59,329 nucleotides of DNA, taken from contig CAMCBW010000035.1 of the NCBI GenBank assembly GCA_945873105.1, positions 1 to 59,329 of the forward strand. The letters are read 5' to 3'. Positions 1-59,329 of the stretch are shown piece after piece. The DNA is from Tangfeifania diversioriginum. Its GTDB lineage: Bacteria > Bacteroidota > Bacteroidia > Bacteroidales > Prolixibacteraceae. The stretch's first letter is position 1, and each line of letters begins with the position of its first letter. Position numbers and translations under genes: made by a program. The notes under the pieces are model-generated. The model did not search any database and was not told the DNA's origin. It saw nothing but the letters and a program-made list of their open reading frames with translations.

Positions 1-1098
1 AAACTGGCCGACGTGAACAACGATGGCCGTTTGGATATCGTAACCGGATGGGAAGAAGGTGGCTTTACCAAATTGTACCTTCAACCAGTTGTAAAATCGG
101 TCAAAGAAAAATGGCAGGCTGTCATCGTTGGGAAAACCCCGGATGTTGAAGATGCAGTTTTTGCAGATATGAACAATGACGGGAAGTTGGATGTGGTTAG
201 CTGTACTGAAAATTTGACCAAAAAAATATTCATTCACTGGAATCAGGGAAAGGATATTTCTGAACCGGGAAATTGGAAACAGGAGCTGTTGCCGGCTTCA
301 GACGGATTAATGAGGTGGATGTATGCTGAGCCACTCCAGGTAGATAGCAGGAATGGTATGGATTTGATTGCCGCTGGTAAAAATGATAATGCTGCACTTG
401 GGTGGTTTGAAGCTCCTGCGAATGCCATGCAATTGAGTGATTGGAAATGGCACCATATTTCACCTGTTGGTTGGGTCATGTCCATTCTTAAAAAAGACCT
501 GGACAGTGACGGTGATACAGACCTTGTTATTTCTGACCGGCGTGGCAAGCTTCAAGGGTGTCGCTGGCTGGAAAATCCCGGACTGGGAGAGGCACAAAAA
601 CAAGCCTGGAAAAACCATTTCATGGGTGCTCACAATCTGGAAGCCATGTTTATGTGCATGAATGATTTAAATGGCGATGGTCTGGAAGAGGCAATTGTGG
701 CCGAACGTACGACCAATACCCTGAAAATTTGTACCCGACTCGATAAACAAGGCACTCAATGGAAAGAACAAACGATACAGCTTCCGTTGTCAACAGGCAG
801 TGCCAAATCGGTGGCAGTGGGTGATGTCAACCTGGATGGCAACTACGATTACATTGTTAGTACCGAAACCGGAAATGAAATTAAAAACGGGTTGATATGG
901 CTCGACGGAAAAACCTTGGCTGGATCTAAAACACCTGAATGGCATAACATTTCTGAGCTGCACATTTCAAAATACGACAAAGTGGAGTTGATCGACCTGG
1001 ATAAGGATGGCGACTTGGATGTGTTGATTTGTGAAGAGAATTTTGGTGAAAACAGCAAGGGGCTGGGTGTCATATGGTACGAAAATCCTGTAAAGTAA
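1..1098 (+). CDS. FG-GAP/VCBS repeat protein, 5' end missing
   Basis: The frame is open from the first base, so the start codon and any signal peptide lie upstream; 365 residues remain. At least six D-x-[ND]-x-D-G-x-x-D loops are visible (DVNNDGRLD at the start, then DMNNDGKLD, DLDSDGDTD, DLNGDGLEE, DVNLDGNYD and DLDKDGDLD near the end). This is the hallmark of integrin-like calcium-binding beta-propeller blades (FG-GAP/VCBS). In Bacteroidota such proteins are secreted and often lie beside polysaccharide-degrading enzymes. No catalytic signature is seen, so binding or scaffolding is likely, but some seven-bladed propellers are lyases and an enzymatic role cannot be excluded. The next gene starts 6 bases after the stop, which suggests one transcript. 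Confidence 0.85.
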   Translation, partial: KLADVNNDGRLDIVTGWEEGGFTKLYLQPVVKSVKEKWQAVIVGKTPDVEDAVFADMNNDGKLDVVSCTENLTKKIFIHWNQGKDISEPGNWKQELLPASDGLMRWMYAEPLQVDSRNGMDLIAAGKNDNAALGWFEAPANAMQLSDWKWHHISPVGWVMSILKKDLDSDGDTDLVISDRRGKLQGCRWLENPGLGEAQKQAWKNHFMGAHNLEAMFMCMNDLNGDGLEEAIVAERTTNTLKICTRLDKQGTQWKEQTIQLPLSTGSAKSVAVGDVNLDGNYDYIVSTETGNEIKNGLIWLDGKTLAGSKTPEWHNISELHISKYDKVELIDLDKDGDLDVLICEENFGENSKGLGVIWYENPVK

Positions 1099-1104
1099 GT
1101 TAAA

Positions 1105-3639
1105 ATGTACATGAAATTTTTACTGCTAGTGAGTTTGCCAATGGTTTTGTTTGCCAGCGTCAAATCACAAAATAGCATTGCGCCTGACAAAGTTCCAACA
1201 AGCGCACCCTATCCGAAAATCAGGATTTGGACCTCTCCTGCCTCAGGGGAAGAGCCAAAATTCAATTCCCCCAGTTTCCAATGGCCCACCAGAAAAAAAG
1301 CCACCTACAGCATTAGAATCTCCTCTTCCAGAAATTTCAAAATCAATCTGATTGAAAAGCAGGGACTCCCGTATGCAATTTTCAACCCGCACAAAAAATT
1401 GGATCCGGGAACCTGGTACTGGCAATACAGGGTCAATACAGACCCATGGAATGAGCCCGATTCCCTTGTTATAAAAACCTCAACCAGAGTCTTTGACACC
1501 CCACCTATCCGGGCAATTCTGGCGAAAATCCCTGCCACGCATCCACGCGTTTTAATAGGCAAAGCAGAGGTAGATGAGCTCCGGAAAAGGACCGGTAACT
1601 ACAAAGAATCGGCCTTGTTGCTAAATGAGGCAGAGGACTATCTGAACCAGACTGTCCCCACGGAGACATCAGCCCTGCCAAACTTCAAGGGAAAAGATGA
1701 TTTCGAAAATGAAAAAATTGCCTCCATTGCGAGTAAATGGGCAGGATGGAAAATCCGGAATGTCCTCAATACCCTTTCACAGGCATACCTTTTGACCGGA
1801 GATAAAAAATATTTCAAGACGGCAAAAGTTTGGATGATGGAGGTGTCAAAATGGGATCCCAATGGCCCCTCCCATACCAACAATTTTGGGGATGCCGCTA
1901 TCATGGAGAGCCTCGCCCTTGGTGTGGACTCCTTTTGGGACCTGTTAACCGAAGCTGAAAGAAAGCAGATTGTGCAACATACTGCCATCCGCGCCAGCCA
2001 GTTTTACCACCTCTGGATCGGTCAGGTAGAGAGCCGTTCCTCCTCCATGCACGTATGGCAACACATTCTGCACAATTTACTTCGGACCTCCCTGGCGTTG
2101 AAAGGGGAGATTCAGGAGGCTGACCAGTGGCTGGAGTACATCTATGAACTTTGGATTGCCCAATCTCCCAAGATGGCAGAGGAGGATGGTGCCTGGTTCA
2201 ACGGAACCTCCTATTTTGGCATGAACATGCTCTCGCTGGTGGATGTTTCATCCATTTTCAAAGAACTGTCCGGAATCGACTTTATGGGCTCACCCTGGTT
2301 TAAAAACAATCCCCGGTGGCTGATTTACGCCTTTCCGCCCAAATCTGTATCGGATGGATTCTGCAACGACGGAGAAAGATACCCCTTCCCTCCAATCAAC
2401 TATGCCGGTTACTGCGATGCCATGGCCCGTTTGTTCGGCGACCCTTATGCCGGCTGGTATGCACAGGCTACCACGAAAAGCCTTCACAGCGATATAGCCG
2501 AGGATCAAGAGTTTCGCTGGTTCAGGATCCGGAAGGGATTGAACATGAAGCTTCCTCAACCGCTGAATGAGTCTTCCCTTCCCCAGGCTGCAGTTTTCCC
2601 CGACATTGGGGTAGCTTACATGCATACAACTGTGCAAAATGCCACGACCGACCTGATGCTCTCGGTGCGAAGCAGTCCCTTTGGACCCATGGCCCATGCA
2701 CATGCCGATCAGAACTGCTTCAATATCGCCTATGGGGGAAAGCGGCTTTTTTACAATACCGGTTACCGGCCGGCCATGGGTGACCCGCATTTCCTGGGTT
2801 GGTACAAACAAACGCAGGGCCACAATGGGATACTGATTGATGGCAAAGGCCAGCCTTTTTCTGATGAGTCATTTGGCTGGATTCCCAGATTTCTGGACGG
2901 CAAACAACTTTCCTATGCAGTGGGAGATGCATCGAGGGCCTATGCAGGCATCGAAGAAGGGACAATGACTGATCATGGAATGAAACATTTCAGACGCCAT
3001 TTTCTCCTGCTCCGACCTTCTACCATCGTAATCTACGATGAACTGGAAGCCAATCATGATGCGGAATGGAGCTGGCTGTTGCACAACGATTCAGGATTGC
3101 AGATTAATCCTGAAAACAATACCATCCTCGCCAAAAATGAAGTAACTTATGCCCGGTTATCGCTCTTCGCCTCTGCTCCGGTTGACTTTCGGATTACCGA
3201 TCAGTTTTCTGTTCCGGTGAACAACTGGACCAACAAGATCGATGAAGAGGGCGACACCCTCATTTTTAAAAACCAGTGGCATTTCAAGGGAGTGTCCAAA
3301 GAGCAAAGTGCAAAAATGCGCTACCTGGCCGTCATCCAGGTGAAGCCCGATGGTAGTTTTGAGCAGGTACTCCACCAACAGGATGGCAGTTTCAAGGTAG
3401 GAAACTGGAACCTCAAAGCCCAGCTGGATGCATCCAAAACGGCTAACCTACAAGTATGGAATACCGATCAAACTGCTTCGCTGGTTTCTGATGGAATGTT
3501 GAACAACAAAGGGAAAACCTACAAAGGAAAAGATTTCGGCAGTTCAAAATTACTTGAATGGAACGATGGGAAAGAACACTTTCAGGAAGTGACTGACGAA
3601 GTTCCAATGTCCATTAAAAAACAAATTATTAACAGATGA
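1105..3639 (+). CDS. heparinase II/III-family polysaccharide lyase-like protein with DUF4962-like N-terminus
   Basis: This 844-residue protein has a signal peptide (hydrophobic run at about residues 4-18). An N-terminal Ig-like/DUF4962-type part follows (about 30-145, including the W-x-W-x-Y-R type strand WYWQYRV). Then come an alpha/alpha-toroid part (about 145-480) and a C-terminal beta-sandwich (about 490-840). The toroid carries SSSMHVWQH, and the sandwich opens with H531-A-H533-A-D535-Q, the H-x-D-Q signature of heparinase II/III-type lyases. Such enzymes cleave uronic-acid-containing polysaccharides by beta-elimination in the periplasm. The two GH105-like hydrolases downstream would handle the unsaturated products. 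The start could also be the Met at 1111. The last four bases overlap the next gene (ATGA), implying translational coupling. The exact substrate is unknown. Confidence 0.8.
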   Translation: MYMKFLLLVSLPMVLFASVKSQNSIAPDKVPTSAPYPKIRIWTSPASGEEPKFNSPSFQWPTRKKATYSIRISSSRNFKINLIEKQGLPYAIFNPHKKLDPGTWYWQYRVNTDPWNEPDSLVIKTSTRVFDTPPIRAILAKIPATHPRVLIGKAEVDELRKRTGNYKESALLLNEAEDYLNQTVPTETSALPNFKGKDDFENEKIASIASKWAGWKIRNVLNTLSQAYLLTGDKKYFKTAKVWMMEVSKWDPNGPSHTNNFGDAAIMESLALGVDSFWDLLTEAERKQIVQHTAIRASQFYHLWIGQVESRSSSMHVWQHILHNLLRTSLALKGEIQEADQWLEYIYELWIAQSPKMAEEDGAWFNGTSYFGMNMLSLVDVSSIFKELSGIDFMGSPWFKNNPRWLIYAFPPKSVSDGFCNDGERYPFPPINYAGYCDAMARLFGDPYAGWYAQATTKSLHSDIAEDQEFRWFRIRKGLNMKLPQPLNESSLPQAAVFPDIGVAYMHTTVQNATTDLMLSVRSSPFGPMAHAHADQNCFNIAYGGKRLFYNTGYRPAMGDPHFLGWYKQTQGHNGILIDGKGQPFSDESFGWIPRFLDGKQLSYAVGDASRAYAGIEEGTMTDHGMKHFRRHFLLLRPSTIVIYDELEANHDAEWSWLLHNDSGLQINPENNTILAKNEVTYARLSLFASAPVDFRITDQFSVPVNNWTNKIDEEGDTLIFKNQWHFKGVSKEQSAKMRYLAVIQVKPDGSFEQVLHQQDGSFKVGNWNLKAQLDASKTANLQVWNTDQTASLVSDGMLNNKGKTYKGKDFGSSKLLEWNDGKEHFQEVTDEVPMSIKKQIINR

Positions 3640-5582
3640 ATCAACTTATTATCCGGATTATTCTGGTCGCAAGTCTGTCCTTTCCCTGTTTGCTGTCGGG
3701 ACAGCCTATTTCCAAAAATTTCACAGATCCGCCAAGGGAATTTTCAGTCATGCCGTTTTGGTTCTGGAACGACACCCTGAAAGCAGATGAAATTGTCCGG
3801 CAAATTAAGGATTTCGATGAGCATGGGGTGTATGGCTTCGTGATTCATCCCCGGATGGGGCTTCCAGCGGGCATGAAATTCCTCTCCCCCGAAATGCTAC
3901 GTTTGATGAAAGTAGCCATCGAAGAGGCAGAACGCCGGAAAATGAAGGTGATCCTGTACGATGAGGGATCTTACCCGTCGGGATCATGTGAAGGACAGGT
4001 GGTGGCGCGAAATCCAGCCCACGCAGCACGTGGGCTGACCAAAATTGATTTGAATCCCGGAGAAGATCCCAAACTGGAAAAGGGCTGGAATTTGGTCTCC
4101 ATTGGTAAACGAACCGATGGACAGCGTTTCGCGGTGGTAGAGACTCCTTCTGAAGGGCATATCAGAGGTTTGCATTGGACGGATGAGGAGAAGGGAAAAG
4201 AAGATTTGCCACCGGCTGGTGACATCCTAAACCCCGAAGCCGTGACAAGTTTTATTGAACTGGTTTACGACCGTTTTGCAGCCAATTTTGGTACCCATTT
4301 TGGCAAGACAGTCATTGCAGTTTTTACAGACGAACCCAATCCCCTGGGGCGCGGCAACAAGAGAGGGATGGTGCCCGGTAATGCCAAACTCCTCCCCCAG
4401 ATCAACAAAATTCTGGGCTATGATTTCACTCCTTATTTTGCAGATTTATGGTTCGAAGATGGTAAGGATTGGGCAAAACACAGGGCCGATTACCACCGGG
4501 CCATCGCCATTAGTCTGGAGGAGAATTACTACGGCAGACTAAGCAAATGGTGTGAAGAGAAAGGAATTGCCCTGACCGGACATCCTGCGGGCTCCATGGA
4601 TCTGGGGGCACAAAAATATTTTCAAATACCTGGTCAGGATCTTGTCTGGCGCTATGTCGAACCTGGCGAAAAAGCGCTGAACGGCGAACACTCTACCATG
4701 GCTAAAAACGCATCCAGTGCCATGGTTCACCTGAATCGCCGCCGAAACTCCAACGAACTCTATGGCGCCTATGGCCACAACCTCACCTACGATGAAATGG
4801 TGTGGCTGGCCAACTGGTGCTTTGTTCGAGGCCAAAATCTGCTCTATCCCCATGCTTTTTACTACTCCATCCGGGGAGCCCGTTTCAACGAACGTCCACC
4901 GGATGTTGGTCCCCATGCAAAATGGTGGGATGCTTACAAACCATTTGCCGATGGCTGTCGCCGACTCAGCTGGTTGAATTCCGATTCCCGCCAGGTCTGC
5001 AATATTGCAATACTTGGCGATGCCAACTGGCTGCCCGATCAATCGGCAAAAGTTTGCTTTCAGAACCAACATGATTTTAATTATTTGGATATGAGTCATC
5101 TGGTACATGATGCGGTAACTGATGCAGCTGGTTTGCACCTTTCCGGAATGAATTACAGTGCGGTAATTCTGGACGGGTTGAAAAATATACCGGCAAATGC
5201 AATGCCCGCGCTTCACCAGCTGGAAGAAAGCGGACGGCTCATTGTATATACTGACACTCCGTTAGCCTCAGCTTTTCCGAAAGCAACCATGGCAAAAAAT
5301 CCAATAGCATTGCTGACAGCTCTTGAAAAACTGGTAGAACCCGATCTAGGGTTGAATCCACGTTCAGAAAATATTCGCTACCGGCATGTGATCAAGGAGG
5401 GGATTCACTACTACATGCTTTTCAACGAGGAGGCTACTTCAGTTACCACGAAAGTGCAGGTTCCACTGAAGGGCCGGCAATATTGGCTGGATGCTACCAC
5501 TGCAACAGCAAAAAAAGTAGCAAAAGATGAACCGGTTGAATTTCAACCACACGAACTGAAAATTTTGATGGTGGTGGAGTAG
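3636..5582 (+). CDS. GH106-like TIM-barrel glycoside hydrolase family protein
   Basis: This 648-residue secreted protein has a signal peptide at about residues 1-22. It shows PFWFWND (about 40-46), a G-V-Y-G-F-V-I-H-P-R strand, YDEGSYPSG (about 108-116) and FTDEP (about 230-234). The FWFWN and YDE..PSG motifs resemble the GH106/alpha-L-rhamnosidase-like clan of TIM-barrel enzymes. The C-terminal third contains a Rossmann-like segment (YSAVILDGL, then a strand ending IVYTDT) as in proteins with a glutamine-amidotransferase-like domain after the barrel. At 648 residues it is clearly shorter than typical GH106 enzymes of about 1000, with no room for the C-terminal beta domains. The Glu in FTDEP is a plausible catalytic residue, inferred by analogy only. 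It overlaps the lyase gene by four bases. The family is moderately sure; the substrate is unknown. Confidence 0.6.
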   Translation: MNQLIIRIILVASLSFPCLLSGQPISKNFTDPPREFSVMPFWFWNDTLKADEIVRQIKDFDEHGVYGFVIHPRMGLPAGMKFLSPEMLRLMKVAIEEAERRKMKVILYDEGSYPSGSCEGQVVARNPAHAARGLTKIDLNPGEDPKLEKGWNLVSIGKRTDGQRFAVVETPSEGHIRGLHWTDEEKGKEDLPPAGDILNPEAVTSFIELVYDRFAANFGTHFGKTVIAVFTDEPNPLGRGNKRGMVPGNAKLLPQINKILGYDFTPYFADLWFEDGKDWAKHRADYHRAIAISLEENYYGRLSKWCEEKGIALTGHPAGSMDLGAQKYFQIPGQDLVWRYVEPGEKALNGEHSTMAKNASSAMVHLNRRRNSNELYGAYGHNLTYDEMVWLANWCFVRGQNLLYPHAFYYSIRGARFNERPPDVGPHAKWWDAYKPFADGCRRLSWLNSDSRQVCNIAILGDANWLPDQSAKVCFQNQHDFNYLDMSHLVHDAVTDAAGLHLSGMNYSAVILDGLKNIPANAMPALHQLEESGRLIVYTDTPLASAFPKATMAKNPIALLTALEKLVEPDLGLNPRSENIRYRHVIKEGIHYYMLFNEEATSVTTKVQVPLKGRQYWLDATTATAKKVAKDEPVEFQPHELKILMVVE

Positions 5583-5628
5583 CCAAATAGGAGGTAAAAG
5601 AAGCCAAAAACGATAAATAGTACTGCCG

Positions 5629-7203
5629 ATGATCACTAAAATCAGTTTTACACTAATTGGAGCCATTGCTGCCCAGGTGCTTGGAGGAACTTTATATTGC
5701 AAAGGAATAGCGACTGAAAAAGGGAAAAAACCAAACATCTTGTTTGCCATTGCCGACGACCAGTCTTTCCCGTTTGCTTCGGCTTACGGAACAAAAGGAG
5801 TTCGTACCCCCGCCTTCGATCAGGTGGCCGAAAAAGGGGTATTATTTACCAATGCCTTTGTGGCAGCCCCTCAGTGCAGCCCCTCCCGGGCAGCCATTCT
5901 GACCGGCAAGAACATCTGGCAGTTGGAAGAAGCCGGAACACACAGCAGCTATTTCCCCAAAAAGCTGGTCACCTTTACCGATTTACTCGAACAGGCTGGT
6001 TACCAAATTGGATTTACCGGTAAACCTTGGGGGCCTGGTAACTGGCAGGATGCTGGCCGCACAAGAAATCCCGTCGGACCTGAATACAATACCAAAAGAT
6101 TCAATACCGTCCCTGCTTCCGGAATCAACAAAACTGACTATTTCGAAAATTTCAAGGAGTTCCTGAGCCAAAAGAGCGGTGAAAAACCATTCTTCTTCTG
6201 GTACGGCGGACATGAGCCCCACCGGGATTATGAAGAGGGATCAGGATTGAAAGCCGGGAAAAGTATCTCAAGCGCTAAGGTTCCTTCCTTTTTGCCGGAG
6301 GTCGATCTGGTGAGAAGTGACATCCTCGACTATTACCTTGAAATAGAGTGGTTCGATTCGCAACTTTACAAAATGATGGAATACCTCCGGGAAAAGGGGG
6401 AACTGGAAAACACTATCGTGGTAGTGACGGCAGACAATGGCATGGCTTTCCCGTCGGCCAAGGCAAATCTGCATGAATTCGGAACGCATGTGCCACTGGC
6501 CATCTCATGGCCCAACAAAATGGCAAAAGGCAAGGTAACTGATCAATTGGTTGGCCTGATCGACCTGGCGCCAACCATCCTGGACATTGTGAAGATCAAG
6601 GACAAACCGGAAATGACGGGAAAAAACATCTCTAACCTCCTGTTCCAGAACCAATTTAAAAGCGTTGATTCAACTTCGGAATATATTCTTACCGGCCGGG
6701 AAAGGCACTCCCATGCCAGGCCCGACAACTTGGGCTATCCGGCCCGTGCCATCCGAACCCGCGAATTTCTCTACATCATGAACCTGAAACCCGACAGATG
6801 GCCGGCAGGCGATCCGGTCAAGGCGGGATTAAAATCAGCAAATGAGGAAAAATCATTGTGGCCTGGTTACCATGATATTGACAACTCTCCAACCAAGCTG
6901 ATGTTGATTGAAAAAAGTGAGCAATATCCTGCTTCGTTCAAACAGGGATATGAAAAAAGACCCGCCGAGGAGCTGTACAATATTTTAAAAGATCCGGGTT
7001 GTACCCTGAATATAGCCGGTGATCCTGACTACCATTCCGTGAAGGAAAAAATGAAACAAAAGCTTGAAAATGAGCTAAAAGCACAAGGCGATCCAAGAAT
7101 GACAGGAAAAGGAGAAGTCTTTGATTCCTATCCCCGCTTCGGGGCCATGCGCGAATTCCCGGGTTTTAAGGAAAAAGGAAAATATAATCCCAAATATCAG
7201 TAA
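5629..7203 (+). CDS. sulfatase (S1 family, Cys-type), N-sulfoglucosamine sulfohydrolase-like
   Basis: This 524-residue alkaline-phosphatase-superfamily sulfatase has the S1 signature C83-S-P-S-R87 followed by AAILTGK. Cys83 is the residue converted to formylglycine. KPNILFAIADDQ carries the metal-binding Asp pair, FTGKPWG is the usual G-K-x-x motif, and TADNGM is the second metal site. The beginning of the mature protein and the ADDQSF.FASAYG pattern resemble heparan N-sulfatase-like sulfatases, but that is an impression from motifs only. An export signal is likely in residues 1-24. An AGGAGG-like stretch lies about 35 bases upstream of the ATG. The neighbouring lyase and the second sulfatase 2 bases downstream point to a sulfated substrate. 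Confidence 0.9.
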   Translation: MITKISFTLIGAIAAQVLGGTLYCKGIATEKGKKPNILFAIADDQSFPFASAYGTKGVRTPAFDQVAEKGVLFTNAFVAAPQCSPSRAAILTGKNIWQLEEAGTHSSYFPKKLVTFTDLLEQAGYQIGFTGKPWGPGNWQDAGRTRNPVGPEYNTKRFNTVPASGINKTDYFENFKEFLSQKSGEKPFFFWYGGHEPHRDYEEGSGLKAGKSISSAKVPSFLPEVDLVRSDILDYYLEIEWFDSQLYKMMEYLREKGELENTIVVVTADNGMAFPSAKANLHEFGTHVPLAISWPNKMAKGKVTDQLVGLIDLAPTILDIVKIKDKPEMTGKNISNLLFQNQFKSVDSTSEYILTGRERHSHARPDNLGYPARAIRTREFLYIMNLKPDRWPAGDPVKAGLKSANEEKSLWPGYHDIDNSPTKLMLIEKSEQYPASFKQGYEKRPAEELYNILKDPGCTLNIAGDPDYHSVKEKMKQKLENELKAQGDPRMTGKGEVFDSYPRFGAMREFPGFKEKGKYNPKYQ

Positions 7204-7205
7204 AA

Positions 7206-8654
7206 ATGAACAGATTGAACCTTTTCACTACCAGGTATCATGCAATAATGGCTCTACTGCTATTTGTGCTTTTCCCAGCTTTCCAGGTTTTCCCGGCAGC
7301 ACCTGTAAAAAAACCAAATTTCATTCTGATCCTTTGTGACGACCTGGGATATACCAGTAGTTCACAATTGATGAACAGCCAGTTACCCAATTCCAGGAGC
7401 GACTATTACGAAACACCAAGCCTGGAGAGGCTGGCTTCAAAAGGGATGCGCTTCTCCAACGGATATGCCCCCTGTGCCCTATGCTGTCCCACCCGCAGGA
7501 GCCTTCAGTTTGGTCAAACCCCTGCCCGCCAGGGTGACCTGCTTTTCAAGGAGAATTACCATCCTGATTTTAAAAAAGTAACCGCCATTCCCCAAATGCT
7601 GAAATCAATCTCGCCAGACTACAGAGCGGCACATTATGGCAAATGGGATTTGCGGTCCGATATTTTTCCCGAGGATATCGGCTACGATGAAAGCGATGGC
7701 AATACGGGAAACCTCAATGGGGACATGAATTCCAGCAAAGAGACCAAATGGACCGACCTGTTTCTGAACAATGATCCGAAACGGATGGAAACCATCACCC
7801 TACGGGCACTGAATTTTATGACCCGTCAGTCGAAAAGCGGTCATCCGTTTTATTTGCAGGTGTCGCATTATGCCACCCATGTCGATTTCCAAACCAGAGA
7901 GGAGACCTACCAGAAATACCTTCAGAAAAAGAAAGGTGCCATACACAACAATCCAGGCTTTGCTGGTATGCTTGACAACCTCGATGGTGCCATAGGTAAC
8001 CTGCTCGACAAGATAGAAGAACTCGGGATTGCCGATCATACCTACCTCATCCTGATGACCGACAATGGAGGCGTTGAAGCCATTCCTCCTGTGAAAAACA
8101 AATTTGATCATCCCTCCACCTTCAAAATACCCAGCAACAACTTTCCGTTGAGAGGGGGGAAATGGACCTTGTACGAAGGCGGCATCCGGGTGCCCTTCAT
8201 GGTAATGGGACCTGGTATTAAACCCGGAAGTCAGTGTGATATTCCGGTGACGGGATGGGATATTTTACCAACCCTGGCCGATCTGGCCGGAAATGCAAAA
8301 CCTTTGCCCGCCAATCTCGATGGCACCAGCTTCCGGCCTTTGCTGGAAAATGGCAAGGAGGGTAATTTCCGCCGGATGGAGGAGGCGTTGGTTTTTCACT
8401 ACTTTGGAAATCCACATTCTGCTATCCGCACCGGCGACTGGAAGCTGATCAAATTCTGGAATTTGAAGAAGATTGAACTCTACAATTTATCGGAGGATCC
8501 GGGGGAACTGACTGATCTGGCACAATCAAATCCCGGTAAGGCAAAAGAGCTGGAAACGAAGCTGATGGCCTACCTCGAAAAGGTACATGCCGAAATCCTC
8601 TATCCGCCAAAAAATATAATAAGAGTGAAAAAGAACAAAAATACGAACGACTAA
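7206..8654 (+). CDS. sulfatase (S1 family, Cys-type), arylsulfatase A-like
   Basis: This 482-residue secreted sulfatase starts 2 bases after the preceding stop. The formylglycine motif is C93-C-P-T-R97, with two adjacent cysteines; only Cys93 has the C-x-P-x-R spacing. PNFILILCDDLGY gives the N-terminal metal Asp pair, YGKWDLR replaces the common GKWHLG, and MTDNGG gives the second metal site. GGKWTLYEGGIRVPF is the conserved late block of arylsulfatases. A signal peptide spans about residues 11-31. The 2-base gap and shared direction argue for co-expression with the first sulfatase, perhaps for differently placed sulfates on one polymer. The subfamily is not assigned. Confidence 0.9.
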   Translation: MNRLNLFTTRYHAIMALLLFVLFPAFQVFPAAPVKKPNFILILCDDLGYTSSSQLMNSQLPNSRSDYYETPSLERLASKGMRFSNGYAPCALCCPTRRSLQFGQTPARQGDLLFKENYHPDFKKVTAIPQMLKSISPDYRAAHYGKWDLRSDIFPEDIGYDESDGNTGNLNGDMNSSKETKWTDLFLNNDPKRMETITLRALNFMTRQSKSGHPFYLQVSHYATHVDFQTREETYQKYLQKKKGAIHNNPGFAGMLDNLDGAIGNLLDKIEELGIADHTYLILMTDNGGVEAIPPVKNKFDHPSTFKIPSNNFPLRGGKWTLYEGGIRVPFMVMGPGIKPGSQCDIPVTGWDILPTLADLAGNAKPLPANLDGTSFRPLLENGKEGNFRRMEEALVFHYFGNPHSAIRTGDWKLIKFWNLKKIELYNLSEDPGELTDLAQSNPGKAKELETKLMAYLEKVHAEILYPPKNIIRVKKNKNTND

Positions 8655-8664
8655 ACATTGAGAA

Positions 8665-8911
8665 GCTGTTTAAAATGTTACACAGAGGATTTATAATTCC
8701 ACAATGAAATTAAAAATAGCTTTGAAATTGGCGCTTGCCGCAAAAATAATAGAGGAAAAAACGAGTAACACAGAGAGAAAATCGCTAGCGATTTTCCAAC
8801 TCTGTGTTACTCGGGGATTTCTCTCATAAAATTACCCAATTGCAGAAATTGTCATAAACCTATTATTTTAGATTAATAGACTTTTATACTCTGTGTAATA
8901 ATTTAAACAGC
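8665..8911. repeat. MITE-like element with 23-bp terminal inverted repeats filling the gap before GH28
   Basis: The left end (8665-8687) and right end (8889-8911) are inverted repeats matching at 21 of 23 positions, read by eye. They share a TTACACAGAG / CTCTGTGTAA core. No coding sequence is seen inside the 247 bp. The core motif is the same as at the ends of the larger elements near 53.4 and 54.7 kb. The element lies entirely between a sulfatase gene and a GH28 gene, ending 19 bases before the GH28 start codon. Confidence 0.75.
8763..8812. terminator. nested perfect hairpin inside the MITE-like element (possible terminator or RNA structure)
   Basis: The arms 8763-8774 (GAGTAACACAGA) and 8801-8812 (TCTGTGTTACTC) are exact reverse complements. 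Between them lies an 18-base perfect palindrome at 8778-8795 (AAAATCGCT joined to its complement). No U-run follows directly, so intrinsic termination is uncertain. Separation of the sulfatase transcript from the GH28 transcript is a plausible effect. Confidence 0.5.
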
Positions 8912-8930
8912 CACTGAAAACCAAAACAAT

Positions 8931-10511
8931 ATGAAAACCAAATGGCTAATTCTCACCCTTTTGCTTGCTACAGCATTCGGGTGCAACCAGAAAAATGAAA
9001 AACTGATTACTGCCTACGGCGCCATAGCAGATGGCATCACCAACAACGCCGTGGCAATTCAGAAAGCAATTGACGAAATATCCGCCTCAGGCGGAGGGAG
9101 GCTCGTAGTTCCTCCCGGGAATTTCCTGACTTCCACCATATGGCTTAAATCGGAGGTTGACCTGCATCTGGCGCAAGGCGCAAAACTGTTGGGGCCCACC
9201 AACCGGAATGACTACCCTTCAAATGGCCGGCCGGCCATTGTGATGGGTCTGAAGCAAAAAAATATCTCCATCAGCGGAAAAGGAATCATTGATGGTCAGG
9301 GACAGGAGCTTATGCTCGACATCTTCAGGAAACTGAGGAGTGGCGAACTAAAGGAGGATACCCTCTGGCTGGTAAAAAGGCCGGGACACCGAGCCATGAA
9401 CATCGCACTCGATTCGTGCAGCAATGTAAATATATCGGGCATTACCCTGAAAAACTCGACAGATTGGGTGCAAAATTATTCTGAGTGCAACAGCCTTACG
9501 ATCAACGGAATAACAGTCCAAAGCACCGCTTACTGGAACAACGACGGACTGGATATCACCGACTGCAAGAATGTAAAAATCACCAACTGCTTCATCAACT
9601 CTTCCGATGATGCGATCTGCCTAAAATCGGAAACCACTGGCTCTGGCTGCGAGAATATCTTCATCGACAGTTGTACGGTTCGTTCGAGTGCCAACGGATT
9701 GAAATTTGGCACCTCCGGATACGGCGGTTTCAAGAATGTCAAGGTGCGCAACCTTACGGTTTTTGACACCTATCGTTCGGCCATTGCCATTGAATCGGTG
9801 GATGGGGGTATTGTTGAAAATATCGATATTCAGAATGTGGTCGCAAAAAATACGGGGAATGCCATCTTCCTACGCCGCGGTCACAGGAACACAAAAGGAG
9901 CGGTTGGTACCCTGAAGGGGGTCTACATCGCCAATGTCAAGGCCGATATTCCGCTCTACAAACCCGACCAGGGATACCCTATCGAAGGTCCGCCCGACCA
10001 TCTTCGTCCAGGCGAGGACAAAATGCCCAAACGTCCCTCCCATTTCCACATTTACGGCCATCCGTTCTTGCCCTACAACCTGGTTCCCTCCTCCATTGTT
10101 GGCATTCCAGGTTATCCGGTTGAGGATGTCACCCTCGAAAACATTGAAATAACCTATGGTGGCATGGCCAGCAAGGAGATCGCCTGGATACCGCTCAGCA
10201 AAATCGCCTCCATTCCGGAAAACGAAGCCAACTACCCCGAGTTTTCAATGTTCGGGGAGCTGCCTTCCTGGGGATTCTATATCCGGCATGCGGAAGGAAT
10301 TAAAATGAAAAATGTAAAGATCAGCTACCTGAAGGAGGATTTTCGTCCGGCATTCGTGGTGGATGATACCAAGGGTATTGAACTCACCGATCTCTCCATA
10401 CCGACTGCCAAAGAGATGCCTGTGCTCTATTTCAACAACTCCACCGGTATCACTTTCAACAACCTAAAAATGCCGGTCAGCAACGAAAAAGGGATTTTGA
10501 TGAACCAATGA
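8931..10511 (+). CDS. GH28-family (polygalacturonase-like) lipoprotein
   Basis: This 526-residue right-handed beta-helix protein has a lipobox ending A-F-G-C18, so it is probably anchored to the outer membrane or facing the periplasm. The start of the fold, YGAIADGITNNAVAIQKAID, is the classic pectin-lyase-like N-terminal motif. GH28 catalytic aspartates are present in N-N-D205-G-L-D and S-S-D226-D227-A. The third GH28 block, normally G-H-G, reads SANGLKFGT (about 253-261), so the usual His is absent, and the fourth block (R-I-K) is replaced by YRSAIAIES. The fold and acid pair are clear. Activity on galacturonan is less certain and another uronide or galactoside bond is possible. It follows the MITE-like element, so it probably has its own promoter. 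Confidence 0.8.
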   Translation: MKTKWLILTLLLATAFGCNQKNEKLITAYGAIADGITNNAVAIQKAIDEISASGGGRLVVPPGNFLTSTIWLKSEVDLHLAQGAKLLGPTNRNDYPSNGRPAIVMGLKQKNISISGKGIIDGQGQELMLDIFRKLRSGELKEDTLWLVKRPGHRAMNIALDSCSNVNISGITLKNSTDWVQNYSECNSLTINGITVQSTAYWNNDGLDITDCKNVKITNCFINSSDDAICLKSETTGSGCENIFIDSCTVRSSANGLKFGTSGYGGFKNVKVRNLTVFDTYRSAIAIESVDGGIVENIDIQNVVAKNTGNAIFLRRGHRNTKGAVGTLKGVYIANVKADIPLYKPDQGYPIEGPPDHLRPGEDKMPKRPSHFHIYGHPFLPYNLVPSSIVGIPGYPVEDVTLENIEITYGGMASKEIAWIPLSKIASIPENEANYPEFSMFGELPSWGFYIRHAEGIKMKNVKISYLKEDFRPAFVVDDTKGIELTDLSIPTAKEMPVLYFNNSTGITFNNLKMPVSNEKGILMNQ

Positions 10512-10746
10512 CTTCAAGAAGAAAATAGATCTGTTTTCGCCACTTAAAGGCATTGCCCTACCGGTATTTTAGGCTAAATTTATACAATCTATTGACTATG
10601 AAGCCAGACCGATAGAAATGCCCATGAGAATTTGTTCACATCATCCGAAAATGATTATGTGGGCATTAGCTTCGCTGATCTTCGATTCCATCTGGCAATT
10701 AAAAATCAAATTATAACCAGATGAAAACTATAAACTTCAAATAAAT

Positions 10747-12936
10747 ATGAAAATGAAGATGCTGATTTTGCTGTTAGCCCTATTGACTGTTTTTCTTGCA
10801 AATGGTCAACCGCAAAACCAAAGTTTACCCTTTCGGGATCCCACACTAACGACTGAAAAACGGATCGATGATCTGCTGGGAAGGCTTACTCTGGAGGAAA
10901 AAGTGATGCAGATGATGGACAAAACCCCGGCCATCGACCGGCTCGGCATTCCTGCTTATAACTGGTGGAACGAAGCACTGCACGGCGTTGCGAGGGCAGG
11001 ATTGGCAACCGTATTTCCGCAAGCCATTGCCCTGGCAGCCACTTTCGATGAACCGGCCATGCTCGAAACTTTTACCGTCATCAGCGACGAGGCACGGGCA
11101 AAATACCACAACTACCAAAAGGGGAAACAGTTCGACAGGTACAAAGGGCTGACTTTCTGGACACCCAACATCAACATCTTCCGTGATCCGCGCTGGGGAC
11201 GCGGAATGGAGACCTATGGGGAGGATCCTTACCTGACGGCAAGAATGGGTGTAGCGGCGGTGAAAGGCCTGCAAGGCGACGATCCGAACTATTTCAAGAG
11301 CTTTGCCTGTGCCAAACACTTTGCGGTACACAGCGGACCCGAATCCAACCGACACAGTTTCAATGTCAGCGTCAGCGAACGCGACCTTTGGCAAACCTAT
11401 CTTCCGGCATTTGAAGCGCTGGTAAAAGAGGGAAACGTGCAGCAGGTCATGTGTGCCTACAACCGTTTCGAAGAGAAGCCCTGCTGCGGCAGTGACAAGT
11501 TGCTGGTCGACATCCTACGGAACAACTGGGGCTACAAGGGAATCGTGGTTTCGGATTGCGGGGCCATCGACGATTTTTACAAAAAAGACACCAGAACCCC
11601 CAGGCACGAGACACACCCCGATGCTCCAACCGCATCTGCGGATGCGGTACTCAACGGTACCGACGTGGAGTGCGGGAGTAGTTACAAGAGCCTGATCGAT
11701 GCCGTCAAGAAAGGTTTGATCAAGGAGAGCCAGCTGGATGTTTCGCTGCGCAGATTGTTCAAGGGCAGGTTTGAGTTGGGAATGTTCGACCCGGATGAAA
11801 TGGTGAAGTGGTCCAAAATACCCTACAGTGTCGTAGGTTCACAGGAAAACAGGGCCAAAGCATTGAAAATGGCCAGGGAGAGCATGGTGCTGCTGAAGAA
11901 CAAAAACAGTATTCTGCCACTCAGCAAAAAAATCAAATCCATAGCAGTGGTAGGTCCCAATGCGAACGACTCTGTCATGTTGTGGGCCAACTACAATGGA
12001 TTTCCTTCCAAAACAACCACTATCCTTCAGGGAATTAAAGACAAATTACCAAATTCATCCATTATCTACGAAAAGGGATGCAGGCATGCCGGAACATTCA
12101 ACGCCGACAGCATCAACCTGGCAGTTGCCAAGGTAAAAAATGCAGAGATCATCTTGTTTGTCGGGGGAATCTCTCCGCGGCTGGAAGGAGAGGAGATGCG
12201 GGTTACCGTCGAGGGTTTCAAGGGAGGTGACCGCACAAACATTGAAATTCCCGCTGTCCAGAAGGAGATGGTCAAAGCGCTAAAGGCAACCGGCAAACCA
12301 ATCATCTGCATTGTTTGCACCGGCAGTGCGCTGGCACTGAACTGGGAGGAAGCCAATGTGGATGCAATCCTCAATGCCTGGTACGGTGGGGAGGCCGCCG
12401 GAACCGCCGTGGCGGATATTCTGTTCGGCGATTACAATCCCGCAGGAAGGCTGCCGGTTACCTTCTACAAGAGCGCGGAACAGCTGCCCGATTTCGAAGA
12501 CTATACCATGAAAGGGCGTACCTACCGCTTCATGACCGAAGAACCCCTGTATCCTTTTGGCTATGGTCTCAGTTATACAACATTCGACTACAGATCGGCC
12601 AAACTATCAAAGCCGGTGATCTGCAAGACAGACAGGGTCAAACTTTCACTGGAGGTAAAAAACACAGGAAAACGCGATGGCGAAGAGGTTGTCCAGGTCT
12701 ATCTGCGCAATCCGAACGATCCCAATGGCCCGCTTAAAGAGTTGAAAGAATTCAGCAGAGTATCCCTGAAAGCCGGGAAATCACAAAATGTCAGCTTTGA
12801 ATTTGCCCCCGAGGCCTTCCAGTCCTTCAACGACCAGACCAAAAAATTTGAGATCCTTCCTGGTAAGTATGAACTGCTTTACGGAGGCAGTTCTGCCGAC
12901 AAATCGCTCAAAAAAATTGAACTCGAAATACAATAA
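10747..12936 (+). CDS. GH3 beta-glycosidase (beta-xylosidase/beta-glucosidase-like)
   Basis: This 729-residue secreted GH3 enzyme has a signal peptide in about residues 1-21. The N-terminal barrel begins RIDDLLGRLTLEEKVMQM. NWWNEALHGVAR and TFWTPNINIFRDPRWGRGMETYGEDP are substrate-pocket blocks. KGIVVSDCGAIDD carries the nucleophile Asp270. The second alpha/beta domain follows (AVVGPNA at about 400), then the C-terminal fibronectin-III-like domain (LEVKNTGKRDGEEVVQVY, about 635-720). The V-S-D-C-G-A-I form of the nucleophile block and NWWNEALHGV are typical of the xylosidase/arabinofuranosidase branch, so a beta-xyloside or related substrate is inferred. The start could be the Met two codons later. 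It probably forms one transcript with the GH29 gene 36 bases downstream. Confidence 0.9.
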   Translation: MKMKMLILLLALLTVFLANGQPQNQSLPFRDPTLTTEKRIDDLLGRLTLEEKVMQMMDKTPAIDRLGIPAYNWWNEALHGVARAGLATVFPQAIALAATFDEPAMLETFTVISDEARAKYHNYQKGKQFDRYKGLTFWTPNINIFRDPRWGRGMETYGEDPYLTARMGVAAVKGLQGDDPNYFKSFACAKHFAVHSGPESNRHSFNVSVSERDLWQTYLPAFEALVKEGNVQQVMCAYNRFEEKPCCGSDKLLVDILRNNWGYKGIVVSDCGAIDDFYKKDTRTPRHETHPDAPTASADAVLNGTDVECGSSYKSLIDAVKKGLIKESQLDVSLRRLFKGRFELGMFDPDEMVKWSKIPYSVVGSQENRAKALKMARESMVLLKNKNSILPLSKKIKSIAVVGPNANDSVMLWANYNGFPSKTTTILQGIKDKLPNSSIIYEKGCRHAGTFNADSINLAVAKVKNAEIILFVGGISPRLEGEEMRVTVEGFKGGDRTNIEIPAVQKEMVKALKATGKPIICIVCTGSALALNWEEANVDAILNAWYGGEAAGTAVADILFGDYNPAGRLPVTFYKSAEQLPDFEDYTMKGRTYRFMTEEPLYPFGYGLSYTTFDYRSAKLSKPVICKTDRVKLSLEVKNTGKRDGEEVVQVYLRNPNDPNGPLKELKEFSRVSLKAGKSQNVSFEFAPEAFQSFNDQTKKFEILPGKYELLYGGSSADKSLKKIELEIQ

Positions 12937-12972
12937 CGTTTAACATTCATCACACATCTTCACTTTATTACC

Positions 12973-14436
12973 ATGAAGCATCTTTTTGCAATTTTCGCTC
13001 TTCTCCTGCTCTCCTATACCGGTAGCAGTCAACCGGATATCAAGTCAAACAGCGTAGTGCCATCTCAAAAACAACTTGATTATCAGTCGCTTGAAATGGT
13101 AGGCTTCGTCCATTTCAACATGAATACCTTTTCCGACAAGGAGTGGGGTTATGGCGATGAGTCACCGGCTATATTTGATCCGAAAAAGCTGGATTGTGAA
13201 CAATGGGCCAAGGCAGCCAAAGAGGCTGGGATCAAAGAGCTGATTCTGACTGCCAAGCATCACGATGGATTCTGTCTCTGGCCGAGTAAATTTACCGAGC
13301 ATTCCATAAAAAACAGTCCCTACAAAGCTGGCAAAGGCGACATCGTGAAGGAGTTCACGGAAGCCTGCGCCAAATATGGCCTGAAAGCAGGACTCTACCT
13401 CTCCCCCTGGGACAGGAACCACGCCGGTTATGGCACCCCAGCCTACATCGCCTATTACAAGAACCAACTGAACGAGTTGCTGACCAACTACGGCAAGATC
13501 ACCGAAGTGTGGTTCGATGGCGCCAACGGTGGCGACGGATATTACGGCGGTGCCAGGGAGACGCGGAAAATTGACAAAAAATCCTACTACCCCTGGAAAG
13601 AGATCCAGGAGATCGTCTACAGGCTGCAACCGGATGCCCTGATCTTTTCCGATGCCGGACCGGATATCCACTGGATTGGGAACGAACGCGGCATTGCCGG
13701 TGAAACTTTCTGGAGCATGATGGACAGGAACAAAGTGGCTGTGGGGGATGCCGACACCGACTACCTGAATACCGGCGATTTTTTTGGGAGCTCATGGGTC
13801 ATCGGTCAGTGCGATGTCTCCATCCGGCCGGGATGGTTCTACCATGCCACAGAGGATGACAAATGCAGGACCCCCTCCCAGCTGGTGGACCTCTACTACA
13901 AATCCGTTGGCCGGAATGCCGTATTCCTGCTAAATATACCCCCTAACAGGGATGGGCTCTTTGCAGAAAAAGATGTGGCAGCCATGAAGAAATACAGGGA
14001 GATTCTGGACAATACCTTCAGGGTCAACTTTTCCCAAAACGCCAAAGTGAAGGCCAACTCCGTCTACAGCAGCTCAGCCAAATTCAGTCCCGGAAACCTT
14101 ACAGACGGTGACCTTGAAAGCTACTGGGCGGCAGCATCCGACAAACGCCAGGCCACCCTGGAATTTGCCGTCGACAGTACCAAAAAATTCGACCGCATTC
14201 TCCTTCAGGAGCCCGTTCGCTTCGGACAAAGGATCTCCTCCTTCGACATCCAGTTGATGAAACCGGGCGGATGGCAGACCATCGCCAGCGGCACCAGCAT
14301 TGGCTTCAAGAAGCTCCTGAAGATTACCCCCATCGTCGGCAGCAAACTTCGGATCAACATCCACGGTGCCAACAACACACCGGCGCTTTCGAACTTTGGA
14401 TTGTACAAGGCTGCAGGGGGAGACATAATTAATTAA
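12973..14436 (+). CDS. GH29 alpha-L-fucosidase
   Basis: This 487-residue secreted enzyme has a signal peptide in about residues 1-19. MVGFVHFNMNTFSDKEWG opens the barrel. ELILTAKHHDGFCLWPS is the GH29 signature with the paired His. EVWFDGANG holds the nucleophile Asp182. The C-terminal part (about residues 345-487: NFSQNAKVKANSVYSS, then DGDLESYWAA and a terminal beta strand) is a discoidin/F5-8-type carbohydrate-binding-like domain. The compact architecture and the VGFVHFNMNTF start resemble the GH29 branch with narrower 1,3/1,4-fucoside preference, which is an inference. The gene ends block A; the next gene is an unrelated nuclease. Confidence 0.9.
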   Translation: MKHLFAIFALLLLSYTGSSQPDIKSNSVVPSQKQLDYQSLEMVGFVHFNMNTFSDKEWGYGDESPAIFDPKKLDCEQWAKAAKEAGIKELILTAKHHDGFCLWPSKFTEHSIKNSPYKAGKGDIVKEFTEACAKYGLKAGLYLSPWDRNHAGYGTPAYIAYYKNQLNELLTNYGKITEVWFDGANGGDGYYGGARETRKIDKKSYYPWKEIQEIVYRLQPDALIFSDAGPDIHWIGNERGIAGETFWSMMDRNKVAVGDADTDYLNTGDFFGSSWVIGQCDVSIRPGWFYHATEDDKCRTPSQLVDLYYKSVGRNAVFLLNIPPNRDGLFAEKDVAAMKKYREILDNTFRVNFSQNAKVKANSVYSSSAKFSPGNLTDGDLESYWAAASDKRQATLEFAVDSTKKFDRILLQEPVRFGQRISSFDIQLMKPGGWQTIASGTSIGFKKLLKITPIVGSKLRINIHGANNTPALSNFGLYKAAGGDIIN

Positions 14437-14624
14437 TGGTAAGACATTAGAACCTTTTCAAAGGAAAAAATTACTATAACGGAGGTTCTGCACTGGCAGA
14501 TTGGTTAGCGGGAAAAGACTAAACGTCTCTCATTATATTGTTTTCACCTTGATAAATTTGACATACTGATATTGATCATTTTATACTATAGGTAACAGTG
14601 TCCACCATTTTCAAATTGAGGGAA

Positions 14625-15791
14625 ATGAATAAACATAGTCAGAAAAGCACGGAGGAAATAACAAGTGTCAACAATTTGCTAAGCCAAGCTGTCCAACTGG
14701 TTCAGGCTGCGCGACAATTAGTGGTGAGACAAACCAACAGTGTGATGGTGTTTACTTATTTTCACATTGGTAAATTGATAATTGAAGATGAACAGGACGG
14801 TAAGCAGAAGGCTGAATATGGCAAATCTACTATCAAGGCCCTCAGTAAGAAACTGACAAAGGAATTTGGCAAGGGTTTTTCAGCTACGAATATTGAGCAG
14901 ATGCGCTCATTTTACAACGCTTTTGCCGATAAAAAAGTTCCTCCCCCAATTCCTCAGACAGTGTCTGAGGAATTGGAAAGTCTTCATGATTCAGCGTTGA
15001 CTTCTCCATATTTGGGAAAACAAGAAATTACTCAGACATCGTCTGAGGATTCTCATTATCATATTTCCGAAACAGTTTCTCAAAAATCCATTGCCGTTAT
15101 TTTCCCCCTTGCCTGGTCACATTATATATTGCTTAGTAGAATTGAGAATCAGGAAGAACGTTCCTTTTACGAAATTGAATCTGTACAAGGGAACTGGAGC
15201 GTTAGGGAGTTGCAAAGGCAGATCAATAGTGGATTATTTGAACGTCTGGCACTAAGCACTGATAAGTTAAAAATCAGACAGTTGGCTGCAAAAGGACAAA
15301 TCATAGAAAAACCTGAGGATGTATTGAAATCACCTTATGTACTTGAATTTTTGGGATTGCAGGAAAAAAAATCCTATTCTGAAACCGATCTGGAAACTGC
15401 TATCATCAGTAAAGTTGAGCATTTTCTATTGGAAATGGGAAAAGGCTTCCTATTTCAGGGAAGGCAAGTGCGCTTCTCCTTCGACGAAGAGCATTTCTTT
15501 GTTGATCTAGTATTGTACAACCGCTTGCTACAATGTTTCGTACTTATCGACCTTAAAATCGGCAAACTCAAACACCAGGACATCGGGCAGATGCAGATGT
15601 ATGTCAACTATTATGACAGATATATCAAACAGGAATTTGAAAAGCCCACTATTGGCATTATAATCTGCAAAGACAACTCTGAAGCAGTTGTAGAAATCAC
15701 CTTGCCGAAAGAAAACAGACAAATATTTGCATCACAATATAAATTATACCTGCCATCGAAAGTAGAACTCAAAAAATTGGTATCCGAATAA
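14625..15791 (+). CDS. DUF1016/YhcG-type PD-(D/E)xK nuclease family protein
   Basis: This 388-residue cytosolic protein has no signal peptide. The N-terminal DUF1016_N-like half includes FTYFHIGKLI, AEYGKSTIKALSKKL and GFSATNIEQMRSFYNAF. The C-terminal YhcG half includes FVDLVLYN, then VLIDLKIGKLKHQDIGQMQMYV, where D...D-x-K is the nuclease motif. The two are joined by a Ser/Thr-rich linker (about residues 105-160) that holds palindromic DNA. Family members are often found in defence islands and beside restriction-modification genes; a cellular role here is not known. An upstream GTG (14598) would add nine residues; ATG at 14625 was preferred. A TAAATTTG box at 14553-14560 could be its -7 element. 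The gene interrupts an otherwise carbohydrate-only run, which suggests acquisition. Confidence 0.85.
   Translation: MNKHSQKSTEEITSVNNLLSQAVQLVQAARQLVVRQTNSVMVFTYFHIGKLIIEDEQDGKQKAEYGKSTIKALSKKLTKEFGKGFSATNIEQMRSFYNAFADKKVPPPIPQTVSEELESLHDSALTSPYLGKQEITQTSSEDSHYHISETVSQKSIAVIFPLAWSHYILLSRIENQEERSFYEIESVQGNWSVRELQRQINSGLFERLALSTDKLKIRQLAAKGQIIEKPEDVLKSPYVLEFLGLQEKKSYSETDLETAIISKVEHFLLEMGKGFLFQGRQVRFSFDEEHFFVDLVLYNRLLQCFVLIDLKIGKLKHQDIGQMQMYVNYYDRYIKQEFEKPTIGIIICKDNSEAVVEITLPKENRQIFASQYKLYLPSKVELKKLVSE
14946..14976. repeat. 31-nt perfect palindrome inside the DUF1016 linker
   Basis: The arms 14946-14960 and 14962-14976 are exact reverse complements of 15 bases around a single G. A weaker relative, CTCAGAC-atc-GTCTGAG, lies at 15031-15047, sharing the CTCAGAC core. 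Both lie in the coding sequence for the linker and are translated as similar Q/S-T-V/S-S-E-x peptides. Confidence 0.8.
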
Positions 15792-15853
15792 AACAATCGT
15801 CTCTGCTGGTTGCCAGATAGGGTGTTTTAAATGGCTACTTACAAACTAAAAAC

Positions 15854-17866
15854 ATGTACAAATACAGTCGTTTTGCCTTTCCATTCCTGATAATCCTCCT
15901 TATTCTGGGAGCTTGTGCTCCTAAAACACACACCATCTGGCTGGATGACCTGAAGATCCAGACTTTCTCCGAAGGAATTCCCTCTGTGGCCGCGAAGAAA
16001 AACCAGGGGGGAGATTCCATCCGCATCGCTGGAAAAAGGTTCGACAGGGGTATCGGGGTTCAATCGGTCAGCGTACTCTCCTTTCTCTTAAACGGGAAAG
16101 CGGAGCAGTTTACGGCAGAGGTGGGTGCCGATGACAAAGGAAACAGCGCCATGCAGGTTCAGTTCTTCGTCCTGGGCGACCAAAAACTCCTCTTCGAAAG
16201 TGGAGCAATGAAAGTTGGGGATGCACCAAAAAAAGTGGAGGTGAACCTCTCCGGTATCCAAAGGCTGGGACTGCTGGTTACCGTAAGTCTTGAGGATGAA
16301 GGATATGGCAGAACCTATTCAGACTGGGCGGAGGCACAGCTGGTAATGCAGGAGGATTTCCTGCCACTGACCATTCCCAACGATGGGGAGAAACAGATTC
16401 TTACCCCCCTGCCGGGAAATGCACCAAAGATCAATTCGGCAAAGATCTTTGGCGTAACTCCTGGGAATCCATGCCTTTATACCATTGCCGCCACAGGAGA
16501 ACGGCCCATTGCTTTTTCAGCAGAAAATCTGCCAAAGGGATTATCCCTTGATGCCAAATCAGGCATTATCACCGGAAGTGTCAGCAAAAGGGGGAGCTAC
16601 CTGGCTACCCTCAGGGCCAAAAATGGATTTGGCGAAGCTGCAAAACCGCTTAAAATTGTCATTGGCGATACCATAGCCCTTACCCCACCCATTGGATGGA
16701 ACGGCTGGAACTCGTGGGCCAGGAACATCGATGGAGGAAAGGTGCTCGCTTCAGCCAATGCCATGGTAAAGATGGGGCTGAGCAACCATGGTTGGACCTA
16801 CATCAACATCGATGATACCTGGGAGGGACAGCGGGGAGGAAGGTTCAACGGACTCCAGCCCAATGAAAAATTCCCGGAATTCAAAAAAATGATTGACGAC
16901 ATCCATGCCATGGGATTGAAACTGGGCCTCTACTCTACGCCCTGGATTTCAACCTATGCCGGCTATGCAGGAGCCTCTTCCGATTTTGAAAAAGGGGAGT
17001 ATCCGGATAGTATCAAGCCAAACAAGCGGGCCTACCGCCGTGTCGGAAAATACCGGTTCGAAAAGGAGGATGCCCTCCAAATGGCAGAATGGGGCGTCGA
17101 CTACCTCAAATACGACTGGCGGATCGACCTGAATTCTGCGGAACGGATGTCAGACGCCCTGAAAAAATCGGGAAGGGATATTCTCTACAGCCTCTCCAAT
17201 TCAGCACCCTTCGAACTTGCAAAAGATTGGGCCCGCGTAGCCAATGCCTGGCGCACCGGTCCCGATATCCGCGATAGCTGGCTGAGTCTCTATACCTCGG
17301 CATTCACCATCGACAAATGGGCTCCTTATGGCGGTCCCGGCCACTGGAACGATCCGGATATGCTGATCCTGGGCAACGTAACCACCGGAACCGAGCTGCA
17401 CCCCACCCGGCTGACACCCGACGAACAATACAGCCATGTATCCCTTTTCAGTCTGCTGGCCGCACCATTGCTGATTGGCTGCCCCATCGAACAGTTGGAT
17501 CCCTTTACCCTCAACCTGCTTACCAACGATGAGGTAATAGCGGTCAACCAGGATCCCCTCGGCAAGCCGGGCAGACTGGTTGCAGAAGAGGATGGGGTGC
17601 AAATCTGGTTGAAATCACTGGAGGATGGATCCGTTGCTGTTGGACTGTTCAACACCGCCGGTTTTGCCAAAACACCGCAATCCTATTTCCGTTGGGGAAA
17701 CGAACCATCCAAACAGTTTTCGCTGGATTTGGCCAAAATTGGGTTGCAGGGAAAGTTCCAGGTAAGAGACCTGTGGCGACAAAAGGATTTGGGAGAGTTT
17801 GAAGGATTATTTAAAACTGAAATCAGGCACCATGGGGTGGTGATGATCAGTATGCATAAAATATAA
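15854..17866 (+). CDS. GH27 alpha-galactosidase-like lipoprotein with N-terminal NPCBM domain (copy 1)
   Basis: This 670-residue lipoprotein has a lipobox L-G-A-C21. It holds an NPCBM-type carbohydrate-binding domain (about 25-165, with FDRGIGVQS and VEVNLSGIQRLGLLV) and a putative Ig domain (about 190-270: FSAENLPKGLSLD and GIITGSVSKRGSYLATL). The GH27 barrel (about 278-560) begins PIGWNGWNSW. The nucleophile is Asp421 in LKYDW and the acid/base is Asp471 in WRTGPD. GPGHWNDPDM and APLLIGCPIEQL are further GH27/36 blocks, and a C-terminal beta sandwich follows. The predicted action is removal of terminal alpha-galactosyl (or alpha-N-acetylgalactosaminyl or related) residues in the periplasm. 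It is a close tandem paralogue of the next gene with the same domain order. Confidence 0.88.
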   Translation: MYKYSRFAFPFLIILLILGACAPKTHTIWLDDLKIQTFSEGIPSVAAKKNQGGDSIRIAGKRFDRGIGVQSVSVLSFLLNGKAEQFTAEVGADDKGNSAMQVQFFVLGDQKLLFESGAMKVGDAPKKVEVNLSGIQRLGLLVTVSLEDEGYGRTYSDWAEAQLVMQEDFLPLTIPNDGEKQILTPLPGNAPKINSAKIFGVTPGNPCLYTIAATGERPIAFSAENLPKGLSLDAKSGIITGSVSKRGSYLATLRAKNGFGEAAKPLKIVIGDTIALTPPIGWNGWNSWARNIDGGKVLASANAMVKMGLSNHGWTYINIDDTWEGQRGGRFNGLQPNEKFPEFKKMIDDIHAMGLKLGLYSTPWISTYAGYAGASSDFEKGEYPDSIKPNKRAYRRVGKYRFEKEDALQMAEWGVDYLKYDWRIDLNSAERMSDALKKSGRDILYSLSNSAPFELAKDWARVANAWRTGPDIRDSWLSLYTSAFTIDKWAPYGGPGHWNDPDMLILGNVTTGTELHPTRLTPDEQYSHVSLFSLLAAPLLIGCPIEQLDPFTLNLLTNDEVIAVNQDPLGKPGRLVAEEDGVQIWLKSLEDGSVAVGLFNTAGFAKTPQSYFRWGNEPSKQFSLDLAKIGLQGKFQVRDLWRQKDLGEFEGLFKTEIRHHGVVMISMHKI

Positions 17867-17927
17867 AATACTAATTATTAGTGTTTAATCTAAATTTTAT
17901 ATGCGTGTTACATCAATAAAACACCTA

Positions 17928-20066
17928 ATGAAAACAAAAAAAGATCACGCAAAGTTCGCAAAGAAAGACGCAAAGAATTTCAATTTGGACTTTGCGCAAC
18001 TTTGCGGTTCTTCTTGGCGCCCTTTGCGTGAAACCGGGACCACAATATCAAAACTGTTCACATTATTTACCTGCTGTATCCTCCTCGGATCATGTGCAGA
18101 AAAAGGATCCGAAGTCTGGTTGGATGACCTGCCGCTCGTCTCCTTTTCCGAAGGGATCCGGCCGGTAAAAGCCAAAGCCAACTACATGACCGATACCATC
18201 CGAATTGGGGGGGTACGCTACGAAAGGGGCTTTGGGTCCATCACTACCGCGGTCTTTCCCTTCCTGTTGGATGGGAATGCCATTCGGTTTACGGCCGAAG
18301 TAGGGGCAGATGACAAGGCCAACAAAGAGATCCCCATCCGGTTTTATGTGATAGGGGATAGAAAAATCCTCTTCGCAAGTGGCGAGATGCGGGTAGGTGA
18401 TCCGGCAAAAAAGGTCGACCTAAATCTTCGGGGTGTGCAACGGCTGGGTTTGCTGGTTACCGATGATATCGGAGGATTGAGGAACAAGATCACCTATTGC
18501 AACTGGGCCAATGCCAAATTTGAGATGGTTCAAGACAGCCTTCCGAAATTGATCCCCAACGAGGGTGAAAGAGAAATACTCACACCCGATCCTCCCCAAA
18601 CCCCACGGATCAATTCGCCAAAAATCTTCGGGGCAACGCCCGGATACCCATTTTTATATACCATCGCTGCGACCGGGAAACGCCCGATAACCTTTTCGGC
18701 AGAAAATTTGCCCGCAGGACTCCAACTGGATCCCCATTCAGGAATCATCACAGGAAAAGTAAACAAACGGGGCAGTTATCTGGCCACCCTGAAAGCGAAA
18801 AATGAGTTGGGCGAAGCAACCAGGGTGTTGAAAATATGCCTCGGTGATACCATTGCCTTGACCCCTCCGATAGGCTGGAACGGGTGGAATTCGTGGGCCG
18901 AAAAAATTGACAGGGAGAAAGTAATCGTCACGGCAGAAGCGATGGTCAGTAAGGGGTTGAGCAACCATGGATGGAGCTACATCAACATCGATGATTCGTG
19001 GCAGGGTTTCCGTGGGGGTAAGCTTAACGCGTTGCAACCAAATGAAAAGTTTCCGGAAATAAAGCAGATGGTAGACCATATCCACTCCCTCGGATTGAAA
19101 GCGGGTATCTACTCTACCCCCTATGTTTACAGCTATGCCGGCTACCCGGGAGCCTCCTCCGATTTCGAAAAGGGGGGAGAAAAGCACGAACCCATCAAGA
19201 AGAACCGGCGCCCCTCCGCGCTGATCGGGAAATTCCGCTTTGAGACCAACGATGCATTGCAGATGGCCGAATGGGGTTTCGACTACCTGAAATACGACTG
19301 GCGGATCGATGTCAATTCCACCCAGCGGATGTCGGAGGCATTGAAAAAATCGGGAAGGGATATTGTCTTCAGTATCTCCAACAACGCACCCATCGAAAAG
19401 GCTGCCGACTGGGCACGCCTCACCAATGCCTGGCGCACAGGCCCCGATATCCGTGACAGCTGGTCCAGCCTCTATCCATTGGCATTCACCATTGACAATT
19501 GGGCAGAATTTGCCGGACCCGGCCACTGGAACGATCCAGATATGATGATCCTCGGCAATGTGAGCATGGGGCCAACTACGCTACATCCAACCAGACTTAC
19601 CCCCAACGAGCAATACAGCCACGTCAGCATCTTCAGCCTGCTCGCTGCACCATTGCTCATCGGCTGCCCCATCGAACAGTTGGATGATTTTACCCTGAAT
19701 CTGCTTACCAACGACGAGGTCATCGAAGTGAACCAGGATCCGCTGGGAAAACCGGCAAGATTGGTTTCAGACCAGGATGGTATTCAGGTATGGGTCAAAC
19801 CCATGGAAGACGGCTCTTTTGCTGTCGGACTTTTCAATACCGACGATTTTGGGAAAAGACCCCAATCTTACTTCCGCTGGGGCGATGAAACGGCCAAGCC
19901 ATTTAGGTTTGATTTTGCCAAAGCCGGCCTTCAGGGTAAATGGAAACTTCGCGACGTTTGGCGACAAAGGGATCTGGGTGAATTTGATGGCTCTTATCCA
20001 ACTGAAATCAGGCACCATGGGGTCATCCTGCTTCGGCTATTTCCTGGTAAACAAATGGCGCAGTAA
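17928..20066 (+). CDS. GH27 alpha-galactosidase-like lipoprotein with NPCBM domain (copy 2), signal peptide extended by a repeat
   Basis: The domain order matches its upstream neighbour: lipobox L-G-S-C, NPCBM, putative Ig, then the GH27 barrel. The nucleophile Asp is in LKYDW (19296-19298) and the acid/base Asp in WRTGPD (19446-19448). The N-terminus is odd. MKTKK is followed by about 30 residues rich in K/A/F/R that are the direct translation of a palindromic DNA repeat (17945-18031). Only then come the hydrophobic SKLFTLFTCCILLGSC and the mature protein. No ATG lies between the repeat and the lipobox. The start used is the ATG at 17928; an earlier in-frame ATG at 17901 adds nine residues. 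The product may be a lipoprotein with a long N-region or may be poorly exported. Catalytic residues are intact, so this is not a decayed gene. Confidence 0.85.
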   Translation: MKTKKDHAKFAKKDAKNFNLDFAQLCGSSWRPLRETGTTISKLFTLFTCCILLGSCAEKGSEVWLDDLPLVSFSEGIRPVKAKANYMTDTIRIGGVRYERGFGSITTAVFPFLLDGNAIRFTAEVGADDKANKEIPIRFYVIGDRKILFASGEMRVGDPAKKVDLNLRGVQRLGLLVTDDIGGLRNKITYCNWANAKFEMVQDSLPKLIPNEGEREILTPDPPQTPRINSPKIFGATPGYPFLYTIAATGKRPITFSAENLPAGLQLDPHSGIITGKVNKRGSYLATLKAKNELGEATRVLKICLGDTIALTPPIGWNGWNSWAEKIDREKVIVTAEAMVSKGLSNHGWSYINIDDSWQGFRGGKLNALQPNEKFPEIKQMVDHIHSLGLKAGIYSTPYVYSYAGYPGASSDFEKGGEKHEPIKKNRRPSALIGKFRFETNDALQMAEWGFDYLKYDWRIDVNSTQRMSEALKKSGRDIVFSISNNAPIEKAADWARLTNAWRTGPDIRDSWSSLYPLAFTIDNWAEFAGPGHWNDPDMMILGNVSMGPTTLHPTRLTPNEQYSHVSIFSLLAAPLLIGCPIEQLDDFTLNLLTNDEVIEVNQDPLGKPARLVSDQDGIQVWVKPMEDGSFAVGLFNTDDFGKRPQSYFRWGDETAKPFRFDFAKAGLQGKWKLRDVWRQRDLGEFDGSYPTEIRHHGVILLRLFPGKQMAQ
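17945..18031. repeat. 87-bp palindromic CTTTGCG-type repeat inserted in frame in the GH27 copy 2 signal peptide
   Basis: The outer ends TCACGCAAAG (17945-17954) and CTTTGCGTGA (18022-18031) are exact inverted repeats. Inside, several CGCAAAG units on the left face CTTTGCG units on the right. The span is 87 bp, exactly 29 codons, so the reading frame is kept. The same CTTTGCG vocabulary occurs near 41.15, 41.28 and 47.07 kb. Confidence 0.85.
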
Positions 20067-20124
20067 AAAAATTAAAGACCATTGTGCCATTCAGATTTGT
20101 AACGCTACATACAAAAAATAAGAG

Positions 20125-21531
20125 ATGAAGAGAAGAGACTTTTTCAAAACAGGTGTTGTTGCCACCTCAGCAATGGCCGGTTTTTCAATCCTGCCTTCCA
20201 GTATATTCGGGAAAACTTTCGGATACGTTGCCCCCAGCGATAAGGTAAACCTCGCCTGCTGCGGAATTGGCAACCGGGGAAAAGACATCATCAAGTCACT
20301 CCACAAAACCGGCCTTTGCAACATCGTGGCACTTTGTGATACGGAGGTAGGTTCTGCCAATACCCAGGAAATCCTGGGTATGTTTCCCGATCTTCCCCGT
20401 TTTCAGGATTTCAGGCAGATGTTCGACAAAATGGGGAACCAGTTTGATGCCATTACTGCAGGTGTACCCGATTTCTCCCATTTCCCCATCACCATGCTGG
20501 CCATGTCGCAAGGAAAACACGTCTATGTCGAAAAACCAATGGCACATACTTTCCATGAAGTTGAACTCATGATGAAAGCCGAGAAAAGATACAAAGTGGC
20601 CTGCCAGATGGGCAACCAGGGACATTCGGAGGAGAACTATTTTCAGTTCAAAGCCTGGACAGAAGCCGGCATCATCAGGGATGTCACGAAGATTACTGCC
20701 TTTATGAACAATGGCCGGCGCTGGCATGGGATGAAAGTCTCGGATTTCCTTCCTGAACAACCAATACCGGAAAACCTGGATTGGGACAAGTGGCTCACCA
20801 CCTCCCGCCATTTTGCCTTCAACAAGGGTTACCTCAATGGCGACTGGCGCTCTTGGTTCGAGTTTGGCAACGGAGCGCTGGGCGACTGGGGTGCACACAT
20901 TTTCGATACGGCCCACCAATTTCTGGAATTGGGTCTGCCCTACGAAGTCGATCCGGTATTTATGGATGGCCATAGCACCTATATTTTCCCGCAAGCTTCC
21001 ACTTTGTCCTTTAAATTCCCCGAAAGGAAAGGCATGCCGGCACTTGAACTGGAATGGTATGATGGTTTCAACAACCAGCCCAAACTTCCCGAATTTTATG
21101 GTGAACCGGTCAGGGCAAAGGACATACCGCCGCCAACTTCCGGAAATATTAACACCAAGAGGTACCCCGGAAAGATCATCTACAGCAAGGAACTGACCTT
21201 CAAGGGAGGCTCCCATAGTGCACCACTCGTGATCATCCCTTCGGAAAAAGCCAAAGAAATGGAATCCAAACTACCCTTCGTGCAGGAAACCCCTTCCAAC
21301 CACTATGCCAATTTTCTCAAAGCATGCAAAGGGGAGGAGAAATGCAGGTCATCCTTCGAGGTCGCCGGACCATTGTGCCAGGTTATGGCATTGGGTGTTC
21401 TGGCGCAGCGCTTAAATACCAAGCTGGTTTTCGACAAGGATAAAAAACAGATTACCAGCAGCAAGACTGGCAATGAACTGTTGGTTGGTCCGCCACCAAG
21501 AAAAGGTTGGGAACAGTTTTACAAAATGTAG
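20125..21531 (+). CDS. Tat-exported Gfo/Idh/MocA-family oxidoreductase
   Basis: This 468-residue protein has a twin-arginine signal (R3-R-D-F-F-K, then a hydrophobic run to about residue 29). The Rossmann motif is G47-I-G-N-R-G52, and the family signature E136-K-P is in VYVEKPMAHT. The C-terminal alpha/beta domain includes GALGDWGAHIFDTAHQF. Family members oxidise or epimerise sugars or cyclitols with tightly bound NAD(P); Tat export carries the folded, cofactor-loaded enzyme to the periplasm. A 3-keto-glycoside-forming dehydrogenase role is inferred from family context, not shown. GH109 glycosidases share this fold and are an alternative. It lies 58 bases after GH27 copy 2 and 69 before a second oxidoreductase of another branch. 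Confidence 0.85.
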   Translation: MKRRDFFKTGVVATSAMAGFSILPSSIFGKTFGYVAPSDKVNLACCGIGNRGKDIIKSLHKTGLCNIVALCDTEVGSANTQEILGMFPDLPRFQDFRQMFDKMGNQFDAITAGVPDFSHFPITMLAMSQGKHVYVEKPMAHTFHEVELMMKAEKRYKVACQMGNQGHSEENYFQFKAWTEAGIIRDVTKITAFMNNGRRWHGMKVSDFLPEQPIPENLDWDKWLTTSRHFAFNKGYLNGDWRSWFEFGNGALGDWGAHIFDTAHQFLELGLPYEVDPVFMDGHSTYIFPQASTLSFKFPERKGMPALELEWYDGFNNQPKLPEFYGEPVRAKDIPPPTSGNINTKRYPGKIIYSKELTFKGGSHSAPLVIIPSEKAKEMESKLPFVQETPSNHYANFLKACKGEEKCRSSFEVAGPLCQVMALGVLAQRLNTKLVFDKDKKQITSSKTGNELLVGPPPRKGWEQFYKM

Positions 21532-21600
21532 GAATCGGTTTTCAAAGAGCTGAAATTTCAGGGTACCAATCCCAAACAGAAAAACAACAACTCAAACAAG

Positions 21601-22977
21601 ATGAAGGAACTAAACAGACGAAAATTTATTCAACTATCCGGCACGGCAGCTGCTTCGGTGATCGCCGTTCCCACCATCATTTCAGCCTGTGCACGTGGCA
21701 AAAACGGCCATGTGGCCCCTTCCGACAGGATCAATCTGGCTTTCATCGGCTCAGGTAACCAGGCCATGAACGACATCCGGGAATTCATTGTCGACAAACG
21801 GGTGCAAATCGTAGGGGTCTGCGACGTCAACAAACAAAGTACCGGCTACTGGGATGGTAAACCCGGCGGTCGTGAAGTCGGAATCAACCTCGTCAACGAT
21901 ACCTATACCCAGCTTTATGGCAAGAAATACAACTCCTGCCGCGGATTCGAAGATTTCAGGGAGATCATAGCCAACAAGGAGATTGATGCCGTAGAGGTGG
22001 TTTTACCCGACCACTGGCATTCGATACCTGTCCTGATGGCTGCCAAAGCGGGAAAAGACATCTATTGCCAGAAGCCACTGGCCCTGACCATCCCGGAAGG
22101 GAGGGCAATGGTCAATGCGGTAAAAAAATATGGGGTGGTTTTTCAAACCGGCAGTCAACAGCGGTCGGATGCGAATTTCAGAAGGATCTGCGAACTGGTC
22201 CGGAACGGCCGCATCGGAAAATTGCAGACCGTTGAGTGCGGACTTCCATCCGGTACCCCGGATTACGGTAAAACCGGAAACCAGACAGAGACAATCCCGG
22301 TTCCGGAAGGATTCGATTACGAAACCTGGCTCGGACCGGCTCCGGAGGCTCCTTACAGCCCGGCCCGCACCCACGTCAATTTTCGCTGGGTGCTCGACTA
22401 CTCCGGCGGACAGGTGACCGACTGGGGAGGCCATCATCCAGATATCGCCCAATGGGGGATGGATACGGAACGTACAGGTCCGGTGAGGATTCAAAATGCC
22501 AGTGCCCAATGGGCCATCCATCCGGTCTGGAATACAGCCACCGACTATTACTTCGAATGCCTCTATGCCAATGGGGTGAAAATGATCATCTCCAGCAAAC
22601 TCCGAGGTGGCGTGACCTTCCGCGGCAGCGAAGGATGGGCCTGGGTCAATCGCGGCAAAACGAGCTTTCAATTGTTTCCAGAAACCCTGAAAGACTCGGT
22701 GATCGCCGATTCTGAGATCCATCTCTACAAAAGCGACAACCATTTCAGGAATTTTATCGACTGTGTCATTTCGCGGGAAGAGACCATAGCCCCGGCAGAG
22801 ATCGGCCACCGCTCCATCACCATGTCACACCTGGGCAATATCGCCATGAAACTGCAAAAGGACCTGGATTGGGATCCGGTAGCAGAGAAATTTATTGGCA
22901 ACGATCTGGCAAACAGTATGCTTGCCAGAAAAATGAGAGAACCCTGGGCAACCATTTACAAAGAACATCTTGTCTGA
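21601..22977 (+). CDS. Tat-exported Gfo/Idh/MocA-family oxidoreductase, lipoprotein type
   Basis: This 458-residue protein has a Tat motif (N5-R-R-K-F-I) and a lipobox-like I-S-A-C30, so it may be a Tat-exported lipoprotein. The Rossmann region is around NLAFIGSGNQ (45-54). LPDHWHSIP (D137-H-W-H140) and C-Q157-K-P are the catalytic-side motifs; QKP replaces the commoner EKP. Downstream, WLGPAPEAPY and YSGGQVTDWGGHH match the oxidoreductase at 50704 almost block for block, so the two are clearly of one branch at two loci. NAD-dependent sugar oxidation or a GH109-like NAD-assisted hydrolysis are both possible. It lies 14 bases before the GH105-like gene. Confidence 0.85.
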   Translation: MKELNRRKFIQLSGTAAASVIAVPTIISACARGKNGHVAPSDRINLAFIGSGNQAMNDIREFIVDKRVQIVGVCDVNKQSTGYWDGKPGGREVGINLVNDTYTQLYGKKYNSCRGFEDFREIIANKEIDAVEVVLPDHWHSIPVLMAAKAGKDIYCQKPLALTIPEGRAMVNAVKKYGVVFQTGSQQRSDANFRRICELVRNGRIGKLQTVECGLPSGTPDYGKTGNQTETIPVPEGFDYETWLGPAPEAPYSPARTHVNFRWVLDYSGGQVTDWGGHHPDIAQWGMDTERTGPVRIQNASAQWAIHPVWNTATDYYFECLYANGVKMIISSKLRGGVTFRGSEGWAWVNRGKTSFQLFPETLKDSVIADSEIHLYKSDNHFRNFIDCVISREETIAPAEIGHRSITMSHLGNIAMKLQKDLDWDPVAEKFIGNDLANSMLARKMREPWATIYKEHLV

Positions 22978-22991
22978 TTTTTACAGAAAAA

Positions 22992-24128
22992 ATGAAGCAA
23001 CTATTTACCATCCTAAGCCTGCTCCTCCTGACGGGGATCAGCATTGCCCAAACCCGTATCGATTCATTGGATGTTTACGGACGGGAACAATTCATGCCCG
23101 CCACCCAATACAAATGGGACTGGGGACAAGCTACCATGCTCAATGCGATGGTTCATCTGTACAATTCAAAACCGGAAGTGGAAAAGAAAGTCTACATGGA
23201 TTACATTAAAACAGCCATGGACCTTACCAGGAAGGATGCCAACGGATTGCATCCAAATGCCGTAGCATCCGGCCACGGGATGGCTTTCCTGGCCAAAGTA
23301 ACCGGGGATCCGAAGTACATCGAAATGGCCAACAAGATTTTCGCAGACTACCTGACCACGCCGAGAACCAAGGCAGGTGGGGTCTCCCACCGTACCGAAA
23401 CGGTCGAAATGTGGGACGACACCATTTACATGATCAGTATGTTCCTGCTGGAGATGTACCGGTACACAGGAGATGAGAAATACCTGCAGGAATTGTTGAA
23501 TCAATATTATATACACAAGGAGAAACTAGCCGATCAGAAATGGGGACTTTGGGTGCATGGCTATGATGACGACAACGACGATTACAGGGATCGCTGCTGC
23601 CAGTTTGGATGGGCACAGATGACCCCGCAGCGCAAAAGCATCGAATTCTGGGGACGTGGCAATGGATGGGTGGTGATGGCCCTGGCCGACGGATTACAAA
23701 CTGCACCGGCCAAATCCTCTTATTACAAGGCATTTGCGAAAGAGCTGAAGGAGATCACCGCAAAACTCCCTGGACTCCAGGATCCCAGGACCGGAATGTG
23801 GTACCAATTGCCCATCTACCCCGATCAGGCGGAGAATTATGTCGAAAGCTCCTGCACGGCCATGTTTGCCTATGGAATGGCAGTTGGGATTAACAGGAAG
23901 GTACTGAGCAAAAAAACCTTCCTTCCGGTGGTAGAAAAGGCTTACAGCGGATTGCAACTCCATGCCACCAAAAAGGAGGGGAAATACCTGATCCCGACCC
24001 TGGTCTGCGAAGGAACCTGCATCGGCGACAGGGCTTACTATTTCGGACGCAAAACGAAAGAGGGGGTAAACTATGCCATCGGCGCCTACCTCATGCTCGG
24101 ATTGGAATATGAAAAACTGAAGCATTAA
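22992..24128 (+). CDS. GH105/GH88-family unsaturated uronyl hydrolase-like protein (first of two)
   Basis: The start is set at the ATG at 22992, giving a clean signal peptide (MKQLFTILSLLLLTGISIAQ) and 378 residues; upstream in-frame codons belong to the previous gene's overlap. Family blocks are GLHPNA.ASGHGMAFL (85-100), MWDDTIYM with W141-D-D143, WVHGYDDDNDD and WGRGNGW (220-226), followed by ESSCTAMFAYGMA. These match YteR/YesR-type unsaturated rhamnogalacturonyl hydrolases, which hydrate the double bond left by polysaccharide lyases and release the unsaturated uronic acid. YesR-like enzymes are often cytoplasmic; this one is exported. It is in a tight run with the next gene 6 bases away. 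Confidence 0.88.
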   Translation: MKQLFTILSLLLLTGISIAQTRIDSLDVYGREQFMPATQYKWDWGQATMLNAMVHLYNSKPEVEKKVYMDYIKTAMDLTRKDANGLHPNAVASGHGMAFLAKVTGDPKYIEMANKIFADYLTTPRTKAGGVSHRTETVEMWDDTIYMISMFLLEMYRYTGDEKYLQELLNQYYIHKEKLADQKWGLWVHGYDDDNDDYRDRCCQFGWAQMTPQRKSIEFWGRGNGWVVMALADGLQTAPAKSSYYKAFAKELKEITAKLPGLQDPRTGMWYQLPIYPDQAENYVESSCTAMFAYGMAVGINRKVLSKKTFLPVVEKAYSGLQLHATKKEGKYLIPTLVCEGTCIGDRAYYFGRKTKEGVNYAIGAYLMLGLEYEKLKH

Positions 24129-24134
24129 AATGAA

Positions 24135-26060
24135 ATGAGAAAGATACTGCTGCTTTGTGGCCTAGCCTGTATTGCCATGCTGCCTCTCTCCGCACAGCAT
24201 ATTGGTTCCGTCAAAATACCCCGTATGCCTGACCCGGTTGCACGAAAGGCCACCCTGGAGCAGGAATGGGCTGCCCTGCAGAAAACTCCGCCACAGTTGG
24301 GGGTCCGTGATGGATTCCTATTTCTTGTGGATGCCCTGGATGCAGGATTTCTGAAACCGGACCAGGTGGAGTGGGTTCTCAAGCTGCTTCAAACCCGCGC
24401 CATCACAGATCCGGCGGCCCGCAGCTACGGCAACATGTACTGGGGCTGGTCCGAAACCGGCGGCGATGTGGGCGACGGCAACAACGTGCAGTTCTGTGTG
24501 CAGTATGGCCTCCTGATCAAGCTGCTCTTTAACGATCGCCTATCGGCTGAAGCAAGAAAGACCCTGGATCAAATCTTCGAGCTGGCCCTGAAAGGAATCC
24601 GGAACCAACCCATACGGATCTCCTACACCAACATCTACCTGATGAGAATCTGGAACATGGTGGCATTGGGACAGATTTACCATCAGCCCTCTGTCGTGGA
24701 AGAAGGGAGAAAATTTCTGTATACCTGGCTCAACCATGTGGCCCGGTATGGTAACCGAGAATACGACAGTCCCACCTATTGCGGGGTGGATCTGGAATCC
24801 CTGCTGCTGCTCCACCGCTTTTCGACGGATAAGGATATCAAGCAGAAGGCTTCTGATGCGATCCGGTTTTTCATGAACGACCTCTCTGCCCACTACAACC
24901 AAAGGGGCGGTTTCCTGGGTGGTGCCCACAGCCGCGACTACAACCGCGTCTTTGGCCGCGACCTGTTGGAAGAAAAATACATGGATCCCCTGCTCGGAAA
25001 GAAAAGCACCAATACCCACCTGTTTCACCAGCTCTGCCTGGATGAGCTGCAAACAATTGGACTCTCCCCACAGCAAAAGGAGCTGATGCACCGCAAAAAC
25101 AGGTTCATCGTACAACGGTGGGACAGCCTCGCCCATACCTACGCCTGTGATTATGTTGGTGACAAAGTCTCCATCGCCTCCTCTAACCAGTCCTACAGCC
25201 CGGATGACAAGGCTTTCGTCATCTATTTGAGTAGTCCAAAGGTACCCCAGATGCTGAACATCGCCTACAACATGGAGGGGAGGGACGATCATTACGGTAC
25301 CTGGTCGGCAGAGGGAATGGGGGAGAAGATGAAACACCTGATGCCGGCCAACTACCCCTCCAACGGAGGCTGGGGCAAGGCCCGCCACCTGATGTATTTC
25401 ATGCAGTCGGCCCAGAACAAGGGCGAATTTGTGATGCTGGCACTGGGTGAAAAAGACCACAACTGCATCAAAGACTACCTCAATTCAACCATCATCCTGC
25501 CCAATGCCTTTGACGAAATATGGTTTGGCAGCAAAAAGATCAGCCTTCCGGGTACGGGACAAAAAGAGTCGTTCGATGAGACCAACACCTTTTTTGCAAG
25601 GTTTGAGGATGCGGCAGTGGCCATCCGGATCCTTTGGGACAATGCCGATCCGGGTGCAAGAATGGCCCTTTGCAACGATGGTTTCACCTACAAACCCAAC
25701 AGGGAGAACTTCAGCATGGCCAACAACAGCGGATTGCGTCTCACCCTGCAGCATCCCGCCAACGGGAAAGGAGCCATCGCCATGTGGTGGAAAACCGAAG
25801 AGGGGATCAAAACAGCAGCCGAATTCCAACAGTTCAGGCAAAAGGTATTGAAAACCCCGGTCAAAGTGGACCAAAAAGAGGGAATCCTTGATATCTCAGT
25901 TCAAACACCGTTGGGAATGCTGGGCGTTCAAACAGATCTTGTGGCCAAAAAGAGAGTGAATTATTACAATCCCTCTCCCCTGCCGGATAACTTTTTATTC
26001 AACGTGGACGGCATCGAAATTGGCAAACCTGTGATGGAAAAATACAAACTAAATCCCTAA
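24135..26060 (+). CDS. secreted 641-residue protein of unrecognised family, probable alpha/alpha-toroid enzyme
   Basis: I do not recognise the family. A signal peptide spans about residues 1-21. Residues about 100-310 are helical and Trp/Tyr-rich with conserved-looking motifs: YWGWSETGGDVGDGNN, YTNIYLMRIWNMVALGQIY, YGNREYDSPTYCGVD and GAHSRDYNRVFGRDLLEEKYM. This is the style of alpha/alpha-toroid lyases and hydrolases. Residues about 340-640 look beta-rich (WGKARHLMYFM, then repeated strand patterns and LDISVQTPLGMLGV), as in the C-terminal sandwiches of heparinase-like lyases. His and Tyr in the GAHSRDY block are candidate catalytic residues. It sits between the GH105-like gene and the next unrecognised gene with 6- and 2-base gaps, so co-expression is likely. 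A role on the same uronic-acid glycan is inferred. Confidence 0.6.
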   Translation: MRKILLLCGLACIAMLPLSAQHIGSVKIPRMPDPVARKATLEQEWAALQKTPPQLGVRDGFLFLVDALDAGFLKPDQVEWVLKLLQTRAITDPAARSYGNMYWGWSETGGDVGDGNNVQFCVQYGLLIKLLFNDRLSAEARKTLDQIFELALKGIRNQPIRISYTNIYLMRIWNMVALGQIYHQPSVVEEGRKFLYTWLNHVARYGNREYDSPTYCGVDLESLLLLHRFSTDKDIKQKASDAIRFFMNDLSAHYNQRGGFLGGAHSRDYNRVFGRDLLEEKYMDPLLGKKSTNTHLFHQLCLDELQTIGLSPQQKELMHRKNRFIVQRWDSLAHTYACDYVGDKVSIASSNQSYSPDDKAFVIYLSSPKVPQMLNIAYNMEGRDDHYGTWSAEGMGEKMKHLMPANYPSNGGWGKARHLMYFMQSAQNKGEFVMLALGEKDHNCIKDYLNSTIILPNAFDEIWFGSKKISLPGTGQKESFDETNTFFARFEDAAVAIRILWDNADPGARMALCNDGFTYKPNRENFSMANNSGLRLTLQHPANGKGAIAMWWKTEEGIKTAAEFQQFRQKVLKTPVKVDQKEGILDISVQTPLGMLGVQTDLVAKKRVNYYNPSPLPDNFLFNVDGIEIGKPVMEKYKLNP

Positions 26061-26062
26061 AA

Positions 26063-27757
26063 ATGAGACTTCTACTACTTGCTATTTTGCTTACAATTGC
26101 CTTAACCGAGGCCAAAAGCATTCAGCCACCCTACAAACCAACAGCGCTTTTGGCCGAATTGGTCAAATTGAACGATGCCGATGTATCCAAATCCCTGCAA
26201 TGGCAATGGACCGATCAAAACCATCCGCATTGTGGCGCCATTTTCGATGGCGACAGTATCGTCACCCCCATTGGAACTGCCTATTTTATCCAGAAACTGA
26301 TGTGTAGCTACAGCTATCCTGACTCGAAATACTACCGGTCGAAAGAGTTGCTCCACCACATGACCCTCGCTGCCGGCGGACTGATTTCGCTGCAACACGA
26401 AGATGGCACCATCGATCTGGTAAACACCAATTTCCACTCCACCCCAGACCTGGGTTTCACCATCTATCCGATTGCCCTGAGCTACTCCCTGGTACTTCAG
26501 AAGAACAAACTGGATTACGGAGAACTTCCCTCGCTCCTCAAAAAATACCTGCTGAAATCGGGTGAAGCACTCACGGTAGGCGGTGTCCATACCCCCAACC
26601 ACCGATGGGTAATCACGGGTGCCCTGGCCTGGCTGTACCGGTTTTTCCCCGATCCGAAATACCTGGCCAGGGCAGACCAGTGGTTGGCAGAGAAGGTCGA
26701 TATTGATCCCGATGGTCAATACAACGAAAGAAGCACCTCCGTCTATACCCCGGTTACCAACCGGTGCCTGATCGATATCGCCCGGTACATGCACCACGAC
26801 TATCTCCTCGACCATGTGAGGAAAAACCTGGACATGACCTTCTACTTCGTTCGCTCCACCGGGGAAATCGCTACTGAGTCTTCCAACAGGCAGGACAAAT
26901 ACATCGTCAGTGATATGTCGGGCTATTACCGGTTCTACCGCTTTCTGGCCCTGAAGGACCAGAACAGCCGCTATGCCGGCATGGTCGAATACATCGAGAA
27001 AACAGTCCCGCTGGCCAACCTCGGGGGCATGCTTCCCTATTTTCTGGAGGATCCGTCCCAGTTGGAGGAGATCCCTTCACCAACACCGCTTCCCACCAGC
27101 TACGAAAAGCAATTTTTCTACTCCGACATGGTCAGGATCAGGGATGGGGAGCGGGATATGTCGATCATGACGAAAAACACCACCTTCTTCAGCTACTTCA
27201 AAGGCAAGGCAGCCCTCGAAGGGATGCGCCTCTCGGCCGCCTTCTTTGGTAAAGGACAGTTTCAAAGTGAAAAAATTGAAAAGCAGGGGGATACCTATAT
27301 CTTGTCAGCTACCTTGAACGGCCCCTACTACCAGCCTCTTCCCAAAGAGAAGATCCCGGCTGAGGGTGAAGCATGGGGCAAGGTTCCCCGTACTGAAAGG
27401 GAACAATCTGAAATCCAGACCCTCGACACAAAGATTTACCTTACCAACAAGGAGGGAAAGGTCTTTGTCAGGGTCTCAGTGCAGGGGCCCGAAAACCTGC
27501 CCGTTAGCCTGGAGCTGGGATTCCGCCAGGGTGGAATCCTCGAAAATGTAACCAAAAAGGGTGGTGCAGAGGGAACCTACCTTGTGAAGGACAACGGATT
27601 CGCCACCTATACCAAGGATGGCAACACCATCCGGGTTGGTCCGGGTATTTGCAAGCACAAGACTACCCAGTTGAGGGGAGCACTCCCAAAATTGGTGGCC
27701 GACTGCCTCTACTTCACCACCTTTGCTCCTTCAGAATTTGAATTTACCATTGAATAA
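26063..27757 (+). CDS. secreted 564-residue protein of unrecognised family, probable alpha/alpha-toroid enzyme
   Basis: It starts 2 bases after the preceding stop. A signal peptide spans about residues 1-17. The helical N-terminal part has HCGAIFDGDSIVTPIGTAYF (about 55-75), a GGVHTPNHRWVITGALAW block (about 173-190) and QYNERSTSVYTPVTNRCL (about 219-236). Residues about 400-564 look like a beta sandwich, with TFFSYFKGKAALEGMRLSA before it. His in VHTPNHRW and Tyr/Asn in QYNERS are plausible active-site residues for a uronate lyase or an exo-acting hydrolase. I know of no characterised family with these motifs, so no reaction is named. The position between two GH105-like genes supports action on lyase products or substrates. 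Confidence 0.6.
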   Translation: MRLLLLAILLTIALTEAKSIQPPYKPTALLAELVKLNDADVSKSLQWQWTDQNHPHCGAIFDGDSIVTPIGTAYFIQKLMCSYSYPDSKYYRSKELLHHMTLAAGGLISLQHEDGTIDLVNTNFHSTPDLGFTIYPIALSYSLVLQKNKLDYGELPSLLKKYLLKSGEALTVGGVHTPNHRWVITGALAWLYRFFPDPKYLARADQWLAEKVDIDPDGQYNERSTSVYTPVTNRCLIDIARYMHHDYLLDHVRKNLDMTFYFVRSTGEIATESSNRQDKYIVSDMSGYYRFYRFLALKDQNSRYAGMVEYIEKTVPLANLGGMLPYFLEDPSQLEEIPSPTPLPTSYEKQFFYSDMVRIRDGERDMSIMTKNTTFFSYFKGKAALEGMRLSAAFFGKGQFQSEKIEKQGDTYILSATLNGPYYQPLPKEKIPAEGEAWGKVPRTEREQSEIQTLDTKIYLTNKEGKVFVRVSVQGPENLPVSLELGFRQGGILENVTKKGGAEGTYLVKDNGFATYTKDGNTIRVGPGICKHKTTQLRGALPKLVADCLYFTTFAPSEFEFTIE

Positions 27758-27781
27758 TAACATGTTATTTAACGCATTTCC

Positions 27782-28522
27782 ATGAATACAAAGCAGAAAT
27801 TCTCCTGCATTTTATTGGCCTCAACCTTGTTGATGGGGATTTTTCCCCTGCTGGCACAGGCAGATGATTTCAAAAAAGGCCAACTTTTGTATGAAAATCC
27901 AATGAGTTCAAAAACTGATCTCTCTGGATGGACGATGGAAGGATCTGGGGTGGTTGAATTCCGCGACAACTGGATGGAGATGTTTTCACCCCAGGAGAAG
28001 AGCCACCATGTCTACTGGTGCCCTGTTGAATTTCCTGCAAGCTTCGTGGCAGAGTGGGAAGCGCAAAACCTTGAAACGGATGCCGGATTGTGCATCATCT
28101 TCTTCGCTGCAAAGGGAAATAAAGGAGAAGACATCCTCGATCCCTCCTTCCCGAAACGCGATGGGACCTTCAACCAATACACAAAAAGCAAATACTTCAA
28201 TTGTTACCACATCTCCTATTATGCCAATGGACGGGACAATCCCGGTAGGGAGATCTCTCACCTGAGGAAAAACAGCGGATTCGAACTGGTACAGGAAAAA
28301 GAACCGGGAATTCCCGTAAAATCTACCGCTGTTCACCGGCTCAAACTGGCCAAAGATGGGGCAAGGATCGTGATGTGGGTGGATGACAGGAAGATCATCG
28401 ACTGGCTCGATGACGGGAAAAAATTTGGACCCGTACTCCAGGAGGGGAAAATTGCCTTCCGGCAGATGGAGTGGACCCATTTCAGGTACCGGAATTTGAA
28501 GGTCTGGAAACTGGAAAAATAG
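27782..28522 (+). CDS. DUF1961 (YesU-like) secreted lectin-fold protein
   Basis: This 246-residue protein has a signal peptide (about 1-26). The rest is one beta jelly-roll domain: LYENPMSSKTDLSGWTMEG, HHVYWCPVEFP, CYHISYYANGRDNPG and HLRKNSGFELV, ending FRYRNLKVWKLEK. The CYHISYY...HLRKN.GF block is typical of DUF1961, the family of Bacillus subtilis YesU from the rhamnogalacturonan-use yes cluster. Its function is unknown; a carbohydrate-binding or accessory glycosidase role is likely. Together with the GH105-like genes it recalls the yes cluster, which hints that the target has rhamnogalacturonan-like features. It is 16 bases before the next gene. Confidence 0.75.
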   Translation: MNTKQKFSCILLASTLLMGIFPLLAQADDFKKGQLLYENPMSSKTDLSGWTMEGSGVVEFRDNWMEMFSPQEKSHHVYWCPVEFPASFVAEWEAQNLETDAGLCIIFFAAKGNKGEDILDPSFPKRDGTFNQYTKSKYFNCYHISYYANGRDNPGREISHLRKNSGFELVQEKEPGIPVKSTAVHRLKLAKDGARIVMWVDDRKIIDWLDDGKKFGPVLQEGKIAFRQMEWTHFRYRNLKVWKLEK

Positions 28523-28538
28523 AATAAAACGCAGAATC

Positions 28539-30245
28539 ATGTCTAAAAAAGGGAAGTGGACTTTGCTGATTACCGGCATCCTGGTGCCGTTGCTGCTGGT
28601 TTTGAGCAACCGGAAAGTCGCCACCCGCCTCTTTTCGGAATCAAGGTGGAGGGTAGAAAAATTGCCTGAAAGCAATGTTCAGGTTCCCTCCAAAAGAAGT
28701 ATTCAATGGAACAACCATTCTGCCTTTGCCGACAGCCTCTACCAATCCTGGAAGGAGGATTCGACTGGGGAATGGAGTTTTGAAAAAAAGATGGAGCTCC
28801 CCCGAACCCTGCTCGCCCGACTGCTTGCCAAAAAGAACATCGCCGAAGTCAACAGGCAAATTCTAACACTGAAACCCTGGGGTACCCCTGGTTCCAAATG
28901 GTGGCTCAATCCAAAGGGAGGATATGATTTTTCGGCTACGACCTTTGCCACCATCCTCTACCTGTTCGATGAGAAACCCGAAATCCTCTTTCCGGAAGCA
29001 AAGAAGCACCTGGTAGAAATCTTACTCAACGACGAGGGTGAGGGCTATTCGGAGGCCGTACCCGGAACGCTCGGGCGCATCATAGATTCCGAAAACCACA
29101 TCCTGATGGCTCAGGGATCGAAGTACCTGAAAAACCGATACCTCATGCTTCACGGTTCGCAGGATGCCCGGTACGACAACGAAAAGAACGGTCTGGAGGC
29201 AGGACTCCTTGCCAAGCTGAAAGAACTAACCACGATGGGTTTGTATGAATTTAATTCTGTTCCCTACCTGGGATATACGCTGGCGGCTCTGCTCAACCTG
29301 GAGGCCTTCGGAACGGAGAATATCCGGAATGCCTCGCGTGAGGTGTTGGATTACCTCTCCTTCTCCTACGCGCTGGGCAGTTACCAGTTGAATTACTATC
29401 CGCCTTTCCGCAGAAGATATGAGCGGGCAAAAAACAGCTCACTGTCCAAAGATTACCAGACCGTTTTTATGAAAACCTGGTTAAGCTACCATCCTGATAT
29501 CCAAAAAATATCCCGGGTTGAATCGGGTGAAAGCCATGCACTCATCGCGGCCTGTATGCCTTATAGACCAGCAGATGAAGTGATTGACCTTATTTTTGGT
29601 AAAAATCCAGGCTACTTTGTGAAACTTGGTCACGGAAGTGACGGTTCTCCCGAAATCTATTCGGCCGGTCCCGGTTATCTGTTGAGTGCAGGCGGCGTGA
29701 ACAGGGGCAAATGGTCCAACATTGTAGCCCGCCCAGTCTGCCTCTTTTTGGAGGAGGGCGCCGGAGAGATTACGGAGCTTGTCCACCTCAAAGGCAAGGG
29801 AAAAGATTTCATGCAATGGAACAATACAGGGGTTTACAGGGACTTCGCCTGTACAAATGGCACACTTTTCGTTCCCGGGAAATACCAACCTGCTGCAACC
29901 AATGCCATTTGGAAAGTATATTTGGTGAACGATACCCTCTCCTTTGCCACCCACTCCGCTGAGGGATTCGCAATAATTGCGCTGTTCAGGAACCGGAAGC
30001 CACGGGACCTGGCAGACCAGCTAATTAAAAACAATCCGGATCCGAAAAAACTACAAAAAAAGTTTCACTCACCCGTAGGAAGTTTTCTCGAGTACGACGT
30101 AAATTCACCCAATGATCAGTGGGTTATTACCGGCGTGGATGGCCAACCAACTGACCGTGATTTTGGTCAATGGCCATTGATCAACGGGGAATATCCCATT
30201 CGAAAATCAGTTGTTTCAACTATTAACACCATAGAATCCAATTAA
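28539..30245 (+). CDS. membrane-anchored 568-residue protein of unrecognised family, probable alpha/alpha-toroid enzyme
   Basis: A single N-terminal hydrophobic segment (about residues 7-22) has no clear cleavage site, so it is likely a signal anchor with the rest in the periplasm. The helical part shows WGTPGSKWWLNPKGGYDFSA, IIDSENHILMAQGSKYL (the S-E-N-H block at about 187-190), EFNSVPYLGYTLAALLNL and YYPPFRRRYERA. A beta-rich part from about 370 shows VKLGHGSDGSPEIYSAGPGYLLSAGG. The S-E-N-H block is shared with the following gene (YWSENHQVLFAAAEYL), suggesting related active sites. No known family was recognised. The arrangement of helical toroid then beta sandwich is that of polysaccharide lyases. 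Confidence 0.6.
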   Translation: MSKKGKWTLLITGILVPLLLVLSNRKVATRLFSESRWRVEKLPESNVQVPSKRSIQWNNHSAFADSLYQSWKEDSTGEWSFEKKMELPRTLLARLLAKKNIAEVNRQILTLKPWGTPGSKWWLNPKGGYDFSATTFATILYLFDEKPEILFPEAKKHLVEILLNDEGEGYSEAVPGTLGRIIDSENHILMAQGSKYLKNRYLMLHGSQDARYDNEKNGLEAGLLAKLKELTTMGLYEFNSVPYLGYTLAALLNLEAFGTENIRNASREVLDYLSFSYALGSYQLNYYPPFRRRYERAKNSSLSKDYQTVFMKTWLSYHPDIQKISRVESGESHALIAACMPYRPADEVIDLIFGKNPGYFVKLGHGSDGSPEIYSAGPGYLLSAGGVNRGKWSNIVARPVCLFLEEGAGEITELVHLKGKGKDFMQWNNTGVYRDFACTNGTLFVPGKYQPAATNAIWKVYLVNDTLSFATHSAEGFAIIALFRNRKPRDLADQLIKNNPDPKKLQKKFHSPVGSFLEYDVNSPNDQWVITGVDGQPTDRDFGQWPLINGEYPIRKSVVSTINTIESN

Positions 30246-30258
30246 TTATTACTTTGCC

Positions 30259-32187
30259 ATGCACAAAAAAATCAAATGGAAATACCTTTTTATCCTCACG
30301 GGGATAGCTATCGCTACTAGCGTGGTGGTGGATCTCTACCGGATCTCATCTTACAAACCATTGCCTCAACGCCCCGAAAAAAAGATCGACCTCTTGCAGG
30401 ATCTGATCTACGCGGAACTTACCGAAGGAGCGACCAACATTGAATGGAGCCGCCTGGATGGTACCCTCGAATACATTGACGGTCAATACGACTGCTCAGA
30501 TTTTCGCCTGGTAAACCTTGTCCGTATACTCTATGAATTTGATGATCAGATTCCTGCAACCGTGAAGGCCAAAATCGAAAATAGCCTCCTCAACTTCAGG
30601 TACTGGTGGGATGAACCGGGAGAGAATTCGATGTGCTACTGGAGCGAAAACCACCAGGTACTCTTCGCCGCGGCAGAATACCTCATTGGCCAAAAATATC
30701 CCGACAGGTTGTTTCCAAAAAGTGGCCTCACCGGAAAACAACACATGGAGAAGGCGCGCAAGAGGACCCTTGACTGGATGGAAATGCGCTGGAAATATGG
30801 ATTTACCGAGTTTTATTCCAACGTTTATTACATCGAAGACATCGGTGCCATGATCAACCTGATCGATTTCGCCGACGAGGAGATTTCCAAAAAGATGCAG
30901 ATCATCATGGACCTGCTGCTCTACGATGTTGCCTCACAAAACGTGAAAAATATGTTCATCTCGGTGAGTGGCAGGGCCTATGAGGGCAACCGCAAAGGGG
31001 GCCCTAATGCAACTTTGGGTGGTATTACCAACTACTACTGGGGCAATGGCGAAAAGATCGGGCGCGGAATGCTGCTGGGCATGGGAACCACCAAAAAATA
31101 CCAGCTCCCGCCGGTGATCCGGGACATAGCAAGGGATACCAATACAGTGGTCATCAAACAAAGCAATGGTTTGGATATTGCTGACCTTAAAAAGGAGGGC
31201 TACTTTGGTTCAGACGACAAAAGCATGATGATGCAGTGGGGCATGGAGGCCTTCTCCAATCCCGAAGTGATCAGGAATACCCTTGCGCTGGTGCGCCGGA
31301 ACAGGATGTTCTCGAACAGCTTCCTGACCGACCTGAAAATGCTCGATTTTACCCTGCTCAGGCTGCTTCACCTGGAACCCCTGCTCATACGGATGATCAA
31401 CCCGCAGACCAATGGCGTGGCCATCCAGAAAGGCAATACCTATACCTACAAGACCAAGGACTATTCGCTCTATTCAGTTCAGAACCATCATGCCGGCACT
31501 TATGGCGACCAGCAACACGTAGCCGGGATGAACATGGGCAACGCTTTCGCTGTTTTTCATACCCATCCTGCTCTTGAAAAAGAGAAGAAAAATCAGTCGC
31601 CCAACTACTGGGTGGGCTATGGCCATTTCCCGCAGGTGGCCCAGGAGCGGAATGTCAGCCTGGCCATCTACCATACGCCGGCAAAGAAAGGATGGATGGA
31701 AATGGCCTTGCTAGACTATACCCATGCCTGGTTTCCAAAAGAAAAATTCGATACCACCATCGTATCCGGAAATTATGCCCTGGGAAAAAAGGGAGATACC
31801 TATTGTGCCTTCGTGGGAAAAAACGCCCTGACTTTCAGGGACAATTCCAACGACAACCTGGTTCAGCAGGGGAAGCAGAGCTTTTGGATCACCGAAGCCG
31901 GATCCAAATCGGAGGATGGCTCTTTCGAAGCTTTCTGTGAACGAATTAAGAAGAACCCGCTGGCCTTTGATGCCGAAAAACTGGTACTGAACTATCAATC
32001 CAAAGGGAAACAATTCCAATTGAACTTCGATGGCGATTTTCTGGTGGATGGGAAACTGGTGGATACAGCATATCCTCGTTTCGACGCTCCCTATATCCAG
32101 GCCGAAAAGAAAGCGGAATCCATGACCTTCCATTTCAATGGGAAATCCCTCTTTCTGGATTTCTACAACATGAAAAGAGAATTTTAA
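30259..32187 (+). CDS. membrane-anchored 642-residue protein of unrecognised family, probable alpha/alpha-toroid enzyme
   Basis: This is a signal anchor protein (hydrophobic run at about residues 8-25). The helical part has YWWDEPGENSMCYWSENHQ, WMEMRWKYGFTEFYSNVYYIEDIGA and NYYWGNGEKIGRG. The beta-rich part has YSLYSVQNHHAGTYGDQQH, NMGNAFAVFHTHPA and QVAQERNVSLAIYHTP. S-E-N-H and the Asn/Tyr-rich F-Y-S-N-V-Y-Y block are strong candidates for the catalytic centre. The protein continues the run of four large unrecognised enzymes and is 9 bases from the second GH105-like gene. It may be a lyase or an exo-hydrolase for the shared substrate; this is inference from fold style and position. Confidence 0.6.
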   Translation: MHKKIKWKYLFILTGIAIATSVVVDLYRISSYKPLPQRPEKKIDLLQDLIYAELTEGATNIEWSRLDGTLEYIDGQYDCSDFRLVNLVRILYEFDDQIPATVKAKIENSLLNFRYWWDEPGENSMCYWSENHQVLFAAAEYLIGQKYPDRLFPKSGLTGKQHMEKARKRTLDWMEMRWKYGFTEFYSNVYYIEDIGAMINLIDFADEEISKKMQIIMDLLLYDVASQNVKNMFISVSGRAYEGNRKGGPNATLGGITNYYWGNGEKIGRGMLLGMGTTKKYQLPPVIRDIARDTNTVVIKQSNGLDIADLKKEGYFGSDDKSMMMQWGMEAFSNPEVIRNTLALVRRNRMFSNSFLTDLKMLDFTLLRLLHLEPLLIRMINPQTNGVAIQKGNTYTYKTKDYSLYSVQNHHAGTYGDQQHVAGMNMGNAFAVFHTHPALEKEKKNQSPNYWVGYGHFPQVAQERNVSLAIYHTPAKKGWMEMALLDYTHAWFPKEKFDTTIVSGNYALGKKGDTYCAFVGKNALTFRDNSNDNLVQQGKQSFWITEAGSKSEDGSFEAFCERIKKNPLAFDAEKLVLNYQSKGKQFQLNFDGDFLVDGKLVDTAYPRFDAPYIQAEKKAESMTFHFNGKSLFLDFYNMKREF

Positions 32188-32196
32188 ATAACTGCG

Positions 32197-33276
32197 ATGA
32201 AAAGAAAATCATTCCTTTGCATACTACTATTGCTCTCGATGACAGCTGTTTACACATCAGTAGAGGGGCAGCAAAACCCGTCAGATAAACAACCTCTTCA
32301 AATCCAGCCCTCAGAAGTAGGGAAGAAAGTGGTAAGCTACACCGCCGAAAAACGTTACGGCTGGCGCTACCAAAAGGTTTGCACTTATTATGGTAGCCTG
32401 ATCTTTGCCGATGCCATCCGCGACGCCAAAATTGCGGACAGGATGAGGGAAGGATACACACCCTTTTACAAAGGTTCCAAAAAGAACCACATCGGTCATG
32501 TCGATTACAACGTATTTGGCATTTGGCCTTTCGAAATGTACCGCCAAACCGGCGACAAAAAATACCTGGACAAGGGAAAACTCCTGGCCGACGATGAATA
32601 CAAAACCGCCCGGCCCGATGGACTCTCTACCTACACCCGCTTCTGGGTCGACGACATGTACATGGTGGGTTCCCTCCAGGCACAGGCCTACAAATCCCTG
32701 AAAGATACACTCTATCTCAACAGGGCTGCCCGACAGCTCGTCTCCTACTGCGACAAGCTCCAACGCCCGAACGGCCTATTCTACCACCGCGACGATGCGC
32801 CATTTTACTGGGGCCGGGGCAATGGCTGGGCCGCGGCCGCCATGGCAGAAGTGCTACCCCTGCTTCCTCCCGGCAACAAATATTACGCACCCCTGATGAG
32901 CGCCTACCGGAAAATGATGGATGCCCTTTTGGGATTCCAGGGGGAAGATGGAATGTGGCACCAGCTTCTCGACGATCCGGCCAGTTTTGCCGAAAGCTCC
33001 TGCACGGGGATGTTTATCTTCGCCATGGCCACCGGTGTAGAAAAAGGTTGGTTGCCCCGCGAGAAATACCTTGGCAAAGTGACGAAGGGATGGAATGCCC
33101 TGGCAGGCTATGTCAACGAAAAGGGGGCAGTCAGGGAGGTCTGTGTCGGCACCAATGCCAAAGACAACAAAAAGCACTACCTGAAACGTCCGCGCCATAC
33201 CGGCAATTTCCATGGACAGGCTGCCGTTTTGTGGGCCGCTACCGCGATGGTCCGATTAAAGGAAAATCAACCATAA
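32197..33276 (+). CDS. GH105/GH88-family unsaturated uronyl hydrolase-like protein (second of two)
   Basis: This 359-residue secreted protein has a signal peptide in about residues 1-25. Family blocks are NVFGIWPFEMYRQTGDKKYLDKG, RFWVDDMYMVG with W150-V-D-D153, GLFYHRDDAPFYWGRGNGW (WGRGNGW at 205-211) and ESSCTGMFIFAMATG. The FWVDD variant and overall block differences show it is not a recent duplicate of the gene at 22992. The predicted reaction is hydration of a 4,5-unsaturated uronic acid at the non-reducing end of lyase-made oligosaccharides. Two different enzymes of this class in one run suggest two distinct glycosidic contexts. The next gene starts 3 bases after the stop. Confidence 0.88.
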   Translation: MKRKSFLCILLLLSMTAVYTSVEGQQNPSDKQPLQIQPSEVGKKVVSYTAEKRYGWRYQKVCTYYGSLIFADAIRDAKIADRMREGYTPFYKGSKKNHIGHVDYNVFGIWPFEMYRQTGDKKYLDKGKLLADDEYKTARPDGLSTYTRFWVDDMYMVGSLQAQAYKSLKDTLYLNRAARQLVSYCDKLQRPNGLFYHRDDAPFYWGRGNGWAAAAMAEVLPLLPPGNKYYAPLMSAYRKMMDALLGFQGEDGMWHQLLDDPASFAESSCTGMFIFAMATGVEKGWLPREKYLGKVTKGWNALAGYVNEKGAVREVCVGTNAKDNKKHYLKRPRHTGNFHGQAAVLWAATAMVRLKENQP

Positions 33277-33279
33277 AAC

Positions 33280-35457
33280 ATGAAGAATCCTGTTTTGATT
33301 TCCTTTTGGACTATGTTTTTAGGTGTGTTTCTCTCTGTTAGCAGCTGCAGGGAAGAGGTTGTTGGTAATAAGATTCCGGCAATCAACAATTCGAACCACC
33401 CGCAGATTGCCTACTGGTTTCTGACCCCTGAGATCCTGGTCAACGACCAATACCTGACCGACCTGAATTACATGATCGATCATACCCTTTTCGATTTCAT
33501 TTTCCTGGATGCCCGAAACGGTTGCAACTTCGACAATGTAACTGTCATGCATCCGGTCCTGGAAAAAATTGTTGCCCTGGCACACAAACGAAACATCAAA
33601 ATTGGTTACCGTGCACAAGTGAAAAGGGACCAGCAGGAGCATGAGGAGGATACCGAACGTTTTATCGCAATAGATGAAACGACACTGGATCAGGCTGGAA
33701 ATGGCAGCTGTTCTTTGAATGCTGAATTTGTCCGCTCCGGCAACTCCAACAAGCAAGAGGTATTCAAAATATTCTTGTTTAAAAAGAGCGCAGACGGTTT
33801 CTATGAACCCTCCTCCTGCCGCGAGACAACAGATTATACTTTTTCAGTCAAAGACCAGAACGTCCAGGTAAATATTAAGGCAGGAAAGGAGCTGAGCGGA
33901 TATACCGCCTATGTGATGGCCCAGTTCCATTACAGCAAATTGAGCAACCACAGCGCCGAAGCTGCAGCTGGGGTCATCAACTTCATCAATACCTATGCAG
34001 ATATACCATTCGATGGCGTGATGCTCGACGAATATGGGAATGCCCAGGTATTGCCTCCCTGGAAGATAATGTTCAAATGGGGAAACTATCGCCTGCGAAG
34101 CTATTCACTGCCCATGGCCCAGGAGTTGGAATCCCGGACAGGTCAACCGGCCTTCCGGACACTTTTTGACATGCGTTATGCCCCTGCCGGGAAACCTGAA
34201 ATCAGGATGAAAGCCATCAATAGCTACATGGACCTCATGCGCGAGGGAGCCTTGCATGTGGAGAATGCCATGTACAAACGCGCCAAAGAGGTCTACGGAC
34301 CGGATTGTTTCATTGCCGCCCACAACACCTTCCATAATTCGCTAATCAACGACGAGATCTGGGCCACCGGACTTAAATGGTGGTCGATCCCACGCGAATA
34401 CGGCTTCACGGATGAGAACACCCCCTTGCCCACCCAAATGGGAATCGCCATGTCCTACCCGGCCAAGGCGATGTACAACATGTATTACGATGGCAATATC
34501 GGAGATTTTGTCACCAAAACCCTCACCGACCTGCGCTACGGCATCCGCACCTTCTACCACGCTTTCAACGACAAGCAGTGGGGAATTGGTTTGGAAAAAC
34601 CGGAGGCTATCAACGCCATAAACCCGGTTGAAAATTGTGCCAGGCTCATGAACCGCTTTAATCCGGCCTTGCCCGATATAAAACTTCTGGTCATCTTTGG
34701 CAGCGAGGCGTTGCAAAACTGGTACCCAAACAATTCAGAACGGGGAAGTTACGATATCAACGATCAGCTTAAAATTGAAGAGAAAGCCATCGAAATCTGG
34801 GAAGCAGGATACCTGAATGCCCTGGTTCCAACCGACCTGATATCCGAGGGAAAACTTAAACTGGACTCTTCAGGAAAGCCTGATCTCAATGGTCACAAAT
34901 TCGATGCAGTCCTCTTTCTCTATCCACAATATGCAAAAGAGTCGACCCTGAAATTTCTGGAAGAATATGTGCAAAAGGGTGGAAGATTGATGTTGGAAGG
35001 CACTGCCACCCATGATTTTGACGGGAACTACATCTCCGGCAGGATGAGAAATATGAGTGAAAAGGCAACCGTAAAAAGATTTTCCCTCCATCAGATCCCG
35101 GAACTTGGCCTTACCAGGAATGCTGTAGTCGGAGGTTGTAAAAATGAGGATGGATCCTATGTTTTTACAGATATCTCCGCACTAAGAAACAACAGTCCAA
35201 AAATATTCAAGCTATCTTTTGGCCAGGATAATTACATCGGAGATTATACCGGTTTTTCTGCCATCCTGGCTGATCCTCTTTTAGGATTGCAAAAAATGGC
35301 CTGCGCAGGTTTCAGCGAACTCAAAAAGAACGGGGTCACCATTTTAAAACTGGAACAACCCGGGGATATTTTTGTCGAAAAGGTGGGGAAGGAATATCAG
35401 ATAACAATTGCTGGTCCAAATAAGAACAATCAACTTCTGATCAACCAATTAAATTGA
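33280..35457 (+). CDS. TIM-barrel lipoprotein of unclassified glycoside-hydrolase type
   Basis: This 725-residue protein has a lipobox-like V-S-S-C23. The N-terminal barrel (about 40-480) shows YWFLTPEILVNDQYL, FDFIFLDARNG, FDGVMLDEYGN (about 245-255), FIAAHNTFHNS and RTFYHAFNDKQWG. A Rossmann-like segment (about 540-600, FDAVLFLYPQYA then EYVQKGGRLMLEGT) resembles the glutamine-amidotransferase-like domain that follows the barrel in GH42-type enzymes. Asp/Glu in MLDEYGN are likely catalytic. I recognise no named family. It is the last gene of the long + strand run, directly after the GH105-like gene. A role as an exo-glycosidase is inferred. Confidence 0.6.
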   Translation: MKNPVLISFWTMFLGVFLSVSSCREEVVGNKIPAINNSNHPQIAYWFLTPEILVNDQYLTDLNYMIDHTLFDFIFLDARNGCNFDNVTVMHPVLEKIVALAHKRNIKIGYRAQVKRDQQEHEEDTERFIAIDETTLDQAGNGSCSLNAEFVRSGNSNKQEVFKIFLFKKSADGFYEPSSCRETTDYTFSVKDQNVQVNIKAGKELSGYTAYVMAQFHYSKLSNHSAEAAAGVINFINTYADIPFDGVMLDEYGNAQVLPPWKIMFKWGNYRLRSYSLPMAQELESRTGQPAFRTLFDMRYAPAGKPEIRMKAINSYMDLMREGALHVENAMYKRAKEVYGPDCFIAAHNTFHNSLINDEIWATGLKWWSIPREYGFTDENTPLPTQMGIAMSYPAKAMYNMYYDGNIGDFVTKTLTDLRYGIRTFYHAFNDKQWGIGLEKPEAINAINPVENCARLMNRFNPALPDIKLLVIFGSEALQNWYPNNSERGSYDINDQLKIEEKAIEIWEAGYLNALVPTDLISEGKLKLDSSGKPDLNGHKFDAVLFLYPQYAKESTLKFLEEYVQKGGRLMLEGTATHDFDGNYISGRMRNMSEKATVKRFSLHQIPELGLTRNAVVGGCKNEDGSYVFTDISALRNNSPKIFKLSFGQDNYIGDYTGFSAILADPLLGLQKMACAGFSELKKNGVTILKLEQPGDIFVEKVGKEYQITIAGPNKNNQLLINQLN

Positions 35458-35503
35458 CAATATCATTTTCAACCTTCTGAAAAACAGCGCTGATTGTAAT
35501 TCT

Positions 35504-36928
35504 TCAAGCTTCAAACAAATCATTCATGGATAGTTCATTCTGAACCAGCCCGGTCGAATGGATGTTGGGATGAAGTCCATAGGTGGTGACCATGGTAAGA
35601 AATACCGCTTTCCTGGTTTTGGTTACCGCCTTAAATGTCCCGATTTTGTTGCGTAAAACATCCGCATATTTCTTGTCAATGACAAACGGATTGATTGAAA
35701 ACTTCATCTCACACAGGTTAATTACATGGTCGCGACGGTCTATCACCAGGTCGATTTGTGCGCCATTTTCTGAGGTTTCACTTCGCCATGAAGAACTTGT
35801 ACTGTAAACGCCACTGATGCCAAGCGCTTTTTTGATTTGCTGCAGATGCCATAGGCAAATTTGTTCGAATGCATAACCCGACCAGGACCTGTAGTTCGGG
35901 CTGTCTGCCAGGTTGATCCATTGGTTGGTTTCTCTCGGGTTGCTCTCTTTGATAAACCTCAGGTAGAAAAGCGAATAGAAATCGACCAGTTGGTAGATAC
36001 TGTTTCGGGTTTTTTTCCCGTGTTGATTGTATTTCAGGATGAATCCGCTCTCTTCCAGTTCGTCCAATAACCTGGTGGTGCTTCCGGCCTTGGGAAGTCC
36101 CGTGCCCGCAATAATTTCATCACGCGTCATCCCCATGCTTCTTTGTGCCAAAATATTCACAATACCGGAATGCTTTTCAGCCAGACTAAACAGTGATTTG
36201 AAAAGGATGCTGAACTCGTTGCGCAGCAATCCATTTTCGTTAAAGCAGATTTTTTCAATATTTTGCGTGGCGCTTAATCCTGGTGCGACCTCTTCCCAAT
36301 AAAAGGGGATACCGCCAAATGCCATATACAGTTGAATGATTTGGTACCTGTCGAGCTGGATTTTTTTTGCTACCAGGAATTTTTCACACTCATGAAGGGT
36401 AAACGGAACGATTTTCATCCTTTTTGTGACCCGGTTATGGAGACCTCCTCTATTGTTAATCAATTTGTTAATCATCCAGGAAGCGGCAGAACCGCACACC
36501 ACCAGCAAAATATCATCACGTGTTGCCGCCCAACTGTTCCAGAAGTGTTCCAAAGCCGATACAAATCCAGATTTTGGGGTATCAAACCAGGGAAGCTCAT
36601 CGATGAATACAATTTTCTTTGCATCGTCGCTCTTTTCAAGCACCATGATCAACTGCTGAAATGCGTTAAACCATGTTTTCTCCGATGGCAAAGCGAGCTT
36701 TGGAACAACTTTTTGCAGGGCCGAATTAAAATTGGCAAGCTGTTGTTTCATAGAGGCATCACTCATTCCTGTAACCTGAAAGGTGATTCTATTCTCAAAC
36801 GCTGATCGGATTAAGAAGGTCTTTCCTACCCTACGACGTCCAAACACGGCAACAAATTCGGATTGATTTGATTCATAGAGTCCCTGAAATGCCTTCAGTT
36901 CATTTTCTCTGCCAACAACTGATCTCAT
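35504..36928 (-). CDS. ATPase_2/DUF234 family ATP-binding protein with nuclease-like C-terminus
   Basis: This 474-residue cytosolic protein has a Walker A (G30-R-R-R-V-G-K-T37), a Walker B (IVFIDELPWF at about 106-115) and a sensor-like VVCGSAASWMINKL. A winged-helix stretch follows (about 265-310: TRDEIIAGTGLPKAGSTTRLLDELEESGFI). The C-terminal DUF234-like region includes YAFEQICLWHL, AQIDLVIDRRDHVINLCEMKFS (a D...E-x-K nuclease core) and DVLRNKIGTFKAVTKTRKAVF. Such proteins are widespread in Bacteroidota and archaea; the role is unknown and often suggested to be mobile or defence-like. It is the only gene on the - strand between + strand glycan genes, and repeated TTATATTTGGCCTTA sites lie upstream. 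Confidence 0.85.
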   Translation of the reverse strand: MRSVVGRENELKAFQGLYESNQSEFVAVFGRRRVGKTFLIRSAFENRITFQVTGMSDASMKQQLANFNSALQKVVPKLALPSEKTWFNAFQQLIMVLEKSDDAKKIVFIDELPWFDTPKSGFVSALEHFWNSWAATRDDILLVVCGSAASWMINKLINNRGGLHNRVTKRMKIVPFTLHECEKFLVAKKIQLDRYQIIQLYMAFGGIPFYWEEVAPGLSATQNIEKICFNENGLLRNEFSILFKSLFSLAEKHSGIVNILAQRSMGMTRDEIIAGTGLPKAGSTTRLLDELEESGFILKYNQHGKKTRNSIYQLVDFYSLFYLRFIKESNPRETNQWINLADSPNYRSWSGYAFEQICLWHLQQIKKALGISGVYSTSSSWRSETSENGAQIDLVIDRRDHVINLCEMKFSINPFVIDKKYADVLRNKIGTFKAVTKTRKAVFLTMVTTYGLHPNIHSTGLVQNELSMNDLFEA

Positions 36929-37233
36929 TTTTTTATATTTGGCCTTAAATATAGTTTAATTGTACGATAAAGCCATATATAGCTGCCTTTTTTTACAAAC
37001 ACGCTAAGTAATATGTCTTATATTTGGCCTTATATCGATATTTTTTATACTTAAAGCCAAATATAACAATTGGACACTAGAAGGGCCTTCCTCGCAGAAG
37101 AGACCCCAGCAGCCTTGTCAGGCATCAACCCAATGGTATATCTAACCAATAAATATGTAAATTTGAAGGATCGTCACTGCTGATCCTTAAGGGATCATTC
37201 AAACTGAAGATAAAACTCCGTTAAATTAGCAAG
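36929..37233. promoter_or_regulatory. divergent intergenic region with repeated TTATATTTGGCCTTA motifs
   Basis: The 305-base gap has two exact copies of TTATATTTGGCCTTA at 36933-36947 and 37018-37032. An inverted relative, TTAAAGCCAAATATAA, lies at 37051-37066, and a weaker ATAAAGCCATATA at 36967-36979. Each copy includes TATATTTG, which fits the Bacteroidota -7 box TAnnTTTG in one direction or the other, but no convincing -33 TTG was found. The first copy ends only 4 bases upstream of the ATPase start codon. Operator sites for autoregulation are a reasonable reading. A TAAATTTG at 37158-37165 could serve the downstream sulfatase. Confidence 0.55.
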
Positions 37234-38787
37234 ATGAAGACTCCAAACCCTTTCCTGCTGCTGATCCTCTCGGCTCCGGTCGTAGCATTTAGCCAGGACG
37301 ACGGCAACAGACAGCCTAAACGCGACAACAAACTTCCCAACATCATTTACGTGTTGACCGACGACCTGGGTTACGGCGACTTGACCATCAACAACCCGGA
37401 GGCCAAAACCAACACCCCCAACATTGACCGGCTGGCCCACCAGGGCATCCGTTTTACCGACGCTCATTCAACTTCCGCCGTCTGCACACCCACCCGCTAT
37501 GGCATCATGACGGGACGCTACAGCTGGAGAACGGTGATGAAATCGGGCGTTTTAAATGGCTACAGTCTTCCCTTGATCGACCGGGAGCGCACCACGGTAG
37601 CCTCCCTCCTGAAAAAAAATGGCTACACCACCGGGGTGGTCGGGAAATGGCACCTCGGACTCAGTTGGGTCAAAAAGAGTGCCAGCGGAAATGAAACTTC
37701 TCCTGCGAAATCGGCAGATGAAAACAAGGCCATTCTCACTGCCATCGATCCTGCCACGCTGGATTTCACATTGCCACCCACGGATGGCCCCCTCAACCAC
37801 GGTTTCGATTACTCCTTCATCCTGCCGGCATCGCTCGATATGCCTCCCTATTGTTACCTCGAGAACGACCGCCTCACCACTCCCCTCACCGAACAGACCC
37901 CCGGCAGTGATCCTGCCAACGGAACCACCAGCGCCTTCTGGCGGAAGGGATGGATGGCACAGGGTTTTGTCTTCGACCAGGTGACCCCCACCTTTACCCA
38001 AAAAGCCATCTCCTTTGTAACAAAACAGTCCGCAACAGGCAAACCTTTCTTCCTCTATCTTCCCTTTCCATCCCCCCATACTCCCTGGCTACCGCTGAAA
38101 GAATACCAGGGCACCTCAAAGGCAGGTGAATACGGCGACTTTGTCAACATGGTGGATGCAGAGGTAGGAAAACTACTGAAAACACTGACTGATCTTGGAC
38201 TGGACGACAATACCATCGTCTTCTTTGCCAGCGACAATGGCCCCTTCTGGAGACCAAATTTCATCGGGCAATTCGACCACAAGTCTGCCCACATCTACCG
38301 TGGCATGAAAGCCGATGCTTTCGAAGGAGGCCACCGGATCCCCTTCATCGTCCGGTGGCCGGGGAAAATCAAAGCCAACACCACCTGTGCCGAAACCATC
38401 AACCTGACCAACCTGCTGGCCACCTGCTCCGGTATTGTCGGCGACAAGTTGGCAGACAACGAAGGGGAGGACAGTTTCAGCATCCTGCCCCTGCTTTTGG
38501 GAGAAGAGAAAAAGTATATGCGTCCCGAGGCACTGATACAACACTCCTCAAGGGGCGTTTTCGTGGTAAGACAAGGCGACTGGAAGCTAATCCTCGGACT
38601 CGGTTCAGGCGGTTTCTCAAAACCTGAGACCATTCAGCCGAAGGAGGGAGAGGCCCCGGGCCAGCTTTTCAACTTGAAAGAGGATCCCTCTGAAACGAAG
38701 GATCTCTACCTCCAGTTTCCTGGTAAGGTAACCGAATTAAGCGCGATCCTGAAAAAATACCAGGATTCGGGAAGAAGCAGGAATTGA
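37234..38787 (+). CDS. sulfatase (S1 family, Cys-type), arylsulfatase A-like
   Basis: This 517-residue secreted protein has a signal peptide in about residues 1-20. PNIIYVLTDDLGYGD gives the first metal-site Asp pair. C84-T-P-T-R88 followed by YGIMTGRYSWR is the formylglycine signature. VVGKWHLGLSW, FFASDNGPFW and GGHRIPFIVRWPG are further arylsulfatase blocks. It is a more canonical arylsulfatase than the two in block A. The 41-base gap to the GH92 gene suggests co-transcription. The position and type of sulfate removed are unknown. Confidence 0.92.
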   Translation: MKTPNPFLLLILSAPVVAFSQDDGNRQPKRDNKLPNIIYVLTDDLGYGDLTINNPEAKTNTPNIDRLAHQGIRFTDAHSTSAVCTPTRYGIMTGRYSWRTVMKSGVLNGYSLPLIDRERTTVASLLKKNGYTTGVVGKWHLGLSWVKKSASGNETSPAKSADENKAILTAIDPATLDFTLPPTDGPLNHGFDYSFILPASLDMPPYCYLENDRLTTPLTEQTPGSDPANGTTSAFWRKGWMAQGFVFDQVTPTFTQKAISFVTKQSATGKPFFLYLPFPSPHTPWLPLKEYQGTSKAGEYGDFVNMVDAEVGKLLKTLTDLGLDDNTIVFFASDNGPFWRPNFIGQFDHKSAHIYRGMKADAFEGGHRIPFIVRWPGKIKANTTCAETINLTNLLATCSGIVGDKLADNEGEDSFSILPLLLGEEKKYMRPEALIQHSSRGVFVVRQGDWKLILGLGSGGFSKPETIQPKEGEAPGQLFNLKEDPSETKDLYLQFPGKVTELSAILKKYQDSGRSRN

Positions 38788-38828
38788 GAAAATAGACATG
38801 AAAGTAAATAATTAAGAACTGAGAAAAA

Positions 38829-41117
38829 ATGAATAATGCCAAGAAGTTTCTGGGGATCGTTTTGATGGTGATCGTTTCGCTATCCGTTTGCGCACAAAAA
38901 AGCACCAGACCGGTTGATCTGGTCTATCCACTACTAGACAGTGAGAATTCAAGATGGATATTTTTCTCCTCGGCCAGCCGGCCTTTCGGTATGGTCAACC
39001 TGAGCCCGGATACCCGGATCCTCGGCGACTGGGGCAGCGGTTACCACCACGAGATCGACACGATCAGGGGATTCAGCCACCTGCACGAATGGCAGATCTC
39101 CGGACTACTGGTCATGCCCCTGACCATTCCATCGACCAACAAGGAGGCGCTTTTTACCGATTTCTCCTCGCGCTATTCCCATGCCAACGAAACGGTGAAG
39201 GCCGGATACCACTCCGTCCTGCTCGACCGGTACAAAGTGCATGCAGAGATGACCGCCACCTCGAGGGTCGGGTTTCACCGTTACAAATTCCCCGCAAAGT
39301 CTGCTCCTGCCGTTCTGATCTACCTCAACGGGGAACTTGGACCCTGCATCAACAAGGATGGCACCCTCGAAAAAATCGGTCCGCGCAGCCTGACAGGCAG
39401 CGTGGTCAATGCACCCACCCGAAGGAGGCCAAAGGATTTCAACGTCTGCTTCCAAATCGACTTCAATGCTGACATCAAAAAGGTGGAGAAAGATGCAAAA
39501 ACCGGGAACTACCTGGTCTCTTTCGACCTGCCTACCGGGGAACTGCTGATGAAGGCAGCCCTCTCCTATACGTCTGAAGCAAATGCCGGGATCAACATGA
39601 AGCGCGAACTGCCGCACTGGGATTTCGACAAGGTGGTGAAAGAGACACAGGAGGAGTGGAACAGCATGCTCTCAAGAATCCAGGTAGAAGGTGGCACCAG
39701 TGAACAACAGCAGCGCTTCTACACCGATCTCTACCACTCCATCCTCGGTCGCAGAACCATCAGCGACGTCAATGGCGCCTACCCCGATAACACCGGAAGC
39801 AAGTTCCAGGTGAAACAGCTGCCTACCGACAAAGCCGGGAAACCCCTCTTCAACCAATACAATTTCGATGCCTTCTGGGGTGCCCAATGGACCCTGAACA
39901 CCTTGTGGAGTCTTGTCTATCCTGAAATTGCCGAAGAGTTCGTCCACTCCATGATGCAGTATTACAAGGATGGTGGCATGATCCCGCGGGGCCCTGCAGG
40001 CGGGAATTATACCTTCGTGATGGTGGGAGCCTCCACTACCCCTTTCGTCGTAAGTGCCTGGCAAAAGGGAATCATCAAAGAGAATGGGGAGGAGATCTAC
40101 CAGGCCCTGAAGAAAAACCACATGCCCGGCGGCATCATGGAGCGGGCAGGTTACGAATTTAAGACAGCCGTTGGAGGCGGACTGAAGTATTACATCGCCA
40201 ATGGATATGTCCCTTTCCCATTTCCTGACAAGAACGATGGTTTCCACCAGAGCGGAGCCGGGATGACCCTCGAGTATGCCTACCAGGACTGGACACTGGC
40301 CCAGATGGCACTGGCGCTCGGACACAAGGATGATTACAGCTATTTCCTCAAGCGCTCAAAAAACTACCAAAACCTCTATGATCCCGAAACCGGCTGGATG
40401 CGCCCCAAAGGTGTCGATGGCAAATGGCTCACCCCCTTCGATCCTTACCAGGTTAACAAGGGATTTGTAGAATCCAACAGTGCGCAGGCTACCTGGTTTG
40501 TCCCGCAGGACCTTCCGGGCCTGGCCAAATTGATGGGTGGAAACGATGTGGCTGTCAAAAAACTGGAGGCAAGTTTCGTGGAGGCAAAAAAACTGGGTTT
40601 CACCTCCGGCACCTCCCACAGCAAGGAACTCCATCCCGAATACAGCAGGATTCCGATCAATTACGGCAACGAACCCTCCATCCAGACCGCCTTCGTTTTC
40701 AGCATGCTGGGCAGACCCGAACTGAGTCAGTACTGGTCGAGGGAGGTGGTAAACGCAGCCTTCAGCGGGCTCTCCCCAGCCACCGGCTACAATGGGGATG
40801 AGGACCAGGGGCTCATGGGAACGTTGGCCGTCCTGTACAAAATCGGTCTTTTCCAAATGAGTGGTGGAACAGAAGCCAATCCGACCTACCAGCTGGGAAG
40901 TCCCATCTTCGACAAGGTGACCATCCAACTCAACCAGAAGTACTTTCCTGGTAAGTCGCTAACCATCCAAACGATCGGCAACAGCGATGCAAACAGGTGT
41001 ATCCGCTCAGCAGATTTCAACGGCAAACCGGTCAAAGAATCCCTGGTGAACCACCAGGATCTGGTAAAAGGCGGTGTTCTTACCCTTAAAATGGGAAATC
41101 TTCCTGCAAATAAGTAA
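38829..41117 (+). CDS. GH92-family (alpha-mannosidase-like) protein, divergent
   Basis: This 762-residue secreted protein has a signal peptide (about 1-22). RPFGMVNLSPDTR, GSGYHH and GFSHLHEWQISG are the GH92 N-terminal beta-domain blocks. FDAFWGAQWTLNTLWSLVYPE and GMIPRGPAGGNYTFVMVG line the toroid. GYNGDEDQG carries the D-x-D pair that is the catalytic base region, and GSPIFDKVTIQL with a final FNGKPV strand is the family C-terminus. GH92 enzymes are calcium-dependent exo-alpha-mannosidases. The glycine-rich N-terminal motif is missing and GFSHLHEWQISG differs from the usual GFSHTHLSG, so the substrate may not be a plain mannoside. It ends right at a tandem repeat. Confidence 0.82.
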   Translation: MNNAKKFLGIVLMVIVSLSVCAQKSTRPVDLVYPLLDSENSRWIFFSSASRPFGMVNLSPDTRILGDWGSGYHHEIDTIRGFSHLHEWQISGLLVMPLTIPSTNKEALFTDFSSRYSHANETVKAGYHSVLLDRYKVHAEMTATSRVGFHRYKFPAKSAPAVLIYLNGELGPCINKDGTLEKIGPRSLTGSVVNAPTRRRPKDFNVCFQIDFNADIKKVEKDAKTGNYLVSFDLPTGELLMKAALSYTSEANAGINMKRELPHWDFDKVVKETQEEWNSMLSRIQVEGGTSEQQQRFYTDLYHSILGRRTISDVNGAYPDNTGSKFQVKQLPTDKAGKPLFNQYNFDAFWGAQWTLNTLWSLVYPEIAEEFVHSMMQYYKDGGMIPRGPAGGNYTFVMVGASTTPFVVSAWQKGIIKENGEEIYQALKKNHMPGGIMERAGYEFKTAVGGGLKYYIANGYVPFPFPDKNDGFHQSGAGMTLEYAYQDWTLAQMALALGHKDDYSYFLKRSKNYQNLYDPETGWMRPKGVDGKWLTPFDPYQVNKGFVESNSAQATWFVPQDLPGLAKLMGGNDVAVKKLEASFVEAKKLGFTSGTSHSKELHPEYSRIPINYGNEPSIQTAFVFSMLGRPELSQYWSREVVNAAFSGLSPATGYNGDEDQGLMGTLAVLYKIGLFQMSGGTEANPTYQLGSPIFDKVTIQLNQKYFPGKSLTIQTIGNSDANRCIRSADFNGKPVKESLVNHQDLVKGGVLTLKMGNLPANK

Positions 41118-41364
41118 TACACAAATGGTAATGTCGTATTTTTTTCTTTGCGAACTTGGCGGGCTTTGCGCGAAACCAAAGGCAATTGACCGAAAGTTGG
41201 AGAATTTGAAACTACGACATTAATCGTTCTTCTAATTTAAGTAATGCTCAAATGATAATGTCGTATTTTTTCTTTGCGAACTTGGCGGGCTTTGCGCGAA
41301 ACCAAAGGCAAATGAACGATAGTTGGAGAATTTGAAACTACGACATTAATCGTTCTTCTAACTT
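41112..41364. repeat. tandem pair of about 127-bp units with internal inverted ends
   Basis: Unit 1 (41112-41238) and unit 2 (41239-41364) are nearly identical over their length, differing by a few substitutions and one T in a T-run. Each unit has TAATGTCGTA and its exact inverse TACGACATTA (41129-41138 with 41213-41222, and 41256-41265 with 41339-41348) around a TTTGCG-rich core. The stop codon of the GH92 gene lies in the first unit. The second unit ends 11 bases before the PhoD-like start. Confidence 0.85.
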
Positions 41365-41375
41365 AATTAACTCAA

Positions 41376-42872
41376 ATGAGACGAATTCGCAACGCTGTCT
41401 TCGCTTCCTGCCTTCTGATCCCGCTGTTTTGGGCCTGTTCCGGTTCAGCAGATAAAAAGGGACCCTACTTTGGCAATGGTTTCCGCAACGGTTGGGCCGA
41501 CCAGCACTCCGTCGTGATCTGGACCCGGCTAACCAAAACTCCAGAATTGAACCGTAGCGGACCCCCCTTCAAACTCCCCGAAACGGAGGCAAATAAGTTG
41601 GCCAAACTGACCAGCAAGGAGCAGATCATGAAGGAACAGCTTCCCGATGGCTATACGCTGGACCAAATGGAGGGTGCCTGTCCGGGCGCAAACGGTGAGG
41701 TAAAACTCACCTGGTTTGCCAAAAATTCTTCCGAAGAGAAGGAGGAATCAGGCTGGATGAAGGTCAATCCGGAGATGGATTTCACCCACCAATGGAGACT
41801 CGAAAAGCTAAAAAGCGGCACCGAATATACCCTGAAATTGTATGCCCGTGCCACTGAAACCTCGGCCATCAACGACAGTATTGAAGGCTTCTTTCAGACA
41901 CCCCCCGATTCGGCAGTTGTTGGGAACCTCCGGTTCTGCATCGTTACCTGCCACGATTACCCCCGGCGGGATGATCCCGTAAACGGCCACAAAATTTATA
42001 CCGCGATGCTGAAGCAGATGCCTCACTTCTATGTACATACCGGCGATGTGGAATATTACGACAAGCCCTATCCCTACGCGCTGACCGAGGAGCTGATGCG
42101 TTTCAAATGGAACAGGATCTTTGCCCTTCCCAACCAGCGCCTCTTCTTTACGGAGGTAACCACCTATTTCATGAAAGACGACCATGATGTGCTCCGCGAC
42201 GATGCCTATCCGGGCATGAACTATGGACAGGTCTCCTTCGGGCGGGGCTTGGAAATATTCGACAAGGAACAATTCCCCTCCAACGACAAACCTTACAAAA
42301 CAGTCAGGTGGGGTAAGGATCTGCAGATCTGGATCATGGAAGGGCGCAACTTCCGCAGCCCGAACAACCTGCCCGATGGCCCTGGAAAGACCATCTGGGG
42401 AGCAGAACAGAAAGCCTGGTTGTTTCGGACCCTGAAGGAGTCGAATGCCACCTTCAAACTCGTCATTGTCTCCAGTCCCATATTGGGACCGGACCGTAAA
42501 AACAAGAAAGACAACTACTCCAACGCTGTTTTCAAAACAGAAGGCGATGAGATTCGACAGGAATTGAATCATTACAAAAATCTGGTGATCCTTAATGGCG
42601 ACCGCCATTGGCAATATGTGACGCACCCCAGGGAGACCAACTTGTGGGAATTTAGCTGTGGTGCAGGTTCCGACGCCCATGCCGAAGGATGGCCTCCCGG
42701 GGAGATCCGTCCCGAACACCGCTTCCTGCGGGTAAAGGGAGGCTACCTGTATGGTACCACGAAAACTGGTGAAAACGGTAATATCCTGTTGACACTGCAG
42801 CATTGCGATGTAGATGGAAACGTCGTTCATGAGGAAATTTTCAATGCAACCGATCAAAATAATTCCAAATAA
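41376..42872 (+). CDS. PhoD-like alkaline phosphatase/phosphodiesterase lipoprotein
   Basis: This 498-residue protein has a lipobox-like F-W-A-C21. An N-terminal fibronectin-like domain (about 25-180) is followed by a metallophosphatase core: FCIVTCHDYPRRDD (about 191-204), VHTGDVEYYD, FMKDDHDVL, IMEGRNFRS and ILNGDRHWQYV. These are the metal-binding blocks of the PhoD-like family, which cleaves phosphate esters or diesters outside the cytoplasm. Phosphate or teichoic/lipid-linked diesters are possible substrates. No Pho-box was looked for beyond eye level. The next small gene follows after 18 bases. Confidence 0.82.
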   Translation: MRRIRNAVFASCLLIPLFWACSGSADKKGPYFGNGFRNGWADQHSVVIWTRLTKTPELNRSGPPFKLPETEANKLAKLTSKEQIMKEQLPDGYTLDQMEGACPGANGEVKLTWFAKNSSEEKEESGWMKVNPEMDFTHQWRLEKLKSGTEYTLKLYARATETSAINDSIEGFFQTPPDSAVVGNLRFCIVTCHDYPRRDDPVNGHKIYTAMLKQMPHFYVHTGDVEYYDKPYPYALTEELMRFKWNRIFALPNQRLFFTEVTTYFMKDDHDVLRDDAYPGMNYGQVSFGRGLEIFDKEQFPSNDKPYKTVRWGKDLQIWIMEGRNFRSPNNLPDGPGKTIWGAEQKAWLFRTLKESNATFKLVIVSSPILGPDRKNKKDNYSNAVFKTEGDEIRQELNHYKNLVILNGDRHWQYVTHPRETNLWEFSCGAGSDAHAEGWPPGEIRPEHRFLRVKGGYLYGTTKTGENGNILLTLQHCDVDGNVVHEEIFNATDQNNSK

Positions 42873-42890
42873 TCCCCAATATTTAACGCT

Positions 42891-43244
42891 ATGGAATCCA
42901 ATTCAAAAGCAGCCATTCTGCGAATTTTTGTCAGCTCTACCGACCTGTACAACCATGAATCGCTTTACGAACACCTCGTTTTCCAAGCCAAGAAGGAGGG
43001 AATTGCAGGTGCAACGGTACTTCGCGGGGTTCTGGGATTCGGAGCCAGTTCAGTGATTCACTCCAACAAATTCTGGGAGATCAGCGACAAGGTCCCGACA
43101 GTGGTTGAAATGATTGATGATCATGACAAACTGCTGGCTTTTTACGAAGGAATCCGCAATCAGTTGGAGACGATGAAATATGGATGTTTGGTCACAATGG
43201 AGACGGCATCCGTATTGCTGTACAAACCCGGTTTGAAAAAATAA
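42891..43244 (+). CDS. DUF190 family PII-like protein
   Basis: This 117-residue cytosolic protein has no signal peptide. AAILRIFVSSTDLYNHESLYEHLVF, GIAGATVLRGVLGFGASSVIHSNKF and VPTVVEMIDDHDKLLAFYEGI are the three diagnostic DUF190 blocks. The fold is a ferredoxin-like PII relative. These proteins usually lie next to fluoride-channel crcB genes or other transporters; no crcB is seen here. It follows the PhoD-like gene by 18 bases and is followed by a 169-base gap with a good promoter. Function unknown. Confidence 0.9.
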   Translation: MESNSKAAILRIFVSSTDLYNHESLYEHLVFQAKKEGIAGATVLRGVLGFGASSVIHSNKFWEISDKVPTVVEMIDDHDKLLAFYEGIRNQLETMKYGCLVTMETASVLLYKPGLKK

Positions 43245-43320
43245 CCGCCCCATCAGAAAGAGTGAGTCGGTAGCAGGAACGAATAAATCTGACTTCACGA
43301 TTTCTACAATCCTTCCAAAA

Positions 43321-43353
43321 TTGTTCTACCGGAAGTTTAATTCATTAAATTTG
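43321..43353 (+). promoter_or_regulatory. predicted Bacteroidota sigma-ABfr promoter for the DUF1080 gene
   Basis: TTG at 43321-43323 (-33 region) and TAAATTTG at 43346-43353 (-7 box, consensus TAnnTTTG) are separated by 22 bases, within the usual range. The -7 box lies 60 bases upstream of the ATG at 43414. Found by eye only. Confidence 0.55.
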
Positions 43354-43413
43354 TTCATTCAATCAAACGCTCTACAATCATTAATCACCCCCTAAGGGTA
43401 CAAAATTCAACCA

Positions 43414-44151
43414 ATGAAGAGAAACATTTTTCTGACATTCACACTACTTGCAGCGATCCTTATCTCCGCTCCCGCATTTTCCCAGGAGCTCAACAATCTG
43501 ACCAAGAAAGAAAAGAAAGAGGGTTGGACCTTGCTGTTCAACGGAAAAAATTTTGATGGCTGGAGACAGTGCAACGGCACCGCCATGCCTGCCAACTGGG
43601 TCATCGAAGAGAATGCCATGAAGGTATTTACCGCAGCCGATAAAAATCCAGGTCAGGGCTCCAATGGGGACATTCTTTTCCCAGGGAAAAAGTACAAGAA
43701 TTTTGAATTGTCCATCGACTGGAAAGCCAGCAAAGCAGCCAATTCCGGAATCTTCTACAATGTCAGGGAAGTCCCAGGCAAGCCAATTTATTATGCCGCC
43801 CCCGAAATCCAGGTACTCGACAATGCCGATGCCAGCGACAACAAACTGGCCAACCACCTGGCCGGCTCCTTGTACGATCTGCTTCCATGCGATCCAAAGA
43901 CCGTCCATCCTGCCGGTGAATGGAACACTTGTGTCGTGAAAGTAAAAGACGGAGTAGCCATCCACATGATGAATGGGGTTGAAGTTTGCAAATACACCTT
44001 GTGGACACCCGAATGGGATGCCATGGTGGCCAAAAGCAAATTCAAAAGTTTCCCGGGCTGGACCGAAGGCATCGCCAAAGAGGGATTCATCGGTCTGCAG
44101 GATCACGGCTACGCGGTCTGGTTCCGCAACATCAAGATCCGGGAGCTGTAA
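43414..44151 (+). CDS. DUF1080/3-keto-disaccharide hydrolase-family secreted protein
   Basis: This 245-residue protein has a signal peptide (about 1-23). The mature part is one concanavalin-like sandwich: WTLLFNGKNFDGWRQ, WVIEENAMKVF, NFELSIDWKASKAANSGIFYNV, YYAAPEIQVLDN and WNTCVVKVKDGVAIHMMNG, ending HGYAVWFRNIKIREL. This is the diagnostic pattern of DUF1080 (PF06439, named 3-keto-disaccharide hydrolase). Family members act on 3-keto-glycosides made by Gfo/Idh/MocA-type dehydrogenases, by elimination or hydrolysis of the glycosidic bond. Four such dehydrogenases are encoded within 30 kb, two of them 5-8 kb downstream with a ThuA-domain gene. It has its own predicted promoter and a strong hairpin after it. 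Confidence 0.9.
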   Translation: MKRNIFLTFTLLAAILISAPAFSQELNNLTKKEKKEGWTLLFNGKNFDGWRQCNGTAMPANWVIEENAMKVFTAADKNPGQGSNGDILFPGKKYKNFELSIDWKASKAANSGIFYNVREVPGKPIYYAAPEIQVLDNADASDNKLANHLAGSLYDLLPCDPKTVHPAGEWNTCVVKVKDGVAIHMMNGVEVCKYTLWTPEWDAMVAKSKFKSFPGWTEGIAKEGFIGLQDHGYAVWFRNIKIREL

Positions 44152-44163
44152 TTGGTTTAAAAT

Positions 44164-44241
44164 GTTTGAAGGGTTTAAAGGGTTTGAAATGTTGATTCCC
44201 GCAACATTTCAAACCCTTCAAACTTTATAAACCCTTCAAAC
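44164..44241. terminator. bidirectional double-hairpin terminator built from TTTGAA repeats
   Basis: The inner stem pairs 44180-44194 with 44202-44216 (15 exact pairs). An outer stem pairs 44164-44177 with 44228-44241 (14 exact pairs). The run CAATTTTT follows at 44241-44248. It lies between the converging DUF1080 (+) and MBL (-) genes, so it can end both transcripts. The TTTGAA/TTCAAA vocabulary recurs at 50.52-50.70, 52.02-52.11 and 57.90 kb. Confidence 0.7.
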
Positions 44242-44273
44242 AATTTTTACACCTCCCTTATTTGGAGAGATGC

Positions 44274-44990
44274 TTAATTCTTCGTCACCCCGTAATGTCC
44301 CGTCAGAATATATTTAAACGATTTTAGGTCAGGCAAACGCTTCAGCGATTTAACCTGAGCCGGGGTATCCATGTTAAACTTATCCAGAAAAGGGGCTGCC
44401 TTCCCTTCAGCCACCAGGAGGTTATCCCCCGTAACCAGGTAATCGTTGCCAACAACGTAACAGACCGACCCCGGCGTATGGCCTGGCGTGTGCATCACCC
44501 TGATTTTCAACCCATCAATCGTCAGGGTGTCGTTGCTGTTGAGCAAGAGGTAAGGGCCATATTCCCAATGCATCTTAAAAGGTGCAACCTTGGCAGTTTG
44601 CCCGTTGATCATCTGCACCTCCTCCTTGTGCAGGTAGATCTTAGGCTGGGTGAAAAGCCCGATGGATCCGGTGTGATCACTGTCTGTATGCGTGAGCAAA
44701 ATGGTGGTAATCTGCTCAGGTGCTATGCCGAGCTTCTTGAGTTCCACCGACACCGACTTTTGGCTGAAACCTGCATCCACCATCAGGTAACCCTCCTTCC
44801 CCTTGAAAACAAAGGCATTCACAAAATTGTCCCTGATGCTGAATACCGAATCGTTGAGTGCACCAGTCGGGGCAGGCGTCATATCCTTGATAGCCAATCT
44901 GTAATTAATGTAAAAACCTGCACCGGCCAAAAGCAGCAATCCCAGTACAATACCAAAACCCCAAAGGACTATTTTAACTAATTTTTTCAT
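44274..44990 (-). CDS. MBL-fold metallo-hydrolase, membrane anchored
   Basis: The protein has 238 residues from the ATG at 44990 (an in-frame TTG at 45011 is less likely). One N-terminal hydrophobic segment (about 5-24) serves as anchor or signal. LTHTDSDHTGS is the H-x-D-x-D-H metal motif with Asp in place of the more usual middle His. VMHTPGHTPGS and VTGDNLL give the other ligands, and ILTGHYG the last His. Family members hydrolyse lactones, thioesters, beta-lactams and others; no substrate is assigned. It is encoded together with the metallophosphoesterase upstream (58-base gap) on the - strand, inside the + strand oxidoreductase block. Confidence 0.85.
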   Translation of the reverse strand: MKKLVKIVLWGFGIVLGLLLLAGAGFYINYRLAIKDMTPAPTGALNDSVFSIRDNFVNAFVFKGKEGYLMVDAGFSQKSVSVELKKLGIAPEQITTILLTHTDSDHTGSIGLFTQPKIYLHKEEVQMINGQTAKVAPFKMHWEYGPYLLLNSNDTLTIDGLKIRVMHTPGHTPGSVCYVVGNDYLVTGDNLLVAEGKAAPFLDKFNMDTPAQVKSLKRLPDLKSFKYILTGHYGVTKN

Positions 44991-45048
44991 GGCCAAATCG
45001 GTGTAAATCAAATATTAAATTTCAAAAATCTAATTCCATCCCCTTCGC

Positions 45049-46161
45049 TTATTTAAAAACCACATTCACCACCACAATCTCCGACTTCCCCGTGGTCCTT
45101 ACCGGCGGCCCCCACAACATGATTCCGCTGCTGACGAAGAAATGGGTGTTTTCGATTTTCTCATAACCCCAGCCAATCCGGTAAATTCCGGCAATAATCA
45201 GGTTCAGCGGGAACAACTGCCCGTTGTGCGTGTGGCCCGAAAACTGAATGTCTGCCAAGGTTTTGCTGTTTTCCAGGATGTCGGTAGGACGGTGATCCAC
45301 CAGAATGACTGGCAGCGAATCATTGGAGGATTTCAACAACTCCACCGTGGTGATTCGCTCCCTGTAACGGTTGTCCAGCCTTCCTGCCAGATTGAAAGAG
45401 CGCCCAATGACAGCTACAGAATCACACAGCACCTGCATGCCCGCCTTGTCAAAAAAGTATCCCCTTGCCTGTGCACCATAGGATTCATGGTTCCCAAGTA
45501 CCGCATAAACGCCATATTTGGCAGGTATCTCCCTGAGGATTTTGGCAATACTATCCATCTTTTCGCCAGATCCCCTTCCCTCCACGACATCTCCTCCATA
45601 AATGATCAGATCAGGCCGGATCTCCGCTATTTTCGCAACATACCGCTCCACAAAATGAATATCCGTCTGCGTTTTCAGGTGGAAATCTGACACAAAGGCG
45701 ATCTTCAGACCATCGATATCAGAAGCCTTTCCAGGGATTTCAATCCGATATTCAGAGGTACGGATGGTTTTGAAGTTAATCGCCCCAAAAAAGACGACAA
45801 CAGCCGAGACCAAAAGAAAAGCCGACAACCAGGTCGCTTTGAAACGGGTAGTTCCCCTTCTTTCAGGAGATACCACCTTCGCAGACCTGTTGACCACCAG
45901 GAAAAGGTCAAAAAGCAACACCGACAGGAACATGTATAGGTAAAAAGGCAAAAAATAACTGGCTACCCAGGATAAAATTTCGTACACCAAACCAGTTTTC
46001 CCGGCAGAATAGGTGTTTACAAACGGATAGATGGAAACAAGAAGCAAATAGACCAGGCCGTACTGGATCCGATACCCCTTCTGGATAAAATGCTTGCCTA
46101 TCCGAAAGAACAAATAGAGATTGGGAACAACAAAAGCCAGGGTGAAAATGAGATGAAACAT
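45049..46161 (-). CDS. YkuE/YaeI-like membrane metallophosphoesterase
   Basis: This 370-residue protein has four likely N-terminal membrane segments (about 1-20, 33-50, 62-90 and 108-128). A calcineurin-like domain follows with IAFVSDFHLKTQ, IIYGGDVVEG, AVLGNHESYG and FSGHTHNGQLFP, the four metal-binding blocks. Close relatives act on lipid-linked or cell-envelope phosphoesters; the substrate here is unknown. Start is the ATG at 46161. It reads away from the DUF1349-like gene, and the 145-base gap between them should hold two divergent promoters, though none was convincing. Confidence 0.85.
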   Translation of the reverse strand: MFHLIFTLAFVVPNLYLFFRIGKHFIQKGYRIQYGLVYLLLVSIYPFVNTYSAGKTGLVYEILSWVASYFLPFYLYMFLSVLLFDLFLVVNRSAKVVSPERRGTTRFKATWLSAFLLVSAVVVFFGAINFKTIRTSEYRIEIPGKASDIDGLKIAFVSDFHLKTQTDIHFVERYVAKIAEIRPDLIIYGGDVVEGRGSGEKMDSIAKILREIPAKYGVYAVLGNHESYGAQARGYFFDKAGMQVLCDSVAVIGRSFNLAGRLDNRYRERITTVELLKSSNDSLPVILVDHRPTDILENSKTLADIQFSGHTHNGQLFPLNLIIAGIYRIGWGYEKIENTHFFVSSGIMLWGPPVRTTGKSEIVVVNVVFK

Positions 46162-46306
46162 ATTTATAAGCTACAGAATTTGGGAACGAAAGATAACTGA
46201 AAAACCTCTATTTTTATAGTGCCCCTTGTGACCCCCCTTCGTGTCCCTTGTGGTTAAATTTTCTTCCTCATTCCAAACAAAGTAAGAACCCTTTCAATCA
46301 AAACTT

Positions 46307-46984
46307 ATGTTCAGAAAATCACTCCTGGCACTCTTCATCCTGGTCATCGCCTGTTCCTCGCTCACAGCCAAAGAGAAAGCCCTCCAACTGAAAAAATTCC
46401 AGTCGGCAGACATCGGAAATCCCGCCATCAAAGGTGCTGTTAAAGTTCTTGACAAAAGCCTGCAAATTACCGCAGGGGGTGCAGATGTTTGGGGAGTCAG
46501 GGATGAATGTCACGTCGCCTGGATCGAACAAAACGGCGATTTTGACCTGAAAGCCCGCGTCGAAAGCCTTACAGATCCGCACCTCTATACCAAAGCCGGA
46601 CTGATGGCCCGTGAGGAACTGTCAGAAAACAGCCGCCACATCTTCTTTCAGCTCTTCCCCAACAACAAGCCACGCAACAAAAACAACGGCGGATTCGAAT
46701 TCCAGTACCGCCCCGAAAAAGGGGGAAAGATGCTGGCCATCTATCCTGCAAAGGCAGACGGAATGGCAGAGTTTCCTGTCAACTTTCCCGATACCTGGAT
46801 CCGGCTGAAACGTACCGGCAATGAATTCACAGGCTATTGCAGTGCCGACGGCAAAACCTGGAAAGTATACACCACCTTCACCCTGGATCTGCAGAAAAAA
46901 CTCTACCTGGGCATGGCCGTCACCTCCCACAATACAAAAGAATCTGCTAAGGCAGTTTTCAGCAAGATCTCCCTGGGAAAATAA
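46307..46984 (+). CDS. DUF1349-like secreted concanavalin-fold protein
   Basis: This 225-residue protein has a signal peptide (about 1-21). The remainder is one sandwich domain: LQITAGGADVWGVRDECHVAW, GDFDLKARVESLTD, HLYTKAGLMAREELSENSRHIFFQL, PDTWIRLKRTGNEFTGYCSADGKTW and LYLGMAVTSHN. The KAGLMAR and W-I-R-L-K-R...F.G..S.DG..W blocks are typical of DUF1349/regulation-of-enolase-type lectin folds that bind or modify glycans. No catalytic residues can be named. The following gene is 468 bases away, so it is probably monocistronic. Confidence 0.75.
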   Translation: MFRKSLLALFILVIACSSLTAKEKALQLKKFQSADIGNPAIKGAVKVLDKSLQITAGGADVWGVRDECHVAWIEQNGDFDLKARVESLTDPHLYTKAGLMAREELSENSRHIFFQLFPNNKPRNKNNGGFEFQYRPEKGGKMLAIYPAKADGMAEFPVNFPDTWIRLKRTGNEFTGYCSADGKTWKVYTTFTLDLQKKLYLGMAVTSHNTKESAKAVFSKISLGK

Positions 46985-47452
46985 TGTTGCAAGACGGTTT
47001 TCCCCGACAACAATTGTCCTCACATCCTGAAAAAAAGGCAATGCTCAAACTGTCATCTCCTATTTTTCTTTGCGGCCCTTTGCGCTTCCTCAGCGCACTT
47101 TGCGTGAACTTTTGAAGCAATATCAAAGTACGAATGTCCTCCCTCATATTTTTCTGAACCAACGCTCAAAATTTACAAATTGTCATCATATTGTGCACAA
47201 AATCTGAAATTTATAACCATTCAATGAATTTCGGATGAATTTAAACGCTATTTTTAGCCCTTCAAAGGAGGAATTCATCTCACTACTACGACCATAACAT
47301 TGCAAAACTGACCAAGGACCCGGGAAAACGGGCAGGCTGGTGTTTTCAATGGAATTTTAACGGAATGTCAACAGGCATCCCCAGGGCTTTCGCACCAACA
47401 ATTCCTCCTTGAAAACACACCATAATGAACCAAATATAGATTGAAATTCACC
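46985..47452. other. 468-base gap: degenerate CTTTGCG-type repeat and a possible structured leader
   Basis: Bases about 47040-47110 are a diverged relative of the 127-bp units near 41.1 kb (AATGCTCAAA, then TTTCTTTGCGG...CTTTGCG). Further on, AAGGAGGAATT (47265-47275) is exactly complementary to AATTCCTCCTT (47400-47410), and GTGTTTTCAA (47340-47349) to TTGAAAACAC (47409-47418). The two pairings share bases 47409-47410 and cannot both form fully. AAAGGAGG is a perfect ribosome-binding-site-like sequence but no gene start follows it. No coding sequence was recognised here. Confidence 0.5.
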
Positions 47453-48985
47453 ATGAAGTGGAGCAATGCATTCAAAGGACCCAACGCTAAATTTCTCTTC
47501 CTAGGAGCCGGAATTTTGGCCTGTTCCCTCTTTCTCTTTACACTGAACACCGTTTCAGATTATACCTCTACCGATCAATACTGCGTCTCCTGCCACATCC
47601 ACCCCATCGCTGACCAAAGCTGGAAACTGTCGGAGCACTACAACAACAAATCGGGATTTGTGACCCATTGCGTCGAGTGCCACCTGCCTCCCAAAGGGCA
47701 CGGTTACCTTCCGGCAAAGATCTACCATGGCGCAAAGGATGTCTATGGCAAGCTGTTCAAAGACAGCGCCTCCATCGACTGGGAATCCAAGAAGACCCTG
47801 GAGAAGGCCAAAGGATTCGTCTACGAAAAATCCTGCATCAAATGCCACCAGAACCTCTTTCCGGTTACGTTATCGGTCAACGGCAGCAACGCACACCTGC
47901 AGTATGTCAATGCCCCGAAAGAGCAGAGACCCCTTTGCATCAGCTGTCACCTCAATGTCGGCCACTACGACAAGAACAACCTCCATGCCCACAATGCCAG
48001 CTTCGGCGTCACCGAAACGGTGGCCAAAGAGCTCTTCACCTCCGCTACAGCCGTGACCAAATTTGAGAATTTCGAGGAAAAAGTACCCGGAACGACCCTC
48101 TCCTTCGAATTGGTTGCCATCCCGGAAGGAACTTTTGACATGGGTAGTCCCGAGAAGGAAGAGCTGCGCAAACCCGACGAGGATCCGGTGAGAAAGGTGA
48201 AACTCTCCAAATTCTGGATGGGCAAAGCCGAAGTGAGCTGGGACGAATACCTCGAATTCTTCAAGGCTACCGCCTCCCAGGGAAGAAAAGAGGCCACTGT
48301 CACGCAACCGGCCACGGATGCCATTACCGGACCAACCCCACCCTGGGGTGATCCCGGTCAGGGATGGGGCAAAGGTAACCGTCCGGCCATCACCATGTCC
48401 TGGAAAGCCGCCACCACCTATTGCCTGTGGCTCTCTCAGAAAACAGGCAAGAAATACCGTCTGCCCACCGAAGCCGAATGGGAATATGCCTGCCGGGGTG
48501 GCTCCAAAGATCCATACTTCTTCCCGGGCAGTGCCAAAAAATTCAGCGCCACCGGGATGTTGAACAAGATCTTCGGTCCCGACACTGCCGTGATCAACTC
48601 CTATGTGGTCTACAAAATCAACAGCCAGTCGAAGACCCGGGAGCCGGGATCGGTCAAGGCCAATCCATTCGGATTGAAGAACATGGTGGGAAATGTGGCG
48701 GAGTTCTGCTCCGACTACTATGCCCCCAACAGCTACCAGAAGGCCTCCGGCGAACTCCTCACCAATCCGACAGGGCCCGACAGCGGTCAGGAGCATGTGA
48801 TCAGGGGTGGCTCCTTCAAGAGCGATGCGAAAGATGTGCGCAGTGCCGCCAGGGATTATACCCGGACCAAAGCCTGGTTGATGACGGATCCGCAGATGCC
48901 CAAGAGCGTTTGGTGGTATTCGGACAGCAACGATGTAGGATTCAGAATTGTATGTGAAGCAGATTCCACGGTAGTGGGTCAGTAA
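47453..48985 (+). CDS. NapC/NrfH-type tetraheme cytochrome c fused to an SUMF1 (FGE-sulfatase-fold) domain
   Basis: The protein has 510 residues from the ATG at 47453 (an in-frame TTG four codons earlier is less likely). A signal anchor spans about 13-33. Four heme motifs follow: C44-V-S-C-H, C73-V-E-C-H, C128-I-K-C-H and C162-I-S-C-H. SEHYNNKSGFVTHCVECHLP is the NapC/NirT/NrfH signature. From about 218 to 505 comes an SUMF1 domain: VAIPEGTFDMGSPE, YRLPTEAEWEYACRGG, KNMVGNVAEFCSDYY, VIRGGSFKSDAKDVRSAARDY and NDVGFRIVCE. The GGS block lacks the two catalytic Cys of true formylglycine-generating enzymes, so it is unlikely to mature the sulfatases. The likely role is membrane-bound electron transfer with the quinone pool, with the SUMF1 part docking or acting on a partner. 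The Tat-type oxidoreductase gene begins 13 bases downstream. Confidence 0.88.
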   Translation: MKWSNAFKGPNAKFLFLGAGILACSLFLFTLNTVSDYTSTDQYCVSCHIHPIADQSWKLSEHYNNKSGFVTHCVECHLPPKGHGYLPAKIYHGAKDVYGKLFKDSASIDWESKKTLEKAKGFVYEKSCIKCHQNLFPVTLSVNGSNAHLQYVNAPKEQRPLCISCHLNVGHYDKNNLHAHNASFGVTETVAKELFTSATAVTKFENFEEKVPGTTLSFELVAIPEGTFDMGSPEKEELRKPDEDPVRKVKLSKFWMGKAEVSWDEYLEFFKATASQGRKEATVTQPATDAITGPTPPWGDPGQGWGKGNRPAITMSWKAATTYCLWLSQKTGKKYRLPTEAEWEYACRGGSKDPYFFPGSAKKFSATGMLNKIFGPDTAVINSYVVYKINSQSKTREPGSVKANPFGLKNMVGNVAEFCSDYYAPNSYQKASGELLTNPTGPDSGQEHVIRGGSFKSDAKDVRSAARDYTRTKAWLMTDPQMPKSVWWYSDSNDVGFRIVCEADSTVVGQ

Positions 48986-48998
48986 AAGCGTTATACCC

Positions 48999-50345
48999 AT
49001 GGAAAACAAGAAAAACATTGACAGAAGGAAATTTTTAGGCGCAGGCGTATTGGCCGGCATCTCAGTGGTCGGCGCAAGTGCCCTGCTCAACTCCTGCAAG
49101 AAGGAGGCAACGAATGCCTCCCTCGGACTTCCCCCCATCCTGAAAGGCGCCCCGAAAGGGAGAAAGCTCCGTGCAGGGTTGGTCGGTGCAGGCAACCGCG
49201 GTACCGGCGCCGCCATCAACTTCATCAGCGCGGGTCCCGATCTGGAAATCATCGCGGTATGCGACGTTTTCCAGGACAAGATTGACGAATTCAGGAAACG
49301 GTTCAAGTCCTTCGACCTGGAGATTCCCGAGAAAAATTGCTTCACCGGTTTCGATGGCTACAAGAAGCTGATGGCCCTGCAAGAGCTGGATGTGGTGCTC
49401 CTGGCCACCCCGCCGCGCTTCCGTCCCGAGCACTTTCTGGAAGCCATCCAGAACAAGAAGCATGTCTTCATGGAAAAACCGGTGGCTGTCGACCCTGTTG
49501 GCATCCGCTCCCTCATCGCCACGGGAAAGAAGGCTGAAGCGCTGGGGCTCTGCGTCGTTACCGGCACACAACGCCGCCACCAGGAAGATTACATCGAGAC
49601 CTACAAGCAGGTAAAGGCAGGCGCCATCGGACGGCCGACCTCCGCCAGGGCCTTCTGGAACCAGGACCACGTCTGGTTCCGTACCCGGGAAGAGGGCTGG
49701 GACGACATGACCTACATGGTACGCAACTGGAACAACTTCTGCTGGCTCTGCGGCGACCACATCCTCGACACCCACATCCACAACATCGATGTCATCAACT
49801 GGTTCCTGGGCAAGACCCCCATCAGCGCCATCGGCAACGGAGGCCGCCACCGCCGGGTCACCGGTGACCAGTACGACTTCTTCAACATCGATTTTGACTA
49901 CGGCAACGGTGTCAGTTCGCACAGTTACTGCCGCGAAATCGACAGCTGCACCAACCGCACCGGCGAGATGGTGATGGGCACCGAGGGTTATACCAACTGC
50001 GCCAACACCATCTGGGACCTCAACGGCAACATCAAATGGCAGTTCGAATACCCGAAGGACGAGAACGGCAACGCCATGAACCAACTAAAGATACCCGCCT
50101 ACGTCCAGGAACACATGCACCTGGTCCACGCCATCCGAAAGGGTGAGTATGTCAACCAGGCCGAGGAGACCGCCCTCTCGACCCTCACCGCCATCATGGG
50201 CCGCACGGCTGCCTACACCGGACAGTTGGTTACCTGGGAGGAGATGATGAAATCTGACATGCAACTCGGACCGAAAGAGCTGGTATTTGGTCCGGTCGAC
50301 ATGAAATTCGAAACCCCGGTACCTGGCACACCACCAAACGTCTGA
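48999..50345 (+). CDS. Tat-exported Gfo/Idh/MocA-family oxidoreductase, lipoprotein type
   Basis: This 448-residue protein has a Tat motif (D8-R-R-K-F-L) and lipobox-like L-N-S-C33. The Rossmann motif is G63-A-G-N-R-G68 and the signature is E159-K-P. HRVTG-type and YCREIDSCTN stretches lie in the C-terminal domain, and GDHILDTHIHNIDVINWFLG carries the likely catalytic His. It should be exported folded with NAD(P) bound. It is 13 bases from the cytochrome-SUMF1 gene, so the two are almost surely co-transcribed; electron transfer from this enzyme to the hemes is inferred. The stop codon is formed within a GTCTGAATCAGGATTT repeat, so the last residues (PPNV) may reflect repeat insertion. Confidence 0.88.
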   Translation: MENKKNIDRRKFLGAGVLAGISVVGASALLNSCKKEATNASLGLPPILKGAPKGRKLRAGLVGAGNRGTGAAINFISAGPDLEIIAVCDVFQDKIDEFRKRFKSFDLEIPEKNCFTGFDGYKKLMALQELDVVLLATPPRFRPEHFLEAIQNKKHVFMEKPVAVDPVGIRSLIATGKKAEALGLCVVTGTQRRHQEDYIETYKQVKAGAIGRPTSARAFWNQDHVWFRTREEGWDDMTYMVRNWNNFCWLCGDHILDTHIHNIDVINWFLGKTPISAIGNGGRHRRVTGDQYDFFNIDFDYGNGVSSHSYCREIDSCTNRTGEMVMGTEGYTNCANTIWDLNGNIKWQFEYPKDENGNAMNQLKIPAYVQEHMHLVHAIRKGEYVNQAEETALSTLTAIMGRTAAYTGQLVTWEEMMKSDMQLGPKELVFGPVDMKFETPVPGTPPNV

Positions 50346-50703
50346 ATCAGGATTTGCAGAATTTGTCTGAAGCAGGATTTACAGAATTATAGAATGAACA
50401 GAATTTAAGTTGTGACAGAGGCTTAATTACACTTTCAACCACGAATCAATCATAAAAACCAAGCTCTTTCAAATAGACTCGGCAGCCCAATCGAAAATCC
50501 AAAATCCAAAATCGAAAATTATCTTAACATTTCAAACATTTCAAACATTTCAAACCCTTCAAACATTTCTAACAAAAAAATTGCTCAACTCCCTTGACCC
50601 TCCGACAAGCTCAGTGCCCAATCGAAAATCCAAAATCCAAAATTGTTTGCCTTTTTAACATTTCAAACTTCTTAAACATTTCAAACATTTCAAACTAATA
50701 ATT
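50340..50703. repeat. repeat-filled gap between the two oxidoreductase genes
   Basis: A tandem of two 25-base units starting GTCTGAATCAGGATTT occupies 50340-50389, with a relative at 59191. A 28-base direct repeat starting GCCCAATCGAAAATCC is present at 50485-50512 and 50616-50643. AACATTTCAAAC runs fill 50525-50572 and about 50656-50697. A TCCGACAAGCTCAG stretch (50601-50614) is a variant of the GACAAGCTCAGG element seen inverted near 57.47 kb. No gene was recognised. The last run ends a few bases before the ATG at 50704. Confidence 0.75.
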
Positions 50704-52014
50704 ATGTCCAACTCTAACAGAAGATCTTTTTTGAAGAGCTCGGCTGTTGCCTCCGTAGGGGCTCTGGTGCTTCCGCAGATCATCCCGAGTACTGCCCTGG
50801 GGATGGGTGGCCGGATGGCTCCGAGCGACCGGCTTGTCATGGGTGCCATCGGAACCGGCTCCCAGGGGAAAAGCAACATGCGCGACTTTCTGAAACTTGA
50901 CAAGCAGGTTCAGTTTGTTGCCCTGTGCGACGTTGATACCAACAACCTGCAAAAGGCAAAAGAGATGGCCGATGCGGCCTATGCCAACAATGACTGCCGC
51001 ACCTATGGCGACTACCGCGAATTGCTGGAGAAAGAGAAGCTGGATGCTGTCTCCATTGCCCTGCCCGACCACTGGCATGGCATCATTTATACCGCAGCCG
51101 TCGAGAAAAAGCTGCATGTGTATGGCGAAAAACCCATCTGCCGCACCATCCGTGACGGACAAACGATCGTAAAAGCCGTCCAGAAAAACAAGATCACCTG
51201 GCAAACAGGAAGCTGGCAAAGATCCCAGCCCAATTTCCACAGGGGCGCCGAACTGGCCATCAATGGCAGGATTGGGAAAATCAACTTCATCGAAGTGGGC
51301 CTGCCAAACGGCGGCAAAGGGATCGGAACTCCCCCCGTCAAAGAGGTTCCCAAGGAGCTGGACTGGGAGATGTGGCTCGGACCCGCACCCAAGGTTCCCT
51401 ACCGGGGAGTCAGCCACTGGAACTGGCGCTGGATCCTCGAATACTCCGGCGGTCAGCTGACCGACTGGGCCGGTCACCACATCGACATCGCCAACTGGGG
51501 CGCCGGACTCGAACACACCGGACCGGTAGAGATAGCCGGAGAAGGCGTCTATCCAAGGGAAGGAATCTACAACGTACCCGTCGAATACGATTTTCTTTGC
51601 AAATATGCCAACGGCATCGAGATGAGGGTCTGCAACGAAGCCCGACTCGAAAAAGGCTCCGGTACCACCTGGTACGGCGACAAGGGCTGGATCCACGTCA
51701 ACCGTGGAAATACCCTCACCGCCTCCGATCCGAAAATCCTCGAAGAGGTGATCGGTGAGAGCGAAATCCGCCTCATCAAGAGCGACAACCACTGGCAAAA
51801 TTTTGTCGACTGCGTCCGCTCCGGCGAGAAAACCATCGCCCCGATCGAAGTAGCCTACCGCGCCATTTCCGTCGGACTACTGGGCGAAATCGCCATGCAA
51901 ACCGGACAGAAAATTCAGTGGGATCCCGAAAAGGAGGAGATCATCGGCAACCCGATGGCCGCACGCCTGCTCGACCGCCCCTACCGCGCACCCTGGCAAC
52001 TTCCCACAATTTAA
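50704..52014 (+). CDS. Tat-exported Gfo/Idh/MocA-family oxidoreductase (same branch as the one at 21601)
   Basis: This 436-residue protein has a Tat motif (N5-R-R-S-F-L-K) with a hydrophobic run to about residue 32. The nucleotide-binding region is MGAIGTGSQGKSN (46-58). LPDHWHGI has D122-H-W-H125 and the signature is E142-K-P. WLGPAPKVPYRG and EYSGGQLTDWAGHH align block by block with the enzyme at 21601, so the oxidative pair is repeated at two loci. A periplasmic NAD-dependent sugar dehydrogenase is the best guess; GH109-like glycosidase action is the alternative. It is separated by repeats from the enzyme at 48999 and precedes the ThuA-domain gene by 131 bases. Confidence 0.87.
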   Translation: MSNSNRRSFLKSSAVASVGALVLPQIIPSTALGMGGRMAPSDRLVMGAIGTGSQGKSNMRDFLKLDKQVQFVALCDVDTNNLQKAKEMADAAYANNDCRTYGDYRELLEKEKLDAVSIALPDHWHGIIYTAAVEKKLHVYGEKPICRTIRDGQTIVKAVQKNKITWQTGSWQRSQPNFHRGAELAINGRIGKINFIEVGLPNGGKGIGTPPVKEVPKELDWEMWLGPAPKVPYRGVSHWNWRWILEYSGGQLTDWAGHHIDIANWGAGLEHTGPVEIAGEGVYPREGIYNVPVEYDFLCKYANGIEMRVCNEARLEKGSGTTWYGDKGWIHVNRGNTLTASDPKILEEVIGESEIRLIKSDNHWQNFVDCVRSGEKTIAPIEVAYRAISVGLLGEIAMQTGQKIQWDPEKEEIIGNPMAARLLDRPYRAPWQLPTI

Positions 52015-52015
52015 C

Positions 52016-52115
52016 ACAAAATTGTTTGAAATGTTTTTGGAGTTTATAATGTTTGAAATGTTGCGGAACCAGAACTTTTCAAACCCTTCAAACAATTCAA
52101 ACCCTTCAAACAATT
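52016..52115. repeat. TTTGAAATG/TTCAAACCC inverted repeat cluster
   Basis: Units of TTTGAAATG on the left face TTCAAACCC units on the right, forming an imperfect long hairpin between the oxidoreductase and ThuA-domain genes. It belongs to the same family as the hairpin at 44.2 kb. In-frame codons through it could extend the ThuA-domain protein at its start, but a signal sequence appears only from 52146. Confidence 0.65.
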
Positions 52116-52145
52116 GTCAAAACACACTCAAATAATGCAATAGAA

Positions 52146-53363
52146 ATGAAAAAAAGATATACGCTTCTCCTGCTCCTTGCAGGTTTCCTGTTTTTCCAGT
52201 CGTGCCAGGAGAAAAAGGCCTACAGGGCCCTGCTCATCACCGGACAAAGCAACCACAACTGGGCTGCCTCTGCACCGATCCTCCAGATCCTGCTCGACCA
52301 GACCAACCTCTTCACCACCGATATTGCCCAGACCCCTGCGGAAAAGGGTGACATGAGCAACTTCAAACCCAACTTCAGCAAATACTCCATCGTGGTGATG
52401 GATTACAACGGTGACGCCTGGCCGGAAGCCACCAAAACCGCCTTCGTGGAGTATGTGAAAAATGGTGGTGGGGTGGTCATTTACCACGAAGCCGACAACT
52501 CCTTTCCTGACTGGAAAGAGTACAACGAAATGATCGGCCTTGGAGGCTGGGGCAACCGCAATGAAAAAGACGGTCCCTATGTCTATTACAAGCGGAATGA
52601 ACTGGTGATAGATACGACAAAGGGCAAAGCAGGCTCGCATGGTCCGCAACACGAGTTCATTGTGAAGAGCAGGAAACCCGATCACCCGATCATGAAAGGA
52701 TTGCCAATCAACTGGATGCATGCCAAGGATGAGTTGTACAGCACCCTCCGCGGTCCGGCCAAAAACATGGAAATCCTGGCTACCGCCTACGCGGATACCG
52801 CCAAAAAAGGAACCGGTCGTGACGAACCCATGCTGATGACCATCACCTACGGCAAGGGCAGAATCTTCCACACCGCCATCGGACATGTCGGCAAAGACAA
52901 GACCCATCCAGCCGCCGAATGCGTCGGATTCATCGTCACCTTCCAGCGTGGTGCCGAATGGGCCGCCAGCGGCAAGGTGACCCAACCCGTTCCATTCGAT
53001 TTCCCGAGCGTTGCCGGCGCCGTGACCCGTCCGGATTACAAGCCGGTTACCCTAGAGGAGGACCTCGACAAGATCGCTGCCTATGAGATCGACAAGAGCA
53101 CCAAATACCTGACAGACCTGCAGGCACGCATCCGTCAGGCTACCGCAGATCCTGCCGCCCTGCTGGTGCTCGAAAAACAGATGGTGAGCATCCTGAAGCA
53201 ACAGGGCGCAACGGTGGAGGGGAAAAAACTGATCCTCAGAGAACTCGCCTGGATGGGTTCAGACTACTGCGTTCCCTCCGTCACCGAACTGCTGAAAGTG
53301 CCTGAACTGCAGGACGCCGCAGCCTTTACCCTCGAAAGGATGAAGGGTCCCCGGAAAATTTGA
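52146..53363 (+). CDS. ThuA-domain lipoprotein
   Basis: The start is set at the ATG at 52146, giving a clean lipoprotein signal (lipobox F-Q-S-C20) and 405 residues. ALLITGQSNHNWAAS, SIVVMDYNGDAWPE, YVKNGGGVVIYHEADNSFPDW, WMHAKDELYSTLRGPAKN and MLMTITYGKGRIFHTAIGH are the ThuA/trehalose-utilisation (PF06283) blocks, a class-I-glutamine-amidotransferase-like fold. The C-terminal 100 residues (about 300-405) are helical and look like an extra domain. ThuA works with the Gfo/Idh/MocA-type ThuB in rhizobial 3-keto-trehalose use, which fits the two oxidoreductases upstream. Its precise reaction here is unknown. Confidence 0.85.
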   Translation: MKKRYTLLLLLAGFLFFQSCQEKKAYRALLITGQSNHNWAASAPILQILLDQTNLFTTDIAQTPAEKGDMSNFKPNFSKYSIVVMDYNGDAWPEATKTAFVEYVKNGGGVVIYHEADNSFPDWKEYNEMIGLGGWGNRNEKDGPYVYYKRNELVIDTTKGKAGSHGPQHEFIVKSRKPDHPIMKGLPINWMHAKDELYSTLRGPAKNMEILATAYADTAKKGTGRDEPMLMTITYGKGRIFHTAIGHVGKDKTHPAAECVGFIVTFQRGAEWAASGKVTQPVPFDFPSVAGAVTRPDYKPVTLEEDLDKIAAYEIDKSTKYLTDLQARIRQATADPAALLVLEKQMVSILKQQGATVEGKKLILRELAWMGSDYCVPSVTELLKVPELQDAAAFTLERMKGPRKI

Positions 53364-53377
53364 GCAAAAAAACTTTA

Positions 53378-53695
53378 TTACACAGATTTACACAGAGAAG
53401 CACAGAGTTTCACAGAGAAGAGTATGAGCTAATCTTTGAATTTGAAAACCTTATTTTCTCTGGAAACCTTAGTAGTAAGAAATATTGTAGATTAAGTCTT
53501 AACCTTATTACCTTATTTAATGGATAATACCGGATTCAAAACCTGGTATAATCTTCCAATTAATAAGGTAATAAGGTTTTGTGTCTCGGGTGGCTATTTT
53601 TCTACTAAGGTTGCTTGAGAAAATAAGGTTTAACAAATCTCCAATTCCTCTCTTATTTTTTTTAAATTTGTTTCTCCGTGTAACTCTGTGTAATC
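53378..53695 (+). repeat. palindromic MITE-like element, copy A (upstream of the glycosyltransferase)
   Basis: About 318 bp with TTACACAG-type left end and CTCTGTGTAA right end. The interior is itself inverted: AACCTTATTTTCTCTGG...CTTAGTAG on the left faces CTACTAAGG...AGAAAATAAGG on the right, and AACCTTATTACCTTATT faces AATAAGGTAATAAGGTT around the centre. No coding sequence is recognised. The reverse complement aligns along its length with copy B at 54.7-55.0 kb. It ends 22 bases before the ATG of the GT2 gene. It accounts for nearly all of the 354-base gap 53364-53717. Confidence 0.85.
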
Positions 53696-53717
53696 TTTTA
53701 AATATAATCAAATCAAG

Positions 53718-54641
53718 ATGTTTAGCCTTGTCATCCCCGTCTACAACGAAGAACAGCTGATCGACGATCTGGTTACCCGGTGCGTGGCAGCTGTCGAGTC
53801 GTTTGCGGGTGATTACGAGCTGCTCTTCATCGACGACGGCAGCACGGATGATACGGTTAAACAGCTGCTGAAACACCGGCTGCTGAACAAGAAAATCAAG
53901 ATCGTCTCCCTCTCCAAGAATTTCGGCCACCAGGCCGCCTTCACCGCCGGTCTCGAATTCGCCAAGGGTTCCATCGTGGCCATGATGGACGGCGACCTGC
54001 AGGATCCGCCCGAACTATTGTTAGAGATGTACCGCAAAATAAGGGAGGAAGGCTTCGACATCATCAGTGGCAGGCGCACCGGCCGAAAAGGGAAAAGCCA
54101 GCGGACACTCTACACCTTCCTCTTCCACCTGCTCTTCAAAAATATCGCCGGACTGGAAAACATGGTAAACGCCGGCAACTTCTCGATGATGACCCGCGAG
54201 GCGCTGCAAGCCCTCCTCTCCATGAACGAGAAAGTCAGGTACATGCCGGGCCTTCGCTCCTTCATCGGCTTCAACCAGGGAACCGTCGACTACATCCGCG
54301 ACGACAGGGCCCACGGCGAACCCAAGATGAGCCTCTCCAAACTCTTCGCCCTGGCCACCGATGCCATCTTCTCCTTTTCCCGTCTGCCCATCCGCCTTTG
54401 CCTCTGGCTGGGTTCCATCGGCACCATCGTCTTTATGCTGGCCGGGATTTATGTGTTGATCGAAAAAATCCTTGGACTGGCACTGCTGGGATGGTCCTCC
54501 ACCCTGCTGAGCCTCTATTTCCTCGGCTCCATCCAGCTCATCTTCCTCGGCATCGTCGGCGAATACGTCTTCCGTATCTACAAGGAATCCCAAAACCGGC
54601 CGATCTACTTCATCAAGAAAATCCACGAGGATTCGATTTAA
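53718..54641 (+). CDS. GtrB/DPM1-like GT2 glycosyltransferase (polyprenyl-phosphate sugar synthase type)
   Basis: This 307-residue protein has a GT2 domain (1-215): SLVIPVYNEEQLIDDL, ELLFIDDGSTDDT, SKNFGHQAAFTAGL, D91-G-D-L-Q-D-P-P, GRRTGRKGKSQ. A basic HGEPKMSL block is followed by two C-terminal membrane helices (about 231-253 and 265-288), then a short tail. This layout is that of GtrB/ArnC/DPM1-like enzymes that move a sugar from UDP or GDP to undecaprenyl phosphate on the cytosolic face. The GT-C-type membrane protein after it could use the lipid-linked sugar. The gene is bracketed by inverted copies of one repeat. Confidence 0.9.
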   Translation: MFSLVIPVYNEEQLIDDLVTRCVAAVESFAGDYELLFIDDGSTDDTVKQLLKHRLLNKKIKIVSLSKNFGHQAAFTAGLEFAKGSIVAMMDGDLQDPPELLLEMYRKIREEGFDIISGRRTGRKGKSQRTLYTFLFHLLFKNIAGLENMVNAGNFSMMTREALQALLSMNEKVRYMPGLRSFIGFNQGTVDYIRDDRAHGEPKMSLSKLFALATDAIFSFSRLPIRLCLWLGSIGTIVFMLAGIYVLIEKILGLALLGWSSTLLSLYFLGSIQLIFLGIVGEYVFRIYKESQNRPIYFIKKIHEDSI

Positions 54642-54707
54642 TTCCTTTGTTACCCTCGTTTTTAAGATTACTTAACTTGTCCCGATTTTTCGGGAGAGTT
54701 GCATAGA

Positions 54708-55012
54708 AGCACATTGGACCACAGAGAAATAAATTTAAAAATGAAAAGAGGAAATGGTGATTTGATAAACCTTATTTTCTTCAGTAACCTTAGTAGAAAA
54801 ATAGCCGCCCGAAATACAAAACCTTATTACCTTATTAATTGGAAGATAATTTCAGATTTTGATGCAGCTATTATCTGTTAAATAAGGTAATAAGGTTAAA
54901 GGTTAATCTTTGAAATTTCTTTCTACTAAGGTTGCCAGAGAAAATAAAGGTTACAAATCCAAAGATTAGTTATTGTAATTCTTTGTGTAACGCTGTGCTT
55001 CTCTGTTTAACC
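54708..55012 (-). repeat. palindromic MITE-like element, copy B (inverted relative to copy A)
   Basis: About 305 bp. Its reverse complement follows copy A base by base with scattered substitutions, including AACCTTATTACCTTATT, the central CCAATTAATAAGG and the CTACTAAGGTT block, and ends with AAGCACAGCG-like sequence. A 60-codon + strand frame through it is only translated repeat. It ends 50 bases before the ATG at 55063 and lies in the 421-base gap 54642-55062, which holds no gene. Confidence 0.85.
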
Positions 55013-55062
55013 TTTACCGGACTCAATTATTTTTCAATACATTTGGATAGAAAAAATTTCCA

Positions 55063-57162
55063 ATGCCTCTCTCCTTCGACAATATTATCTACCGTCCGGA
55101 TTTCGGCAAAGACAAAATCGTCAGGGGCATCTTCAACCTCCTCGCGGGATTGCTCCTCATTTTCATGCTCCTGGGTGCCAAGGATGCCGGCATCTCCGGC
55201 GACGAAGACCTTCATTACCAGCAATCCATCTCCGTTTACAACTATTTCTCCACCCTCGGAACCGACCAAAGCGCCCTCGACACTCCGGCCACCCACCTCA
55301 AATACTACGGCCAATCCTTCGACAACCTCACCACCATCCTGATCCGCTGGTTCAACATCGACGACATATACACCTTCCGTCACCAGGCCAACGCCCTGGC
55401 CGGCTGGCTCTGCATCCTCCTGGCTGCCCTGCTGACAGTTTGGCTTTCCGGGTACGGAGCAGGAATCCTGACCCTCTTCCTCTTCGCCCTCTCCCCCACC
55501 TTCCTCGGCCACGCGCAAAACAACCTCAAGGACATCCCCTTCGCCCTCGCCTACCTGGCCAGCACCCTCTACCTGCTCAAATGGCTCTTTGCCGAAAAAC
55601 GAACCTGGAGGAACACGCTGCCTCTCATCCTCTCCATTGCCCTCTGTATCAGCATCCGTCCCGGCGGACTCCTTCCCGCCTGCTACCTGCTGTTGTTCGC
55701 TGCCATCATGGAGTTCAAAACCTACCGGGAAACCGCCAGAATCAATACAGGTGCGCTCCGGAAACTGGCCCTCTCCATTGGAATCATCCTGCTCGGCTCC
55801 TACCTGCTGGGGATCCTGCTTTGGCCCTATGTCCTCCAAAATCCCATCAGCGGCTTCTGGAAATCCTACCAGGTGATGACGCAGTTCCCCACCACCATCC
55901 GCCAGATCTTCGAAGGCAGACTGGAATGGTCCGACTGGATGCCCTGGTACTACCTTCCCAAATTGATGCTCATCACCATCCCCCTGCTGGTTTGGGCCGG
56001 CATACTGGCCTTTTTTACCGTAGCCGGGAAGGTCCTAAAGCAAGATTGGCTCAAATATGGCATGGTCATTTTCACCATCCTCTTTCCCATAATATTCGTG
56101 ATTTACGAAAAATCGAACCTCTACGGCTCCTGGCGCCACTTTCTCTTTGTCTATCCCACAATGGTGGTACTCGCCGCCATCGGACTGTGGCACCTCTGGC
56201 TCCGCTTGAAAACGCGGCTCTTTCGCGGATTGGCCATCACGGTAGTATTGTTGCTGGCCTGGCATCCCGTCCACTTCCTGGTAAGGAGTCATCCCTATTA
56301 CTACCTCTATTACAACCCGTTGGTGGGCGGACTGAAAGGCGCGTACGGCAACTACGAAACCGACTATTACTACCACTCCATGCGCGAAGGATCCGAATGG
56401 CTGGTCGGCTATCTGCACAAAAATCATCCCGGCGATAGCCTGAAGGTGGCCACCAACTTCCCGGCCAACTGGTTTTACAGGAACGACAAGCAGCTGAAGG
56501 CAGGTTACCTCCCCTGGAACGAGCGCAGCCAGCACGACTGGGACTACTTCGTGGTGGCCAACAGCTATCTCGCCCCTGCGCTGCTGAAGAACAAAAACTG
56601 GCCACCCAAAAATGCCATTAAAATCATCGAAGCCGATGGCATCCCCATTTGCGCGGTGGTAAAACGTGAAACAAAAGCCGATTTTCTGGGCTACAGGGCC
56701 CTCCGGCAGCACCAACCGGAAGAGGCTACCAAATATTTTGAAGAAGCCCTCCAAAAAGAGTGTCAGGATGAAATAATCTTTTTTAATTTTGCGTCGGTCT
56801 GCTACAGCACGGGTGACAAGGCAAAGGCGATGTCACTGCTGCAGAAAGGGTTGGAAATCAATCCCGAAAGCGACAGAATCCTGATGTTCCGGGCCAATAT
56901 CCTTGCCGAAAACGGGGAAAGCGAAAAGGCGGCCGAGGCTTACAAAATGCTGATCGGCATCAACCGGAAATATTTCGATGCCTACCCCGCCCTGGCAAAG
57001 ATCCTGACTGGAAAGGGCGAACTGAAAGAGGCCCGCGACCTGCTGAAACGCTGCCTGACGATGAACCCGGGATTCAAAATTGCTTACGCCGGCCTGGCCG
57101 ATAGCTACCGCGAAACCGACCCGGAGGTGGCCGGGAAGTACGACAAGCTCGCCAAGGAATGA
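55063..57162 (+). CDS. GT-C-type (GT39-like) membrane glycosyltransferase with TPR tail
   Basis: This 699-residue integral membrane protein has about ten membrane helices in residues 20-420. The first loop carries ISGDEDLHYQQ (acidic GT-C-like D-E-D) and YGQSFDN, with APATH-type loop TPATHLKYYG. Lumenal segments after the helices include HPYYYLYYNP and WNERSQHDWDY. The last 150 residues are tetratricopeptide-like repeats (FLGYRALRQHQPEEATKYFEEALQ, AMSLLQKGLEINPESD, KAAEAYKMLIGI, ARDLLKRCLTMNPG). GT-C enzymes transfer a sugar from a polyprenyl-phosphate donor outside the cytoplasm. The partner would be the GtrB-like gene upstream. The exact acceptor is unknown. Confidence 0.8.
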   Translation: MPLSFDNIIYRPDFGKDKIVRGIFNLLAGLLLIFMLLGAKDAGISGDEDLHYQQSISVYNYFSTLGTDQSALDTPATHLKYYGQSFDNLTTILIRWFNIDDIYTFRHQANALAGWLCILLAALLTVWLSGYGAGILTLFLFALSPTFLGHAQNNLKDIPFALAYLASTLYLLKWLFAEKRTWRNTLPLILSIALCISIRPGGLLPACYLLLFAAIMEFKTYRETARINTGALRKLALSIGIILLGSYLLGILLWPYVLQNPISGFWKSYQVMTQFPTTIRQIFEGRLEWSDWMPWYYLPKLMLITIPLLVWAGILAFFTVAGKVLKQDWLKYGMVIFTILFPIIFVIYEKSNLYGSWRHFLFVYPTMVVLAAIGLWHLWLRLKTRLFRGLAITVVLLLAWHPVHFLVRSHPYYYLYYNPLVGGLKGAYGNYETDYYYHSMREGSEWLVGYLHKNHPGDSLKVATNFPANWFYRNDKQLKAGYLPWNERSQHDWDYFVVANSYLAPALLKNKNWPPKNAIKIIEADGIPICAVVKRETKADFLGYRALRQHQPEEATKYFEEALQKECQDEIIFFNFASVCYSTGDKAKAMSLLQKGLEINPESDRILMFRANILAENGESEKAAEAYKMLIGINRKYFDAYPALAKILTGKGELKEARDLLKRCLTMNPGFKIAYAGLADSYRETDPEVAGKYDKLAKE

Positions 57163-57636
57163 CGGAGAGACCGAAAGGACGGAGAGAAGAATTGAAACGG
57201 GGAAACGGAGAGGAAAGACTGGGGGACTAAGGGACTTGTGGACGGGGGGAGTGGAACTCCGGAGATTGAATCATCCATTTACCCAAATGTTGATCCTGGC
57301 GCATTCCCCTCCCCTGGAGGGGTGCCCGAAGGGCGGGGTGGGTTCTATCCTTTACACCAATCCTACCGCGTAGCGGTTACAGTATTGTAGCCCGGGTTAG
57401 GAAATGTTGATTGACCACCGTCCGCAGTAGCATGTTGAAAAATTGAACCCGGTCCCTGAGCGAAGGTTCCCCTGAGCTTGTCGAAGGGTCGAAGGAGGAG
57501 TCAAAGTTCCTTAATACTGTGGAAACTATGCCCGGTCCCTGAGCGAAGCCGAAGGGCGGACGGAAGCATCGAATGTAAAAATTGAAAAAACCATATAGTA
57601 AACGAACAAATATTCTGTAACAAAAAAAAAACCACA
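57163..57636. other. 474-base gap with GAGCTTGTCGAAGGG-type dispersed repeats
   Basis: CCCTCCCCTGGAGGGGTG followed by CCCGAAGGGCGGGGTGGG is at about 57307-57343. GGTCCCTGAGCGAAGG occurs at 57450 and again in variant form at 57535. CCTGAGCTTGTCGAAGGG is at 57472-57489. These are well-known dispersed repeats in bacterial genomes. No open frame here is convincing and no promoter was called. The small membrane-protein gene begins after it. Confidence 0.6.
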
Positions 57637-57885
57637 ATGAAAAAATCCATCCTCCGTTTGGCACTGGCAATGGTCCTGGTGCTGAACATAGCCTTCATGG
57701 CACTGGCCCAGGAGCCAAAAGCCGAAAAAGATACCATTAACGCCGACAAGGCCGCCAAACCCGTCTTCTACCAGGCCGCCGAAGAGGAAAAAACCAACGA
57801 AGGCTGCAGTCCGATCGTCTATGTCGTAGGTGCCGTGATTGTTGTGGCCGGTGTCGCCCTTATTCTCCGTAAGAAGAAAAAATAG
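57637..57885 (+). CDS. small secreted protein with C-terminal membrane helix and Lys tail
   Basis: This 82-residue protein has a strong signal peptide (about 1-24, ending MALAQ). A short polar, Glu/Lys-rich middle follows (about 25-57), then GCSP and one hydrophobic helix (about 58-77), ending RKKKK. The layout of helix plus basic tail at the C-terminus resembles a membrane stop-transfer or sorting-type tail, but there is no LPXTG. Codon pattern, signal peptide and the AT-rich A-run just before ATG support a real gene. Function unknown. Confidence 0.6.
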   Translation: MKKSILRLALAMVLVLNIAFMALAQEPKAEKDTINADKAAKPVFYQAAEEEKTNEGCSPIVYVVGAVIVVAGVALILRKKKK

Positions 57886-57899
57886 GACTCAACATCCAT

Positions 57900-57945
57900 G
57901 AAACAAAAATGTTTGAAACATATTTGTTTCAAACATTTTTGTTTC
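57900..57945. terminator. 21-bp-stem hairpin terminator candidate
   Basis: The arms 57900-57920 and 57925-57945 are exact reverse complements with a TATT loop. It begins 15 bases after the stop codon of the small protein gene and also faces the end of selD, which converges from the right. It is made of the same GTTTGAAA vocabulary as the hairpin at 44.2 kb. Confidence 0.7.
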
Positions 57946-58089
57946 AAATTATTTCTCCCTAAATTTTTGGTGGCTGAACGCTTTTTATATTAAAATAGCG
58001 CAATTAGTCATGACATGGCTAGTCCCGATCCTTCTGGACAGCTTTGTTGTAATCCTCTATTGTCCAAAATCCGGTAATCCCTTCATCCG

Positions 58090-59130
58090 CTAATCCAAAT
58101 ACAAACTCCTTTTACTCCTCGGTACCGCCTCTCCAATCACCGCCGACTCCGGCAAGCCGGCCTTTCTCAATGCCTCCAAAACAGCCTCCGCCTTCGCGGC
58201 CGGCACCGCCATCAACAATCCCCCGGAGGTCTGGGCATCGCAGCACAACATTTTCAGTTCGTAATTCAGCGCAGCTCCGAATACCGTGCTCTCCTTCACA
58301 AACTCCAGGTTCCGGAAGGCCGCACCCGGGATGCACCCCTCCTCCAGCAATTCTATCGCCTCGGGATAGTGCGGCAAATTGTTCGAATTGATCCGTATCG
58401 TCACATTGCTCGCCTCCGCCATCCGCATCGCGTGTCCCAGCAACCCGAAGCCGGTGATATCGGTAGCCCCCTTCAGGTCAAAATCCTGCATCACGGCGGC
58501 CCCGCTTTTGTTCAGCAACTTCATGTAGTCGAGCGCCTTCTGCACGGTCGGCTCATCCGTCATCCCGTTTCGCTGACCGGCCAGGATCACCCCCGAGCCC
58601 AGCGGCTTGGTCAATATCATCACATCCCCGGCCCGAACGCCTGAGTTGGTGATCAGCCGGTCGGGATGCACCGTCCCCACCACCGCCAGTCCGAACTTGG
58701 GCGGATAGTCCTCGATGGTGTGGCCCCCTAGTATCAATGCACCCGCCTCCGCCACCTTGTCGTGGCCCCCCTGCAGGATCTCCCCGAAAACCTCCAAAGG
58801 CATCTTCACCGCCGAGAACATCATCAGGTTCAGCGCCAGCAGCGGCGTTCCCCCCATGGCATAGACATCGCTCAGCGCATTGGCCGCCGCGATCTGCCCG
58901 AACTCATACGCGTCGCGGCACACCGGCGGGAAGAAGTCGGTGGTGTAGATCAGGGCCGTCTCATCGTTCAACCGGTAAACCCCCGCATCGTCGTGCGTCT
59001 CAATGCCCACCATCAGGTTGGGATGCGAGACTTTGGGCAGCTTTGCAAGGATTTCCCCCAGCTGCACCGGCGACAACTTGGCCGAACAACCACCCTGCTC
59101 AACCGTAGACAACAGATCAAAATCACTCAT
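58090..59130 (-). CDS. selD: selenide, water dikinase
   Basis: The protein has 346 residues from the ATG at 59130; an upstream in-frame start would add 14 unlikely hydrophobic residues. G-G-C15-S-A-K18 is the catalytic Cys/Lys loop; the codon is TGT, so Cys and not selenocysteine is used. HDDAGVYRL and YTTDFFPPVCRDAYEFGQIAAANALSD (in parts) match the ATP/metal site. GGHTIED, GATDITGFGLLGH and CDAQTSGGLL are further SelD blocks. It makes selenophosphate from selenide and ATP for selenocysteine or 2-selenouridine synthesis. No selA, selB or selU lies in the window. It converges on the small protein gene, separated by 204 bases with a hairpin. Confidence 0.95.
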   Translation of the reverse strand: MSDFDLLSTVEQGGCSAKLSPVQLGEILAKLPKVSHPNLMVGIETHDDAGVYRLNDETALIYTTDFFPPVCRDAYEFGQIAAANALSDVYAMGGTPLLALNLMMFSAVKMPLEVFGEILQGGHDKVAEAGALILGGHTIEDYPPKFGLAVVGTVHPDRLITNSGVRAGDVMILTKPLGSGVILAGQRNGMTDEPTVQKALDYMKLLNKSGAAVMQDFDLKGATDITGFGLLGHAMRMAEASNVTIRINSNNLPHYPEAIELLEEGCIPGAAFRNLEFVKESTVFGAALNYELKMLCCDAQTSGGLLMAVPAAKAEAVLEALRKAGLPESAVIGEAVPRSKRSLYLD

Positions 59131-59329
59131 GGACACAAAAATAAACACAAAAAAGAAATTAATCCCACCCAACCACGAATTACACCAATTGTCTGAATCA
59201 GGATTTACAGAATTATAGAATTAACAGGATTGGATTGGTTGTAACAATAGGGTTTTGCGATTTAAAATCATATTTTCGATACCGATCCTATTGATTGAAA
59301 ATAGAGAGTTGAGGTGCTGAGATAAAATC
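59131..59329. repeat. intergenic tail with AACCACGAATTACAC and GTCTGAATCAGGATTTACAG repeats
   Basis: GTCTGAATCAGGATTTACAG from 59191 onward, then a TTATAGAATTAACAGGATT run, repeats the element at 50.34-50.40 kb. AACCACGAATTACAC just before it (59171-59185) is a second dispersed repeat, of which AACCACGAATC near 50439 may be a short relative. No coding sequence is recognised up to the end of the window. Confidence 0.6.

Follow-up and report, generated by a model that had tools for sequence, protein, structure and literature searches.

The LacABC lactose/glycoside 3-dehydrogenases use a GMC-type flavoprotein with gluconate-dehydrogenase subunit 3. These membrane-bound enzymes oxidise glycosides to 3-keto sugars in the periplasm, and a DUF1080 hydrolase has been proposed to act next (accessible part of PMC9007349). 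Nicotinoproteins of the mycofactocin type, together with MftG, link the oxidation of a redox cofactor to respiration (accessible parts of PMC11778925 and PMC3023750). BT2158 is a periplasmic glycoside 3-dehydrogenase of Bacteroidales that, with its relatives, belongs to the Gfo/Idh/MocA family, and the accessible part of its account names no cytochrome partner (PMC11300592). In the window, the whole 59,329-bp stretch of DNA analysed here, Gfo/Idh/MocA proteins lie beside a cytochrome of unusual architecture:

43414..44151, + strand: 3-keto-disaccharide hydrolase (DUF1080) family protein, upstream of the fusion (PF06439, E 1.4e-47)
47453..48985, + strand: NapC/NrfH tetraheme-SUMF1 fusion protein, 510 aa (open reading frame, Pfam, 89 aligned orthologs and paralogs, AF2 mean pLDDT 84.7)
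48999..50345, + strand: Gfo1, a Tat-exported Gfo/Idh/MocA lipoprotein, conserved partner of the fusion (PF01408, co-occurrence, AF2 pLDDT 88.6)
50704..52014, + strand: Gfo2, a second Tat-type Gfo/Idh/MocA protein, local accessory (PF01408, PF19051)
52146..53363, + strand: ThuA-domain lipoprotein, local accessory (PF06283)

The membrane-bound periplasmic glycoside oxidation of LacABC resembles what we propose for the fusion and Gfo1, but the proteins here are of the Gfo/Idh/MocA and NapC-SUMF1 types, and a GMC gene and gluconate-dehydrogenase subunit 3 are absent nearby. Likewise, in the mycofactocin/MftG system the cofactor is peptide-derived and a GMC-superfamily protein takes part, whereas hemes and a SUMF1 domain are found here. 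We found no description of the NapC-SUMF1/Gfo1 combination, or of such a link between sugars and respiration, in the open-licence literature. To our knowledge, cofactor reoxidation by exported Gfo/Idh/MocA proteins has mostly gone unaddressed; the joining of Gfo1 to a quinone-linked cytochrome, if true, would provide a concrete and testable answer and extend periplasmic sugar respiration by a further branch.

The fusion is a single 510-aa frame with an ATG start, and an in-frame TTG lies 12 bp upstream. The initial annotation placed a NapC/NrfH cytochrome and a full SUMF1 domain in this one frame, which we confirmed: PF03264 (NapC/NrfH) matched residues 15-172 (E 1.8e-25, 90.1 bits against a curated cut-off of 24.1), PF03781 (SUMF1/FGE) matched residues 219-471 over its curated cut-off (E 7.9e-43), and CxxCH motifs occur at residues 44, 73, 128 and 162. 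A paralog of the same architecture, 56% identical, is encoded on a different contig of the same genome. In the family Prolixibacteraceae, at least 116 of 140 genomes contain a match, full length or nearly so among the matches listed, as do 51 of 393 genomes sampled from the order Bacteroidales, in 20 family codes. The paralog and these matches across family and order rule out a chance or misassembled fusion.

Thirteen base pairs separate the fusion from the next ATG (48999), in agreement with the initial annotation. Gfo1 lies directly downstream at 83 of 89 informative fused loci, a first count of 80 of 89 having been revised by settling L075, L095 and L127 with tblastn and setting aside two contig-end loci. 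Exceptions include L065, which lacks a nearby Gfo1 in a genome with five copies elsewhere, and L077, in which Gfo1 lies 9.3 kb from the fusion. Among 198 genomes of the order, the fusion was present in 22, Gfo1 in 23 and both in 22 (Fisher p 2.6e-28, uncorrected for relatedness). That fusions elsewhere might be unlinked to sugar oxidoreductases, an outcome the initial annotation had considered, was thus not what we found. Protein distances of the fusion and Gfo1 correlated over all 82 pairs (r 0.78) and more closely over the 80 pairs that remain without L067, which has another Gfo type, and the cut L127 (r 0.86, with 0 of 2000 permutations as high). The pair is retained while other neighbours shuffle, and Gfo1 copies outnumber fusions in several genomes, one of which (G177) carries seven Gfo1-family genes and a single fusion. 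The near-constant adjacency suggests that the two proteins probably work together, and their partnership is well supported by gene order and co-occurrence. A scan for multiheme proteins (at least two CxxCH motifs), GMC genes and gluconate-dehydrogenase subunit 3 found none within six genes at any of the 89 fused loci, suggesting that no other redox partner of these kinds is encoded next door.

As annotated initially, both Gfo/Idh/MocA proteins match the family and begin with a Tat-type twin-arginine stretch, and the last gene encodes a ThuA lipoprotein; its most likely start is 52146. ThuA is present at only 21 of the 89 fused loci, and neighbours vary among fused loci, which rules out ThuA and Gfo2 as core partners. 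Gfo2 falls outside the Gfo1 clade. The interval 47453-53363 was correct as given, but the conserved unit spans 47453-50345 only. DUF1080 proteins are encoded near 5 of the 89 fused loci and a ThuA, DUF1080 or TIM-barrel neighbour was found at 53, which is only suggestive of glycoside C3 oxidation.

In Gfo1, the PF01408 Rossmann domain scored 57.4 bits against a cut-off of 24, and the EKP motif (E159, K160, P161) is conserved together with R9, R10, F12 and Cys33. The predicted structure has the Gfo/Idh/MocA fold and resembles aldose-aldose and glucose-fructose oxidoreductases and ordinary dehydrogenases alike. Gfo1 proteins form a discrete group (at least 587 bits, the next protein scoring 134) and differ from the BT2158 family, since Gfo1 reached 29.1 bits and Gfo2 156.2 bits with the BT_2158_fam glycoside 3-dehydrogenase model (NF058561), the cut-off of which is 750. 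The genome also encodes TatC and a protein for cytochrome c assembly and contains 42 Gfo/Idh/MocA Pfam matches.

The cytochrome part of the fusion comprises the following features:

47495..47968, + strand: NapC/NrfH domain carrying an N-terminal membrane helix plus the four c-type heme motifs (PF03264; aligns to NrfH 2j7a)
47582..47596, + strand: heme-binding motif 1, CVSCH; the next two residues are Ile-His (Ile-Met in NrfH)
47669..47683, + strand: heme-binding motif 2, CVECH
47717..47740, + strand: Lys89 to Asp96, the two residues pairing with Lys and Asp in the NrfH alignment
47834..47848, + strand: heme-binding motif 3, CIKCH
47936..47950, + strand: heme-binding motif 4, CISCH

The 89 aligned fusion sequences show no variation at the eight heme cysteines, the four heme histidines, four further histidines or the Lys/Asp pair, and the AF2 model contains a single N-terminal membrane helix (residues 10-38). 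The helix, the four CxxCH motifs and the aligned Lys and Asp, whose NrfH counterparts belong to the quinol site, are shared with NrfH of Desulfovibrio (PDB 2j7a). However, the heme-1 Met of NrfH (CxxCHxM) is absent from the fusion and His50 stands there in 89 of 89 sequences, indicating that the fusion is not NrfH proper; the NCBIfam model TIGR03153 gave 61 bits against a cut-off of 134. The fusion further differs from NapC/NrfH/CymA proteins by its SUMF1 domain and by its partner, a Gfo/Idh/MocA protein instead of a multiheme reductase. The TorC-type model TIGR02162 (NCBIfam) matched residues 5-194, and TorC-type proteins also combine a NapC domain with a C-terminal extra domain; this is a cytochrome domain in TorC but a heme-free SUMF1 fold here.

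48107..48865, + strand: SUMF1/FGE-fold domain, lacking the catalytic cysteine pair of FGE (PF03781; FGE structure alignment; first Foldseek hit PvdO 5hha)

This domain shares its fold with PvdO, FGE and GldK/PorK but is fused to a cytochrome and belongs to a subfamily of its own, with a DPQxPKSxWW loop conserved in both fused and standalone forms. No cysteine occupies the positions aligned with the catalytic pair of FGE structures and none is conserved there in the 89 sequences, which rules out a role in sulfatase maturation. "Sulfatase-modifying factor" is a misleading name for this subfamily, to which the pairing with Gfo1 would give a role. We judge it very unlikely that the SUMF1 domain is itself an enzyme comparable to PvdO, with Gfo1 acting before or after it. 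The first Foldseek hit, the 105 bits (cut-off 500) obtained with the NCBIfam PvdO model, named dihydropyoverdine dehydrogenase, and the common loop are consistent with such an activity; yet besides the missing cysteine pair, no conserved metal-ligand set was found in the domain, no His is among its 97%-conserved residues, and Cys419 and Cys501 of the fused forms occur in 0 of 12 aligned standalone SUMF1 proteins.

In other parts of the phylum, members of this SUMF1 subfamily occur as separate secreted proteins, followed by a Gfo1 relative at 32 of 39 loci, and the pair persists in further orders and classes under a changed domain arrangement. These standalone pairs indicate that SUMF1 and Gfo1 are the core to which the quinol-dehydrogenase domain was added, and they lend support to the proposal, made in the initial annotation, that SUMF1 is the docking part. 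We looked for intermediates in which NapC and SUMF1 are encoded by separate genes: tblastn against the 39 fetched standalone loci detected no NapC, and among 149 genomes of the class of genome G870 only G870 itself matched (E 1e-70). Of the 82 aligned Gfo1 proteins encoded beside the fusion, 81 carry the lipobox Cys. By eye, Tat and lipobox were seen in 19 of 19 further Gfo1-family copies fetched, and the lipobox Cys in 0 of 32 Gfo1 proteins beside a standalone SUMF1. Two cases depart from this pattern: L179 has only a standalone SUMF1 at the locus yet one Gfo1-family protein with a lipobox, and genome G298 has an anchored Gfo1 with no fusion detected. All these counts stem from a single phylum and lack independence, which is compatible with a stable operon inherited among relatives whose products do not interact. 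We find this explanation highly improbable, given the number of family codes in which the fusion occurs, the persistence of the pair under a different domain arrangement, the correlation of the lipid anchor with the fusion and the retention of the pair among shuffled neighbours.

Exported Gfo/Idh/MocA enzymes with a bound cofactor can be redox-neutral, as are glucose-fructose and aldose-aldose oxidoreductases. Gfo1 could conceivably act in this way on a bound NAD, with SUMF1 as a structural or sugar-presenting partner and NapC mainly as an anchor or serving another periplasmic reductase, though we lean clearly away from this possibility. The lack of a heme domain in the standalone pairs and the modelled resemblance of Gfo1 to such enzymes are compatible with it. 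However, the invariant heme ligands, further histidines and Lys/Asp pair would be superfluous in a mere anchor, Gfo1 already carries a lipid anchor itself, and multiheme neighbours are absent from the fused loci.

The explanation we favour, at about even odds, is that the fusion and Gfo1 form a periplasmic respiratory sugar dehydrogenase, either as its two subunits or as a hub with its clients. In such an enzyme, Tat export and the lipid anchor would hold Gfo1 at the membrane, where it would oxidise a sugar or glycoside hydroxyl group and leave the hydride on bound NAD; the fusion would dock on Gfo1 via SUMF1, the tetraheme domain would carry electrons from Gfo1 to menaquinone, and TIM-barrel, ThuA or DUF1080 proteins, varying by locus, would process the keto-sugar. 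The two proteins probably cooperate in feeding sugar-derived electrons into respiration. With potentials of -320 mV for NADH and about -80 mV for menaquinone, transfer from sugar to quinone would be downhill. NapC/NrfH/CymA proteins usually run from quinol to the periplasm, the quinol-site Lys/Asp pair is conserved, and the fused form is typical of Bacteroidales, many of which are anaerobes, all of which would suit the opposite flow, in which menaquinol reduces the hemes and docked Gfo1 reduces a periplasmic keto-sugar or aldehyde, that is, anaerobic respiration on sugars. We regard this as a rather poor prospect, as electrons would have to climb about 240 mV from menaquinol to NAD+ and the ThuA, DUF1080 and TIM-barrel neighbours suggest oxidative keto-sugar pathways.

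It counts against a respiratory dehydrogenase that c-type hemes are not ordinarily hydride acceptors for NADH and that neither the fusion nor Gfo1 shows a flavin or another gate for splitting two electrons into single ones. ApbE, a flavin transferase, is encoded contiguously with 10 of the 39 standalone pairs and at none of the 89 fused loci, as though the two arrangements relied on different outlets; 22 of the standalone loci show no ApbE, which speaks against the respiratory proposal. We scanned SUMF1 and Gfo1 of the 10 ApbE-bearing and 11 other loci, and the TIM-barrel protein of 13 (8 with ApbE), and found no recurrent flavinylation site, [ST]GA[ST]-like words being present in single proteins only, at no shared position. 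It is an unlikely extension of the respiratory proposal that the tetraheme-SUMF1 hub represents a new, flavin-free class of respiratory dehydrogenase, serving several lipoprotein Gfo/Idh/MocA dehydrogenases that are interchangeable and whose bound NADH supplies the electrons, with SUMF1 as a common socket that would be served by a flavinylation-dependent acceptor in other Bacteroidota. At one standalone locus (L150), a GMC flavoprotein and gluconate-dehydrogenase subunit 3 are both present.

The single frame carrying a NapC/NrfH cytochrome with four CxxCH motifs and a SUMF1 domain, as described in the initial annotation, is borne out by Pfam. PF03264 (NapC/NrfH, residues 15-172) and PF03781 (SUMF1, residues 219-471) both match over their cut-offs, and CxxCH motifs occur at residues 44, 73, 128 and 162. 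The order of the genes that follow also agreed with that description:

47453-48985, + strand: fusion, 510 aa, one open frame
48999-50345, + strand: Gfo1, Gfo/Idh/MocA protein with Tat motif, ATG 13 bp past the fusion
50704-52014, + strand: Gfo2, second Gfo/Idh/MocA protein, after Gfo1
about 52146-53363, + strand: ThuA lipoprotein, after Gfo2

A paralog of the fusion (56% identity) on another contig of the same genome also has Gfo1 directly 3', and the genome encodes TatC and a cytochrome c assembly protein. Two more Gfo/Idh/MocA matches, of 42 in the genome, lie in the window at 20248-20613 and 21730-22152.

To the window and the paralog we added 80 fetched regions and 12 loci from a contig search; these 94 fused loci less three duplicates gave 91 distinct loci, 89 of which were scored after open-frame calling without L075 and L095. 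A Gfo1 profile separated members (587-795 bits) from other nearby Gfo/Idh/MocA proteins (at most 134 bits). Directly downstream of the fusion, 80 of the 89 scored loci carry Gfo1 in the same orientation, and 84 have it within three genes. It is also adjacent at L127, where a contig end cuts it, and, by tblastn, at L075 and L095. The linkage anticipated for other NapC-SUMF1 fusions was thus found as direct adjacency in 83 of 89 informative loci, the 91 less L017 and L099, whose contigs end too soon. Gfo1 is two or three genes away at L067, L068, L073 and L115 and 9.3 kb away at L077, while L065 has none near the fusion and five elsewhere in its genome. Since the 42 PF01408 matches make up only about 1% of the estimated 4,400 genes of the source genome, chance does not account for so frequent an adjacency, an argument limited by the relatedness and thus non-independence of the loci.

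Other neighbours vary. Within six genes, TIM-barrel proteins occur in 33, ThuA in 21 and DUF1080 in 5 of the 89 loci (any of these, 53), so that the proposed ThuA association holds for 21 loci. No protein with two or more CxxCH motifs, GMC oxidoreductase or gluconate-dehydrogenase subunit 3 was found within six genes of the fusion in the 89 scored loci. Directly upstream on the same strand, 17 of the 89 loci (including L010, L011 and L014) encode a protein of about 850 aa that by eye resembles a LamG-type domain with a DNA-binding tail, possibly a regulator.

Among 198 genomes of the order, the fusion is present in 22, Gfo1 in 23 and both in 22, G298 being the sole Gfo1 genome in which no fusion was detected. 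Fusion calls rest on 24 matches below 1e-90, each in an open frame of more than 500 aa. Five other genomes gave a total of seven weaker matches (1e-55 to 1e-63), taken as more distant SUMF1 proteins. The pairwise distances among fusions are correlated with those among Gfo1 proteins (r 0.78 for 82 pairs, 0.86 for 80 pairs), with a contribution from shared ancestry. Gfo1-family genes outnumber fusions in some genomes (7:1 in G177, 5:1 in G406). All 19 fetched copies not at position +1 of a fusion, one of them from G298, have by eye a twin-arginine stretch and a lipobox cysteine; this holds for the six unlinked copies fetched from G177 (L187-L192), which has a single detected fusion. This excess of exported, lipobox-bearing copies suggests that one fusion hub may serve several Gfo1 clients.

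Distribution was searched with a two-sequence profile, scoring only the best first-pass candidates per genome, so that counts are minimal. Within the family, at least 116 of the 140 genomes match (E 1e-60; mostly two copies among the matches listed), as do at least 51 of the 393 genomes sampled from the order (1e-80; 20 family codes) and 35 of the 395 sampled from the phylum (1e-50). Of these 35, only the source genome, G243 and G870 have full-length fusions; in the other 32 the SUMF1 half alone was matched. Standalone SUMF1 proteins gave 45 distinct matches, of which 39 were fetched, plus the fused L147 (G870). In 32 of the 39 loci the SUMF1 gene is followed, no more than about 0.7 kb away and in the same orientation, by a Gfo1 relative, the others being L148, L149, L153, L156, L176 (Gfo1-like gene divergent), L177 and L179 (two Gfo1-like genes a few kb upstream).

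In trees built by a quick method, with SH-aLRT as the only support, Gfo1 from fused, standalone and L176/L179 loci forms one clade (100), divided into a standalone group (98) and a fused plus L176/L179 group (98). A branch with support 100 leaves all 25 sampled fused SUMF1 domains on the same side. L179 is mixed, its SUMF1 grouping with standalone forms and its Gfo1-like proteins beside the fused ones. The simplest reading of these sequences is that one fusion event would have added the cytochrome to an older SUMF1-Gfo1 pair, the G870 fusion being either early-branching or a transfer.

At L148 (8911-16860), this SUMF1 type occurs without Gfo1; the genes after it encode a 180-aa protein, ApbE, a PSCyt1/DUF1549/DUF1553 protein, DUF1501 and another PSCyt1 protein. 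L149, also without Gfo1, has genes matching those of L148 in size, with ApbE in L148 only. The arrangement is a possible second use of this SUMF1 type.

Two features track the fused versus standalone state. Of the 82 Gfo proteins aligned from beside a fusion, 81 carry the lipobox cysteine (75 of 80 by a strict pattern following the Tat motif), whereas Gfo1 beside standalone SUMF1 has, by eye, a twin-arginine stretch and no lipobox (0 of 32); one anchored Gfo1-like protein of L179 blurs this division. Conversely, ApbE, absent by tblastn from the 89 fused loci (1.59 Mb), occurs in 17 of 39 standalone stretches (PF02424 in the three scanned), including L148. Judged by distance, it is contiguous with the SUMF1-Gfo1 pair and on the same strand in ten (L150, L154, L159, L161, L165, L166, L170, L181, L184 and L186). 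We hypothesize that flavin is the alternative electron outlet of standalone pairs; a search of the proteins of the standalone operon turned up no flavinylation motif that recurs.

Invariant in 89 fusions are the eight heme cysteines, the heme-motif histidines His48, His77, His132 and His166, and also His50, His62, His148, His171, Lys89 and Asp96, the last two aligning with a Lys and an Asp of NrfH. Heme motif 1 reads CVSCH-Ile-His in the fusion and CTSCH-Ile-Met in NrfH. The SUMF1 domain lacks Cys at the FGE cysteine positions, and its loop DPQxPKSxWW is common to fused and standalone forms. Cys324 is shared by 88 of the 89 fused sequences and 7 of the 12 standalone ones, and Cys419 and Cys501 are restricted to fused sequences. 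AF2 models (pLDDT 84.7 for the fusion, 88.6 for Gfo1) gave PvdO and YjhC, respectively, as first Foldseek matches.

The best supported claim is that SUMF1 and Gfo1 are partners, which we consider very likely. Given this partnership, the heme domain probably exchanges electrons with Gfo1, a step supported by redox residues that do not vary, by the lipid anchor and by the absence of other redox genes next door. Judging from potentials and neighbours, electrons may flow from sugar to Gfo1, the heme domain and then quinone; the hydride-to-electron step is the weakest point of this mechanism. A Nature paper reportedly deals with a 3-keto glycan pathway. No publication joining these elements was found in the accessible portions of the open-licence literature, including PMC9007349, PMC11300592, PMC8238504, PMC11334425, PMC11778925 and PMC3023750.

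Downstream of the cluster, window positions 53718-57162 hold a glycosyltransferase-like gene and a gene for a putative 699-aa membrane protein. In the clade of the window this pair recurs downstream of many fusions, often accompanied by an 80-90 aa protein. Short intergenic tandem repeats with 9-bp AACATTTCA and TTCAAACCC units lie at 50526-50574, 50657-50695 and 52078-52115, and a 126-bp unit is repeated at 41111-41379.
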